From the NCBI GenBank assembly GCA_013334925.1, contig JAAXWP010000023.1, forward strand, positions 1-40,671: 40,671 bases of DNA, in the 5' to 3' direction. Each line of letters opens with the position of its first letter. Position 1 is the first letter of the stretch. The translations under genes and the position numbers were made by a program. Shown here in pieces: positions 1 to 40,671 of the stretch. The notes beneath the pieces are model-generated. The model worked only from the letters and a program-made list of their open reading frames with translations, did no database searches and was not told the origin of the DNA. The DNA is from Chlorobiaceae bacterium (GTDB lineage: Bacteria > Bacteroidota > Chlorobiia > Chlorobiales > Chlorobiaceae).

Positions 1-125
1 CTCGGGATAAGGGACCGCACGTTGCCGGCGATGTAATCGGTCCACGAAAAATCAATCACCGGAGATGAGTGTGGTGACTGCATCGATCAATGTTCTGGAC
101 GCGGGTTCGAGTCCCGCCATCTCCA
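1..125 (+). ncRNA. ssrA: tmRNA (ssrA), 3' portion
   Basis: The gene enters from outside the window. The last part shows the hallmark GGAC + GCGGGTTCGAGTCCCGC of the tRNA-like domain at 97-117: a 5-bp T-stem (101-105 with 113-117) and a TTCGAGT loop. The acceptor strand CATCTCC follows at 118-124, with discriminator A125. CCA is not encoded (CT follows). A helix GGACCG (12-17) / CGGTCC (38-43) probably belongs to a pseudoknot. tmRNA rescues stalled ribosomes. Its 3' end is a common site for tyrosine integrases, and the attL repeat rebuilds it exactly, so the host gene should stay functional. Confidence 0.78.
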
Positions 126-127
126 CT
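106..127 (+). repeat. attL core (22-bp direct repeat with attR)
   Basis: Identical over 22 bp to 40189-40210; the flanking bases on both sides differ (G105 versus T40188, T128 versus A40211). It covers the T-loop, the 3' T-stem strand and the acceptor strand of the tmRNA. The integrase gene starts 198 bp to the right, the usual layout of ssrA-targeting elements. Confidence 0.92.
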
Positions 128-160
128 TTTGGCTAATCTGATAACATGCAGAGAAGTCTG

Positions 161-194
161 AAAACCCTTGAGAAATCAAGGGTTTTCGTGTTTC
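161..194 (+). terminator. Phage-supplied replacement terminator for ssrA
   Basis: A perfect 11-bp stem, AAAACCCTTGA (161-171) with TCAAGGGTTTT (176-186), closed by a GAAA tetraloop. Because of the A and T runs it can work in both directions. It lies 34 bp after attL, where the tmRNA transcript now has to end, since the native terminator was moved to 40214-40250 by the insertion. Confidence 0.75.
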
Positions 195-221
195 TGGTGT
201 CTCATGTTGTCCAGTGGTGTT

Positions 222-324
222 TGGTATATTCTGGGCTAAATGGGTATACTTTACGGTGACTGTTTGAATGGGTATACCCAAAACAGCTTTTAGGTATACC
301 CAAAAGTAGCTCAAAAATATACCA
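222..324 (+). promoter_or_regulatory. Integrase arm-type sites / int control region
   Basis: The GTATAC-type motif recurs: TGGTATATT at 221-229, GGGTATACT at 242-250, the perfect palindrome TGGGTATACCCA at 269-280, GGTATACCC at 293-301 and ATATACCA just before the integrase start. The 13-mer GGTATACCCAAAA occurs exactly twice, at 271-283 and 293-305. Its core appears inverted near attR (TTTTGGGTATA, 40136-40146). This is the expected pattern for arm-type binding sites of a lambda-class tyrosine integrase. Because they also abut the int start, they may autoregulate it. Binding is inferred. Confidence 0.6.
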
Positions 325-1593
325 ATGGCCAAGAAGATAGTACCTCTTTCAGACGCTCAAATAAGGACTTACAAGGCTTTGGATAAGCCGACAAGCCTGT
401 TCGATGGTGGTGGTTTGTTCGTGCATGTCCCAGCCAAACGGTATACTAAAGACGGCAAGCCACTACCGGACTCGAAGCTTTGGCGTTTCAAGTACAGGTT
501 TGCGGGAAAGCCGAGGTTGATGGCTTTTGGGGCATACCCGGATATTTCGCTGAAAAAAGCTCGAGAACTTCATCAGGAGGCTCGATCCTTGCTTGCCGAA
601 GGCATTGACCCTCAAGAGGAGAAACAACGTCACAAAGCCGCAAATCAGCAAAAGAAGGAGATCCAGGAGAACACCTTCGCAAGCGTGGCCATGCAGTGGT
701 ACAATGTTGCCAAGACTGAGTGGGCTCCAGGACATGCCAGGACGGTGTTATCTCGGATTCAGAGGGATATCCTGCCACCGCTAGGCTCGAAGCTCATTTC
801 AGAAATCACGACAAAGGATGTGCTGGCCGCTCTCCGTATAGTAGAGGCTCGGCAGGCTTTCGAGACGGCACACCGGATCAAGACGATCATCGGTCAAATA
901 TTCACGTTTGCACTCGTAAGCGATACTCCAGGGGTGACCAGCAACCCGGCAATGGGGTTAAGCAAGGTCTTGAAGCGGCCAGTGAAGAAAAACATGGCGG
1001 CTATTCTGGATCCGGAGGTGCTCGGGCGGCTCCTTCGGGACTTAGAGGCATATGCCGGATCGTATGTGGTCAGGTGTGCCCTGCAGTTGGCCCCCATGTT
1101 GTTCGTTCGTCCAGGAGAGCTTCGAAACGCGAAATGGAAAGACATCGATCTGGATGGCGCGGAGTGGAACATTCCCATGGAGGACATGAAGCTGACGGTT
1201 CGGGAGAAGGCAGAGCGAAAAGGCCAGGTTCACACAGTACCGCTTTCACGGCAAGCTGTATCGGTTTTGCGGGAGCTGTATTTATTCACAGGACGAAGTC
1301 AGTATGTGTTTCCTGGTCGGGCGGCATCGAGAGTGATGAGCGAGAACACGATAACCCAGGCATTGAGGACAATGGGCTGGGATGGAGAGACTGTGACCGG
1401 CCATGGGTTTAGGGCTACTGCCAGAACGATGCTACATGAAACCCTTGGCTTCAGTCCCGACGCGATCGAGGCCCAGCTTGGGCACCGGGTCCCCGATCGG
1501 CTTGGCGCGGCTTACAATCGATCAAAGCATCTCGATGAGCGCCGACGTATGATGCAGGCATGGGGGGATTATCTGGATGTGTTGAAAGTTTGA
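325..1593 (+). CDS. int: Tyrosine-recombinase integrase, P4/IntS type
   Basis: A 422-residue site-specific recombinase that joins phage attP to the bacterial site in ssrA and cuts it out again with an excision factor. The N-terminus (about 1-100) is the DUF4102 arm-binding domain typical of P4-like integrases (LSDAQIRTYKALDKP, then GGGLFVHV). A core-binding domain follows at about 115-215. Catalytic residues are visible: Arg262 (VRPGELR), Lys near 299, His360 and Arg363 (HGFR), His387 (LGHRV) and the nucleophile Tyr397 (AAYNR). Full length for the family. The gene points away from attL. No strong ribosome site precedes the ATG; the leader holds the GTATAC repeats. Confidence 0.95.
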   Translation: MAKKIVPLSDAQIRTYKALDKPTSLFDGGGLFVHVPAKRYTKDGKPLPDSKLWRFKYRFAGKPRLMAFGAYPDISLKKARELHQEARSLLAEGIDPQEEKQRHKAANQQKKEIQENTFASVAMQWYNVAKTEWAPGHARTVLSRIQRDILPPLGSKLISEITTKDVLAALRIVEARQAFETAHRIKTIIGQIFTFALVSDTPGVTSNPAMGLSKVLKRPVKKNMAAILDPEVLGRLLRDLEAYAGSYVVRCALQLAPMLFVRPGELRNAKWKDIDLDGAEWNIPMEDMKLTVREKAERKGQVHTVPLSRQAVSVLRELYLFTGRSQYVFPGRAASRVMSENTITQALRTMGWDGETVTGHGFRATARTMLHETLGFSPDAIEAQLGHRVPDRLGAAYNRSKHLDERRRMMQAWGDYLDVLKV

Positions 1594-1716
1594 ATCAATC
1601 TCCGTCCATGACTATCTTAAGTGCTTGGATATTCAGCACAAATTGATGTTTACAGTGGCCGAATCGGTACGATTTGAGAAGCTTTGGTGTCAATCCCCAA
1701 TCTTATAGGAGTTAAA

Positions 1717-2589
1717 GTGTCCCGAATGCTGACCTTTCGTGATTATAAAGAGGACGCGCAATCTTGGATTACCTTAGCAACAGGTGAATATTATCCGGAT
1801 ATTCTGCCTGATGCCTGTAGATTGTATGAGCCCGTTTTAGTGGAGTTCGGGCTCTTATTAAAGCAGGCGCATTCATCCACCAATTTGTTTGCCAGCATTA
1901 TGGAAACAAAAAACCAATGGATGCGTACTCAATTATGCCGTGTGTTTAAAAAATATGTCAGCCCCGAAACACCGGTTGAGATGTTGAAGCGAAAGACAGA
2001 TGCTGCCAAAATCTGTGAGCGTTTTGGTCATGGCTTTCGCAATGTAGTGGAAGTTCAGAAGAAATTTCAGTCTCGTCCCATGCCAGATGAGGTCTTGTGT
2101 GCCCTGCTTTGGGAGTACAAAGATCGCGGGAAAAAAGGCTATGATCTAACGGAGCGTCTTTTTGAGATTTTTCGCAGTCATCTTCCAGGTCTGAATGTCA
2201 TTGGCCCTGAGCGCGCGGGAAAGGATGTGCTGATGGGATCTGTTTTTAAAGATTACCCTAAGCCTGACCGTCCAGTTGATTTTATTATTTCAGAAGGAGC
2301 TCGTGTTCTGGCGATAGGTCTTGCTCGATACGATTCTGATCGAGGTGGTGCGCAAGAAGATGATCGCACTGGTCAGTATCGTGAGGTGGCACAGGAAATT
2401 ATTGGTTATTCTGATGCCCACGACATGCCAAATGTTAAAGTTATCTATGTGAATGATGGGCCTGGCCTGTTGTTGGGCTCTATGTGGAACGATTATTCGT
2501 ACATCGAGGAACAATGGGCAGGTCGGGTTATCGTTGCGACATTGCGGATGGTGCCAGATCGAATAACAGAAAAATGGTTGAGGTCTTGA
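1717..2589 (+). CDS. Putative type II restriction endonuclease
   Basis: First gene of a three-gene operon; the methyltransferase starts one base after its stop codon. An AGGAG at 1707-1711 points to the GTG at 1717 (290 residues); TTG at 1684 or ATG at 1726 are alternatives. I cannot name the family. The C-terminal half has PVDFII (Asp near 188) followed by a beta strand and LARYDSDRGG (about 202-211), compatible with a PD-(D/E)xK-like site with an altered second half; this is inference. The endonuclease call rests mostly on the partner methyltransferase and the acidic/basic cluster. It would cut DNA lacking the partner's methyl mark. A+T-rich compared with the phage core, suggesting separate acquisition. 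Confidence 0.65.
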   Translation: MSRMLTFRDYKEDAQSWITLATGEYYPDILPDACRLYEPVLVEFGLLLKQAHSSTNLFASIMETKNQWMRTQLCRVFKKYVSPETPVEMLKRKTDAAKICERFGHGFRNVVEVQKKFQSRPMPDEVLCALLWEYKDRGKKGYDLTERLFEIFRSHLPGLNVIGPERAGKDVLMGSVFKDYPKPDRPVDFIISEGARVLAIGLARYDSDRGGAQEDDRTGQYREVAQEIIGYSDAHDMPNVKVIYVNDGPGLLLGSMWNDYSYIEEQWAGRVIVATLRMVPDRITEKWLRS

Positions 2590-2590
2590 T

Positions 2591-3877
2591 ATGGCTGTTG
2601 GAATTCAGAAAAAAGTTAGAGCGAAAGCTAAACCAGTAAGTTGCGGTTCGGAGCCGTCTTTGTTACGTATTGAATATCCTGGCAAGAAGTCAAGTGAAGA
2701 GATCCTTTCTTATCCTCCTGGTTGTTATAGTCAGGACTCCCGTTATAATGGAGGTAAAAACCGGCTTTATCATGCGGATAATGTAGGCGTTCTAGCTCAC
2801 CTTGCCAGAGATAAGGATGTGGTCGGAAAGGTACGTCTGGTCTACATTGATCCGCCGTTCGCAACTGCGTCAGAATTTCACTCACGAAAACAGGCTCACG
2901 CTTATGATGACCATTTAATAGGGGCAGATTTCGTTGAGTATTTAAGGGAAAGATTGATTTGGATTCATCGTCTCTTAGCCGATGATGGATCTTTATACTT
3001 GCATCTTGATGAGCGCATGGCTTTTCATTTTCGCGTCGTTCTTGATGAGATTTTTGGTGAGGGCTGTTATCGAAATTTTATTACTCGAAAAAAATGCAAT
3101 CCCAAGAATTATACGCGCAAGAAATATGGCAATGTCGCCGATTACATTCTGTTTTACACGAAAACGGATTCCTATGTTTGGAATCGTCCCATTGAAGAAT
3201 GGGATATGGCAAAGGCATTGAAAGAGTATCCATATGTTGATGAAGCTACAGGCCGGCGATATAAAAAAGTTCCCGTCCATGCTCCCGGTGAAAGGAACGG
3301 AGAAACCGGTAAGGAATGGCGCGGGAAGTTGCCGCCGCCTGGCAAGCATTGGCAGTATGTGCCTTCAACTCTGGATGAATTAGATGCGAAAGGAGATATT
3401 TTTTGGTCTTCAAATGGGAATCCAAGGCGCAAGGTATATCTTGAAAATAGCGAAGGTGTGCCGGTTCAGGATATTTGGTTAGATTATAGGGATGCACACA
3501 ATCAAAACATACATATAACAGGATATCCTACTGAGAAAAATCCTGATTTGTTAGCTCGGATTATAAAAGCGTCGTCCAATCCAGGCGATTTAGTGCTAGA
3601 TTGTTTTTCTGGATCAGGGACAACGCTTGCGGTTGCATCGCGGCTTGGCCGCAGCTGGATTGGAGTTGATAGAAGTTCTGAGGCGATCAATACGACGTTG
3701 CACCGATTTGCGTATGGCACAGCGCCTATGGGCGATTTTGTGGGCAATAAAAGGAAACTGGAAAATACCCTTTTCTTCGACAAGGTGACTGATTTTGATC
3801 TTTATACTGAAGATAAACTGATGGCTGAACCAATCGGGTATAGTCGGGGGGCGCATTCTTCTGCGGTAATTGCATAA
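2591..3877 (+). CDS. DNA (N6-adenine/N4-cytosine) methyltransferase, beta order
   Basis: A 428-residue DNA methyltransferase. Motif IV DPPF is at 87-90 (VYIDPPFAT). Motif I, the S-adenosylmethionine pocket, lies near the C-terminus at 339-345 (CFSGSGTT) with IGVDRS following. This IV-before-I order is the beta class. The middle part (about 160-310) holds a target-recognition region. DPPF is typical of amino methyltransferases and more often gives N6-methyladenine. It starts one base after the upstream endonuclease gene and its TAA is followed at once by the glycosylase ATG, so the three are surely co-transcribed. It would protect host and prophage DNA from the partner nuclease. Confidence 0.92.
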   Translation: MAVGIQKKVRAKAKPVSCGSEPSLLRIEYPGKKSSEEILSYPPGCYSQDSRYNGGKNRLYHADNVGVLAHLARDKDVVGKVRLVYIDPPFATASEFHSRKQAHAYDDHLIGADFVEYLRERLIWIHRLLADDGSLYLHLDERMAFHFRVVLDEIFGEGCYRNFITRKKCNPKNYTRKKYGNVADYILFYTKTDSYVWNRPIEEWDMAKALKEYPYVDEATGRRYKKVPVHAPGERNGETGKEWRGKLPPPGKHWQYVPSTLDELDAKGDIFWSSNGNPRRKVYLENSEGVPVQDIWLDYRDAHNQNIHITGYPTEKNPDLLARIIKASSNPGDLVLDCFSGSGTTLAVASRLGRSWIGVDRSSEAINTTLHRFAYGTAPMGDFVGNKRKLENTLFFDKVTDFDLYTEDKLMAEPIGYSRGAHSSAVIA

Positions 3878-4516
3878 ATGGGCGATTTTCTTTATGGGCT
3901 TTCTCCGGAATGTATAGCTGTCGCTATAACGCATCTTGCTGATTCAGATCCAGTTATGGCGCAGCTTGTTTCTGAATGCGGCCACTGCACACTTTCGGAA
4001 TCGGAATATCGCCCGTTTCATACCTTGACTCGTGCAATTCTTGGTCAGCAGCTTTCATCTCAAGCTGCCGAAAGCATTGTGCGACGATTGTCTAAGGTTG
4101 TATCGGTTCCGTTCACGCCTGAAAATTTTCTGGCAGTACCAGTTGATTTGCTGAAGGCTTCTGGCTTGTCTGCGCCCAAGATTCGCTATATTCTCGAACT
4201 TGCTGGACGCATAACAACTGGACGCTTGACGATGGATGCTTTGGTACACCTCTCCGATGAAGAGGTGCTCAAGACATTGATGGAGGTGCCCGGGATCGGA
4301 CCCTGGACGGCTGAAATGTTTCTCATTTTTGGCTTAAAGCGTCCTGATGTCCTTTCTTTGGGTGATGCCGGATTGCAGCGATCTGCGAAGATGCTTTATA
4401 GAGAATCTTATGAAGGCGAAAAAGGTCCGAATTTGTTGGCTCGTGTTTCGACGGGATGGCGTCCATACCGATCTGTGGCATCTTGGTATCTTTGGAAATA
4501 TTTGGATAGTAGATGA
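3878..4516 (+). CDS. AlkA-like DNA-3-methyladenine glycosylase (HhH-GPD)
   Basis: A 212-residue HhH-GPD base-excision glycosylase. It has LGQQLSSQAA (55-64), a helix-hairpin-helix LMEVPGIGPWTAEM (134-147) and the catalytic aspartate in LGDAGLQR (Asp163), matching the Asp of AlkA. The enzyme removes alkylated purines such as 3-methyladenine. It begins right after the methyltransferase stop with no gap, so it is part of the restriction-modification operon. This is an unusual partner: it may repair off-target base methylation by the methyltransferase, or act on modified invading DNA. Both roles are inferences. It lacks the N-terminal beta domain of E. coli AlkA, like many short archaeal and bacterial relatives. 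Confidence 0.88.
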   Translation: MGDFLYGLSPECIAVAITHLADSDPVMAQLVSECGHCTLSESEYRPFHTLTRAILGQQLSSQAAESIVRRLSKVVSVPFTPENFLAVPVDLLKASGLSAPKIRYILELAGRITTGRLTMDALVHLSDEEVLKTLMEVPGIGPWTAEMFLIFGLKRPDVLSLGDAGLQRSAKMLYRESYEGEKGPNLLARVSTGWRPYRSVASWYLWKYLDSR

Positions 4517-5074
4517 CACTTCTTCAGCAGTAAACCACGTTGTCCCTAATCATTGACTCATTATATTTGCCGTAGGTATCCGCAAGTAGAGACCACAATC
4601 CCTGTTAATGTTCTTATGGACACATCACTTCCGTTCATTCTCAACGTGCTTTTCAGCAGGCATTTCATGTCTGCAGTCTGGCGAGCCTTATTTGAAACGC
4701 TATTGAGCTTGTATTGTCGTCAAGCCTATGGCGTTTGAAGAAGCTCCCCCCATCTGTCCAGCCATTGATGAATGCCATGAACACATTGTCAGCGGGGACG
4801 GAACCCCAGTACTATTTAGGGGGGCGATAAGGAAGAGCGACCTTGAGATTAGCCACAAAAGTCCTACGAAGCCATTAGCCCCTAAAATCTCAGACTGACT
4901 ACATGTCTTTTGGTGGATGAGTAAAAGTGTACTTACTCGGCGCCTCTTTTCTGCATTATCCCTTTGCTCTATCTCTCATATTCTGCGTACATTTGATGTA
5001 ATGATGTTTGAGGCCGTACCGTAGTGTTCAATTCTCCATCTTACTCACCTATGCCCATGGCAACGCATGACCAT
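4517..5074. other. Gene-poor stretch after the restriction operon
   Basis: No gene I can support. A 56-codon frame at 4728-4898 (start MAFEEAPPICPAIDEC) has ordinary composition but no ribosome site and no recognisable domain; it may be a gene remnant. The end of the stretch (4957-5040) resembles the gap at 7977-8090 around TTCTSCGTACATT, which may reflect shared upstream sequence of independently acquired cargo genes. Confidence 0.4.
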
Positions 5075-5920
5075 ATGCCAAAGTACCATGAGCTTATGAA
5101 CCCGCTTCTCCAGGCTCTTCGGGATCTTGGTGGGTCGGGATCAATCGATGAAATCTATAGTCGAGTATCGGAGATTCTCGAATTACCAGATGAGATACTT
5201 GCAACGCTTCATGATTCTGAACGGAGCAGCCAAACAGAGGTCGAATATCGCCTTGCCTGGGCGCGTACCTACCTCAAGAAGTATGGCCTACTCGATAATT
5301 CAGAACGCGGAGTCTGGGTGATCGTTCCTGATAAGAAGGATGTGAGCAAGGTTGATCCTCAGGTCGTGGTTCGAAAAGTCAGAGAAAAGGATAACAAAGA
5401 CCGTGCAGCTAAGCCAATTCAGCCGAAGGAAGATGAAGAGTTGCAGGACGGGACAGAAACTTGGCGTTCGCTGTTGTTTCAGGTACTGACTCAAAAGATG
5501 GCTCCTGAAGCCTTCGAACGTCTTGTGAAGCGGATGCTTAGGGAATCTGGTTTTGTTCAGGTCGAGGTGACTGGTCGATCTGGTGATGGGGGAATAGATG
5601 GAAAGGGTATTGTGCGTATTGGAGGGCTTCTGAGTTTTCATGTCCTTTTCCAGTGCAAAAAGTACCAAGGATCCGTTTCGGCTGGTACAATTCGAGACTT
5701 CAGAGGAGCCCTTGTTGGCAGGGCAGATAAGGGGCTGTTTGTGACAACCGGGACCTTTACCAGGGATGCAATTAAAGAGGCAACGAGGGATGGCGCCCCA
5801 CCGATCGATTTGTTGGATGGTGATCAGCTGGCGGACAAGCTGAAAGAGTTGAGACTTGGGGTGAAAACTGAATTGGTCGAGAGTGTTTCTGTCGACGTAG
5901 AATGGTTTCAGAATATTTAG
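5075..5920 (+). CDS. mrr: Mrr-like restriction endonuclease
   Basis: A nuclease of the Mrr family, known to cut methylated or otherwise modified DNA. The N-terminal winged-helix Mrr_N domain (MPKYHELMNPLL onward) is followed by a charged linker. The catalytic PD-(D/E)xK domain contains FERLVKRML, the GDGGIDG loop (catalytic Asp) and QCKKY as the Q-x-K half-site, then the conserved DFRGAL and FVTTGTFT. I place the start at 5075 because Mrr proteins begin M-x-x-PxYxxxxxPLL. The frame is open upstream to a GTG at 5024 with ATGs at 5051 and 5057, and no Shine-Dalgarno decides. It stands alone between the restriction operon and the HNH gene. Confidence 0.88.
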   Translation: MPKYHELMNPLLQALRDLGGSGSIDEIYSRVSEILELPDEILATLHDSERSSQTEVEYRLAWARTYLKKYGLLDNSERGVWVIVPDKKDVSKVDPQVVVRKVREKDNKDRAAKPIQPKEDEELQDGTETWRSLLFQVLTQKMAPEAFERLVKRMLRESGFVQVEVTGRSGDGGIDGKGIVRIGGLLSFHVLFQCKKYQGSVSAGTIRDFRGALVGRADKGLFVTTGTFTRDAIKEATRDGAPPIDLLDGDQLADKLKELRLGVKTELVESVSVDVEWFQNI

Positions 5921-5964
5921 GGGATAAAATAAGTTAGTTATCGACAAAAAAATAATATTTGACG

Positions 5965-7212
5965 ATGATACCGCATGGTTTAACAAATGAAGATATTCTT
6001 TTTGCTGTTGCACAAATTGATAGGGAAGGGTTTCCTGCGGTTAATAAGTCAAGACGCTATTATTTGCTGGTCAATGATAAGGAATATCCGCCCAAGCATG
6101 TGATTCGGCTTGCTGCAATACATGCTGGTCTTCAATTGACAGATTATAACGCTGTTGAGGCGAAAAGTTACTTTCAAAGCAGAGGATATGAAATAATAGA
6201 AAGAACGGGTTATACATATCAGAGTTCTGAACAGGTGCATGATGAAGAAGAGGATGATAAAAAGCTTAAGATCAAATATTGGTGGGTCAACCATAAGCAG
6301 ACATTCAGTGCTGAAATCGAGGGGGGCTATATCTGGTCTCCTAAGTCTAACGTTAATGGCGGTTTTAATCAGACCTATCTGAATCTTACGCAAGTCAAGC
6401 CTGGCGATGTCGTCTTTTCTTATGCATCAGGGATGATCAAGGCAATCGGAGTGGCGACGAACAGTTATCGAGAACAGTTACTACCGGCCGCATTTGGGGG
6501 TGCCACTGAGCGATGGGGAGAGATAGGCTGGGAGGTCCTTATTCAATGGAAGCTATTGCAAGTACCTATTAGCCCTAAGGATCATCTTCAAAAGTTTGCC
6601 TCATTACTTCCAGAAAAGCATTCGCCAATAAGAGCAGATGGAAACGGCAACCAGGGCTGCTATCTTGCTTCGATATCTGATGAGCTTGGTCTGCTTTTAA
6701 TGGATATGTTAAGAGTCGGCGATACCGGGGCGGTGTATGCAGCAATTGCGATTTCAGAAGAGCGGCAGGATCAAGAAGCAGAAAGTATTATCAACCAGTC
6801 CGATATCGCGCATACCGAAAAGGAGCAGTTGATCAAGGCTCGTATCGGTCAGGGAATGTTCCGCATTAATCTTGAGAAGATTGAAAAGGGTTGCCGGGTG
6901 ACAGGGGTAACGCGCAAGGATCTACTGATAGCAAGCCATATAAAGCCTTGGAGGGATTCAGATAATGCAGAACGGATAGATGGATTCAATGGGCTACTGT
7001 TAGCGCCCCATGTTGATAAGCTTTTTGATCGTGGCTGGATTTCTTTCAGTGACGATGGAGAGATACTTGCTGTTGATGCAGAAATTAGAGAGATCTTGAA
7101 AAGTTGGGGGATTAATCCTGCTAAAAATATTGGTCGATTTTCTGCTCGTCAATATTCATACCTTGCATACCATCGCAAGAATGTTTTTATGAGGCCAGAT
7201 ACTTCTATATGA
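5965..7212 (+). CDS. Modification-dependent HNH endonuclease (ScoMcrA-like head, EVE-like reader)
   Basis: A 415-residue, three-part protein. Residues about 1-80 resemble the N-terminal head of ScoMcrA-like type IV enzymes (ILFAVAQIDREGFP, YPPKHVIRLA). Residues about 100-250 look like an EVE/PUA-type modified-base reader (KYWWVNHKQTF, YIWSPK, VKPGDVVFSYASGMIKAIG). The C-terminus is an HNH_2 nuclease with SHIKPW (His325), GFNGLLL (Asn342) and APHVDKLFD (His349). The layout suggests a nuclease that reads modified bases and cleaves nearby. A TTG six bases upstream could also start it. It is A+T-rich, 44 bp after the Mrr gene, same strand. The reader assignment is inference from sequence pattern. 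Confidence 0.8.
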   Translation: MIPHGLTNEDILFAVAQIDREGFPAVNKSRRYYLLVNDKEYPPKHVIRLAAIHAGLQLTDYNAVEAKSYFQSRGYEIIERTGYTYQSSEQVHDEEEDDKKLKIKYWWVNHKQTFSAEIEGGYIWSPKSNVNGGFNQTYLNLTQVKPGDVVFSYASGMIKAIGVATNSYREQLLPAAFGGATERWGEIGWEVLIQWKLLQVPISPKDHLQKFASLLPEKHSPIRADGNGNQGCYLASISDELGLLLMDMLRVGDTGAVYAAIAISEERQDQEAESIINQSDIAHTEKEQLIKARIGQGMFRINLEKIEKGCRVTGVTRKDLLIASHIKPWRDSDNAERIDGFNGLLLAPHVDKLFDRGWISFSDDGEILAVDAEIREILKSWGINPAKNIGRFSARQYSYLAYHRKNVFMRPDTSI

Positions 7213-7322
7213 TATGATCTTTGATAGGTTATTCATAATAAAATATACAGAGTTCATCTATGGACTTCGGCTTCGCGCTAATGGACCTTACGAAGAATGG
7301 ATAGTAAGTCTAAAATGTATTT

Positions 7323-7949
7323 ATGGTGTTAGTGAACAATACTGATTACTTGAGGTACAGTGACAAAGAAGCGTACTTGTTTCAAGATGTATCGGGACGC
7401 TTTCGATCTAAAGGGTATATTGATGCCTTTGACTTCTTTTCAATTATTGTATGGAAGTCAAATCGATCAAAATCAAAAATAGCAAAACGACTTAGGCAAT
7501 TAGCACCTGAGGATTTACCACATGATGTTGCTTTTGAGAAAATATGCCGTGATATGACAACAAAGATATCTATAGCTGAATCTCATGATAAGCGGATGGA
7601 GATTCTTTTAAAAGAGCCATACTTGTTTTATTTACCAATAGCTTCGGCGATTTTAGCGGTATTATATCCTGAATATTTCACTATTTATGACTATCGGGTT
7701 TGCGCTGAACTGAAGGGTTTGGATGGGCAAAATGATTTTAGGAAACTCGCGAAAAATCGGAACCTCAAAACGGTCTTGAATGGGTATCATAAGTTTCGAG
7801 AGGCTGTGATTGCATTATCTCCGCATCTGAAACTTCGCGATAAAGACTTGGATCTTTTTGCCCGTTCTCAAGTCAAGGATCTTCAGAAAGACATCCGAGA
7901 GTGTTTTCCTCCAAAGGGCATAGACGGTGAAAAAAACACAGATTACTGA
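7323..7949 (+). CDS. Unknown defence-island protein, all-alpha
   Basis: A 208-residue soluble protein I cannot name. It looks mostly helical and basic. The best-marked stretch is LPIASAILAVLYPEYFTIYDYRVCAELKG (about 101-129), where a hydrophobic helix is followed by Y-P-x-x-F-T-x-Y-D-x-R. That spacing recalls the helix-Asp arrangement of HhH-GPD glycosylases, and I have a loose memory of similar proteins beside restriction genes, but no hairpin motif is visible. It is very A+T-rich, has no Shine-Dalgarno at its ATG, and sits between the HNH nuclease and the pentapeptide protein. A role in defence is inferred from position only. Confidence 0.72.
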   Translation: MVLVNNTDYLRYSDKEAYLFQDVSGRFRSKGYIDAFDFFSIIVWKSNRSKSKIAKRLRQLAPEDLPHDVAFEKICRDMTTKISIAESHDKRMEILLKEPYLFYLPIASAILAVLYPEYFTIYDYRVCAELKGLDGQNDFRKLAKNRNLKTVLNGYHKFREAVIALSPHLKLRDKDLDLFARSQVKDLQKDIRECFPPKGIDGEKNTDY

Positions 7950-8146
7950 TCCATATCAGGGGATCCTCTGTGTCTGCCATTGCTCCATCTCCTTAATTCT
8001 CCGTACATTGATAAAGCAGTTCCTGAGTAGTATCCAATAGCAATGCTGAACCACAATCTTACTGATATGCACCTTGCCTCACCTGGTAATCTCGCCCTCA
8101 TCCGGTCGTTCTTGGCCGCATTATCAACATCACCCCACTAACCAAC

Positions 8147-9724
8147 ATGGCGAATCCAGGACATCTGGCGATCCTCAATAATGGGAGGGATGTTTGGAAT
8201 AAGTGGCGGGAAGAGAACGCTGCTGTTGAACCGGATTTAATCAAAGCCAATTTTGAGGGGGCCAAACTTTATGGATTTAATTTGAAGTGCGCCAATCTGA
8301 ATGGATCCAATTTGAAGGGCGCCAAGCTGTATGGATCCAATCTTGAGGGATCCAATCTGAGGGGAACCCATCTGGAGGGCGCCAAGCTGTATGGATCTAA
8401 TTTGAAGGGATCAAATCTGGAGGGCGCCAAGCTGTATGGATCCAATCTTGAGGGATCCAACCTGATGAAATCCAACCTGATGGGGGCCAAGCTGTGTGAA
8501 GCCAATCTGAAGGAGGCTCATCTGCATGGATCAAATCTGGATGGAGCCAATTTGGAGAGTGCTAATCTGGAAGGAGCCAATCTTGAGGGAGCCAATCTGT
8601 ATAGAGCTATTCTTTTGGGATCTAACATGAATGGGGCCTATCTAAATGGATCCAATCTGGAGGGAGCCAATTTGAATGGAGCTCATCTAAATGGATCCAA
8701 TCTGAAGGAAGCCAATCTGAAGGAAGCCAATCTGAAGGAAGCCAATCTGAAGGAAGCTCATCTGCATGGAGCCAATCTGGAGGGATCCAATCTGGAAGGA
8801 GCCAATCTGGAGAGAGCTTATCTTGATAGATCCAATCTGAAAAAAGCCGATCTGAAGCATACAGATATTTCAATAGCATCCTTAATTGACGCTAATCTTG
8901 ATGGTGCAAATCTCACCGGAGCAAAGCTATGGGAAGCAACTCGTTCTGGATGGTCAATCAAGGACGTTATATGTGAGTACGTCTATTTCGATCGTGAGGG
9001 TAAGCATAAGACAGAATTCGCTCCTGGCGAATTTGAACGCTTGTATTCTGAGAAGGCGAGGATTGTTTTGCAGTATAAGGACGGATTAACAAGATTTGAG
9101 TTAGCTACGCTTCCTATGCTGATTCAATTTGTAGAACGTAATCATCCTGGGTGTCGCCTGCGATGGAAATCATTCCAGGAGGATGCTGGAGGAGAAAGTG
9201 CAACAATAGTAATTGAGGATTTAGGTAATTGTGAGGAGGAAAAGTTGAGGGCCGAGGTTGAGGGCTTGAAAAACCAAATTCGTGAAAAAGAGGAGAGGTT
9301 ATTAGCGGCGCGATCTGAGTACGAAGGGCTTCAAAAATTTATGTTTAATGCAATGAAGGAGTTCTCTATGCTCAATGTTAATATCGAGGGTGATAACTAT
9401 GGCCCGATTGGGAAGAAATCGAAAGTAGAACGTCAGATAATTAACAACCACGATCCGGCGGCCATATCCAACCTGATTAACGAAATCCTAGCTATTCGGA
9501 CGGATATTGTTCAGGTGCTTTCTCCTGAACAATCAGTTGATTTTGATGCTGCCATTAAGGATCTTCAGGCTCAGGTGGTTTCTCCTCAGAAGGATCAGGA
9601 CAGCTTTAAAAAAGGTTTAACAAAACTTGGAGGCTTTGTGTTAAAGGCTATGGAGCATGGTGCTAATCTTAGTACGATCGCCACTGCATTTCAGGCCTTT
9701 GGCATTCATCTACCATTTGGCTGA
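8147..9724 (+). CDS. Pentapeptide-repeat protein with coiled-coil C-terminus
   Basis: A 525-residue protein. After a 35-residue N-terminal cap (LNNGRDVWNKWREEN), residues 36-260 form about 45 unbroken A/S-N-L-x-x pentapeptides, predicted to fold as a long square beta-helix. A globular segment follows, then a coiled coil near 365-400 (LRAEVEGLKNQIREKEERLL), a GDNYGPIG motif and a helical tail with an amphipathic LGGFVLKAME segment. Pentapeptide rods can mimic DNA or act as scaffolds; the tail could couple binding to an effector step. Function unknown. It is the last gene of the cargo block. Confidence 0.9.
   Translation: MANPGHLAILNNGRDVWNKWREENAAVEPDLIKANFEGAKLYGFNLKCANLNGSNLKGAKLYGSNLEGSNLRGTHLEGAKLYGSNLKGSNLEGAKLYGSNLEGSNLMKSNLMGAKLCEANLKEAHLHGSNLDGANLESANLEGANLEGANLYRAILLGSNMNGAYLNGSNLEGANLNGAHLNGSNLKEANLKEANLKEANLKEAHLHGANLEGSNLEGANLERAYLDRSNLKKADLKHTDISIASLIDANLDGANLTGAKLWEATRSGWSIKDVICEYVYFDREGKHKTEFAPGEFERLYSEKARIVLQYKDGLTRFELATLPMLIQFVERNHPGCRLRWKSFQEDAGGESATIVIEDLGNCEEEKLRAEVEGLKNQIREKEERLLAARSEYEGLQKFMFNAMKEFSMLNVNIEGDNYGPIGKKSKVERQIINNHDPAAISNLINEILAIRTDIVQVLSPEQSVDFDAAIKDLQAQVVSPQKDQDSFKKGLTKLGGFVLKAMEHGANLSTIATAFQAFGIHLPFG
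8252..8926 (+). repeat. Tandem 15-bp repeat array inside the pentapeptide gene
   Basis: About 45 tandem 15-bp units encode the pentapeptides. Some are identical at DNA level: the unit CTGAAGGAAGCCAAT occurs three times in a row at 8702-8746, with a fourth, slightly changed, at 8747-8761. A higher-order block built on GGCGCCAAGCTGTATGGATC recurs near 8319, 8379 and 8424. This suggests recent expansion by slippage or unequal recombination. Confidence 0.9.
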
Positions 9725-10156
9725 ATTTTCGGATTTCCCCCGTCCGCCTATCGTCCAATTCTTAAGTCTCCGAATATTTGCCGTAGTAGTATACCGAGTA
9801 GTGTAGTAAGCTGAACCCTCATCTCGTTGGATATGTCGACCTCTCTCGTCTTGTTCCTGCTTCTCGCTGGCGCGTATTCTGTAGTACATCGAAACGAACG
9901 GTCCATGGTGTCTCAGGACCATACAGTATTGCGCCATGCATGATTGCCAACATTTTGCCCAAAGAGAAAGGGTCGAATACCACCATCAACCCGGATTGAT
10001 CAAAATTGTGGTCGAGAGGGATACTGCATATGGGCTTAAGTATCGCTTTGAAAAGGAGTTCTATGTGTTGGAGGTCATGATTCATGACGTATATTCATAA
10101 GTGTGTGATTTTGAGGGTGAGTGTAAAAAATAAATGTTTGCGGATAAAACCTGTTT
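9725..10156. other. Mostly non-coding gap after the pentapeptide gene
   Basis: It contains one short frame (9936-10100, listed separately). The rest shows TCTCCGAATATTTGCCGTAG near 9766, weakly like the gaps at 4980 and 7998, and becomes very A+T-rich after 10100. I see no clear terminator or promoter. Confidence 0.35.
9936..10100 (+). CDS. Small hypothetical protein or gene remnant
   Basis: A 54-residue frame beginning MHDCQHFAQRERVEYHH and ending FYVLEVMIHDVYS. The composition (PGLIKIVVERDTAYGLKYRF) looks like a folded beta/alpha segment more than random translation. There is no ribosome site, and the frame is open only 17 codons upstream. It may be the C-terminal stub of a decayed gene. 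I do not recognise it. Confidence 0.3.
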   Translation: MHDCQHFAQRERVEYHHQPGLIKIVVERDTAYGLKYRFEKEFYVLEVMIHDVYS

Positions 10157-10375
10157 ATGATAAATGATGTTACTATGAAACTTTCTCAAATTGGTTTTAG
10201 GAAATTTAAGAGGCTGCACAACTCTATGATTTTTGTTTTAAAAAAAACTTCTAAAAATAATGGAATACGATCTTTGTGGTTAAAAAAAGGAAGTAGACTT
10301 GAAGAGCTTGATTCTCGTATTCCAAGAAATTTATTGGGGGTGGTAAATGAAAGTATTAAAAAAAAAGAATCTTAA
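10157..10375 (+). CDS. Small basic hypothetical protein
   Basis: A 72-residue, lysine-rich frame (MINDVTMKLSQIGF; ending NESIKKKES) in the most A+T-rich part of the element. A second ATG at 10175 is possible. No domain, no Shine-Dalgarno. It is convergent with the Abi gene. It could be an orphan gene or a chance frame in A+T-rich DNA. Confidence 0.35.
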   Translation: MINDVTMKLSQIGFRKFKRLHNSMIFVLKKTSKNNGIRSLWLKKGSRLEELDSRIPRNLLGVVNESIKKKES

Positions 10376-10480
10376 TTATATGTGGTGTGTTTTAATTGAG
10401 ATGCTTTCGATTACATGTATTGATAATATAAAAGAATGTAAGTTGATTCTGTGGGGCCTGTTTATTGTTAATCAGAATAG

Positions 10481-11119
10481 CTACTCTCTATCGACTGCGC
10501 GAGCGAAATTATAACCAAGTTGCGTTGGGAAAATGCAGTCAAGTTCATGTTTCCCGCTGTACATTACAGCGGAAGATATTAGGCCAAGGCGAGATAGGTT
10601 TCCTAAAGATGTTAATACATTCGTTGATGGTATAAGGTCTTCAGTGTCTGGTTTTTCCCTATAAAGATGTTCTGGTAAATGTTTAGTCCATACGCCATTT
10701 GTTGTGTCGTATTTTAAGGAAAATGAATATATTTTTTTTATGATCTGAGCATCGAGTGGTGATAGGTCTTCTAAGATGCTTATAAATGCTCGCCTCATTT
10801 CAATACTGGACGATGCGTCAACCGCATTGGCCAAAAGGTTTGCCCATTGATCTTGCATCCAATCATCCTCTTCAAGTGATCCTGCCTGAATTAAAGGAAA
10901 TGCTATATTTAGAGGGATTTTTTTTGATTGATATCCTTTTTTAATAAGCAACTTATTTGTTTTATCAAAAAGATTGATGAGTTGTTTGCGCCGTATATAC
11001 TTAAGATATTCTTCTGCTATGCCAGCTATTTGTGATGCGGGACCGTCAATATATGGGGTTAATAAATCAACAATTTTGCCTGTTGTTATGGCAATTTCTC
11101 TTATTGTATCATTGTCCAT
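10481..11119 (-). CDS. Abi-alpha (DUF4393) family protein, putative abortive infection
   Basis: A 212-residue protein resembling the DUF4393/Abi-alpha family. The family core is visible: an N-terminal helical part, then PLIQAGSLEEDDWMQDQWANLLANAVD and ISILEDLSPLDAQIIKKIY, and a C-terminal winged-helix-like end (LGNLSRLGLISSA, PTQLGYNFARA). Family members are linked to phage exclusion. It lies 33 bp downstream of the repressor on the same strand and so should be expressed with it in the lysogen, a classic place for superinfection-exclusion genes. It is A+T-rich compared with the repressor, which hints at acquisition after the regulatory module. Confidence 0.8.
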   Translation of the reverse strand: MDNDTIREIAITTGKIVDLLTPYIDGPASQIAGIAEEYLKYIRRKQLINLFDKTNKLLIKKGYQSKKIPLNIAFPLIQAGSLEEDDWMQDQWANLLANAVDASSSIEMRRAFISILEDLSPLDAQIIKKIYSFSLKYDTTNGVWTKHLPEHLYREKPDTEDLIPSTNVLTSLGNLSRLGLISSAVMYSGKHELDCIFPTQLGYNFARAVDRE

Positions 11120-11152
11120 AATTTTTGTTTGTATCTGAAGATTTGTGGGTTA

Positions 11153-11899
11153 TTACACGGTTTTTCTTATCACGTAAGTAACTACACCAAGTGTCCTGAA
11201 GTCCATCTCAGCAGTGATCGCGATCGGCTTGTAGCTCGAGTTCTCTGGCAACAGCGAGACGGCACCCTTCTTGATCTTCAATCGCTTCACAGTCTGCTCG
11301 TCGTTGATACTGGCAATCACGATGTGGTTATTCATCGGTTCGATCGCTCGATCGACGATGAGCAGATCTCCTTCCAGGATCCCTGCATCCTTCATACTGT
11401 CTCCAAATGCCTTCACCGCATAGGTGTCTTTCGGGTGCTTAACCCGATTGGCTGAGATGGTGATGTACTCCTCGATCGTTCCCGAGCAAGTTACCGGCTT
11501 TCCTGCTGCAATGGCATGGGCAAAGACCGGGATTGTGATGGCGAGCTCTTGATGACCTTCCTTGACCTGGCCTGATGCACTTCCAGCGTCCTTTTCACCT
11601 CTATCGATCTTGATCAGACCACGGTCGAACATTGCCTGAATCTTACGGGCTTCGGCCATAAACGAATCTTCAGCATCAGATTCTTCGGGTAAGGATGCTG
11701 GAATGTTGTACTCCTCTTGAATGAACTTTAAGGTCTCTGGTCCAAATTTTCTTAACAAACGATCGAAGTCAATTCCTTGTTTGCCGCTTTTCCAGTATCC
11801 AACAGTCTGTTTGCTTACTCCAAAAATATCCCCAAAAGCCTCATCACTCTTGGTTCCTGCCTTGGCTTTGAGCATGTCTATGAACTCGCGTTTATCCAT
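11153..11899 (-). CDS. CI-like repressor with S24 (LexA-type) autoprotease
   Basis: The lysogeny repressor, 248 residues. An N-terminal helix-turn-helix of the phage CI type (EAFGDIFGVSKQTVGYWKSGK, 20-40) is followed by a linker. The S24 peptidase domain has a predicted Ala132-Gly133 cleavage site (HAIAAGKP), catalytic Ser168 (GDSM) and Lys205 (TVKRL), with LexA-like spacing. RecA-stimulated self-cleavage would therefore induce the prophage after DNA damage. It is divergent from the early operon; the shared 105-bp gap carries TTGGAC repeats. Its leader is A-rich with no Shine-Dalgarno. Confidence 0.94.
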   Translation of the reverse strand: MDKREFIDMLKAKAGTKSDEAFGDIFGVSKQTVGYWKSGKQGIDFDRLLRKFGPETLKFIQEEYNIPASLPEESDAEDSFMAEARKIQAMFDRGLIKIDRGEKDAGSASGQVKEGHQELAITIPVFAHAIAAGKPVTCSGTIEEYITISANRVKHPKDTYAVKAFGDSMKDAGILEGDLLIVDRAIEPMNNHIVIASINDEQTVKRLKIKKGAVSLLPENSSYKPIAITAEMDFRTLGVVTYVIRKTV

Positions 11900-11908
11900 T
11901 AATTTTTT

Positions 11909-11963
11909 TTGGACTAAGAGTTAAAAAATCTTGGACAAAATTAAAGATATTTGGATATTGGAC
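11909..11963. promoter_or_regulatory. TTGGAC repeats, candidate repressor operators
   Basis: TTGGAC occurs at 11909-11914, 11931-11936 and 11958-11963, with TTGGAT at 11951-11956, all on the plus strand inside the gap between repressor and first early gene. The spacing of 20-22 bp puts copies about two helical turns apart. They could be operator half-sites or overlap -35 elements of the early promoter. Assignment rests on position and recurrence only. Confidence 0.5.
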
Positions 11964-12004
11964 TTGATGACGAAAATCACTCTAACAATATACGTACGAA
12001 TACC

Positions 12005-12256
12005 ATGCCAGCAATTCCTTATGACAAGCCCCCGAAATGGGAACACGGTACGGCCAAAGAGGTTACGAAGATTTTGCAGGACAAAGGGCAGACAATCTCC
12101 TACGATGCAGTCTGCAAGCGTCTCGCCCGGCTTTCTGATTATGAGACTGTAAAGATCGCTATGCAGGTAAGTAAGCGTCGCCGGGAGGCTCGAAGGATCA
12201 GGAACGAGAACATGCGGCGGCTTCTCAAACTCGCAAAGCAGGAGGCCCAGTCATGA
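12005..12256 (+). CDS. First early gene, Cro-position small DNA-binding-like protein
   Basis: An 83-residue basic protein (MPAIPYDKPPKWEHG). It has a possible helix-turn-helix (TAKEVTKILQDKGQTISYDAVCKRLARL) and a very basic helical tail. It is the first gene right of the repressor, the usual Cro/CII position, but I do not recognise the family. The frame is open from a TTG at 11951, but that would overlap the TTGGAC repeats, so the ATG at 12005 is preferred. Its stop overlaps the next start (ATGA). Confidence 0.75.
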   Translation: MPAIPYDKPPKWEHGTAKEVTKILQDKGQTISYDAVCKRLARLSDYETVKIAMQVSKRRREARRIRNENMRRLLKLAKQEAQS

Positions 12257-12486
12257 ACGAGCAGCAAGTAGCACAACCGTCATTTAGGTTCTACCGAATC
12301 AGTGAAGTCCTCGGAGATAAAAAGCGGGGCATTCCCGGCATAATCCCGGTCTCACGAGCATCATGGTATGCCGGTATCAAGGATGGAAAGTACCCGAAGC
12401 CGGTCAAGCTTTCAGAACGTACCTCGGCCTGGAAATCCACGGATATCGATGAGCTTGTGGCGCGTCTTTTGGCAGAAAGGAAGTAA
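12253..12486 (+). CDS. AlpA-like excisionase / HTH regulator
   Basis: A 77-residue protein with the AlpA signature: a start like FYRISEVLG, then VSRASWYAGIKDGKYPKPVKLSERTSAWKSTDIDELVARL. The wHTH fold binds DNA as a transcriptional regulator or recombination directionality factor. It overlaps the previous gene by 4 bp. No other excisionase candidate exists, so it may be the Xis partner of the ssrA integrase. Confidence 0.85.
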   Translation: MNEQQVAQPSFRFYRISEVLGDKKRGIPGIIPVSRASWYAGIKDGKYPKPVKLSERTSAWKSTDIDELVARLLAERK

Positions 12487-12513
12487 GGATTCAACAAAAC
12501 CAAGGAGAGAGGG

Positions 12514-12657
12514 ATGCCAAAGATACTGAGGCAAATCGGGGGGATCATTCGCTGTGCATTGCCATACACGACGCATTACGAGTTCGTGAACTGCTTTGCC
12601 GTGCGCAAGGGAACAGATCCAATCATGTGGACTCATCAACAGGAAGGTGACGCATGA
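12514..12657 (+). CDS. Small early protein, 47 residues
   Basis: Reads MPKILRQIGGIIRCALPYTT to an end in THQQEGDA. A good Shine-Dalgarno (AAGGAGAGAGG) lies just before the ATG, and the stop overlaps the next ATG (ATGA), which argues for real translation. No family recognised. Contains two cysteines. Confidence 0.6.
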   Translation: MPKILRQIGGIIRCALPYTTHYEFVNCFAVRKGTDPIMWTHQQEGDA

Positions 12658-12770
12658 ATGAATTCTTCAACTATGCCTGGGGCGGGCTGATCTGTGCTGC
12701 AGGTCTCTACCTGTGCTGGGAGATGTTTCGGTACAACCCATTAAAGGAGGTTCCAGATGACAACGCGTGA
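12654..12770 (+). CDS. Small membrane protein, 38 residues
   Basis: Reads MNEFFNYAWGGLICAAGLYL and continues CWEMFRYNP; one likely transmembrane helix at about 7-25. Its start overlaps the previous stop by 4 bp and its end overlaps the next gene by 14 bp, so it is translationally coupled on both sides. Function unknown. Confidence 0.6.
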   Translation: MNEFFNYAWGGLICAAGLYLCWEMFRYNPLKEVPDDNA

Positions 12771-12990
12771 AACGTTCGGCATTCTGGCCGTGATCTTCGG
12801 ATTCAGCGCGGTCTATGAGGTGGCAATCAATGGCGCGGATATGAAGGTACTGGCGGTGATAGCAATACTGGCGGTTATGGTGCTGCTGGTGATCGTCCTG
12901 GCAAAACTGCTGACCTGGTATCAGAAACAGGCAGAAAAGCAAAAAGCCGGTTCCTGGCGGCAACCAACGAACCGGCATTGCATTTACTAA
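12757..12990 (+). CDS. Small membrane protein, 77 residues
   Basis: Two hydrophobic segments, about 7-25 (GILAVIFGFSAVYEVAI) and 30-53 (VLAVIAILAVMVLLVIVL), followed by a basic tail with KQAEKQKAG. A strong Shine-Dalgarno (AAAGGAGG) lies seven bases before the ATG. The third of a coupled run of tiny early genes. The last codons lie in an inverted repeat that looks like a terminator on the opposite strand. Function unknown; envelope-level exclusion or signalling is possible but unsupported. Confidence 0.65.
   Translation: MTTRETFGILAVIFGFSAVYEVAINGADMKVLAVIAILAVMVLLVIVLAKLLTWYQKQAEKQKAGSWRQPTNRHCIY
12934..12976 (-). terminator. Minus-strand terminator candidate inside the early operon
   Basis: GCCGGTTC (12946-12953) pairs perfectly with GAACCGGC (12969-12976). 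On the minus strand the stem is followed by TTTTTGCTTTT; on the plus strand there is no T-run. It could stop antisense transcripts running toward the repressor. Confidence 0.45.
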
Positions 12991-13040
12991 AAACTTACAA
13001 AATAGGCCTTTGGTAGTCAAGGCAAAGTAACCAGAAAGGC

Positions 13041-13391
13041 GTGATTCAGGTGCAAATGAAAGGTAGAACACCAACCCGAGCAGAGCAGGACTTCATGACA
13101 CGGGTAGCCTCGATCGGATGCATCGCCTGCCTGTTCGAAGGCCGGATCATGCCAGAGGTATCGATTCACCATATCGATGGGCGAACGAAATCAGGCGCAC
13201 ACTATGAGGTATTACCGCTCTGTGCCGGGCATCATCAGGATGGCACGGGTATCCCTGGACTGGTTGCTGTTCACCCCTGGAAGGCGAGGTTTGAGGCGCG
13301 ATATGGAACACAAGCGGAGTTGCTCCAGGCAGTGAAGTACCTGGTCGAGTACGCTGAAGAACTGAAATCAGGCAGGAGGAAAAGCGCGTGA
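13041..13391 (+). CDS. Ref-like (RecA-dependent) HNH nuclease
   Basis: A 116-residue protein like the phage P1 Ref C-terminal nuclease family. It has CIAC (27-30), IHHIDGRTKSGAHYEVLPLCAGHH (42-65) and VAVHPWKARFEARYG. Ref enzymes cut DNA displaced by RecA filaments and help recombination. The frame starts at GTG 13041; ATG 13056 has an AGGTG seven bases upstream and is an equally good start. It overlaps the next gene by 4 bp. Probably part of early replication and recombination. Confidence 0.85.
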   Translation: MIQVQMKGRTPTRAEQDFMTRVASIGCIACLFEGRIMPEVSIHHIDGRTKSGAHYEVLPLCAGHHQDGTGIPGLVAVHPWKARFEARYGTQAELLQAVKYLVEYAEELKSGRRKSA

Positions 13392-13624
13392 ACAGGATAT
13401 GGACCCCAGAGTATGCAGCCGAGTTCGATGTGACGGATCCCGAAGTACGGGAATTCATCGAAACCCGATACCTGCCATACTACCGGGCAGAGATTGCAGA
13501 GCTTTTCAGGAAAGTGGCTGAAGGCGACCAGGAAGCGGTCGAAAAGGCCAAACGGTATGAAACTGCACTCGAGACGGCGCGAACCCGGCTGATCGGCGAG
13601 AAGCAGATTGACATGTTTTTGTAA
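13388..13624 (+). CDS. Early hypothetical protein, 78 residues
   Basis: A GTG start overlapping the previous stop (GTGA). Acidic helical protein (TPEYAAEFDVTDPEVREF; ending GEKQIDMFL). The QxxxxF/L-type end (KQIDMFL) is similar to sliding-clamp-binding peptides, a weak hint only. Unknown function within the replication block. Confidence 0.65.
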   Translation: MNRIWTPEYAAEFDVTDPEVREFIETRYLPYYRAEIAELFRKVAEGDQEAVEKAKRYETALETARTRLIGEKQIDMFL

Positions 13625-13642
13625 AACCAGATAACACAGACG

Positions 13643-13948
13643 ATGAGCTTGTATCACGAAGAGATCCACGAGTATGGAGTGATCCATCAGATCATGGAGG
13701 CCGCAACGACAGCGGCAGAGTTTTCAGCGGCAGCAACGGACTATGCCGCTCAACGCATGCAGGGCGAACCAGCGGACCCGGCAACCCTGTTGGCCAAACA
13801 GGGCGCGTTTGAGATCAGCATGAAGAAGATGGAGATCATCTTCTACGATCGCCAAGGCCAGAAAGGGCAGATGAAACAGGCGATGCTGAAGAAGAGCCGG
13901 GAACGGTTCGAACGGCGCAAGGCGAGACGGCAGGGGGACGCGGCATGA
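13643..13948 (+). CDS. Early hypothetical protein, 101 residues
   Basis: A helical protein with an alanine-rich N-terminal half (TTAAEFSAAATDYAAQRM) and a very basic C-terminus (RERFERRKARRQG). The leader AAAACCAGATAACACAGACG has no Shine-Dalgarno. Overlaps the next gene by 4 bp. Not recognised. Confidence 0.65.
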   Translation: MSLYHEEIHEYGVIHQIMEAATTAAEFSAAATDYAAQRMQGEPADPATLLAKQGAFEISMKKMEIIFYDRQGQKGQMKQAMLKKSRERFERRKARRQGDAA

Positions 13949-14454
13949 TGCAAGCAGATCGACGGGCGATAACTCGAAGCGCCAGGGGGCGAATCAACCG
14001 GGCGGATGGCGAACGAGCCCAGCATATCACGATGGAGCTGATGAAAGACCTGGGGTACCGGTGTGTCGAGAAGATCGAGACCGGCATGACCCTGAATCGG
14101 CAAGGCGGTGAAATAGTTGGCGCGTTTCCATCGGCGAAGGTCTCCGGCGACATCCGGGCGATCGGCCCGAAAGGGGTCACGGTGCATTGCGAGTGCAAGT
14201 ATCGTCCCGAGAAAGAGGACGGGCGGCTGGTGCTGCAGTGGAGTGACTTCGAGACGCACCAGATCGAGCATCTTGAGGCGGTCACCGAGGCCGGAGGATT
14301 GGCTTTCGTGTCCTGGGTGACCTCCTTATACCCGGCGCGGCTTTTCTGGCTGCTATGGCCGATTCCTATGCGTAAAGGGCGAGCACTGACGGCGGCAGAG
14401 GCGGCGCACATAAGGATGGAACATTTCGGTTTTCATAATCCCAACACAAAGTAA
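13945..14454 (+). CDS. PD-(D/E)xK nuclease, RecU/resolvase-like
   Basis: A 169-residue nuclease. The active site reads SGDIRAIG (Asp69) then ECKYR (Glu83, Lys85), the canonical D-x(n)-E-x-K arrangement, followed by WSDFETHQIEHLEAVTEAGG as in RecU-like Holliday junction resolvases. Full length for phage members. It lies between early hypotheticals and the replication protein. Junction resolution before packaging is the likely job. Alternative: a VRR-type nuclease. Confidence 0.75.
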   Translation: MMQADRRAITRSARGRINRADGERAQHITMELMKDLGYRCVEKIETGMTLNRQGGEIVGAFPSAKVSGDIRAIGPKGVTVHCECKYRPEKEDGRLVLQWSDFETHQIEHLEAVTEAGGLAFVSWVTSLYPARLFWLLWPIPMRKGRALTAAEAAHIRMEHFGFHNPNTK

Positions 14455-14456
14455 CC

Positions 14457-15647
14457 ATGGCAAACGCAGCATACTGGTTCAAGCACGACAGCAATGCCAA
14501 GGATGACTACAAGTGCATGCTGTTGATCGATCAGCTCGGACTGGAAGGGTATGGGATCTACTGGGTGCTGATTGAGACCCTGAGGGAGCAGGAAGGGTAT
14601 CGGTACCCGATGGCGATGTTGCCGATCCTGGCCAAACGATATGGCACCAGTGGTGAGAAGATGCGGGCGGTAGTGGCCTCTTACGGCTTATTCGAGGTCT
14701 TCGAGGATGACTCCTTTTCGAGCCCATCCCTGCTACGCCGGATGAACGAGTTCGAAGAGCTGGTTCAGCGGAAGAAAGAGCTTTGCTCGACGGCGGGCAA
14801 GCGGAGTGCGGAATCAAGAGCATTGCGCAAGATTGGCCGGGACCGGCAATTACCAGCCGGCATACCGACATCGAACGGCGGTTCACCAGATGAGGAACCG
14901 GCGTTGAACGGGAGTTCCCGAGCCGATGAACAAACGCTGAACGAGAGTGCAACCGATGCTGAACTGACGCTCAGCGATGGATCAACCGATGATAAACCGG
15001 AGTTGAACGGCAGTTCAACGAACGTTCAACACCAGTTCAACGGACGTTCAACAGGAGATGAAGAGAATTTGAACGGGAGTTCAACGGCGGTTGAACAAGC
15101 GATGAACGAGCCTTCAACAGATGTTCAACGGAATTCAACGGATAGGATAGGATTAGATAGGATAGGAAATGAAAGGACAAGACAGGACAAGAGGGGAGTA
15201 CGAGGGGAGAGTGTCGGTCGGTCGGGCAAGGAGGTCTACGATACGGTTGGAAAGCATTCGATCCCGTACTCGACGATCCAGACCTTCCTGAACCAGGGGT
15301 ACACGCAAGCGGAGATCGACGACGTGATCGACGGCTTGAGGATCTACCAGGGGCTGGGCGAGATCAAGAGCATCGGCCCCTTTATGGCCTCCTGGTTACG
15401 CAAACGGCGCGAGAACCCGAGGCCTGCACCTGGTACCCGAGTGGACGGGATCCCCTGCCGGTTGTACACCGTCCAGGAGGTCGACAAGCTCCAGCTCTGG
15501 AAAGAGGCATCGATCGTGCGGATCGAGGGACGAAGTGCCTGCCGGAGTGCAGACGGCAAAGTGTTCCTGGCCCTGAACACGGATATCGACCGGCATGGAC
15601 TGACGAGACGAGAACCCAAACCGGTGGGCACAGACTGGCCGGACTGA
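14457..15647 (+). CDS. Replication protein with Lin1244/Lin1753-like (DUF4373) N-terminus
   Basis: A 396-residue protein. Residues 1-85 (AAYWFKHDSNAKDDYKC, LGLEGYGIYWVLIETLREQ) match the DUF4373/Lin1244-type N-terminal domain found in phage replication initiators. Residues about 140-240 are low-complexity, Ser/Thr/Asn-rich, with recurring NGSST. At DNA level this part carries phased TTCAAC iterons, as lambda O carries ori inside its gene. Residues about 250-320 (IPYSTIQTFLNQGYTQAEIDDVIDGL, IGPFMASWLRK) form a second helical domain. Likely origin-binding initiator; there is no helicase or loader gene beside it. The leader AACACAAAGTAACC lacks a Shine-Dalgarno. Confidence 0.8.
   Translation: MANAAYWFKHDSNAKDDYKCMLLIDQLGLEGYGIYWVLIETLREQEGYRYPMAMLPILAKRYGTSGEKMRAVVASYGLFEVFEDDSFSSPSLLRRMNEFEELVQRKKELCSTAGKRSAESRALRKIGRDRQLPAGIPTSNGGSPDEEPALNGSSRADEQTLNESATDAELTLSDGSTDDKPELNGSSTNVQHQFNGRSTGDEENLNGSSTAVEQAMNEPSTDVQRNSTDRIGLDRIGNERTRQDKRGVRGESVGRSGKEVYDTVGKHSIPYSTIQTFLNQGYTQAEIDDVIDGLRIYQGLGEIKSIGPFMASWLRKRRENPRPAPGTRVDGIPCRLYTVQEVDKLQLWKEASIVRIEGRSACRSADGKVFLALNTDIDRHGLTRREPKPVGTDWPD
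14903..15139 (+). repeat. Helically phased TTCAAC iterons, candidate replication origin
   Basis: TTCAAC starts at 15014, 15025, 15036, 15047, 15080, 15113, 15124 and 15134: steps of 11, 11, 11, 33, 33, 11 and 10 bp, about one DNA turn or a multiple. The inverse GTTGAA occurs at 14903, 15002 and 15090. Two 22-bp units at 15011-15032 and 15033-15054 are 20/22 identical. Since 11 is not a multiple of 3, the copies fall in different reading frames, so selection is on DNA, not protein. A purine-rich GATAGG repeat tract follows at 15140-15210 and may help strand opening. Confidence 0.65.
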
Positions 15648-15709
15648 CCGAAAGAACCTGAAGCCGACAACGAGAACCGAGACGAACCAATTGAGAAACG
15701 AGACGAACC

Positions 15710-15952
15710 ATGGCCGACGAAGTAACGGGCACGAAGCCTGACCTGGTGCACCTGGACAAACTGAGCCCCGAGGAACTGAAGCGGGAGATCTACCGGCTTC
15801 GCAAGGAGCGAACGAACCTGCGCAAACAGGTCGAGACGAAGGAATCGATCATCGACTACCTGCGAACGGCACAAGAGGACCGGATGGCGATGAAGGTGGC
15901 CGAAGCGGTCGAACGAGTGCTTCCGAACCGAGGCATCAGGAGATTGGGATGA
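15710..15952 (+). CDS. Small coiled-coil protein
   Basis: 80 residues, with a heptad-like helix at about 20-55 (EELKREIYRLRKERTNLRKQVETKE). No catalytic motif. The leader is A/C/G-rich and lacks a Shine-Dalgarno. Its end overlaps the HNH start by 4 bp. Unknown; may act with the downstream HNH or terminase. Confidence 0.65.
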   Translation: MADEVTGTKPDLVHLDKLSPEELKREIYRLRKERTNLRKQVETKESIIDYLRTAQEDRMAMKVAEAVERVLPNRGIRRLG

Positions 15953-16350
15953 TCCGCAAACCTTGCCGACACCCAGGCTGCCACAGCCTGACCGACCGAA
16001 CCGATGGGTATTGCCTGGAGCATGCCCGGCAACATCGGAACGAGTACGCGAGGGAGTACCGGAAGGAGACCGGCCCGAGGGTGTACGACACCCAGCGGTG
16101 GCGGAAACTGTCGAAACAGATCCTGGCGCTGCATCCCTTCTGCCCGAGATGCGAAGCGATGGGCAAGGTATCGCTTTCGACCCTGGTGCACCACAAGGAC
16201 CGGGACCGGAACAACTGGTCGAGTGAGAACCTGGAGGCGCTCTGCAAGCCCTGTCACGAGTTCGAACATCGTCACGAGGTGTTCCGTCGTCAGCCGAAGC
16301 AGGGGGCCGGGGGGGCCTGTGAAATTTCGAGTGAGCTCAAGCGGCAATAG
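15949..16350 (+). CDS. HNH endonuclease adjacent to terminase
   Basis: A 133-residue HNH nuclease. Cysteine pairs CPRC (65-68) and CKPC (99-102) frame a zinc ribbon. The HNH core is VHHKDRDRNN (His81, His82), SENLEALC (Asn94) and CHEFEH (His103). HK97-type phages often carry such a nuclease next to TerS, where it is needed for terminase cutting at cos. AGGAG lies before the ATG. The C-terminus is low-complexity because it runs into the G-rich cos candidate. Confidence 0.92.
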   Translation: MIRKPCRHPGCHSLTDRTDGYCLEHARQHRNEYAREYRKETGPRVYDTQRWRKLSKQILALHPFCPRCEAMGKVSLSTLVHHKDRDRNNWSSENLEALCKPCHEFEHRHEVFRRQPKQGAGGACEISSELKRQ

Positions 16351-16398
16351 ACTGATGGGGACACATTTTTTCCATGTCAAAATTCGCACAGGGGGGGT
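16303..16398. other. Candidate cos region
   Basis: A G-run flanks each side of the HNH-TerS gap: GGGGGCCGGGGGGGCC at 16302-16317 and GGGGGGG at 16391-16397. Near each lies half of an inverted pair, CCTGTGAAATTT (16316-16327) and AAATTCGCACAGG (16380-16392). cos sites of HNH/P27-type phages usually lie here. The cut site cannot be fixed by eye. Confidence 0.35.
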
Positions 16399-16920
16399 AT
16401 GAGGGGGAGAAAGCCGCAACCGACCAATCTGCACATCATCAAAGGCACCTATCGAGCGGACCGGCATAGTCAAACAGCAGAAGCACTTAGCAGCTCTGAC
16501 GATAGCCTGTTGACGCCGCCGTCCTGGCTGAAAGCAGATGCCAAAAAAGAGTGGAAATTGGAGGCAAAAATGGCCATAAAAGCGGGGATTTTGACCCATT
16601 CTGACCGCTCCGCCTTTGCGGATCTGTGCATTTTGCAGGCGCGAGTAAAACAGGCCTACAAGGACATGCACACCTTCGCCGAATCGATCAAAAAGAAGGC
16701 GGCGGCACGTGGCGGTACCTGGGAATACGACACGATCCTTCCCCCGAACCAGAGCGGGTACTTCGCCCAGAACCCCTTCATCCCGATCTACAACAAGGCG
16801 CTGAAAGACCTGAACCAGCTCCGGGCGGAGTTCGGCATGACTCCAAGCAGCCGAACCCGGATCAAGATCGACAAACCGGCTGAGGACAACCCCTTCGCGG
16901 CACTCTCGGCCATGCAGTAA
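16399..16920 (+). CDS. terS: Terminase small subunit, P27 family
   Basis: 173 residues starting MRGRKPQPTNLHIIKGTYR, the typical P27 opening, then PPSWLKADAKKEWKLEA and LCILQARVKQAY, and the C-terminal segment LRAEFGMTPSSRTRIK common to the family. It recognises phage DNA and presents it to TerL. The ATG follows a G-run that may act as ribosome site. The gene is separated from TerL by the ParB-like and glycosyltransferase genes, which is not the usual order. Confidence 0.93.
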   Translation: MRGRKPQPTNLHIIKGTYRADRHSQTAEALSSSDDSLLTPPSWLKADAKKEWKLEAKMAIKAGILTHSDRSAFADLCILQARVKQAYKDMHTFAESIKKKAAARGGTWEYDTILPPNQSGYFAQNPFIPIYNKALKDLNQLRAEFGMTPSSRTRIKIDKPAEDNPFAALSAMQ

Positions 16921-16938
16921 CCAACAAACCAACCATTT

Positions 16939-17589
16939 ATGAAACTGTCTGACATCAACCCCAACCCGGACAATCCACGGGTGATCAAGGACGCAAAATT
17001 CCGCAAGCTGGTGAACTCAATCCGTGAGTTCCCGAAGATGCTGGAACTGCGACCGATGGTCCTGGACACCACGAACACGCTCATCGGCGGAAACATGCGA
17101 TTCAGGGCTCTCCAGCACCTGGGTTATACCGAAATACCGGACACCTGGGTCAAACGTGCAGAGGACCTTTCAGAGGACGAGAAGAAGCGGTTTATCGTGG
17201 CCGACAACATCCAGCTCGGAGACTGGGACTGGGACGTGCTGTCGAACCTGTGGAACGAGGACGATCTGATCGACTGGGGGCTCACCATCGAAGCCGCTCA
17301 AAAAGAAGCGGATCCGGAAGTTGCCGAGGAACAGCGGACGGTGGAGGACATGGAACTGAAGTTCAACGAACATCACGACTACATCGTGTTCCTGTTCAAC
17401 AACGTCAACGACTACGTGATGGCGGTCACGAACCTGGGCCTCAAAAAGGTGAAAGCTACACTCTCCGAGAAAGCCAAAAAGGTGGGGCTCGGCCGGGTGG
17501 TCGATGGCACCCGCCTGATCGAACTTATGCAACAGATCCAGAACCAGAAGTACCATGCAGCCGAAGAAAGTCATCCTGTCGAGGGGTAG
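16939..17589 (+). CDS. ParB/sulfiredoxin-fold protein
   Basis: 216 residues. The N-terminal ParB-like domain begins LSDINPNPDNPR and has LRPMVLDTTNTLIGGNMRFRAL (38-58), the nucleotide-binding GG-N-x-R box. Then comes FIVADNIQLGDWDWDVL, seen in phage ParB-like proteins. The C-terminal part (EHHDYIVFLFNN to the end) is a separate helical/beta domain. Phage ParB-like proteins bind or hydrolyse nucleotides and are often linked to DNA modification. It overlaps the glycosyltransferase gene by 35 bp and lies between TerS and TerL. The leader CAACAAACCAACC lacks a Shine-Dalgarno. Confidence 0.85.
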   Translation: MKLSDINPNPDNPRVIKDAKFRKLVNSIREFPKMLELRPMVLDTTNTLIGGNMRFRALQHLGYTEIPDTWVKRAEDLSEDEKKRFIVADNIQLGDWDWDVLSNLWNEDDLIDWGLTIEAAQKEADPEVAEEQRTVEDMELKFNEHHDYIVFLFNNVNDYVMAVTNLGLKKVKATLSEKAKKVGLGRVVDGTRLIELMQQIQNQKYHAAEESHPVEG

Positions 17590-18289
17590 ATCCCAGCACA
17601 TCACCACACACCATATCCTTCAGGACTTTGAACTGGTGGTGCCCGAGTCCGAGATTCCGGACTACCAGACGATCGTGAAGAACGCGAACGAGATCATCGG
17701 GATCCCCGATGCGGTGGTCGGGCTGGGGTCGGTGCGGAACTGGATTCTGGATCATTATGCGGACGAGGTGGTCGTTATGTTTGACGACGACATCAAGTAC
17801 TGCGTCTCGGTCCTGAACTTCTCACCGGTCAGGATGGAACACCCGGATGAGATCGAGGGGATCATCTACAACTGCGCCCTGAACGCCTATGAGGCCGGGG
17901 CCAGGTGCTTCAGCTTCTCTCAGACCTGCGACGTCCGGAAGTACTCCCACTCCCAGCCGTTCCTGCTCAACTCCTGGGTGGGGTCGGTCGTCGGGGTGAT
18001 TGGCCGTGAACTCCGGTTCACCGAGAAGAACAAGCTCAAGGTGGATATCGATTTCACCCTGCAGAACCTGAAGAAGCACCGGATCGTCTGGGTGGATGCC
18101 CGGTTCGGGTTCGTGCCAACCAGGGACACCAACGTCGGGGGCAACTCAGCATTCCGATCCCAGGAGCAGCTCGAAGTTGAGATCCAGTTCCTGAAAGACA
18201 AGTGGGGCAAACACATCAAGGTCTCGAACAACAAGTCGAAGTACCGGACGACCATCAACGTCAAACGCACCCAGCAGTTGACGGTATGA
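17555..18289 (+). CDS. TET-associated-type glycosyltransferase (GT-A fold)
   Basis: 244 residues. It shows ILSRGR (7-12), VVPESEIPDY (28-37), GLGSVRNWIL (57-65), the metal-binding FDDDI (76-80), SWVGSVVGVIG (140-150) and DIDFTLQ (164-170). This pattern matches the TET-associated glycosyltransferase family described for phage DNA hypermodification. The enzyme would move a sugar from a nucleotide donor to a modified base. No TET/JBP oxygenase or thymidylate-synthase homologue is in the window, so its acceptor is unclear. It overlaps the ParB-like gene and TerL, so the three are co-translated. Function inferred from family. Confidence 0.75.
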   Translation: MQPKKVILSRGRSQHITTHHILQDFELVVPESEIPDYQTIVKNANEIIGIPDAVVGLGSVRNWILDHYADEVVVMFDDDIKYCVSVLNFSPVRMEHPDEIEGIIYNCALNAYEAGARCFSFSQTCDVRKYSHSQPFLLNSWVGSVVGVIGRELRFTEKNKLKVDIDFTLQNLKKHRIVWVDARFGFVPTRDTNVGGNSAFRSQEQLEVEIQFLKDKWGKHIKVSNNKSKYRTTINVKRTQQLTV

Positions 18290-19980
18290 TGCATTCCCAC
18301 ATCGCGGCGATCTACGGCTACATCGACGACGTGCTGGACGGGCGGATTCCGGCCTGTGAGCACATCAAGAACGCCGCCCGAAGGCACCTGAAGGACCTTG
18401 AGGCCTCCGAGGATCCCGAGTACCCCTACGAGTTCAGGGAAGAGCTGGTGATCAAGTTCATTGCCTTCTGCGAACTCCACCACCACGTGAAAGGCAAGTG
18501 GCGCGGCCAGCGGATCAAGCTCGAACCCTGGCAGAAGTTCTCGTTCGGGATCCCGTTCGGCTGGGTGCGGAAATCGGACGGCCTGCGCCGGTACCGGGAG
18601 ATCTTCGCCCTGATTGCGAGGAAGAACGCCAAATCGACGATGGCGGCCCTGGTCGGCCTCTACATGGGGGCTGAAGACAGCTCCGGCGCTCCTGAGGTTT
18701 ACTCGGGGGCGACCTCCGAGAAACAGGCGCGAGAAGTGTTCGATCCGGCCTGGAGGATGGCGAACACAAACCGGGCCTTCAAGGCGCATTACCGGGTCAA
18801 CCTGACCGGGACCGAGACGAACCCTACGGGGATCTTCTTCACCGGCAACGGCGGGAAGTTCGTGCCGGTCATCGGCAACCCTGGTGACGGCGCAAGCCCC
18901 TCCTGTTCGATCACCGACGAGTACCATGAGCACCCGACCTCTTCGCAGTACGACACCATGGTGACCGGAATGGGAGCCAGGGAACAGCCTCTTCGGCTGG
19001 TGATCAGCACCGCTGGCACGAACATCTCATATCCCTGCTTCGAGAAGCAACAGGACTGTATCAAGATCCTGCAGGGGGTAATGAAGAACGATGAAGTATG
19101 GGCCGTCATCTACACGATCGATCCGGATGACGACTGGCGCGATTTCGGTTGCTGGGCGAAAGCGAACCCGAACATGGGGGTATCGGTGTTCGAAGATTTC
19201 CTTCTTGCCCGGTACGAAGAGGCGATGACCAAGGCGGAACGCCAGAACATCATCCGATGCAAGCATCTGAACGAATGGCAGAACAGCGGTCAGGCCTTCA
19301 TCAACATCGTGGAGTGGGCGAAAGGAGCGGATCCGACACTCAGGCTCGAGGACTTCGAGGGTGAGGAGTGCGCCCTGGGACTGGATCTTGCCTCCAAGAT
19401 CGACATTGCAGCCTATGCCAAGCTCTTCAGACGCGAGAACACCTATTACGCCTTCCTGAGATACTACCTGCCGGAGATGACGGTCCAGAAGGCCGAAAAC
19501 ATGCATTACCAGCAATGGGAGAAGGAGGGGCGATTGGTCGTAACACCTGGTGCGCGTACCGACTTCGAGTACATCGAAGAGGACATCAAGGAGGACGCGA
19601 AGCGATTCAGTGTCCGAGGTCTCGGGTACGACCCTTACGAGTCGGGTTACCTGATCAACAACCTGGCGAAGTGGGAGGGCAACCGGATCGAGTGTATCGA
19701 AGTGCCCCAGACGGCCACGCACATCAGCGAACCGATGAAGGATTTCGAGGCCCTCGTTTATGACGGCAAGTTCAAGTTCGATGGAGATCCGATTCTCACC
19801 TGGATGATATCGAACGTCATCCAGAAGCAGGCGAGGAACAAAAAGTACTACCCGAGCAGGGAAAACGTCAAGAACAAGATCGACGGGTTCATGGCGACCC
19901 TGATGGCGCTCCTGGTGTGGGGGTCGGAGACTGAAGAGGGGCCTTCGGTGTATGAGGGCAGAGGAATTATGTTATTATAA
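18286..19980 (+). CDS. terL: Terminase large subunit (Terminase_1)
   Basis: The packaging motor and headful/cos nuclease, 564 residues. Walker A-like ARKNAKST is at 111-118, Walker B SCSITDEYHEH with Asp211-Glu212, and coupling motif VISTAGT at 239-245. The nuclease domain begins ALGLDLASKID (Asp367) and continues with GYDPYES and KNKIDGFMATLMAL. The frame is open to 18202, but ATGATG at 18286 overlaps the previous stop and gives the normal TerL N-terminus, so I start there. TerS lies 1.4 kb upstream with two inserted genes between. Confidence 0.95.
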   Translation: MMHSHIAAIYGYIDDVLDGRIPACEHIKNAARRHLKDLEASEDPEYPYEFREELVIKFIAFCELHHHVKGKWRGQRIKLEPWQKFSFGIPFGWVRKSDGLRRYREIFALIARKNAKSTMAALVGLYMGAEDSSGAPEVYSGATSEKQAREVFDPAWRMANTNRAFKAHYRVNLTGTETNPTGIFFTGNGGKFVPVIGNPGDGASPSCSITDEYHEHPTSSQYDTMVTGMGAREQPLRLVISTAGTNISYPCFEKQQDCIKILQGVMKNDEVWAVIYTIDPDDDWRDFGCWAKANPNMGVSVFEDFLLARYEEAMTKAERQNIIRCKHLNEWQNSGQAFINIVEWAKGADPTLRLEDFEGEECALGLDLASKIDIAAYAKLFRRENTYYAFLRYYLPEMTVQKAENMHYQQWEKEGRLVVTPGARTDFEYIEEDIKEDAKRFSVRGLGYDPYESGYLINNLAKWEGNRIECIEVPQTATHISEPMKDFEALVYDGKFKFDGDPILTWMISNVIQKQARNKKYYPSRENVKNKIDGFMATLMALLVWGSETEEGPSVYEGRGIMLL

Positions 19981-20006
19981 CATAGTAATTTAGCTCAATT
20001 TTCTGT

Positions 20007-20035
20007 TTGGAATCAAAATACTTAAAAGTTACTTT
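20007..20035 (+). promoter_or_regulatory. Possible promoter after TerL
   Basis: In a short A+T-rich gap (19981-20050), TTGGAA (20007-20012) and TACTTT (20030-20035) are 17 bp apart, a sigma70-like layout. It would start the RadC block. Match quality is modest. Confidence 0.3.
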
Positions 20036-20079
20036 ATTTATGAAGCGACAAGGAAACCAAAACCCAAACAGAAACGATC

Positions 20080-20454
20080 ATGGCACAGGCGAACAACACA
20101 GAGAAACTGAACGCAAAGACTCCTGAACAAGTGATGGAGTTCCGGTTGATGATGGCAACCTATCAGGAAGCCTCTGCTCGTCAGTCGATCAAGGATCATT
20201 TGAAGGACATGAAGGCAGTGTTTGAGCGGGGTGCTCTTGAGATGCAGCGCTACCTGGACCAGATCGAAGGTGTTGAAGCCGGAACCAACGGGGTTCAGGG
20301 ACCGACGATCGAGGATCTGTATTCCTGGGCACTGAATGAAGTTGAGAACCGGGTTCGCAACCTGAACACCTCGAACGCCGTGGGGAACTCAACCCGGTAT
20401 GTGAGTGCAAAAGAGCAGTTGAAGCTCATACAGGAAATCCAGGCTGCCAAGTAA
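20080..20454 (+). CDS. Hypothetical helical protein between TerL and RadC
   Basis: 124 residues, predicted all-helical (TPEQVMEFRLMMATYQEASA, IEDLYSWALNEVENRV). The leader AAACCAAAACCCAAACAGAA is C/A-rich with no Shine-Dalgarno. No family recognised. It starts a four-gene block before portal. Confidence 0.65.
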   Translation: MAQANNTEKLNAKTPEQVMEFRLMMATYQEASARQSIKDHLKDMKAVFERGALEMQRYLDQIEGVEAGTNGVQGPTIEDLYSWALNEVENRVRNLNTSNAVGNSTRYVSAKEQLKLIQEIQAAK

Positions 20455-20467
20455 ACCGGACAAGAAC

Positions 20468-20962
20468 ATGACCAAAGGAATGTGCGTTTTTCGGCAATAC
20501 AGCCTCAGGCTGGTGAAGGAGAAAGCAGGGGAGTACGACGCCCCGAAGAAGATCACGGGGGCACAAGATATCAACCGGGTGTGCCGGGAAGTTCTCGAAT
20601 TGCACGAGCAGCCCGAGGAGAAACTGGTGTGCTTCGACCTGAACACGAAGAACGTGGTGATTGCGATTCGGGTGGTGTCGGTGGGCACGATCAATGCCTC
20701 CCTGGTGCATCCGAGGGAGGTGTTCAAGGGAGCGCTCTTATCGAACGCCCACAGCATCATCATTGCGCATAACCATCCATCAGGGGAGACGAAGCCGAGC
20801 GTACCTGACGACCAGGTCACCAAGATCCTGCAAGCGGCAGGGGATCTCCTACAGGTCAAGCTGCTCGATCACGTGATCGTCGGTGAAGAGGATTACTACA
20901 GCTACCGGGAGGCCGGCAAGCTCGATGAACCAACAACAACCAAAACCAGCAAAAGGAGATAA
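20468..20962 (+). CDS. radC: RadC-like JAB-domain protein
   Basis: 164 residues of the RadC/MPN+ (JAB) metalloprotease-like fold. Glu51 (EEKLVCFDL) and the zinc motif HNHPSG (101-106) with Asp114 are intact. The N-terminal HhH part of chromosomal RadC is absent, as in phage and plasmid versions. Such genes often travel with anti-restriction and DNA-processing genes; the exact reaction is not established. In one run with the next two genes. Confidence 0.92.
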   Translation: MTKGMCVFRQYSLRLVKEKAGEYDAPKKITGAQDINRVCREVLELHEQPEEKLVCFDLNTKNVVIAIRVVSVGTINASLVHPREVFKGALLSNAHSIIIAHNHPSGETKPSVPDDQVTKILQAAGDLLQVKLLDHVIVGEEDYYSYREAGKLDEPTTTKTSKRR

Positions 20963-20967
20963 GACAG

Positions 20968-21513
20968 ATGCAGTATTTGACGAAACGGGGCTATGCGCTC
21001 CTCGATGTGGCCAGCGCCTTACAGAAATCGATCAGGAGAGGGGACGCAAAACTCGCCGGGTACATAGCGCAAGAGCTCGTGGCATCGGGATATGTGGAGT
21101 ACGTCTGGAAGCGCCTTCTGACTATCTCAGCCGAAGACTGCCATGGCATCATCACCCAGGAGATCAAGGCCCTGCATGAGAGCTTTGTCTTGGTCAACAA
21201 GGGGAAAAAGGAGCTGAAAGGGAGGATCTTCGTCTCGAAGGCGGTGCTGATCCTGGCCCATGCCCTGAAGTCGAGGGACGCAGATCACTTGCAGTGCCTG
21301 ATGTACGACCAGAAGCTCGGCATCACGGATGAGGAGATCGAAGCCGAGATCCGTGGACTGGACCGGTTGGAGAAGGTCGAGCTACCAGAGTACACCTATG
21401 ACGTGCACACGAGAAATGGGCGGATAGCCGGGAAAACCAAGGAGATGTTCTTCAGAGAGGAGCAACAGGGATTGTCACCCAAGGCCCCTGGTCTGTTCGA
21501 CAACCTGCTCTAA
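20968..21513 (+). CDS. RarA/MgsA C-terminal-like protein
   Basis: 181 residues. The start (ASALQKSIRRGDAKLAGYIA, ELVASGYVEYVWKRLLTISAED) resembles the C-terminal tetramerisation domain of RarA/MgsA (ALQKSIR-GSD ... YIxRRLxxxASED), but with no ATPase domain. Free-standing versions occur on mobile elements. It may bind the host RarA, SSB or other fork proteins. AAAGGAG lies upstream. The second half (RLEKVELPEYTYDVHTRNGR) is conserved-looking but unknown. Confidence 0.65.
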   Translation: MQYLTKRGYALLDVASALQKSIRRGDAKLAGYIAQELVASGYVEYVWKRLLTISAEDCHGIITQEIKALHESFVLVNKGKKELKGRIFVSKAVLILAHALKSRDADHLQCLMYDQKLGITDEEIEAEIRGLDRLEKVELPEYTYDVHTRNGRIAGKTKEMFFREEQQGLSPKAPGLFDNLL

Positions 21514-21516
21514 CCG

Positions 21517-21543
21517 CCCTGCAATCGCAGGGTTTTTTGTTTT
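21517..21543 (+). terminator. Rho-independent terminator after the RadC block
   Basis: CCCTGC (21517-21522) pairs with GCAGGG (21527-21532) around AATC, followed by TTTTTTGTTTT. It ends the RadC transcript before the LPD29-like gene. Confidence 0.8.
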
Positions 21544-21572
21544 GTCAACGTTCAATCATCAAGGAGTGAATC

Positions 21573-22349
21573 ATGAGTGTCGCGATATCTGGCCCCTACC
21601 GTATCGGAGCAAGCGGAAATCTTGAAAAATGCGAGAAGGTCGAGCTTCAGGAAGGGCAAATCATCTGGCTGAATGGCTATGGCCAAAGCGAGCACTGGCA
21701 TGAGCGGAAAGTCGTGTTCAAGCGTGAAGAGACCCGTTACGGGGCGATCTATCATGCGGTGAACATCGATGTTGATCCGCCAGTGATCAGCCGGTATGAA
21801 GCGTTCACGATCCGTCCGGTTGACCAGATCTTCGGCATCGGGACTTATTACACGCCGGGGGAGATGTTCGAGGGAAGCCATCAGGAGCTGGACCAGATGA
21901 TTTTCAAGGCATTGGAGCATCAGCGGCAGGAGGCCGAACGGCGAAATGCGGAAGCTGATCGGCTGAAAGCGCTTGAAGAGGCAGGAAAAAAGGTTTGGGC
22001 AAAGATGGAGGTCGCTGGCGCGAAATCGCTGATTGTGGCTGAACTGAAGGAAGACCGTTCGGACCTGATGACGGACTACTTCCACAGCGTGACGGTGAAA
22101 ACCGTTATCCTGGGTACCTCAAAGACCAATCGGAACAACTTCAAGGAGTTGCGGAAACTGGCGGCGCAGTCGAGCATTCCGGAGATCCAGGTATTGGCGA
22201 CAGCGGTGCCTGAGCACGAGCATCGGGAGAACTACTCGGGTGGTGCCGGGTACTACCTTGGCGAGAGTAACTATTCCGGATGGATTATCCGGAAGGTGCC
22301 TCCGTATAGGGAGTATTTGCAGGAGCTGGGCAAGGAAGAACTTAACTGA
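21573..22349 (+). CDS. LPD29-like polyvalent-protein domain protein
   Basis: 258 residues. The C-terminal half (LIVAELKEDRSDLMTDYFHS, then VTVKTVILGTSK and ELRKLAAQ) resembles large-polyvalent-protein-associated domain 29, commonly found on plasmids and phages near anti-restriction genes. The N-terminal half (about 1-110) is a separate beta-rich domain, and a short charged helix (EHQRQEAERRNAEADRLK) joins the two. AAGGAG precedes the ATG. It is a lone gene between two terminators. Role unknown; counter-defence is plausible. Confidence 0.6.
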   Translation: MSVAISGPYRIGASGNLEKCEKVELQEGQIIWLNGYGQSEHWHERKVVFKREETRYGAIYHAVNIDVDPPVISRYEAFTIRPVDQIFGIGTYYTPGEMFEGSHQELDQMIFKALEHQRQEAERRNAEADRLKALEEAGKKVWAKMEVAGAKSLIVAELKEDRSDLMTDYFHSVTVKTVILGTSKTNRNNFKELRKLAAQSSIPEIQVLATAVPEHEHRENYSGGAGYYLGESNYSGWIIRKVPPYREYLQELGKEELN

Positions 22350-22380
22350 AAATCTGAACCAGATGCCCTCTATGGTTTTA

Positions 22381-22414
22381 CTCAAAGGCGGAGCGAATCC
22401 GCCTTCTGAGTTTT
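22381..22414 (+). terminator. Hairpin terminator before portal operon
   Basis: AAGGCGGA (22385-22392) and TCCGCCTT (22398-22405) form a perfect 8-bp stem, extended by CTC/GAG (22381-22383 with 22408-22410), then TTTT. The T-run is short, so termination may be partial. Confidence 0.6.
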
Positions 22415-22533
22415 AAGCAGCACACTCATAATGAAATCCCATTCTCAGTAAGAACCGAATGCTTTTTGCCCCTGCCTCCAACTCTTCCCTGCGCGTAACC
22501 CCATAGGTAAGTTACACCTAAAGGGACGCGCAC

Positions 22534-22707
22534 ATGAACTCACTTCTCAAAGATATCGTCTTCGCCATCGGGTTTACTTGCCTCGAGATCGGGGTTGCGC
22601 AACAGTTTGGCGGACCGGTCGCCTGGATGGTTGCCGGGGTGATTCTCATTGCCGTTTCGGTTATTGCTGCGCTGAAGTCAACAAGACCGAAGTCTCGTGT
22701 TTCTTGA
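22534..22707 (+). CDS. Small membrane protein overlapping portal
   Basis: 57 residues with two hydrophobic segments: LLKDIVFAIGFTCLEIGVA at 4-22 and VAWMVAGVILIAVSVIAAL at 29-47; then a basic tail STRPKSRVS. AAAGGGA lies upstream of the ATG. Its last 11 bases overlap the portal start, showing translational coupling. Unknown; could be a membrane exclusion or holin-like protein. Confidence 0.6.
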   Translation: MNSLLKDIVFAIGFTCLEIGVAQQFGGPVAWMVAGVILIAVSVIAALKSTRPKSRVS

Positions 22708-23953
22708 CAAGCTGTTTGCAGCTACCCCGTTGCCGAGTCGGCAGTGGGATGCCGATCCCGGTGCTTCCGGCTGGGTGAACTCCGATGCTGGCGAGTGGGT
22801 GAGTGACCAGACAGCGATGAAGCTCTCAGCCGTCTGGCTGTGTGTGGCGATCATCTCGGGCGACATCAAGTCTCTGCCCTGGGGCGTGTACGAGAAGCAG
22901 GACGGCAAGCGGATCCGGCGCTCGGACCATCCGGTCGATCAACTGCTCTCGCTCGAACCGAACCCTGAGATGGATTCGACGACGTTTCGCGAGACGATGC
23001 AGATCCAGCGGGAACTGAAGGGCAACGCCTACGCCGAGATCCAGCGTGACTACCTGGGCGATCCGAAAGCGCTCTGGATCCTCGATGCCGACCAGGTGCA
23101 GATCAAGCGTACCGTCCAGGGAGCCCTGTACTACGAATATCGGCAGAGTGGCAAGACCCGCCAGATCAAGCCTGAGAATGTGCTCCACATCAAGGGCATG
23201 AGCATGGACGGGATCGTGGGCATGTCGGTGCTTCAGTATGCCAGGGAGACGATCGGGGCCGGGCTCGCCATCGCGAAGACCGGCAACACCCTTTTTGCCA
23301 ATGGCCTCCGCCCATCAGCCGTCTTCACCCATCCCAACAAGCTCGAAGAAAAGGCTCGGGCGAATCTTCGTGCATCCATTGCGAAACTCTACCAGGGCTC
23401 GGCCAACACTGGCCGCCCCATCCTGCTCGAAGAGGGCATGAAGGTGGAGAAGTGGAGCATCACCCCCGAGGAAGCGCAGTTCCTGCAGAGCAGGGAGTTC
23501 AACATCCAGGACATTGCCCGATGGTTCGGCGTGAAGGCATACAAGCTGGGGATCCTGCAACGTGAGACCCATACGAACATCTACCAGAACGCCAAGGAGC
23601 ACGTCGAGGGGTGCATCATGCCCCGGTGCATGAGCTGGGAGATGGAAGCGAAGCGTAAGCTTTTCCGTCCAGAAGAGCGTGGCAAGCTCTACACGAAGTT
23701 CGACTTCCGGGGCCTGCTCCGGGATGCCCCGACCGAACGGGCGGACTACTACCGGAAGATGGCCGATATGGGAGCCTACAGCATCAACGACATCCTGGAG
23801 AAGGAAGACGAGGATCCGTTACCGGCAGAGCTGGGCGATATCCGCCTGGTGCCGCTGAATTACGAGCCTCTCAGGAACAAGCTCAAACCGCGAGACGAAA
23901 AGAATCACAAGGCGAACCGCGAGCAGACGAACCAGAACCCTGAAGAACCCTGA
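22697..23953 (+). CDS. Portal protein, HK97 family
   Basis: 418 residues. Typical HK97-portal sequence: TAMKLSAVWLCVAIISGDIK, LPWGVYEK, HPVDQLLSLEPNPEM, LKGNAYAEIQRD, VLHIKGMSMDGIVGMSVL and FGVKAYKLG. It forms the 12-fold ring through which DNA enters and leaves. It begins at a GTG inside the preceding small gene. The protease follows three bases after its stop. Confidence 0.95.
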   Translation: MFLDKLFAATPLPSRQWDADPGASGWVNSDAGEWVSDQTAMKLSAVWLCVAIISGDIKSLPWGVYEKQDGKRIRRSDHPVDQLLSLEPNPEMDSTTFRETMQIQRELKGNAYAEIQRDYLGDPKALWILDADQVQIKRTVQGALYYEYRQSGKTRQIKPENVLHIKGMSMDGIVGMSVLQYARETIGAGLAIAKTGNTLFANGLRPSAVFTHPNKLEEKARANLRASIAKLYQGSANTGRPILLEEGMKVEKWSITPEEAQFLQSREFNIQDIARWFGVKAYKLGILQRETHTNIYQNAKEHVEGCIMPRCMSWEMEAKRKLFRPEERGKLYTKFDFRGLLRDAPTERADYYRKMADMGAYSINDILEKEDEDPLPAELGDIRLVPLNYEPLRNKLKPRDEKNHKANREQTNQNPEEP

Positions 23954-23956
23954 ACT

Positions 23957-24784
23957 ATGTACTGGGCGATAGAAAAAAGTGCTATGGACAAGATTCTGTC
24001 CATGATGGCAATCAGTGACAAGGTGGCGATGCCGGAGTTCAGCTCCGGCCCGGCCCCTTCGACGGCTTCCGGCAATGTGGCGGTGATCACCATCTCGGGC
24101 ACACTGATGAAAAACCCCTCGCTCATCGAACGGATCTTCTTCGGAGCCTCCGACATGGGGGAACTCACCTCGGCCGTGAATGCGGCAGCTTCGGACAAAT
24201 CGATCACGGGGATCGTGCTGAACATCTCAAGCCCAGGGGGCACAGTCGCCGGTACGCCGGAACTGGCGGGAGCGGTCGCGGCAGCGAACCAAAAGAAACC
24301 AGTGCTCGCCTATGTGGATGACCTGGCGGCGAGTGCCGCCTACTGGATCGCCTCGCAGGCACGGGGGATCTACGCTTCCCGACAGGCGGTCGTCGGATCC
24401 ATCGGGGTACGCATGGCGATGTACGACCTGAGCAAGGCCTATGAACAGGCCGGAGTGAAAGTGATCCCGATCGATACCGGCAAGTTCAAAAGCGCTGGTC
24501 TCGCCGGCACGGAGATCACGGCTGAACAGCAGCAGATGTACCAGGAGATCGTGGACGCGCATTTTCGGGACTTCAAGAGTGCCGTGATGAAGGGGCGCGG
24601 CATGGACGAGGCCGCGTTCGGCCAGGTGCAGGACGCTCAGATTTTCCATGCCTCCAAGGCTCGCTCTGTTGGTTTGATCGATGGGATATCGAGCCTTGCC
24701 GAAGTGATCCGGGAAGCTGGCAAGGTAACCGGACGGAGCACGCAGGCAGCGCACAAACGCCTCAGCCTCTACGCCGCAGCATGA
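23957..24784 (+). CDS. Prohead protease, S49 (SppA-like)
   Basis: 275 residues. The S49 serine-lysine dyad is visible: Ser126 in DDLAASAAYWIAS and Lys178 in TGKFKSAG, 52 residues apart as in Bacillus SppA. VAVITISGTL and LNISSPGG complete the ClpP-like fold. It cleaves the capsid N-terminal scaffold region during maturation. It sits between portal and capsid, the standard head order. Confidence 0.93.
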   Translation: MYWAIEKSAMDKILSMMAISDKVAMPEFSSGPAPSTASGNVAVITISGTLMKNPSLIERIFFGASDMGELTSAVNAAASDKSITGIVLNISSPGGTVAGTPELAGAVAAANQKKPVLAYVDDLAASAAYWIASQARGIYASRQAVVGSIGVRMAMYDLSKAYEQAGVKVIPIDTGKFKSAGLAGTEITAEQQQMYQEIVDAHFRDFKSAVMKGRGMDEAAFGQVQDAQIFHASKARSVGLIDGISSLAEVIREAGKVTGRSTQAAHKRLSLYAAA

Positions 24785-24818
24785 ACCAGGGATTTTCGTA
24801 ACGCAAACACACAAGGAT

Positions 24819-26114
24819 ATGGACAAACTGAGAGAGCAGTTGAGGAAAAAGCTGGAAGAAGCGAAAGCGATTCTGGCGAAAGCTGATGCCGAGACGAGCG
24901 GGATCATGACCGCCGACCAGGCGACGGCCTATGACGGGCTGATGAAAGAGATCGACACACTGAAAGCGGAGATCGATCGCCGGAGTGCGATGGAGACGAT
25001 GGACGCCGGACTTCGCAAGCCGGTCGGCAATGGCCCGACCTCGAATGGCATCATCGTGGGCAAGACCCGTCTCGAGGACGATCCGAAAGTGGGGTTCAAG
25101 AACTGCGCAGAGTTCGCCAAAGCGGTGCAGGGCGCGTACAGCCGTTCGGGCAATCCGATGGATGAGCGACTCCGGATCGTGGCGGCCCCCTCGGGCTACA
25201 TGTCCGAACGGGGCACCGATGAAGGCTTTTCGGTTCCTCCGGACTTCCGTGACCAGGTATGGGAGTCTGCCCAGGGTGATGACACCTCGTTCGACCTCTT
25301 CAACGTTTTCCCGGGTGAACCGACCAATTCCACGTCGATCAACATCCAGAAGGACATCACCAACCCGTGGGACACGGCAGGGGTCAAGGCGTTCTATGGC
25401 GCTGAGGCCAGCCAGATGCAGCCCTCTTCGATGGACCAGAAGATGGACAACGTGCCGGTACACAAGCTGTATGTGTTCACCTTGGCGACCGAAGAGTTGA
25501 TGGCCGATAGCCCGAGATTCAACGACCGTCTGACCCGGAAATCCGGCCAGGCGATCCGGTACAAGGGTTCGGTGGCCCTGGCCAGCGGCAACGGCCTGGG
25601 CCGTCCGCTCGGCTTCACGAAGTCGGGATCCATGGTGACCGTAGACAAGGAGAGTGGCCAGGCAGCCCAGACGATCGTGCCGCAGAACATCGCCAAGATG
25701 TACAGCCGTCTCTTCAACCCGCAGCGGGGTATCTGGATCGTCTCCTCGGATGCGTTCCCGCAGATCATGCTGCTGAACCTGAACGGTATGCCGATCTGGA
25801 CGCCGTACAACGAAGGGTTCAAGTACCGCCCGAACGGCCTCCTGCTTGGCCAGCCGATCTACATCTCGTACCACTGCCAGACGCTGGGCGCGAAAGGGGA
25901 CATCTACTTCGTCAACCCTGACGGGTACATGCACCTGCAGCGGACGACAGCGCCGGAGTTCGCCACCTCGATGCACCTCTATTTCGACTACGACATGGAG
26001 GCGTTCCGGTGGACGATCCGTCATGGTGGCCAGCCGTACATGAACCAGCCGATCTCGTTGCCGAATGGCCAGGCGAGCCAGTCCTATTTCGTGCAGCTTG
26101 CCCCGAGGGCATAA
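24819..26114 (+). CDS. Major capsid protein, HK97 fold
   Basis: 431 residues. Residues 1-110 are a charged coiled coil (LREQLRKKLEEAKAILAKAD), the delta/scaffold region removed by the S49 protease. The mature part has GFSVPPDFRDQVWES, KLYVFTLATEELMADSP, GNGLGRPLGFTKSG and FVNPDGYMHLQR, typical of HK97 capsids. The leader is A/C-rich with AAGGAT. A G+C-rich hairpin follows the stop. Confidence 0.95.
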   Translation: MDKLREQLRKKLEEAKAILAKADAETSGIMTADQATAYDGLMKEIDTLKAEIDRRSAMETMDAGLRKPVGNGPTSNGIIVGKTRLEDDPKVGFKNCAEFAKAVQGAYSRSGNPMDERLRIVAAPSGYMSERGTDEGFSVPPDFRDQVWESAQGDDTSFDLFNVFPGEPTNSTSINIQKDITNPWDTAGVKAFYGAEASQMQPSSMDQKMDNVPVHKLYVFTLATEELMADSPRFNDRLTRKSGQAIRYKGSVALASGNGLGRPLGFTKSGSMVTVDKESGQAAQTIVPQNIAKMYSRLFNPQRGIWIVSSDAFPQIMLLNLNGMPIWTPYNEGFKYRPNGLLLGQPIYISYHCQTLGAKGDIYFVNPDGYMHLQRTTAPEFATSMHLYFDYDMEAFRWTIRHGGQPYMNQPISLPNGQASQSYFVQLAPRA

Positions 26115-26130
26115 GGTCAGCAATGAAACC

Positions 26131-26151
26131 GGGGCCGGAGACGCCGGCCCC
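26131..26151 (+). other. G+C-rich hairpin after capsid gene
   Basis: GGGGCCGG (26131-26138) and CCGGCCCC (26144-26151) form a perfect 8-bp stem with a 5-base loop and no T-run. It probably protects the capsid mRNA 3' end or lowers downstream reading, raising capsid expression. Confidence 0.6.
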
Positions 26152-26170
26152 ATAACCTGAGGAAAGAATC

Positions 26171-26620
26171 ATGAATCCATCGATCACCAAACCGACTGAC
26201 ATCATTTCCCTGTTGGGGACGATCGACCCGGCCTCCGTGGCCGTGGGCACGGTCACGAGCGACTATGTGGACATGTCGCAGCTCTCGGCCCTGCTCGCCG
26301 TCATCTCGACCGGTGTGCTCGGCGCGTCGGCGACGGTCAATGCCAAGCTGGTGCAGGCGACGAGCAATGCAGGCGCGGGCAAGAAAGATATTGCCGGCAA
26401 ATCGATCACGCAGATCGTCAAAGCGACCGGCGACAACGTCCAGGCGGAAATCAACCTGTTTGCCGAAGAACTGGACGGTGAAAACAACTACCAGTATGTC
26501 GCCCTTGAACTGACGGTCGGTACGGCGGCCTCCCAGGCATCGGCCGTGCTCCTGGGTGCGGTGCACCGGTATAACCCGGCATCGATGAGCAACCTGTCGA
26601 GTGTCGTGCAGATCGTCTGA
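26171..26620 (+). CDS. Putative head decoration protein
   Basis: 149 residues right after the capsid gene. Beta-rich and alanine/serine-rich (SDYVDMSQLSALLAVISTG, ASATVNAKLVQATSNAG, NYQYVALELTVG). The pattern is that of a small structural protein on the capsid surface; no family named. A good GAGGAAAG ribosome site precedes the ATG. Confidence 0.65.
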   Translation: MNPSITKPTDIISLLGTIDPASVAVGTVTSDYVDMSQLSALLAVISTGVLGASATVNAKLVQATSNAGAGKKDIAGKSITQIVKATGDNVQAEINLFAEELDGENNYQYVALELTVGTAASQASAVLLGAVHRYNPASMSNLSSVVQIV

Positions 26621-26656
26621 TCGATTGGGCGGGGGCAGTAAGGCCCTGCCCGGTAT

Positions 26657-26729
26657 ACCGGGATGGAGCAGTTGGCAGCTCGTCTGGCTCATAACCAGAA
26701 GGTCGAGGGTTCGAGTCCTTCTCCCGGCA
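26657..26729 (+). tRNA. tRNA-Met (CAT)
   Basis: A full cloverleaf: acceptor ACCGGGA/TCCCGGC, D-arm GAGC/GCTC (26666-26681), anticodon arm TCTGG-CTCATAA-CCAGA (26683-26699), variable AGGTC, T-arm GAGGG-TTCGAGT-CCTTC (26705-26721), discriminator A26729; CCA not encoded. Position 1-72 is an A-C mismatch, unusual for an elongator; the anticodon stem lacks the initiator's three G-C pairs. A CAT anticodon could also be a lysidine-modified tRNA-Ile. Its 5' end overlaps the palindrome CCCGGTATACCGGG (26649-26662). It lies inside the late operon. Confidence 0.85.
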
Positions 26730-26748
26730 CAAAGTAGAAAAGGATAAG

Positions 26749-26994
26749 ATGAAAAATATCGACATCAAGGCCGCTGATCTGGCAAAAAAGCTGACCATAC
26801 GCGTCAGCGTATCCGGCATGAATGTGCTTCGGGCAAGATTTTCTGTTGGGGCATGGATCATGAGGCTGGCCGCAAAGATAATGGGGGTAACAATCATCCT
26901 GATCGACTCAAGGCACATTCCGACGGAGTGCCCGATATGCGGGAGTGTGATGAAAAGCGAAAGCAACGCAATAATCCCACCAGGTGACGAATGA
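26749..26994 (+). CDS. Small protein with CPICG knuckle
   Basis: 81 residues. The N-terminal half reads ADLAKKLTIRVSVSGMNVLRARF. ILIDSRHIPTECPICGSVMK contains a single C-x-x-C knuckle that could bind zinc as a dimer. AAGGATAAG precedes the ATG; its stop overlaps the next gene (ATGA). It lies between the tRNA and the connector genes. Function unknown. Confidence 0.65.
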   Translation: MKNIDIKAADLAKKLTIRVSVSGMNVLRARFSVGAWIMRLAAKIMGVTIILIDSRHIPTECPICGSVMKSESNAIIPPGDE

Positions 26995-27554
26995 TCGCAC
27001 TGAAGAGAACATCAGGACCGGCGACGCCGGTGGTTACGACCGATGAGGTGAAGCAGTACGGCAGGATCTCGAACTCGGCGCAGGACTCCATGCTGTCGGA
27101 CCTGATCACGTCGGCGACAGCAGAGGTCGAAGAGCTGACAAACCGGGCGCTGATCACCCAGACCTGGAGCTACATCATTGGCGGTTTTCCGGGAGTGGCC
27201 ATCAGGCTACCGAAATCACCGCTGCAAGAGGTTGACTCGATCCGTTACACGGACCACAACGGCGACCTGCAGACCGTGGATCCCGAGATCTACCAGGTGA
27301 GCACGGCGCGGGAGCCAGGCGAGATCCGGCTGAAACCGGGCTGCCAGTGGCCAACGGTAGACCACACCAGCGCCGAACCGGTGACGATCACGTATCTCGT
27401 CGGGTATGGCGAGTCAGGGCTGGAAGTGCCTCAGAAGATTCGGCAAGCGATCATTGCGCTGGTGGTCTATTGGTATGACAACGGTCTCGAGGCGGCGGTG
27501 CCGGTTGGCATCCGCCGGGCCTTGGACAATTACCAGGTGTTTTATGAGATCTAA
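26991..27554 (+). CDS. Head-tail connector, HK97 gp6-like
   Basis: 187 residues. VTTDEVKQYGRISNSAQDSM and LISSATAEVEELTNRALITQ type helices, PLQEVDSIRYTDHNG, and QKIRQAIIALVVYWYDN are the standard phage connector features. It forms the ring below portal. Overlaps neighbours on both sides. Confidence 0.9.
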   Translation: MIALKRTSGPATPVVTTDEVKQYGRISNSAQDSMLSDLITSATAEVEELTNRALITQTWSYIIGGFPGVAIRLPKSPLQEVDSIRYTDHNGDLQTVDPEIYQVSTAREPGEIRLKPGCQWPTVDHTSAEPVTITYLVGYGESGLEVPQKIRQAIIALVVYWYDNGLEAAVPVGIRRALDNYQVFYEI

Positions 27555-27897
27555 GGCGAAAACCTACGCCCCAGGTGAATTCGAGTGGCTCGTTTCGATC
27601 AAGAAGCCGAAGAGCACCCTGAACGAATACAACGAAGCGGAAATCACCCTCGTCCCGGTGGCGGAAGTATGGGCAAAGAAGCAGTACCAGGCCGGGCGTG
27701 AGTTCTATGCCGGCACGGCTGGGATGCAGGGCAGCAAGGTGGCCCAGGAAGTGGCCATGTTCACCTTCCGGTATGTCGAAGGGCTCAACGAACAGATGTG
27801 CATTACGGATGAGGAGGGAACGTACAACATCACCCGAATCTCAACGATGAACCGGAACCAGTATCACCAGGTCATAGGGGAGCGAGATGCCAGTTGA
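27544..27897 (+). CDS. Head closure / head-tail adaptor (SPP1 gp16-like)
   Basis: 117 residues. GEFEWLVSIKKPKSTLNEYN, AEVWAKKQYQAGREFYAG, VAMFTFRYVEGLN and YNITRI are the phage head-tail joining pattern. The frame is open further upstream, but the ATG at 27544 overlaps the gp6-like stop, as expected. It seals the head after packaging. Confidence 0.85.
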   Translation: MRSKAKTYAPGEFEWLVSIKKPKSTLNEYNEAEITLVPVAEVWAKKQYQAGREFYAGTAGMQGSKVAQEVAMFTFRYVEGLNEQMCITDEEGTYNITRISTMNRNQYHQVIGERDAS

Positions 27898-28327
27898 AGG
27901 AATCACCCTTTCCGGGTTCAAGGAGCTTGAGCAGTCGTTGAAAGTGCTTGGCGAAAAGGCGTCGAGGCGGATCCTTCGTTCTGCAGGCCAGGCCGGGGCG
28001 ACGAAGCTGAAACGGATTATCGCGGCGGGAGCTCCGGAATCGAAGATCCAGCGCAAGAAGGTGTTCGGTGGTCACAAGTACGACTACCTGAGAAAGCACC
28101 TCAGGCAGCAGATCAAGACCAGTGTGGTCAAGTCGATCGAATCGGACGTGAAGATCCTGGTGCATACGAGTGACGCCTTCTGGGGGCGATTCGTCGAGAA
28201 AGGCACGAAGCGGGGCATCAATGCCCAGCACTGGATGGCAAAGGCCTTCGAGGGAGCCGAGGGGCAAGTACTCGAAGCCGTTGAGGCGAAGCTGGTGCAA
28301 GGCATCATCAGGGAGGCAGGCAAGTAA
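27887..28327 (+). CDS. HK97 gp10-like neck/tail completion protein
   Basis: 146 residues: LSGFKELEQSLKVLGEKASR, FWGRFVEKGTKRGINAQHWM and a C-terminal helix, typical of HK97 gp10. It acts at the head-tail joint. Overlaps the previous gene by 11 bp and shares TAATG with the next. Confidence 0.92.
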   Translation: MPVEGITLSGFKELEQSLKVLGEKASRRILRSAGQAGATKLKRIIAAGAPESKIQRKKVFGGHKYDYLRKHLRQQIKTSVVKSIESDVKILVHTSDAFWGRFVEKGTKRGINAQHWMAKAFEGAEGQVLEAVEAKLVQGIIREAGK

Positions 28328-28719
28328 TGGCGGATATCGCATCGACCTTGACGGCAAGGCTGCTCGGGTACCAACCCCTTTCCGCTCTCATCGGGAACCG
28401 GGTGTTTCCGGGCTACCTGCCGCAGGGCACCCTGAAACCGGCCATGTATTACGAACAGCGGGGCTTTACTCCGGTATCGGCCATGGGGACGGACGCCGGC
28501 ATCGAGGAGACCGAATGGGACCTCTGCATCATCGCCGACAGCTATTCGAGCCTGAAAGCGGTTCAGAAGCAGGTGAAGGCGGCGGTGCAGCGGTGGAAGA
28601 CGACAACAGGCTTCCGGGTGCTGGACACCTTCATCACGGACCTGTATGACGGATATGTGGACGAGACGGAGGAGCATTTGAGCACGATTTCAATCAAGAT
28701 TCAGCATCAGACAGCATGA
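28327..28719 (+). CDS. Tail completion protein, DUF3168 (gp17-like)
   Basis: 130 residues: LTARLLGYQPLSALIGNRVF, PAMYYEQRGF, WDLCIIADSYSSLKAVQKQV and HLSTISIKIQH are the DUF3168 pattern. It terminates the tail tube at the neck. ATGA overlap with the next gene. Confidence 0.9.
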   Translation: MADIASTLTARLLGYQPLSALIGNRVFPGYLPQGTLKPAMYYEQRGFTPVSAMGTDAGIEETEWDLCIIADSYSSLKAVQKQVKAAVQRWKTTTGFRVLDTFITDLYDGYVDETEEHLSTISIKIQHQTA

Positions 28720-29438
28720 GCAAGACGATACTTCGAGACCAGCGGATTTACCTGGACGGCTATGAAGTGAGCTCAAGGAGCAACACCTGCCAGATCCAGG
28801 CGAGCAAGGAGGTCAAGGACGTGACGACCTTCTCCAAGACGGACCGGGAGAAGCTCTCCGGCCTCTTTGACTTCACCTTTGGCGCGGGCGGGTTCATGGA
28901 GATCGATGCGGTCGATAATGCCCTGTGGGTGGAACTGAACGGGTCGGATATGGTCGTCACGGTCACATCCGAGACTCAGACGGTCGGAGGGACGGCCTAT
29001 CTCATGAAAGCGATCGAGTCGAGTATCCAGATCCTGGGTGCTGTCGGCGACGCCGCCCCGTTCCAGATCGGCGCGGCGGGCGCTTCGATGATGACGAAGG
29101 GCATGATCTTGCATTTGCCGTCAGCAACGATCACGGCAACCGGCAACGGCGCGGTGCAGCAGTATCCCGATGCCTCGACCGGCAAGAAACTCAAGCTCGC
29201 GATCCATGTCCTGGATGCATCCGGCACCAATCCGTCGCTGACGGTAACGCTGAAGAGCTCGGCAGTTGCCGGCATGACCTCGCCGATGGACGTGGTGGTT
29301 TCGCAGGCCTTGACCGGCATCGGGGCCCAGTATCTGGAAGCCATGCTGACGAGCAACAACACCTATTTCCGGCTTTCATTCGCCGTTGCCGGGACGAGCC
29401 CCTCGTTCACGGCGCTTATCGCTTTTGCAATCATCTAA
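28716..29438 (+). CDS. Tail tube-like protein (first copy, extended)
   Basis: 240 residues. The N-terminal half (RIYLDGYEVSSRSNTCQIQA, VKDVTTFSKTDREKLSGLFD) resembles the next gene product: immunoglobulin-like/tube-type beta sandwich start and T-x-x-x-x-T-R-x-S-G-L spacing. The second half, FQIGAAGASMMTKGMILH onward, adds another beta domain. Most likely a tail tube paralogue or tail terminator-associated protein. Confidence 0.7.
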   Translation: MSKTILRDQRIYLDGYEVSSRSNTCQIQASKEVKDVTTFSKTDREKLSGLFDFTFGAGGFMEIDAVDNALWVELNGSDMVVTVTSETQTVGGTAYLMKAIESSIQILGAVGDAAPFQIGAAGASMMTKGMILHLPSATITATGNGAVQQYPDASTGKKLKLAIHVLDASGTNPSLTVTLKSSAVAGMTSPMDVVVSQALTGIGAQYLEAMLTSNNTYFRLSFAVAGTSPSFTALIAFAII

Positions 29439-29450
29439 CCCAAACGAACC

Positions 29451-29876
29451 ATGGGAAAATTCACACTCACGGATGTCTCGGTGGTGCTCAATGTGGGGGG
29501 CACCAACTACGACCTGTCGGATCATGTCGATCAGGTCGGCATCGAGTACAAGAAAGAGACCCCCGAAACGACCGCGATGGGCAATTCCCATCGGACCAGA
29601 ATCAGCGGCTTGAAAGACTGGACAGTGCAGCTTGCTCTGCAGCAGGACTTTGCAGCGGGTTCGGTTGACGCGGCCATGTATGCCGCCTTCATGGCCACGA
29701 CCAACCCGACGATCACGATCAAGCCGGTAAATGTCGCCGTTTCAGCGACAAACCCCAGCTTCAGCGGATCGGTGATCGTGCCGACCTACACGCCGATATC
29801 CGGATCGATCGGCGACGTAAGCAAGATGTCGGTCACCCTGGAAGGATCCGGGATCATGACCAAAGCAAACGCATAA
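29451..29876 (+). CDS. Major tail tube-like protein (second copy)
   Basis: 141 residues: LTDVSVVLNVGGTNYDLSDH, then KKETPETTAMGNSHRTRISGLKDWTVQL and a beta-rich C-terminus (GDVSKMSVTLEGSG). Size and place before the chaperones fit the tube protein. The leader AACCCAAACGAACC lacks a Shine-Dalgarno. Confidence 0.75.
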   Translation: MGKFTLTDVSVVLNVGGTNYDLSDHVDQVGIEYKKETPETTAMGNSHRTRISGLKDWTVQLALQQDFAAGSVDAAMYAAFMATTNPTITIKPVNVAVSATNPSFSGSVIVPTYTPISGSIGDVSKMSVTLEGSGIMTKANA

Positions 29877-29905
29877 TCCAAAACCAAAAGAGAAGACGAC
29901 AAGCG

Positions 29906-30367
29906 ATGAAGAAAAGTGAAATCATGAGCCTGAAGTGGCTCAGGACGCAGGAACTCCCGGTGTGTGGCAATACGGTAACCATCCGTGAACTTCCGGCCTC
30001 TGCGAAGCAGGAGGTATTTGCCGAACTGCGCAAGTTGCGCGAGAACGGTAAGGATGAGACGGAAGTGAACGACTACTTCATCACCGAACTGGTGTTTCGC
30101 TCGGTCATCGATGAGGACGGTGCGGTGGTGTTTGAAACCGAAGAGGAAAAGCAGCTGGCGCTTGACCAGAAAACGGGCCTTCCGAGCAGCTTTTTCAGCA
30201 CGGTGTTCGATGAGGTCAACAAGCTGAACGAGCTCGTTGTCACCACGACAGGAGCGGACGGCAAGGTATCAGAGGAGACGAAAAAAAAGTCGAGTCCGAG
30301 TACGGAAGTGTCGCCCGATTCCTGTGGCTCGGAGGCCTCGCCCGAGAGCTTGGATACAGCAGCATAA
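29906..30367 (+). CDS. Tail assembly chaperone G
   Basis: 153 residues, read in the zero frame. IRELPASAKQEVFAELRKL and YFITELVFRSVIDEDG are seen; the last part is Ser-rich and low-complexity, as expected downstream of a frameshift. With the fusion it guides tape measure folding and tube assembly. In lambda these are gpG and gpGT. Confidence 0.85.
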   Translation: MKKSEIMSLKWLRTQELPVCGNTVTIRELPASAKQEVFAELRKLRENGKDETEVNDYFITELVFRSVIDEDGAVVFETEEEKQLALDQKTGLPSSFFSTVFDEVNKLNELVVTTTGADGKVSEETKKKSSPSTEVSPDSCGSEASPESLDTAA

Positions 30368-30534
30368 AGCGGATGCTCGGCGATTTGACTTGTGTTGAAC
30401 TCGCCGAGCATGAGCTGTTCGAGCGTCTCGAGCTGGAAGCGGAAAGCTCGCGGCGGCGAAGGAAAGAGGAAGAGCGCCTGATGGCGGAAGCCATGGGCAA
30501 GGTCAGTAGAAGTAAACGAAGAAGCATGAGGTAA
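29906..30534 (+). CDS. Tail assembly chaperone GT, made by -1 frameshift
   Basis: At A-AAA-AAG (30283-30289) a -1 slip moves ribosomes into a frame open to the TAA at 30532-30534. The extension reads VESEYGSVARFLWLGGLARE, then IKRMLGDLTCVELAEHELFE and a basic end: coherent, helical protein of about 81 residues; the fusion is about 209 residues. The tape-measure ATG overlaps its stop (TAATG). This is the conserved G/GT arrangement of siphophages. Confidence 0.88.
30283..30289 (+). promoter_or_regulatory. -1 ribosomal frameshift slippery site
   Basis: Part of an A8-G run (30281-30289) set so the heptamer is X-XXY-YYZ in the zero frame. The product reads the tail chaperone T domain. Some transcriptional slippage on the A-run is also possible. 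Confidence 0.85.
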
Positions 30535-33500
30535 TGGGATCGAAAAGCATCGGCAATCTGTACGTCAGCCTGGGGCTGAACTCCACGCCGTTCATTGGCG
30601 GGATGGCGGACGCCCGCAAAGCGCTGGAATCGTTCGAGAAACGGACGCAGCAGGGCGGCAATGGGCTGGTGCAGTTGAATGGCAAGATCGACCTGACGAG
30701 CAACTCGCTCCGAGTGCTGGAAAGCACGGCCAAGATGGCGATGGGCTCGCTGGCGGCGGGTATCGGGGTGATGGGGGTGAAATCCCTGATCGACATTGCC
30801 GACAAGTACACGCTGATCGAGGGGCGGTTACGTCTGGTGACCAAATCATCGGCGGAGCTCGCTTCGGTGCAGGCTTCGCTCTACCAGATCTCGCAGAAGA
30901 CGCGAACGGACTTCTCGGCGACGGCGGACCTCTACACCTCGCTTGCCCGGTCAACCCAAACGCTCGGTCTCTCACAGGGGCAGTTGCTCACGATGGTCGA
31001 GTCGGTGAACAAAGCGCTCATCGTTTCCGGTGCATCCTCAGAATCATCGCAAGCAGCGCTGATCCAGCTTGGCCAGGGCATGGCCTCGGGTGTTCTCAGG
31101 GGTGAGGAATTGAACTCGGTGCTTGAGCAAACCCCACGGCTGGCCCAGATGATCGCGGACGGCATGGGGATCACCATCGGCCAGCTCCGGCAGTACGGCA
31201 AAGATGGTAAGCTCACTGCAGAAGCAGTTGCCAATGCCCTGATCAGCCAGGCCGATTCGGTTGATGCTGAATATTCGAAGATGGGCACGACGGTAGGCCA
31301 GGCGATGACGAAGCTGAAAAACGCCGCTGAGTCAGTGATCGATGATGCCAACAAGTCATCGGGTGCGACCGCCAGCATTTCGACATCCGTTGAGCATCTG
31401 GTCACTACCATCGAACAGAACAAGAACAGTATCATCGAATCGGTTGACTTGACGGCAGTGGCATTCGTTTCCCTGGCGGAAACTGCCGGCGGTGCGATTG
31501 GCGAAACGATCGGGCTGATCGGAGATCTTGCCGAAGAGTCGGCATCCGTGTTCGGGATTTCTCTGAAAGATGATCTAAGCGGATACGGGAATGCCTGGCA
31601 GATTGCCAAGATCACGATCATTGGGGCTCAGAAAGTCATTGGAGATGCGATTGATGAGACGACGACGTTTGTCAAGCGCCAGGTCAATGCGCTACTGACC
31701 CTGAATGACGTGGCAGCCAGGCTCTTGACGCTGGGTACGCAGGGATCTCCGGCAGATGCGTGGCGAGCCGGGGAAAAGCGTGACGCGGCATTGGTTGCCG
31801 ACTATTCCGCTGCAATGACCAAGAATCAGCGTGAGTATGAGCAGAAGATGGGCACCATCCTGTATGGGAAAGGTGGGTATGGGGTAAAATCAGGGGCTCC
31901 AGCAACCTCTTCAGGATCCAGAACAGGGAAACCAACAAAGACGAATACCTCTAAAGGAGGCCGATCAGCCGCTAGTGCGGCCGAGCGAGAAGAGGAACGT
32001 CGAAAGGTTGCCATCGATGAGGCTCGCAAAGCGCTCGAAAAGTATGCCGAAACACACTACAGCGTCGAGGATGCGACAAAGCGGGTGAGCGATGCCGAAC
32101 AGGCATTGCAGTCGGTGCTATTGAACAAGGCGGCGAAAGCCAAGGAGATCACTTCGGCGACAAAGCTCTACAAGGAAGCCCAGGACGACCTGAAGACGGT
32201 AACCGAGGAGTGGAAGAAAGCACAGGAGGTAGCCGAGAAAGTCGATCGGGAATCGAACCGGCTGTTGGGCAAACAGATCGACACAGCGCTCTCCTATGAT
32301 GAAGCAGTGCGCAAGGTGACGGCGGCCCAGGCGGAGCGGGCGCGAATTGAAGCCCTGGGATCCGGCCATGCCAAGGAGCTTGAGGAAGCAACTGAAAAGG
32401 AACGCCAGGAAAACGAAGATCTGAAAGACTCCATTGACGCAGCCAAGCGATCCTGGGATGCCTACCATGAGAGCATCAAGAGTGTCGGGAACGCGCTTTC
32501 GGATATCGGATCGCTGCTTGGTGGAAATGTTGGCCAGGCGATAAGCTCAATCGGTGCGGGGATATCCTCCTTTGGTAGTGTGGTTGATACGACCGGTATG
32601 AGTGGTGAAGAACTCAAGAATGCCGAGGCCAAGAACTACCAGGCGAAGGTTTCCGGCTATGCCGGCATTGCCCAGGGAATCGGGAGCTTGATTGGTGGGA
32701 AAACGGGATCAACGATATCGTCAGTGGCTTCGATGGCGGCGGCAGGGTCCGCATTTGGGCCATGGGGTACGGTGATTGGCGGTGCGATCGGCCTGGTTTC
32801 CTCGCTCTTTGGCGGTGACAGTCAGGCCAAAGCGCAGCGGGATGATGCCCGAGGTCAGGTGTATAACCAGATGGTGCAGAGCGCTATGTCTGGTGGGGGG
32901 TACTCCCTGAGCCTCTTGAAGGCAGCAGGCTGGAATTACGATAGCCTTGCCAACTACACGGGGGCTGGCGCGATTGCCGGCAAGGGTGCTGGCTCCAGGC
33001 TGCTTGAAGATCGAGGAACTGAGGGGGCTCAACGGTTGAGCGAGTTCCTTTCCGTGATGGATGGGGTGTCGCAGACCATTACTGAGTTCTCGAAGCCGTC
33101 GTTGTTGAGCCAGTTGGAGCAGATCAATACCCAGTACCAGTACTCGATTTCGCAGGCCGGAAAGCTGGCGGAGATCGAACAGGCGCGGATTGATTCGATG
33201 ATCATGGCCGTGACCAATATCAGTGGCGACACGATCGGATCAATGATCGATGAAGCGATATCGGCCAATGTGACCGGGGAGGCCGGAGCAGCGTTTTCGG
33301 CAAAGTTCGAAGCGTCCATTGCCCAAGCGATCCGGAACATGGCGATCAGTAACCTGGTCTCGAACGCAATCATGCCGGTCCTGCAGCCGGTGATGGCTTC
33401 GTTGGTGTCTGGGCTTGTGAGCGGGTCTCTTTCGACAACTGAAATGGCGGCGCTTTATGGGAGCATCAAGTCGGTTTCATCGCAGATCGCTCCGATGGTG

Positions 33501-33938
33501 ACGACGCTTGCTCAGGCGTTCAGCGATGCTGGTATAAGTCCGTTGACCGGGATATCAACAGAGACGGAAACGACAAGCGCAGACACTACGACAATAAGCA
33601 ATCCTCGAACCTTTTCACCGTCATCGTATGCGTCCATGGCTGAATACCAGATGGCCGTTGCCGGAGTGCCTGGCTTTGCCGATGGCGTTACGTTCGGCGG
33701 TGGCTGGCGAGTGGTGGGCGAAGCGGGGCCGGAGCTCGAGTATACCGGACCATCGAGGATTTTCAGCAATGCAGAGAGCCGGGACCTTCTCGACACCTCA
33801 AGGATTGAATCGGAACTTGCTGCGATCAGGGTTGAAATGCAGGCTGGGCTGTATGCCATTGCCAAGAATGTGGCCAGAACGGCACAAATCACCGACAAGT
33901 GGGATCATGACGGTCTGCCAAAGGAGATAACGGGATGA
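30534..33938 (+). CDS. Tape measure protein
   Basis: 1134 residues. The N-terminal tape-measure domain (LYVSLGLNSTPFIGGMADAR, LIDIADKYTLIEGRLRLVTK, GQGMASGVLRGEELNSVLEQ, LMQYGKDGKLTAEAV-like segment near 216-230) is well preserved. A long coiled coil follows at about 480-640 and glycine-rich hydrophobic segments at about 655-765 (GTVIGGAIGLVSSLFGG). Toward the C-terminus GFADGVTFGGGWRVVGEAGPE is the common phage tail end. At the usual 0.15 nm per residue the tail would be near 170 nm. It sets tail length and helps DNA entry. Confidence 0.95.
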   Translation: MGSKSIGNLYVSLGLNSTPFIGGMADARKALESFEKRTQQGGNGLVQLNGKIDLTSNSLRVLESTAKMAMGSLAAGIGVMGVKSLIDIADKYTLIEGRLRLVTKSSAELASVQASLYQISQKTRTDFSATADLYTSLARSTQTLGLSQGQLLTMVESVNKALIVSGASSESSQAALIQLGQGMASGVLRGEELNSVLEQTPRLAQMIADGMGITIGQLRQYGKDGKLTAEAVANALISQADSVDAEYSKMGTTVGQAMTKLKNAAESVIDDANKSSGATASISTSVEHLVTTIEQNKNSIIESVDLTAVAFVSLAETAGGAIGETIGLIGDLAEESASVFGISLKDDLSGYGNAWQIAKITIIGAQKVIGDAIDETTTFVKRQVNALLTLNDVAARLLTLGTQGSPADAWRAGEKRDAALVADYSAAMTKNQREYEQKMGTILYGKGGYGVKSGAPATSSGSRTGKPTKTNTSKGGRSAASAAEREEERRKVAIDEARKALEKYAETHYSVEDATKRVSDAEQALQSVLLNKAAKAKEITSATKLYKEAQDDLKTVTEEWKKAQEVAEKVDRESNRLLGKQIDTALSYDEAVRKVTAAQAERARIEALGSGHAKELEEATEKERQENEDLKDSIDAAKRSWDAYHESIKSVGNALSDIGSLLGGNVGQAISSIGAGISSFGSVVDTTGMSGEELKNAEAKNYQAKVSGYAGIAQGIGSLIGGKTGSTISSVASMAAAGSAFGPWGTVIGGAIGLVSSLFGGDSQAKAQRDDARGQVYNQMVQSAMSGGGYSLSLLKAAGWNYDSLANYTGAGAIAGKGAGSRLLEDRGTEGAQRLSEFLSVMDGVSQTITEFSKPSLLSQLEQINTQYQYSISQAGKLAEIEQARIDSMIMAVTNISGDTIGSMIDEAISANVTGEAGAAFSAKFEASIAQAIRNMAISNLVSNAIMPVLQPVMASLVSGLVSGSLSTTEMAALYGSIKSVSSQIAPMVTTLAQAFSDAGISPLTGISTETETTSADTTTISNPRTFSPSSYASMAEYQMAVAGVPGFADGVTFGGGWRVVGEAGPELEYTGPSRIFSNAESRDLLDTSRIESELAAIRVEMQAGLYAIAKNVARTAQITDKWDHDGLPKEITG

Positions 33939-34834
33939 AGGTGATCAAGCCAGTTCCCATAACGGAGGCAGTTCTTGTCAGCAGCAATGTGCCTGAATCT
34001 GAGCCCCTTATCTGGAACGCATCGACGAGCTATGTCCTCGGTGACCGGGTCATGCGGCCAACCTTGCACAAGATCTACGTGTGTTTGGTTGCTGGTGTTG
34101 ACGCAACGCCTCCAGAATCGAGCGCCTTGCTTTCGACACCTCACTGGGCCGAATACGGCCCGACAAACCGGTGGGCGATGTTCGATAATCAAGCCAGTAC
34201 GGAGACGGTGAAAAGCTCTCCGATCGAGGTTGCCATCAAACCTGGAATAGTCAATGCGCTTGCCCTGATCAATGTCTACGGTACCAAGGTGAAGGTAGAG
34301 ATGACCTATGGCGGGGAAACAGTGTTTTCGGAGTCGCGAAACCTGGACATGTCCGAACTAACTGACTGGTATGACTACTTTTTCGCCGGGTTTGACCTGA
34401 TCACTCAGACGGTGTTTACCGGCTTGCCGCCGTTTGCCGGTGGCGAGATTACGGTGACGATCGAGAGCGTCGGGACGGTATCATGTGGGGCTTTGATCGT
34501 CGGGAGCGCCTATGAGATTGGAGACATCAAGTATGAACCAACGGTCGAGATCCAGGACTATTCGGTCAAGCAGACCGACGAGTTCGGTACGACCACATTT
34601 GTGCAGCGCAAGTACGCCAAGAAGCTGGAGTGCGCCCTTTGGCTGGAGAACAACCGCCTGAACTCAGTGTTTGGACTGATTGCGAGCCTTCGGGCCATCC
34701 CATCGGTCTGGATCGGATCTGAGGATATCCGTATGGGTATTCTGACGGTCTTTGGCTGGTATGCGGTCTGTTCGATCACGATCCCATACCCGGATCATTC
34801 ACTTTGTACCCTTCAAATTCAAGGATTGACCTGA
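33935..34834 (+). CDS. Distal tail protein with CBM5/12-like module
   Basis: 299 residues, ATGA overlap with the tape measure. Residues about 25-72 (WNASTSYVLGDRVMRPTLHK) resemble a carbohydrate-binding module of the CBM5/12 type. The rest is beta-rich, with FVQRKYAKKLECALWLENNR. Position right after the tape measure suggests a tail-tip component. Family not certain. Confidence 0.7.
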   Translation: MKVIKPVPITEAVLVSSNVPESEPLIWNASTSYVLGDRVMRPTLHKIYVCLVAGVDATPPESSALLSTPHWAEYGPTNRWAMFDNQASTETVKSSPIEVAIKPGIVNALALINVYGTKVKVEMTYGGETVFSESRNLDMSELTDWYDYFFAGFDLITQTVFTGLPPFAGGEITVTIESVGTVSCGALIVGSAYEIGDIKYEPTVEIQDYSVKQTDEFGTTTFVQRKYAKKLECALWLENNRLNSVFGLIASLRAIPSVWIGSEDIRMGILTVFGWYAVCSITIPYPDHSLCTLQIQGLT

Positions 34835-34835
34835 T

Positions 34836-35591
34836 ATGTCTGCTTATGTGACCCCGCTGCCCGATGTGCCAAGAAGGACCGATCCGGCTACATTTGCCGC
34901 GAAAGGAGACGCTTTTCTCGGCGCGTTAGAACAGTTCAGAATAGAGCTCATGGCACTGGCTGAACAGTGCGAGCAGAACGCAACGACCTCGTTGAGTATG
35001 CAGGCCATTCGAGACGGCCTGATGCCAACGATTGACAAGGCGGCTCCAGCCGGTTCGATGATGCACTGGCCGAAATCAACACCGCCAGACGGCTGGCTGG
35101 TTCGTGATGGTTCAGCGATCAGCCGGACAGCATACGCTGAACTCTTTGCCATGATCGGTACGACCTATGGAGCCGGTGATGGAGCAACGACATTCAATCT
35201 GCCCGATGATCGAGGCCTTACCCCTGTCGGGTATAAATCCGGTGACAGTGCTTTCGGCACCTTCGGAGGAACGTTCGGCAGCAAGGATGCTGCATTGGTG
35301 AACCACGGTCACGGAGTCAACGATTCAGGACACGCGCATGGTGTGTATGACCCTGGTCATGACCACGAAGAGCGGGTGTGTAACATTCCTGGCGGTGTTG
35401 GCGGAAACTTTGCTGCGGGCACCAATGCGGATTATGGCGCTCATACGGGGACGTATCACACGTATGGGTCGACTACGGGGATCGGGATTTATGGTTCAAC
35501 GACCGGGCTCTCAATTCAGAGCTCGGGTGTGGCGGCAACAGACAAGAACATCCAGCCGTCGAGGATCTATCTGCCAATCATCAAGTACTAA
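34836..35591 (+). CDS. Tail fibre protein with tail-collar domain
   Basis: 251 residues. The collar domain is clear: MMHWPKSTPPDGWLVRDGSA, YAELFAMIGTTYGAGDG, TTFNLPDDRGLTPVGY. After it a His/Gly-rich receptor-binding part (NHGHGVNDSGHAHGVYDPGH) probably binds metal ions, like T4 gp12-type tips. It ends with PSRIYLPIIKY. The next gene looks like its assembly chaperone. Confidence 0.9.
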   Translation: MSAYVTPLPDVPRRTDPATFAAKGDAFLGALEQFRIELMALAEQCEQNATTSLSMQAIRDGLMPTIDKAAPAGSMMHWPKSTPPDGWLVRDGSAISRTAYAELFAMIGTTYGAGDGATTFNLPDDRGLTPVGYKSGDSAFGTFGGTFGSKDAALVNHGHGVNDSGHAHGVYDPGHDHEERVCNIPGGVGGNFAAGTNADYGAHTGTYHTYGSTTGIGIYGSTTGLSIQSSGVAATDKNIQPSRIYLPIIKY

Positions 35592-35594
35592 ACC

Positions 35595-36110
35595 ATGATT
35601 TACCATTACGCTGAAAATGGCGCATACATAGGCTCATCAACGGCATTGAAATGCCCAAAGACCGGTGTTGATCTTGTTCCCCGAAATGCAACTACGGAAC
35701 GCCCTCCAGCGGCGAAAGACGGGTATGCCCGAGTGTTCGATGGGAAAAGCTGGACTCAGGTTCTCGATCGGCGGGGGGTAGTGTACTGGCTTTCGCATAA
35801 CGAGTCGAAGATCATTACCGAACTCGGCCAGGATATTCCCGAAGGAGCTTTTGCTGAACAGCCTGCAGCACCGGAGATGGCGGAAGAGCAACCGCAGACT
35901 CCAGCGAAAGAACCGACGAGTGAAGAGCTTTCTGCTCTCGTCCGGAAACGTCGGAATGAACTTCTGACAGCTTCGGACTGGACGCAGCTTCCCGATGTGA
36001 CGCTGAACACCGAAGCATGGCGCGGCTACCGTCAGGCACTTCGAGATATCACGGCTCAGACCGGATTTCCCCGGGTCATCGAGTGGCCAGTCGCACCGGG
36101 GGCCGCATGA
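35595..36110 (+). CDS. Tail fibre assembly protein
   Basis: 171 residues. N-terminal YHYAENGAYIGSSTA and a C-terminal helical part RKRRNELLTASDWTQLPDVT, then WRGYRQALRDITAQTGFP: the common tail-fibre chaperone/XkdW-like ending. It should help fold the collar-domain fibre just upstream. Confidence 0.88.
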   Translation: MIYHYAENGAYIGSSTALKCPKTGVDLVPRNATTERPPAAKDGYARVFDGKSWTQVLDRRGVVYWLSHNESKIITELGQDIPEGAFAEQPAAPEMAEEQPQTPAKEPTSEELSALVRKRRNELLTASDWTQLPDVTLNTEAWRGYRQALRDITAQTGFPRVIEWPVAPGAA

Positions 36111-36418
36111 GACAGAATATTGACCTCGGATTGCTGTTGAGTGGTATCGCCGGCATAGCCACCAGCATGTTGCACAAGCTCAATGCGAAGCGGCCAGTGA
36201 CGCTCAAAAGCGCCGTGATCGATTGCGGCCTGGCGGCTTGCAGCATGTTCGGGGCCTATATCGTCTGCGATCTTTTTCAGCTTACACCCGAGGTCAGCCG
36301 TGCAGTCTATTTCGGGGCAGGGTGGATCGGGAGCCGGGTGATCGCTGCGGTCGACCGGCGAAGCGACCAGGTTATTGAACAGATCATCGATAAAGCAGTA
36401 GACAGGATAGAATTATGA
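36107..36418 (+). CDS. Putative holin, LydA-like
   Basis: 103 residues. Three hydrophobic segments: about 6-22 (DLGLLLSGIAGIATSML), 38-57 (IDCGLAACSMFGAYIVCDLF) and 64-82 (SRAVYFGAGWIGSRVIAAV), a basic patch KLNAKRPVTLKS between the first two, and a charged tail. This matches LydA/HP1-type holins. The frame is open upstream; the ATG overlapping the previous stop is the likely start. It overlaps the amidase gene. Confidence 0.72.
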   Translation: MRQNIDLGLLLSGIAGIATSMLHKLNAKRPVTLKSAVIDCGLAACSMFGAYIVCDLFQLTPEVSRAVYFGAGWIGSRVIAAVDRRSDQVIEQIIDKAVDRIEL

Positions 36419-37038
36419 GTAAACCACTCTACGTCATTCTCGACAATGGGCACGGCCAGGAGACTCCAGGTAAGCGTTCACCGGTTTGGCCTGACGGGAC
36501 GCAACTCTTTGAGTACGAGTTTAACCGGGCGATCGTCAATCGGGTTGCCCTCGGTCTCACCAAGGCAGGGATCAAGGTTACAAGGCTGGTTCCGGAGCTC
36601 CACGACGTGAGCATCACTGAGCGGATCATAAGGGCCAACAATATCATCACGGCGGCGAACCGGGACGGGTTCCAGTGTCTCCTTGTTTCAGTCCATGCAA
36701 ATGCCGGAGGAGGAACTGGCTTCGAGGTCCTCACGAGTGTCGGCAAAACGAGATCCGACGAACTGGCGGAGATTTTCTATCAGCTTGCCGAAACGGTCTA
36801 CCTGAAAAACTTTCCGATGCGTCGTGATGTGCTCGATGGTGACAGCGACAAGGAGACAAATTCGGTATCGATCCTTCCGAAGACCAACTGTCCGGCAGTG
36901 CTGACGGAAAACCTCTTCATGGACACCAGGAAGGATTGCCAGTTGCTCATGAGTGATTTCGGGCGCGATATGATCGCCGAGATGCATGTGAAAGCGATCG
37001 AGGAGTACGCCAGGCGGTATGCAGGATTTAACCAGTAA
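36415..37038 (+). CDS. Endolysin: N-acetylmuramoyl-L-alanine amidase (Amidase_3)
   Basis: 207 residues. Zinc ligands and catalytic residues seen: His13 (DNGHG), a Glu at 33-35 (FEYEFNR), His94 (SVHANAGG) and Glu165 (LTENLFM). It cuts the amide bond between MurNAc and the stem peptide. No signal peptide, so it needs the holin. ATGA overlap with the holin gene. Confidence 0.93.
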   Translation: MSKPLYVILDNGHGQETPGKRSPVWPDGTQLFEYEFNRAIVNRVALGLTKAGIKVTRLVPELHDVSITERIIRANNIITAANRDGFQCLLVSVHANAGGGTGFEVLTSVGKTRSDELAEIFYQLAETVYLKNFPMRRDVLDGDSDKETNSVSILPKTNCPAVLTENLFMDTRKDCQLLMSDFGRDMIAEMHVKAIEEYARRYAGFNQ

Positions 37039-37052
37039 GGAGGGATAAAACC

Positions 37053-37463
37053 ATGAGTGTGATACTCGATATCATCGGCGGCGGTTTTGGGCTTGTTAAA
37101 GGCCTGATTGACAACAAGAAGGCAAAGCAGGAGAAGCAGCTTGAGATCGATCTGAAAAAGATGGAGAGCCAGGCGGCGCTCGATATGGCTGATCAGAAGG
37201 CGACGACGGATTATGACCTTGCGTCCCTTGATGCGTCGAAGACGAGCTGGAAGGATGAGTATCTGACGATCCTCTTGAGCATGCCGGTGATCGGCAGCTT
37301 TCTGCCTGGTATCCAGGACTATGTGGTCAATGGCTGGGGTTACCTGGCCAAGGCTCCCCAGTGGTTCCAGATCTCGTTTATCGGGGTCATCGCTGCCACG
37401 TTCGGCCTCAGGTGGCTGTTCTCGCGCGGCATTCCGATTGCCAATCAAACGGATGCCCCATGA
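37053..37463 (+). CDS. Second holin-like membrane protein
   Basis: 136 residues. A short N-terminal hydrophobic run (ILDIIGGGFGLVKGLID), then a charged helix (KKAKQEKQLEIDLKKMESQ), then hydrophobic segments at about 70-88 and 105-123 (ISFIGVIAATFGLRWLF). The layout fits the 3TM-holin/bacteriophage holin family. AAGGAGGG lies before the ATG. With the amidase and upstream holin it completes the lysis cassette. Confidence 0.7.
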   Translation: MSVILDIIGGGFGLVKGLIDNKKAKQEKQLEIDLKKMESQAALDMADQKATTDYDLASLDASKTSWKDEYLTILLSMPVIGSFLPGIQDYVVNGWGYLAKAPQWFQISFIGVIAATFGLRWLFSRGIPIANQTDAP

Positions 37464-37801
37464 TGAGCAGCGGATCCATCGAGGTGTTCCGGGGCAATAC
37501 CTGGGGGCCGTTCACCCCAACCCTGCAATATGCCGACGGCACGCCCTACGTCCTGCCTGTCGGGGCAACCGTACTCTTCACGGTCAAGGACAAGACGGAC
37601 GCGAGGGCCGACGATGAGCATGCCCGGATCCGGAAGGACTGGTCAGGCGGGGTGTGGTCGCTCAGCTCCTCGGACACCGATATCCCGGCTGGTGTCTATG
37701 CCTACGACATCAAGATCATCGGTGACGGGATCGAATTGAACTCGGCGAGCGGGGTGTTTGTGGTGCATCGCAGAATCACGATCAGGGATGCCAATGTCTG
37801 A
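37460..37801 (+). CDS. BppU-N-like fibre or baseplate module
   Basis: 113 residues. IEVFRGNTWGPFTPTLQYAD, ATVLFTVKDKTDARADDEHA and GVYAYDIKII are the pattern of the N-terminal BppU-type domain of tail accessory proteins. The ATG overlaps the previous stop (ATGA), shortening the open frame. Confidence 0.72.
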   Translation: MMSSGSIEVFRGNTWGPFTPTLQYADGTPYVLPVGATVLFTVKDKTDARADDEHARIRKDWSGGVWSLSSSDTDIPAGVYAYDIKIIGDGIELNSASGVFVVHRRITIRDANV

Positions 37802-38306
37802 AGAAATCAAGGTCATTTTCACGGAGCCACAGGTCCTGGTTGTGTTTCCGGGATCCGCACTTCCCGACGGCACAGCCGTTCCTCCTGGGGGAAGCACGGG
37901 GCAGGTTCTGGTCAAACGCTCGGGCACCGATTATGCGACAGCATGGGCTGACCAGGCTGCAGCCTCAGGGCCGGTCATATACCTGACGGCTGGCGAGGCG
38001 CTCGGAGGTCATCGGGCAGTATCGGCGAGCCCGGAGGGGTTTGCCATCTATGCCGACAAGGATTCGGACCCTATGGTTGCCGGTATCACAACCGGTGCTG
38101 TAGACGAGGGGAGTGTGGCCACCATTCAGACCTCGAGCGAGATGCATTCGTCCTCCTGGTCATTCATCCCAGGGCAGCCGGTCTATCTCGGCACGGACGG
38201 GTTACTGACCCAGGTGCCACCGGCATCCGGATCTCTCGTCGTGCTCGGAGCGGCTACCGGCCCAACATCGCTTTTGATCAACATCGAACAACCCATCATT
38301 TTATAG
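37794..38306 (+). CDS. Tail fibre protein, GQVL-type repeat
   Basis: 170 residues. GGSTGQVLVKRSGTDYATAW is a common tail-fibre shaft motif; the C-terminal part (YLTAGEALGGHRAVSASPEG, PVYLGTDGLLTQVPPASG) is beta-rich. Start overlaps the previous stop. A probable fibre subunit. Confidence 0.75.
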   Translation: MSEEIKVIFTEPQVLVVFPGSALPDGTAVPPGGSTGQVLVKRSGTDYATAWADQAAASGPVIYLTAGEALGGHRAVSASPEGFAIYADKDSDPMVAGITTGAVDEGSVATIQTSSEMHSSSWSFIPGQPVYLGTDGLLTQVPPASGSLVVLGAATGPTSLLINIEQPIIL

Positions 38307-38318
38307 GAGGAGGCCAAC

Positions 38319-38837
38319 ATGGCAGCACAGAAATTTCTCACCATCGTCAATGGCATGAAAACGCTTCTTCAGGCCATTACGAGCAGCGCCGGGGCAGCGG
38401 ACGCCGGCAAAATGGTCGCACTTGACGATGCAGGGCGTCTCGACAACTCGATGATGCCCGTCGGTATCGGCGCGGATACCAAGGCCATCGTGCCCAGCGA
38501 GAACCTGAGCGCCGGCGATTTTGTGAACGTCTACAACGACAGCGGTACGCCAAAGGTGCGCAAGGCAGATGCAACGACTGCAGGCAAGGAATGTAACGGC
38601 TTCGTTTTGGCGGCTGTTACCAGTGGTCAGAATGCCACGGTCTATTTCGAGGGCACTAACACCCAGCGAACTGGCCTGACTATTGGCACCAGGTACGTGC
38701 TGGGAACGACTGCCGGGGGCATTGTCGCGAAAGCATCAGCACCGTCGGCAAGCGGCAATGTCCAGCAGGAGGTCGGTGTGGCCATTTCGGCCACGGAGAT
38801 CAGCTTCGAGCCCAGTGAACCAATCGTAATCGGGTAA
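38319..38837 (+). CDS. Structural/fibre protein, 172 residues
   Basis: A strong AGGAGGAGG precedes the ATG. The N-terminus (LDDAGRLDNSMMPVGIG) is a fibre-type joint, and then ENLSAGDFVNVYNDSGTPKV, FVLAAVTSGQNATVYFEGTN and TRYVLGTTAGGIVAKAS form repeated beta modules like the DUF2190/fibre class. Confidence 0.72.
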   Translation: MAAQKFLTIVNGMKTLLQAITSSAGAADAGKMVALDDAGRLDNSMMPVGIGADTKAIVPSENLSAGDFVNVYNDSGTPKVRKADATTAGKECNGFVLAAVTSGQNATVYFEGTNTQRTGLTIGTRYVLGTTAGGIVAKASAPSASGNVQQEVGVAISATEISFEPSEPIVIG

Positions 38838-38840
38838 GCC

Positions 38841-39284
38841 ATGCCAGAGATGTTGCAGTTGATCCGGGGTGGCATTAAAACGGCCATCCCGAACCTTTCC
38901 GGCATGTCGGCCATGGTGGTATCTGGGGACCTGTCGACCGGTGATGGGAAAGCCTACATCCGGATCGGGCCAAAGATGCAGGGGCACAACATCGTCACTG
39001 TGGCGGCGGCATTGACTGCACCATCAACGAGCGGGAGCCCGACGATCCAGATTGCCAGGGGCCGGCAGGCAGCTCCTGGGAGTGCCCACGCTTGGGTTGA
39101 TGTGTTGAGTACCAGGATCACCATCGACCAGGGGGAGTATGACAGCAAGGATGCAGCAGCTCCTGCAGTGATCGATACGGCAAATGACGACTTGCTGACG
39201 GGTGACCTGCTCCGGATCGATGTCGATGTAGCTGGTACTGGCGCGAAAAACCTCATCATCACCATCGAGACGCAGCGGCCATGA
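38841..39284 (+). CDS. Tail-tip associated protein, 147 residues
   Basis: Beta-rich, with IRIGPKMQGHNIVTVAAALT and LLRIDVDVAGTGAKNLIITI. A compact beta-sandwich seems likely, compatible with a receptor-binding or fibre accessory role. ATGA overlap with the next gene. Confidence 0.65.
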   Translation: MPEMLQLIRGGIKTAIPNLSGMSAMVVSGDLSTGDGKAYIRIGPKMQGHNIVTVAAALTAPSTSGSPTIQIARGRQAAPGSAHAWVDVLSTRITIDQGEYDSKDAAAPAVIDTANDDLLTGDLLRIDVDVAGTGAKNLIITIETQRP

Positions 39285-39901
39285 CGCTCATTTGCTTCGA
39301 CTTTGGACAATCCTATTCGGTGACCAACCCAGATGTACAGGGCCGGTACTGGGTGCCGATACCTGACTGGGTTGCCAATACCAACGATGGGGTGGTCTCA
39401 AGCCTCTTTGACAGCTCGAACCTGGTGTTGCCGGGTATCAGCTTTTCGATGTTATCGAAGTTCAGTTCATCAGGACCGAACTATGTTGGAACGGACGCGA
39501 ATCCATGGTACCCAACCTGGGCGACTCAGGACTCCATGTTCGGAAACATTGCCGCATACGGTGGTGAGGCCAATCTGACGCCAAGGTTCAGGCTTTCTGG
39601 CCTTGACGATACCAGAGCTTATGATTTCACGTTTTTTGGATCCCGGGTGAGCGCGTCAGATAACCGGGAAGCCAGATACACCGTCGAGGGGTCAAATTCA
39701 GGGTACGCGGATCTCGATGCATCCAACAATGTTTCAAACGTTGTCGTGGTTGCTGGTATCTATCCGCAGAATGGCGGGATTATGATAAGCCTGAGTCCAG
39801 GGCCGAACAACAATAACGCCTACCAGTTCTTTTACCTGTGCTTCATGCTGGTCAACTGGGAGGCATCCAGCAAGTTCACCCCGATTATCTTCCAGTATTG
39901 A
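39281..39901 (+). CDS. Putative receptor-binding protein, last late gene
   Basis: 206 residues. The sequence TPRFRLSGLDDTRAYDFTFF, YTVEGSNSGYADLDASNN and a Trp/Tyr-rich beta pattern suggest a galactose-binding or carbohydrate-binding jelly roll. As the last gene of the fibre block it is the most likely host-range determinant. No named family. Confidence 0.68.
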   Translation: MTLICFDFGQSYSVTNPDVQGRYWVPIPDWVANTNDGVVSSLFDSSNLVLPGISFSMLSKFSSSGPNYVGTDANPWYPTWATQDSMFGNIAAYGGEANLTPRFRLSGLDDTRAYDFTFFGSRVSASDNREARYTVEGSNSGYADLDASNNVSNVVVVAGIYPQNGGIMISLSPGPNNNNAYQFFYLCFMLVNWEASSKFTPIIFQY

Positions 39902-39936
39902 GCGGTGTACTGAAAACATGTATCGTGTGACTATTG

Positions 39937-39965
39937 TTGTTGATTATATATGAATTTGCTATAAT
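39937..39965 (+). promoter_or_regulatory. Sigma70-type promoter before attR
   Basis: Perfect TATAAT at 39960-39965, and TTGTTG at 39937-39942, 17 bp apart, in an A+T-rich gap. It directs transcription into the stem-loop and terminator below. Confidence 0.6.
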
Positions 39966-39971
39966 GAAGGC

Positions 39972-40046
39972 GATGGCTCGGCAGATCAGGGGGATTCTGC
40001 CACCATCAACTGAAAAGCCCTGGCACATCCGGGGCTTTTCGCTTTT
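39972..40046 (+). ncRNA. Candidate small RNA with terminator
   Basis: After the promoter, GATGG (39972-39976) pairs with CCATC (40003-40007), and GGCAGA (39980-39985) with TCTGCC (39996-40001), enclosing a G-rich loop (TCAGGGGGAT). A second hairpin, AAAAGCCC (40013-40020) with GGGCTTTT (40032-40039), then CGCTTTTG, ends it. The layout is a 75-base sRNA. A second reading is simply a terminator for the fibre operon. No ORF fits here. Confidence 0.5.
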
Positions 40047-40099
40047 GTGCTGGCCTATTACATCAAGTTGCTATATTCAAGGTGATAGCAGCGTTTGAT

Positions 40100-40120
40100 A
40101 GTCAAAAATCCATTTTGACT
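40100..40120. repeat. Inverted repeat in the attR arm
   Basis: AGTCAAAA (40100-40107) and TTTTGACT (40113-40120), 8-bp arms. It may be a weak terminator or a bound site for an accessory integration factor. Confidence 0.45.
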
Positions 40121-40135
40121 CTTGTGTGGGTAGTG

Positions 40136-40146
40136 TTTTGGGTATA
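40136..40146. promoter_or_regulatory. Arm-type integrase site in attR
   Basis: TTTTGGGTATA is the exact reverse complement of the TATACCCAAAA found at 273-283 and 295-305. It lies 43 bp from the attR core. Mirror placement on both arms is what lambda-type integrases require. Confidence 0.6.
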
Positions 40147-40188
40147 GAATATTTTGCGATAGCTGGAAAGGTTTATTAGGTGTGGCTT

Positions 40189-40210
40189 TTCGAGTCCCGC
40201 CATCTCCACT
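40189..40210 (+). repeat. attR core (22-bp direct repeat with attL)
   Basis: Same 22 bp as 106-127. Host DNA resumes at once with the native ssrA terminator. This fixes the right end of the prophage. Confidence 0.92.
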
Positions 40211-40213
40211 ATG

Positions 40214-40250
40214 GGCAGGTCCAATCAGTATCGGGGCCTGCCTTTTTTTT
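40214..40250 (+). terminator. Original host ssrA terminator, now displaced
   Basis: GGCAGGTCC (40214-40222) pairs with GGGCCTGCC (40234-40242) in a 9-bp stem, followed by eight T. It lies directly after attR. In the uninterrupted chromosome it would follow the tmRNA 3' end; now it is 40 kb away. Confidence 0.85.
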
Positions 40251-40412
40251 GCCCTTCCGAAACTGCCCCTACTCTCCAGTTTTTCGCATTTCTCAGCAGG
40301 CAATATCCACTGATTCGCTCTTTATCTTCATTATCTCAAATCTCCTGGCATCCCGGACTTCTGCTCTTCCATGTTTGCGCTTGCAGTACAACGTCCCCTG
40401 GTTTTTTAATTG
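40251..40412. other. Host intergenic DNA
   Basis: No gene seen. It includes most of an inverted repeat, TGGTTTTTT (40399-40407) with AAAAAACCA (40415-40423), that could end transcripts from the minus strand. Confidence 0.5.
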
Positions 40413-40568
40413 TCAAAAAACCACGACAATCGGGAATATCAACCAGCGGTTAAGAGAACATGCTAATGTCATTCGTTCTCTGATGCTGCGGAATTGCTTT
40501 TGCAGTACCTTGCGTCCCATCTCCGTTTCGTTCACATGAGAACGGATGGTGGCCTGCCGGTTAGTCAT
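40413..40568 (-). CDS. Small ORF overlapping the sigma factor stop
   Basis: 51 residues, MTNRQATIRSHVNETEMGRK to CSLNRWLIFPIVVVF. Its ATG overlaps the sigma stop (ATGACTAA), so it would be translationally coupled. A basic N-terminus and hydrophobic end suggest a small membrane-linked protein or a truncated anti-sigma factor. Only composition and position support it. Confidence 0.4.
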   Translation of the reverse strand: MTNRQATIRSHVNETEMGRKVLQKQFRSIRERMTLACSLNRWLIFPIVVVF

Positions 40569-40671
40569 TGGAATCCACTCGAAAATATTCTTTCAGCAAT
40601 AAGGTTCGGCCTGTAGCCAGCCACTGCCTGATGGTTTCAACCGGCTGGTCCATGATGGTCGAAATCTCCTG
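40561..40671 (-). CDS. ECF-type RNA polymerase sigma factor, C-terminal end
   Basis: The last 36 residues of a gene that enters from the right edge. QEISTIMDQPVETIRQWLAT and GRTLLLKEYF are region 4.2, the helix-turn-helix that binds the -35 box. Host chromosome gene, intact to its TAA as far as seen; not disturbed by the prophage. Confidence 0.85.
   Translation of the reverse strand, partial: QEISTIMDQPVETIRQWLATGRTLLLKEYFRVDSND

Follow-up and report, generated by a model that had tools for sequence, protein, structure and literature searches.

Origins located within initiator genes

Replication origins embedded in the genes of their own initiators are already known. In phage lambda, iterons lie inside the initiator gene O and a purine-rich stretch follows them. 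In the RepA_N plasmid pSK41, the boxes recognized by the N-terminal winged helix of the initiator sit in the middle of rep, and the protein linker can be dispensed with (PMC5703833). For the Lactococcus phages, the introduction of PMC8965321 states that TP901-1 ORF13 and Tuc2009 ORF16 each bind a repeat-rich stretch of their own gene that serves as the origin, and lists r1t ORF11 as homologous. The Tuc2009 record annotates orf16 (Rep2009) as "contains origin of replication". The prophage array described here, found in a window of 40,671 nucleotides (the whole stretch of DNA that was analyzed), is very probably a further case, unusually long and regular.

In Lactococcus phage Tuc2009 orf16, 11-bp CAACCA-type iterons are followed by GGATAGGATAGG..., and in Lactococcus phage r1t orf11, TGGAACCGAAA iterons are followed by GATAAGAATAGATTAG.... 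Both genes resemble the prophage initiator gene in having repeats at an 11-bp pitch between their N- and C-terminal parts, with a 5-bp-periodic purine tract (GGATA/GATAA type) directly after the iterons. They differ from it in their cores (CAACCA and GGAACC), in having about 4 sites instead of 25, and in an N-terminal part without a PF14297 match. One protein family, phrog_20981, matches both the N-domain of the prophage initiator and residues 50-235 of r1t orf11; the Pfam domains of the two differ. TP901-1 orf13 is likewise an organizer that binds repeats within its own gene as origin, according to the same introduction, but it has a 15-bp pitch, no lag-11 signal and an HTH_36 N-terminus.

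The sequence-only reading had likened the locus to lambda O/ori. The general idea of an origin within the initiator gene is supported, but lambda is not the closest model, given that its iterons are 18 bp long, are set at steps of 20-24 bp and give no lag-11 signal. The RepA_N plasmids (pSK41, pTZ2162) also carry repeats in the middle of the initiator gene, in their case four semi-palindromic boxes of another kind. The organizer gene of Streptococcus phage Abc2 (L215:5515-6246) has the same iteron-then-purine plan with other periods: in-gene short palindromes (GGACATTTGTCC) precede a purine tract of 6-bp period (AGAGAT), and the 11-bp pitch is absent. A118 orf49 has 8/16-bp repeats and no 11-bp array.

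The initiator and its gene neighborhood

The gene that carries the candidate embedded origin is located at 14457-15647 on the + strand and encodes a 396-aa replication initiator of the Lin1244_N family. The protein matches the Lin1244_N profile (PF14297) with E=1.8e-13 and 51.5 bits, against a cut-off of 25, and matches phrog_2562, "replication initiation protein", with E=1.1e-12. Lin1244_N was the sole Pfam family on this protein at E<=0.01; Phage_rep_O, the lambda O family, and RepA_N (PF06970) were both absent at that threshold.

The Lin1244_N domain (aa 7-89, 14475-14723, + strand) corresponds to a predicted winged helix in an AlphaFold2 model (pLDDT 90, pTM 0.78), with helices at aa 52-61 and 66-75 and a wing at about aa 79-88. 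The domain may be the part of the initiator that binds the iterons. The C-terminal region (about aa 250-396, 15204-15647, + strand) could recruit replication proteins; its last 48-64 residues show 50-59% identity to proteins encoded in other genomes from the host's genus and family. A search of PDB sequences with the initiator returned nothing significant. A fold search of the PDB for a RepA- or DnaD-like N-terminal domain fold returned generic winged-helix matches only (best Z 6.7); no RepA_N or DnaD chain was among the matches listed, a result that excludes nothing, and no clear structural relative of known function was found in the PDB. In a viral structure library, the initiator matched other Lin1244-type proteins and, weakly, phage replisome organizers.

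Genes upstream of the initiator include those for a RecU-like resolvase and a Ref-like RecA-dependent nuclease (PF16786), the latter in the early region at 13041-13391. Downstream are genes for HNH and terminase proteins, among others. No helicase-loader gene (DnaC-like or lambda P-like) was recognized among the ORFs scanned near the initiator (11900-22000), unlike in relatives such as EF62phi, where such a gene is located directly downstream of the initiator. Two adjoining genes lie between the terminase genes, one for a ParB-like/methyltransferase-like protein (16939-17589) and one for a protein matching the beta-glucosyl-HMC-alpha-glucosyltransferase family (phrog_842; 17555-18289). The phage region also contains a RadC-like DNA repair family match (phrog_10276; 20468-20962), and a tRNA-Met that ARAGORN places within the late region (26657-26730) may be spurious. 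To the left of the phage genes, a gene at 8147-9724 encodes a 525-aa pentapeptide-repeat-like protein and contains 15-bp and 30/60-bp tandem repeats; here the period is divisible by 3, which is what a repeat at the protein level would show.

An array of palindromic heptamers at one-turn pitch

Eight copies of TTCAAC are found on the + strand, at 15014, 15025, 15036, 15047, 15080, 15113, 15124 and 15134, with steps of 11, 11, 11, 33, 33, 11 and 10 bp, exactly as the sequence-only reading had described them. When the motif is written as GTTSAAC, three more copies on the - strand (14903, 15002 and 15090) also fit this grid. The repeat unit is this palindromic heptamer (GTT-S-AAC), which reads alike on both strands except at its center, and TTCAAC therefore matches on both strands. 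Either variant of the central S is found, all on one grid.

Scored at a minimum of five matches in seven, the grid comprises 24 slots at a strict 11-bp pitch, with centers from 14873 to 15126. The first of these are 14873, 14884, 14895, 14906 and 14917, the last degenerate or weak, and the series continues from 14928 to 15126. A 25th site is centered at 15136, one 10-bp step past the final slot, and the whole array occupies 14870-15139 inside the initiator gene. The extent first proposed, 14903-15210, captured a real array, but the array begins about 30 bp further upstream and is larger than was claimed. The best-preserved block (15002-15052) consists of five consecutive perfect heptamers centered at 15005, 15016, 15027, 15038 and 15049, and a second well-preserved block (15068-15139) has centers at 15071, 15082, 15093, 15104, 15115, 15126 and 15136, the last step being 10 bp. 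Information per column is 0.7-1.75 bits in the heptamer core and mostly 0.14-0.33 bits in the spacer, with one flank column at 0.96.

The array codes for a linker with an 11-aa period. Because 11 is not a multiple of 3, the heptamers fall in all three reading frames in turn along the grid, as had been noted for the TTCAAC copies, and the linker protein shows only an 11-residue superperiod. Protein selection does not explain either the 11-bp period or the 5-bp period of the tract described below, since neither is a multiple of 3.

The earlier claim that the protein cannot explain the phasing was borne out by codon-preserving shuffling, the check proposed along with it: shuffled sequences never reached the observed phasing. 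Requiring at least six matches in seven, the best register holds 18 GTTSAAC sites, against a maximum of 15 and a mean of 8.2 in 5,000 synonymous-codon shuffles that kept the protein, and against a maximum of 3 when codon order was shuffled. The lag-11 self-match score is 41; in 1,000 shuffles that preserved the protein it never exceeded 31. In the 2.73-Mb genome, the tandem pair GTTSAAC-N4-GTTSAAC occurs in five places, all within this array, and the reversed control pattern does not occur; a search with the tandem-pair pattern thus found no second heptamer array elsewhere in the genome.

A purine tract adjoining the array

Directly after the array, on the + strand, is a purine-rich tract of 5-bp repeats (GGATAGGATAGGATTAGATAGGATAGG...) at 15140-15199. 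The segment 15140-15210 is 83% purine with 46% GC, and the lag-5 score of the tract is 26 against a shuffle maximum of 9. The most purine-rich 60-bp stretch within 11.9-40.6 kb begins at 15149, in agreement with the GATAGG tract first reported next to the array. The tract is a candidate site for strand opening or single-strand loading. One DnaA box match (TTATNCACA) was found, far from the array, at 1282. GC skew is positive throughout the window, with no turn at 15 kb, and is uninformative on the origin.

Conservation of the layout among relatives

A close relative (L001) is 97% identical to the initiator and keeps the array. The two genes differ at 12 of 264 positions in the array, at 6 of 411 before it and at 7 of 513 after it. 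The linker protein is therefore loosely constrained, whereas none of the differences within the array alters a perfect core. In a more diverged relative (L002), with 64% identity in the best segment, the linker is different and much shorter, but it carries the same heptamer six times at the 11-bp pitch, and a purine tract comes after these sites.

We surveyed 136 dereplicated relatives from viral contigs, species genomes and phages. Exact 6-mer repeats in these genes peak at lags of 11, 22, 33 and 44 and at lags of 5, 10, 15 and 20. With purine stretches masked, lags 11, 22, 33 and 44 are found in 67, 53, 48 and 18 of the 136 genes, compared with codon-shuffle means of 2.4, 5.0, 7.0 and 2.4 genes, and lags that do not belong to the 11-bp series reach 19 genes at most. 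Lag-11 repeats are present in 78% of 114 linkers versus 11% of 342 flank pieces from the same contigs; for lag-5 repeats the corresponding figures are 54% and 8%. Depending on the measure, about half to three quarters of the relatives have a clear lag-11 signal.

The 5-bp tract of the relatives has a median purine content of 86% on the coding strand. Its median distance from the end of the array is 1 bp, and the array precedes it in 67 of the 74 genes that have both. Iteron cores vary: 25 representatives have GTTSAAC-type cores, 37 have GCAWTGC-type cores and others have, for example, AATCGCCACCC. Many relatives have 4-6 sites, compared with 24-25 here, and arrays of 11-bp pitch built on other cores are found in several r1t-like genes among L200-L213. 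Across the family, core sequences differ, but the 11-bp pitch and the adjoining 5-bp purine tract persist.

A function of the array at the level of DNA, which the sequence-only reading had judged likely, is strongly supported by the sequence comparisons, namely by the frame-rotating period, the protein-preserving shuffles, the array of the same heptamer in the diverged L002 and the family-wide 11-bp peak.

The class of iteron tracks the identity of the N-domain, the observed value being reached in 2 of 500 permutations, compared with 46 of 500 for C-domain homology. The closer association with the N-domain modestly favors this domain as the binder. The protein columns that vary with the class of iteron lie at scattered positions (aa 76, 105, 102, 35 and others) and are not concentrated in the predicted recognition helix, and they therefore give no support either way regarding that helix.

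In one genome of the host family (L012:336-1647), the initiator is a different one, DnaD-like (phrog_2514), and its array consists of CCAACGATCAA units at an 11-bp pitch. A separate ORF follows this initiator, and its end is 58% identical to the C-terminus of the protein encoded at 14457-15647. Here the same module is divided between two genes.

The candidate origin, its proposed mechanism and alternative functions

The segment 14870-15199, which lies where the initiator gene of the prophage codes for the linker, is very probably the replication origin of this prophage. The repeats in this gene go beyond what the protein explains in the protein-preserving shuffles, and a candidate opening tract, the purine-rich 5-bp repeats at 15140-15199, adjoins them. 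Support also comes from the relatives, since the purine tract adjoins the array in most of them, from the matches of the protein to initiator families, and from the identical layout of r1t and of Tuc2009, whose gene is reported to carry the origin.

In the mechanism we propose, the N-terminal winged helix of the encoded initiator would bind one heptamer per helical turn. The one-turn pitch would place all bound protomers on one face of the DNA, forming a continuous nucleoprotein array. This array could strain the duplex and open or capture the neighboring purine/pyrimidine tract, after which the C-terminal domain may recruit the replicative helicase or the primase. As a protein segment, the linker is probably just a by-product of the DNA and tolerated as such.

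It is possible, though improbable, that the initiator binds the array for copy control, incompatibility or autoregulation (as an operator or by handcuffing) and that replication starts elsewhere. Iteron arrays often regulate initiation too, and a number of sites far above that of many relatives could indicate titration. The direct junction of array and purine tract in most relatives argues against this function, as do the lack of another heptamer array in the genome and the in-gene repeats of Tuc2009 and TP901-1, which serve as origin according to the introduction of PMC8965321. Less probable still is a centromere-like or partition role, in which a partner protein instead of the initiator would bind the array, since the 11-bp array and 5-bp tract go with initiator genes in different phages. 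Plasmid partition sites, too, are known to have short direct repeats spaced by one turn, and a ParB-like gene is present at 16939-17589; however, its product fits a methyltransferase family (phrog_498) slightly better than the ParB-like one.

A repeat that exists for the sake of a low-complexity protein linker, or one that arose as a minisatellite by slippage, would account for a repetitive linker protein of 11-residue period. This explanation is very hard to sustain: it is contradicted by phasing above every protein-preserving shuffle and by a palindrome that occurs with either center base on one grid, and slippage by one 11-bp unit would break the reading frame, yet 11 bp is dominant in unrelated sequences. 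We give least credence of all to an RNA-level element in the initiator mRNA, such as a translational control signal. The palindromic units could pair in RNA, but arms of 3 bp make poor hairpins, strict one-turn spacing has no obvious meaning in RNA, and the same layout occurs with unrelated cores.

Implications for phage initiators

The literature searched contains no described origin for the Lin1244_N family; matches to DUF4373 concerned iron in Bacteroidetes, and Lin1244 gave none. A family-wide rule of 11-bp iterons plus a 5-bp tract is not described in that literature, which left out the primary r1t report, and priority is uncertain. The embedded-origin reading gives a large, poorly characterized family of phage proteins a concrete mechanism and narrows the probable origin of each member down to a few hundred bases. 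Together, 11 and 5, neither of them a codon period, offer a simple way to test sequences for embedded origins, and the swapping of cores opens the specificity of initiator for DNA to direct testing. The locus is also a clear case in which a DNA function shapes the coding sequence and the protein linker follows.

We lean towards the broader view that Lin1244_N and related DnaD-like initiators share a portable in-gene origin grammar, in which short, often palindromic cores at one-turn pitch, the cores swapping between clades and the pitch not, precede purine repeats of 5-bp period in the coding strand. If so, origin position and initiator specificity would be readable from sequence for many uncharacterized phages, the initiator would act as an array along one face of the DNA, passing a defined strand on to the replisome, and the layout would be a phage counterpart of DnaA boxes plus DnaA-trios.

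Follow-up and report, generated by a model that had tools for sequence, protein, structure and literature searches.

The window analysed here, a stretch of 40,671 nucleotides from a Chlorobiaceae bacterium (contig JAAXWP010000023.1), carries a prophage whose genes of interest are collected in Table 1. Because it has an integrase and an S24 repressor, the phage is temperate. The host genome comprises 2.73 Mb. A gene in it for the Fenna-Matthews-Olson bacteriochlorophyll protein (PF02327, E 2e-222) identifies the host as a green sulfur bacterium, and an 84%-identical relative of the prophage glycosyltransferase in a Chlorobiaceae MAG (L004) agrees with this. In the packaging cluster the order of genes is HNH, TerS, ParB-like protein, glycosyltransferase (GT), TerL, a 124-aa protein, RadC and a gene that we call G3. 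The reading frames of the ParB-like protein and the GT overlap by 35 bases. The stop codon of the GT overlaps the start of TerL in the sequence ATGA at the junction; as 18286 is the most likely start of TerL, a GTG start at 18202, with an 88-base overlap, was set aside. The order of TerS, ParB-fold protein, TAGT-family GT and TerL in overlapping frames, as given by the original prediction, is borne out by Pfam, PHROG and the junction sequence. Two genes are additions to it: G3, a third partner beyond TerL, and an N6/N4-type DNA methylase in the prophage cargo.

Table 1. Features of the prophage discussed in the text (positions in the window)
Feature	Positions	Strand	Remarks
Integrase	325-1593		
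Type II methylase	2591-3877		N6/N4-type
HhH-GPD glycosylase	3878-4516		
Mrr-type modification-dependent nuclease	5024-5920		
HNH (cargo region)	5959-7212		
Pentapeptide-repeat protein	8147-9724		
Abi_alpha	10481-11119	minus	
S24 repressor	11153-11899	minus	
HNH (packaging cluster)	15949-16350		
TerS	16399-16920	+	P27/Terminase_4 type, opens packaging cluster; PF05119 E 4e-17, phrog_83 E 1.9e-35
ParB/Srx-fold protein	16939-17589	+	216 aa; PHROG ParB families, best E 6.5e-22
TAGT-family GT-A glycosyltransferase	17555-18289	+	244 aa; PF20691 E 3.3e-9
TerL	18286-19980	+	PF20441 E 1.2e-35, PF03354 E 5e-21, phrog_9 E 1e-152
RadC-like JAB-domain protein	20468-20962		Adjoins G3
G3	20968-21513	+	181 aa; RarA/MgsA C-terminal-domain homologue without other domains
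tRNA-Met (CAT)	26657-26730		Within structural-gene region

The low-GC cargo between integrase and repressor (1684-11119) resembles defence genes. It includes a modification-dependent nuclease, whose presence near a proposed DNA-modification module raises the question of self-protection. The RadC-like JAB-domain family is likewise found near the module in four other loci (L004, L066, L074 and L093).

The three proteins

The GT matches the TAGT family (PF20691) with 37.4 bits, the family cut-off being 27.5, and its PHROG match is "beta-glucosyl-HMC-alpha-glucosyltransferase" (phrog_842). Its AlphaFold2 model (pLDDT 91.4) has a GT-A fold. Comparison with the PDB returned GT-A matches (E 3e-7), and the model superposes at TM 0.85 on that of the beta-glucosyl-HMC-alpha-glucosyltransferase of Klebsiella phage PKO111. 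Among 45 relatives of 20-84% identity, D77-D79 of the acidic FDDDI motif are invariant and stand at a strand end in the model; D164, G195-G196 and R201 are invariant as well. Judged by sequence and model, the enzyme is a TAGT of GT-A fold with a predicted acidic donor/metal motif. The donor site, on which the original prediction depended, can be recognised both by motif and by fold. With T2/T6-type TAGTs the enzyme shares the PF20691/phrog_842 family, the GT-A fold and the DDD motif; it differs from them in its partners (ParB and G3), in its location in a packaging locus and in that no hydroxymethylase was found in the records searched.

The ParB-like protein scores 26.2 bits against ParB_N of Pfam, marginally below the cut-off of 26.3. 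Its best PHROG matches are stand-alone phage ParBs and the N-terminal parts of ParB-methylase fusions from phages (E 4e-24). The profile of its family matches Spo0J/ParB/Noc structures (E 3e-14), with weak matches to sulfiredoxin and SerK. Three residues, N12 (NPDNPR), G51 and R54 (GGNMR), do not vary among 42 relatives, and N90 (ADN) hardly does; these residues fall at what we take to be the nucleotide-binding positions of CTPase ParBs. By analogy with ParB-methylase fusions and with the ParB-like ATPase DpdB (PMC12839542), we propose the protein as a candidate NTP-binding, DNA-loading partner of a modification enzyme. ParB domains adjoining phage DNA-modification genes have been noted without an assigned function (PMC12783734). 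A ParB/Srx fold adjoins or is fused to a base-modifying enzyme in ParB-methylase fusions, in the CmoX carboxymethyltransferase (PMC12783734) and in DpdA-DpdB, whereas here the proposed chemistry is glycosylation and a protein resembling the RarA C-terminal domain is added.

The profile of the G3 family matches the RarA/MgsA structures 3bge, 3ctd, 2r9g, 3pvs and 8g28 (E 1e-9 to 2e-7), and the top 21 Foldseek matches of G3 are all RarA-type C-terminal structures; its model is weaker than that of the GT (pLDDT 84.5). Profile and Foldseek agree in placing G3 with the C-terminal collar domain of RarA/MgsA. It aligns with this domain of the RarA/MgsA/WRNIP1 AAA+ proteins including the S-x-x-x-K-S-x-R and E-D motifs, and its family has an invariant C-terminal motif, P-x4-D-x-H-T. 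Unlike these proteins, G3 lacks the AAA+ motor (no ATPase domain was found in its 181 aa, which match the C-terminal region of RarA only), and it occurs together with a TAGT and not as a replication protein. The profile also matches cellular RarA frames of about 420-480 aa throughout the phylum, mostly with E 1e-6 to 1e-12; phage-type G3 (E below 1e-50) is found in just 3 of its 394 genomes.

Recurrence of the module

Viral contigs were scanned with the GT and, independently, with G3. The 95 GT loci fall into 48 clusters at 85% identity, and a ParB gene lies upstream of the TAGT in 46 of these 48 non-redundant loci, in 41 of them overlapping it or at most one base apart. Because ParB and GT recur together so regularly, their pairing is not due to chance. 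The neighbour survey called for by the original prediction therefore reveals a general association and not a one-off. All three genes are present in 36 of the 48, across many terminase types. The order is mostly ParB-GT-G3; three loci have G3-ParB-GT and two have G3 on the opposite strand. TerL genes that adjoin the module include the Pfam types Terminase_3, GpA, Terminase_6 and TerL_ATPase/nuclease. Given these several unrelated families of TerL, a terminase linkage peculiar to this prophage was rejected.

When G3 alone was used, 70 loci were retrieved, and all carry a TAGT apart from four contigs that end near G3, and L089. The latter was rejected as a case of G3 without TAGT, as two TAGTs are located further off on its contig (12836-14297). 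They form a tandem pair, as do those at L086:212-1686, as if two sugars were added.

In a tree of 70 TAGT sequences (quick IQ-TREE, SH-aLRT only), all G3-linked TAGTs belong to one clade (38 rows, SH-aLRT 97); a single row of this clade lacks G3, and it comes from a truncated contig. TET-linked TAGTs fall outside this clade, and there are further groups with neither partner. Pairwise distances between the proteins co-vary (GT-G3 r 0.69, GT-ParB 0.76, ParB-G3 0.57; shuffled maximum 0.27), as expected if they form one unit, though common phage ancestry contributes too.

The module is also widespread in Microbacterium phages, Quhwah of cluster EC among them, where 56 records contain the GT and 56 contain G3. 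Their maps read ParB-x-GT-UDP-glucose dehydrogenase-G3. These genomes are circularly permuted (PMC7302621); once this is accounted for, some 1.2 kb separate the end of the module from TerS, which lies downstream. For this region the same paper reports two glycosyltransferases together with a UDP-glucose dehydrogenase and leaves them uninterpreted (PMC7302621). In Microbacterium cluster EC phages a second annotated glycosyltransferase of 441 aa, with no Pfam match, lies directly upstream of the module (L193:7896-9218). Altogether, sugar-nucleotide enzymes are found inside the module as UDP-glucose dehydrogenase in six clusters and as NAD-dependent epimerase in three.

The interval between ParB and terminase

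A scan of viral contigs with ParB alone gave 80 loci; with four more added, 67 are non-redundant at 90% identity. Wherever at least three downstream genes are present on the contig (64 loci), terminase genes lie at most six genes away: in 55 loci TerL (53 by sequence cluster, the others by Pfam in the window and by annotation in Javan291), in the rest presumed TerS. The TerL clusters were verified by Pfam and the presumed TerS clusters are supported weakly by PHROG.

A recognised or predicted DNA-modification enzyme is present in 58 of the 67 loci. Methylases account for 20, namely 15 ParB-methylase fusions (assigned by length, one confirmed by Pfam), two separate methylases (one by annotation, one by motif) and three C5-methylases. 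TAGTs account for 21, four of them with TET, three with G3 and 14 with neither nearby. The remaining loci carry TET/JBP without TAGT (five, one of them with an amino acid:DNA transferase, PF18724), a DpdA-type transglycosylase with deazaguanine-synthesis genes (four), ABC-GNAT (four), Mom (three) or another GT family (one). Five slots are empty, with ParB alone before TerS, three hold a gene of no recognised class and one is cut by the contig end. Examples in named phages are ParB-TAGT-TerS-TerL in Streptococcus Javan291, ParB-methylase-TerS-TerL in Bacteroides BS-TP3 and ParB-GNAT-TerL in Leptospira LE4. ABC-ATPase-linked GNATs have been given as predicted DNA modifiers (PMC7824862); the Leptospira GNAT, when used as a query in its turn, matched the source phage alone.

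Judged by its gene content, the interval is a predicted DNA-modification slot, irrespective of chemistry. Both the overlapping genes in the prophage and the occurrence of the same kind of ParB next to methylases, Mom, DpdA and TET point to a coupling of the ParB/Srx-fold protein to DNA-modification enzymes. As the slot exchanges enzymes of this kind, DNA is the likely target of the TAGT as well, and we regard this as the strongest argument for it.

The acceptor base and a possible mechanism

To our knowledge, every phage DNA glycosylation pathway characterised so far uses a base that already bears a hydroxyl or hydroxymethyl group. TET/JBP (PF12851), the mark of a TET-TAGT pathway, was not found in 32 records, among them the host genome and that of Microbacterium phage Phrancesco, which is complete; a later search matched 7 of 7 positive controls and none of 35 other records. 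Thymidylate-synthase-type hydroxymethylase (PF00303), on which the T-even glucosyl-hydroxymethylcytosine pathway depends, was likewise not found in the 32 records, host included, while the control matched 9 of 14 genomes. Many records are fragments, and only in two cases, the host and the complete Microbacterium phage, are both absences firm. The original prediction that oxygenase and nucleotide-modifying enzyme are missing holds for these two classes. It is otherwise with its suggestion of a host-made modified base: C5-methylase was not found in the host genome either, and 5mC or hmC made by the host was rejected as acceptor. The N6/N4-type methylase of the prophage would yield no hydroxyl acceptor.

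These negative searches leave two possibilities: the TAGT acts on a normal base, or a suitable base is prepared by G3 or by an unrecognised enzyme. TET/JBP-TAGT pathways (base J-like) have the GT family in common with our module, and four loci (L156, L161, L164 and L180) have ParB-TAGT-TET in the same slot before the terminase. Here, in contrast, TET/JBP was not found in the records searched and the G3-linked TAGTs form a separate clade. TET/JBP was not found in any G3 record searched, nor G3 in any TET, Mom, C5-methylase, DpdA or fusion record examined. A strict rule that each TAGT goes with either TET or G3 was nevertheless rejected, as a clade of ParB-linked TAGTs has neither, and G3 is thus not a general substitute for TET.

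We suggest that the ParB-like protein, the TAGT and G3 probably constitute one phage DNA-modification module. What the sequences themselves show is the families, the coupling of the genes, the association of TAGT with G3 and the swapping of chemistries in the ParB slot; DNA as acceptor, the recruiting role of ParB and the timing are what we infer from them. Late in infection, the three proteins would be produced alongside the terminase. The ParB-like protein, probably switched by a nucleotide, would bind phage DNA and act as the common partner that brings the modification enzyme. The TAGT would then move a sugar from a nucleotide sugar onto a base. G3, built on a collar domain of clamp-loader type as in RarA, might present or prepare the DNA and so occupy the position held by TET/JBP in related modules. 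Such a mark would protect new, soon-to-be-packaged genomes from restriction, with the prophage staying unmarked. Of the original prediction, the coupling of a DNA-directed GT with a ParB-like protein at the terminase locus has good support as a general locus association; the host-made acceptor is not supported. Its further idea that DNA is modified in step with packaging comes from gene order only; expression from a late operon would suffice without any physical coupling. As to the chemistry, we tentatively advance the possibility that TAGT, ParB and the RarA-C-like protein glycosylate a normal unhydroxylated base, or one prepared by G3, with no need for a hydroxymethylase or TET/JBP, the set being one cartridge of the general ParB slot by the packaging genes.

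The enzyme could instead be a conventional TAGT that transfers a sugar onto a hydroxymethylated or already glycosylated base, made by an unrecognised enzyme elsewhere in phage or host. Characterised TAGTs do use sugar-bearing hydroxymethylcytosine (T6; PMC13216743, PMC13390438), TET-TAGT pairs do exist in the ParB slot, and numerous phage genes are unannotated. We still consider such a pathway unlikely, given the negative searches in the 32 records, host included, and the gene conserved with this TAGT clade is G3, not an oxidase. Modification of a protein of the virion, the terminase or host defence, by a GT that is near the terminase merely as a late gene, seems to us very improbable. GT-A enzymes frequently act on proteins or glycans and the locus adjoins structural genes; however, the slot and the ParB partner are common to DNA methylases, Mom, DpdA and TET, both conserved partners belong to DNA-associated families, and a near viral structural neighbour of the enzyme is a named DNA glucosyltransferase. 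We give hardly any credence to ParB as a partition or maintenance protein with unrelated cargo as neighbours. Its N-terminal fold is that of ParB and some phages do partition as plasmids, but this prophage has an integrase, the ParB family adjoins such an enzyme of DNA modification in 58 of the 67 loci and is often fused to a methylase, and its association with phage DNA-modification genes is on record (PMC12783734). No ParA was noticed next to the gene in the prophage.

TAGTs were reportedly predicted and named in the survey of Iyer et al. 2013. Earlier papers already describe ParB next to genes for phage DNA modification, as well as TAGTs that occur without other GTs; for example, 288 of 753 phage genomes have a TAGT without alpha- or beta-GT, with no function assigned (PMC13216743), and our module is a candidate for such a function. 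A link between TAGT and a RarA-C protein was not found in the literature searched, which covered papers available without subscription, and neither was a general swap-in ParB slot; the novelty of the slot is less certain than that of the TAGT-G3 pairing. The module is real, widespread and testable, and easily grown Microbacterium phages that carry it make it testable now. A conserved and widespread GT module without a preparing enzyme implies either undescribed chemistry or an undescribed preparing enzyme, and G3 offers the best lead as to how TET is dispensed with.

The slot also provides a genomic rule for finding new DNA modifications, which is to inspect the interval between this ParB and the terminase. 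At L158:2155-3659 the order is ParB, sulfotransferase, TAGT and terminase, a hint of sulfated sugar on DNA. At L170:5560-6903 ParB is followed by a PF00534 glycosyltransferase, TerS and TerL. A set resembling hypermodification, with ParB, PLP enzyme, amino acid:DNA transferase, TET/JBP and terminase, is found at L178:6567-9792. Finally, the genes between ParB and terminase at L141:879-1817, L154:6797-7405 and L162:895-1383 are candidates for new DNA-modification enzymes.
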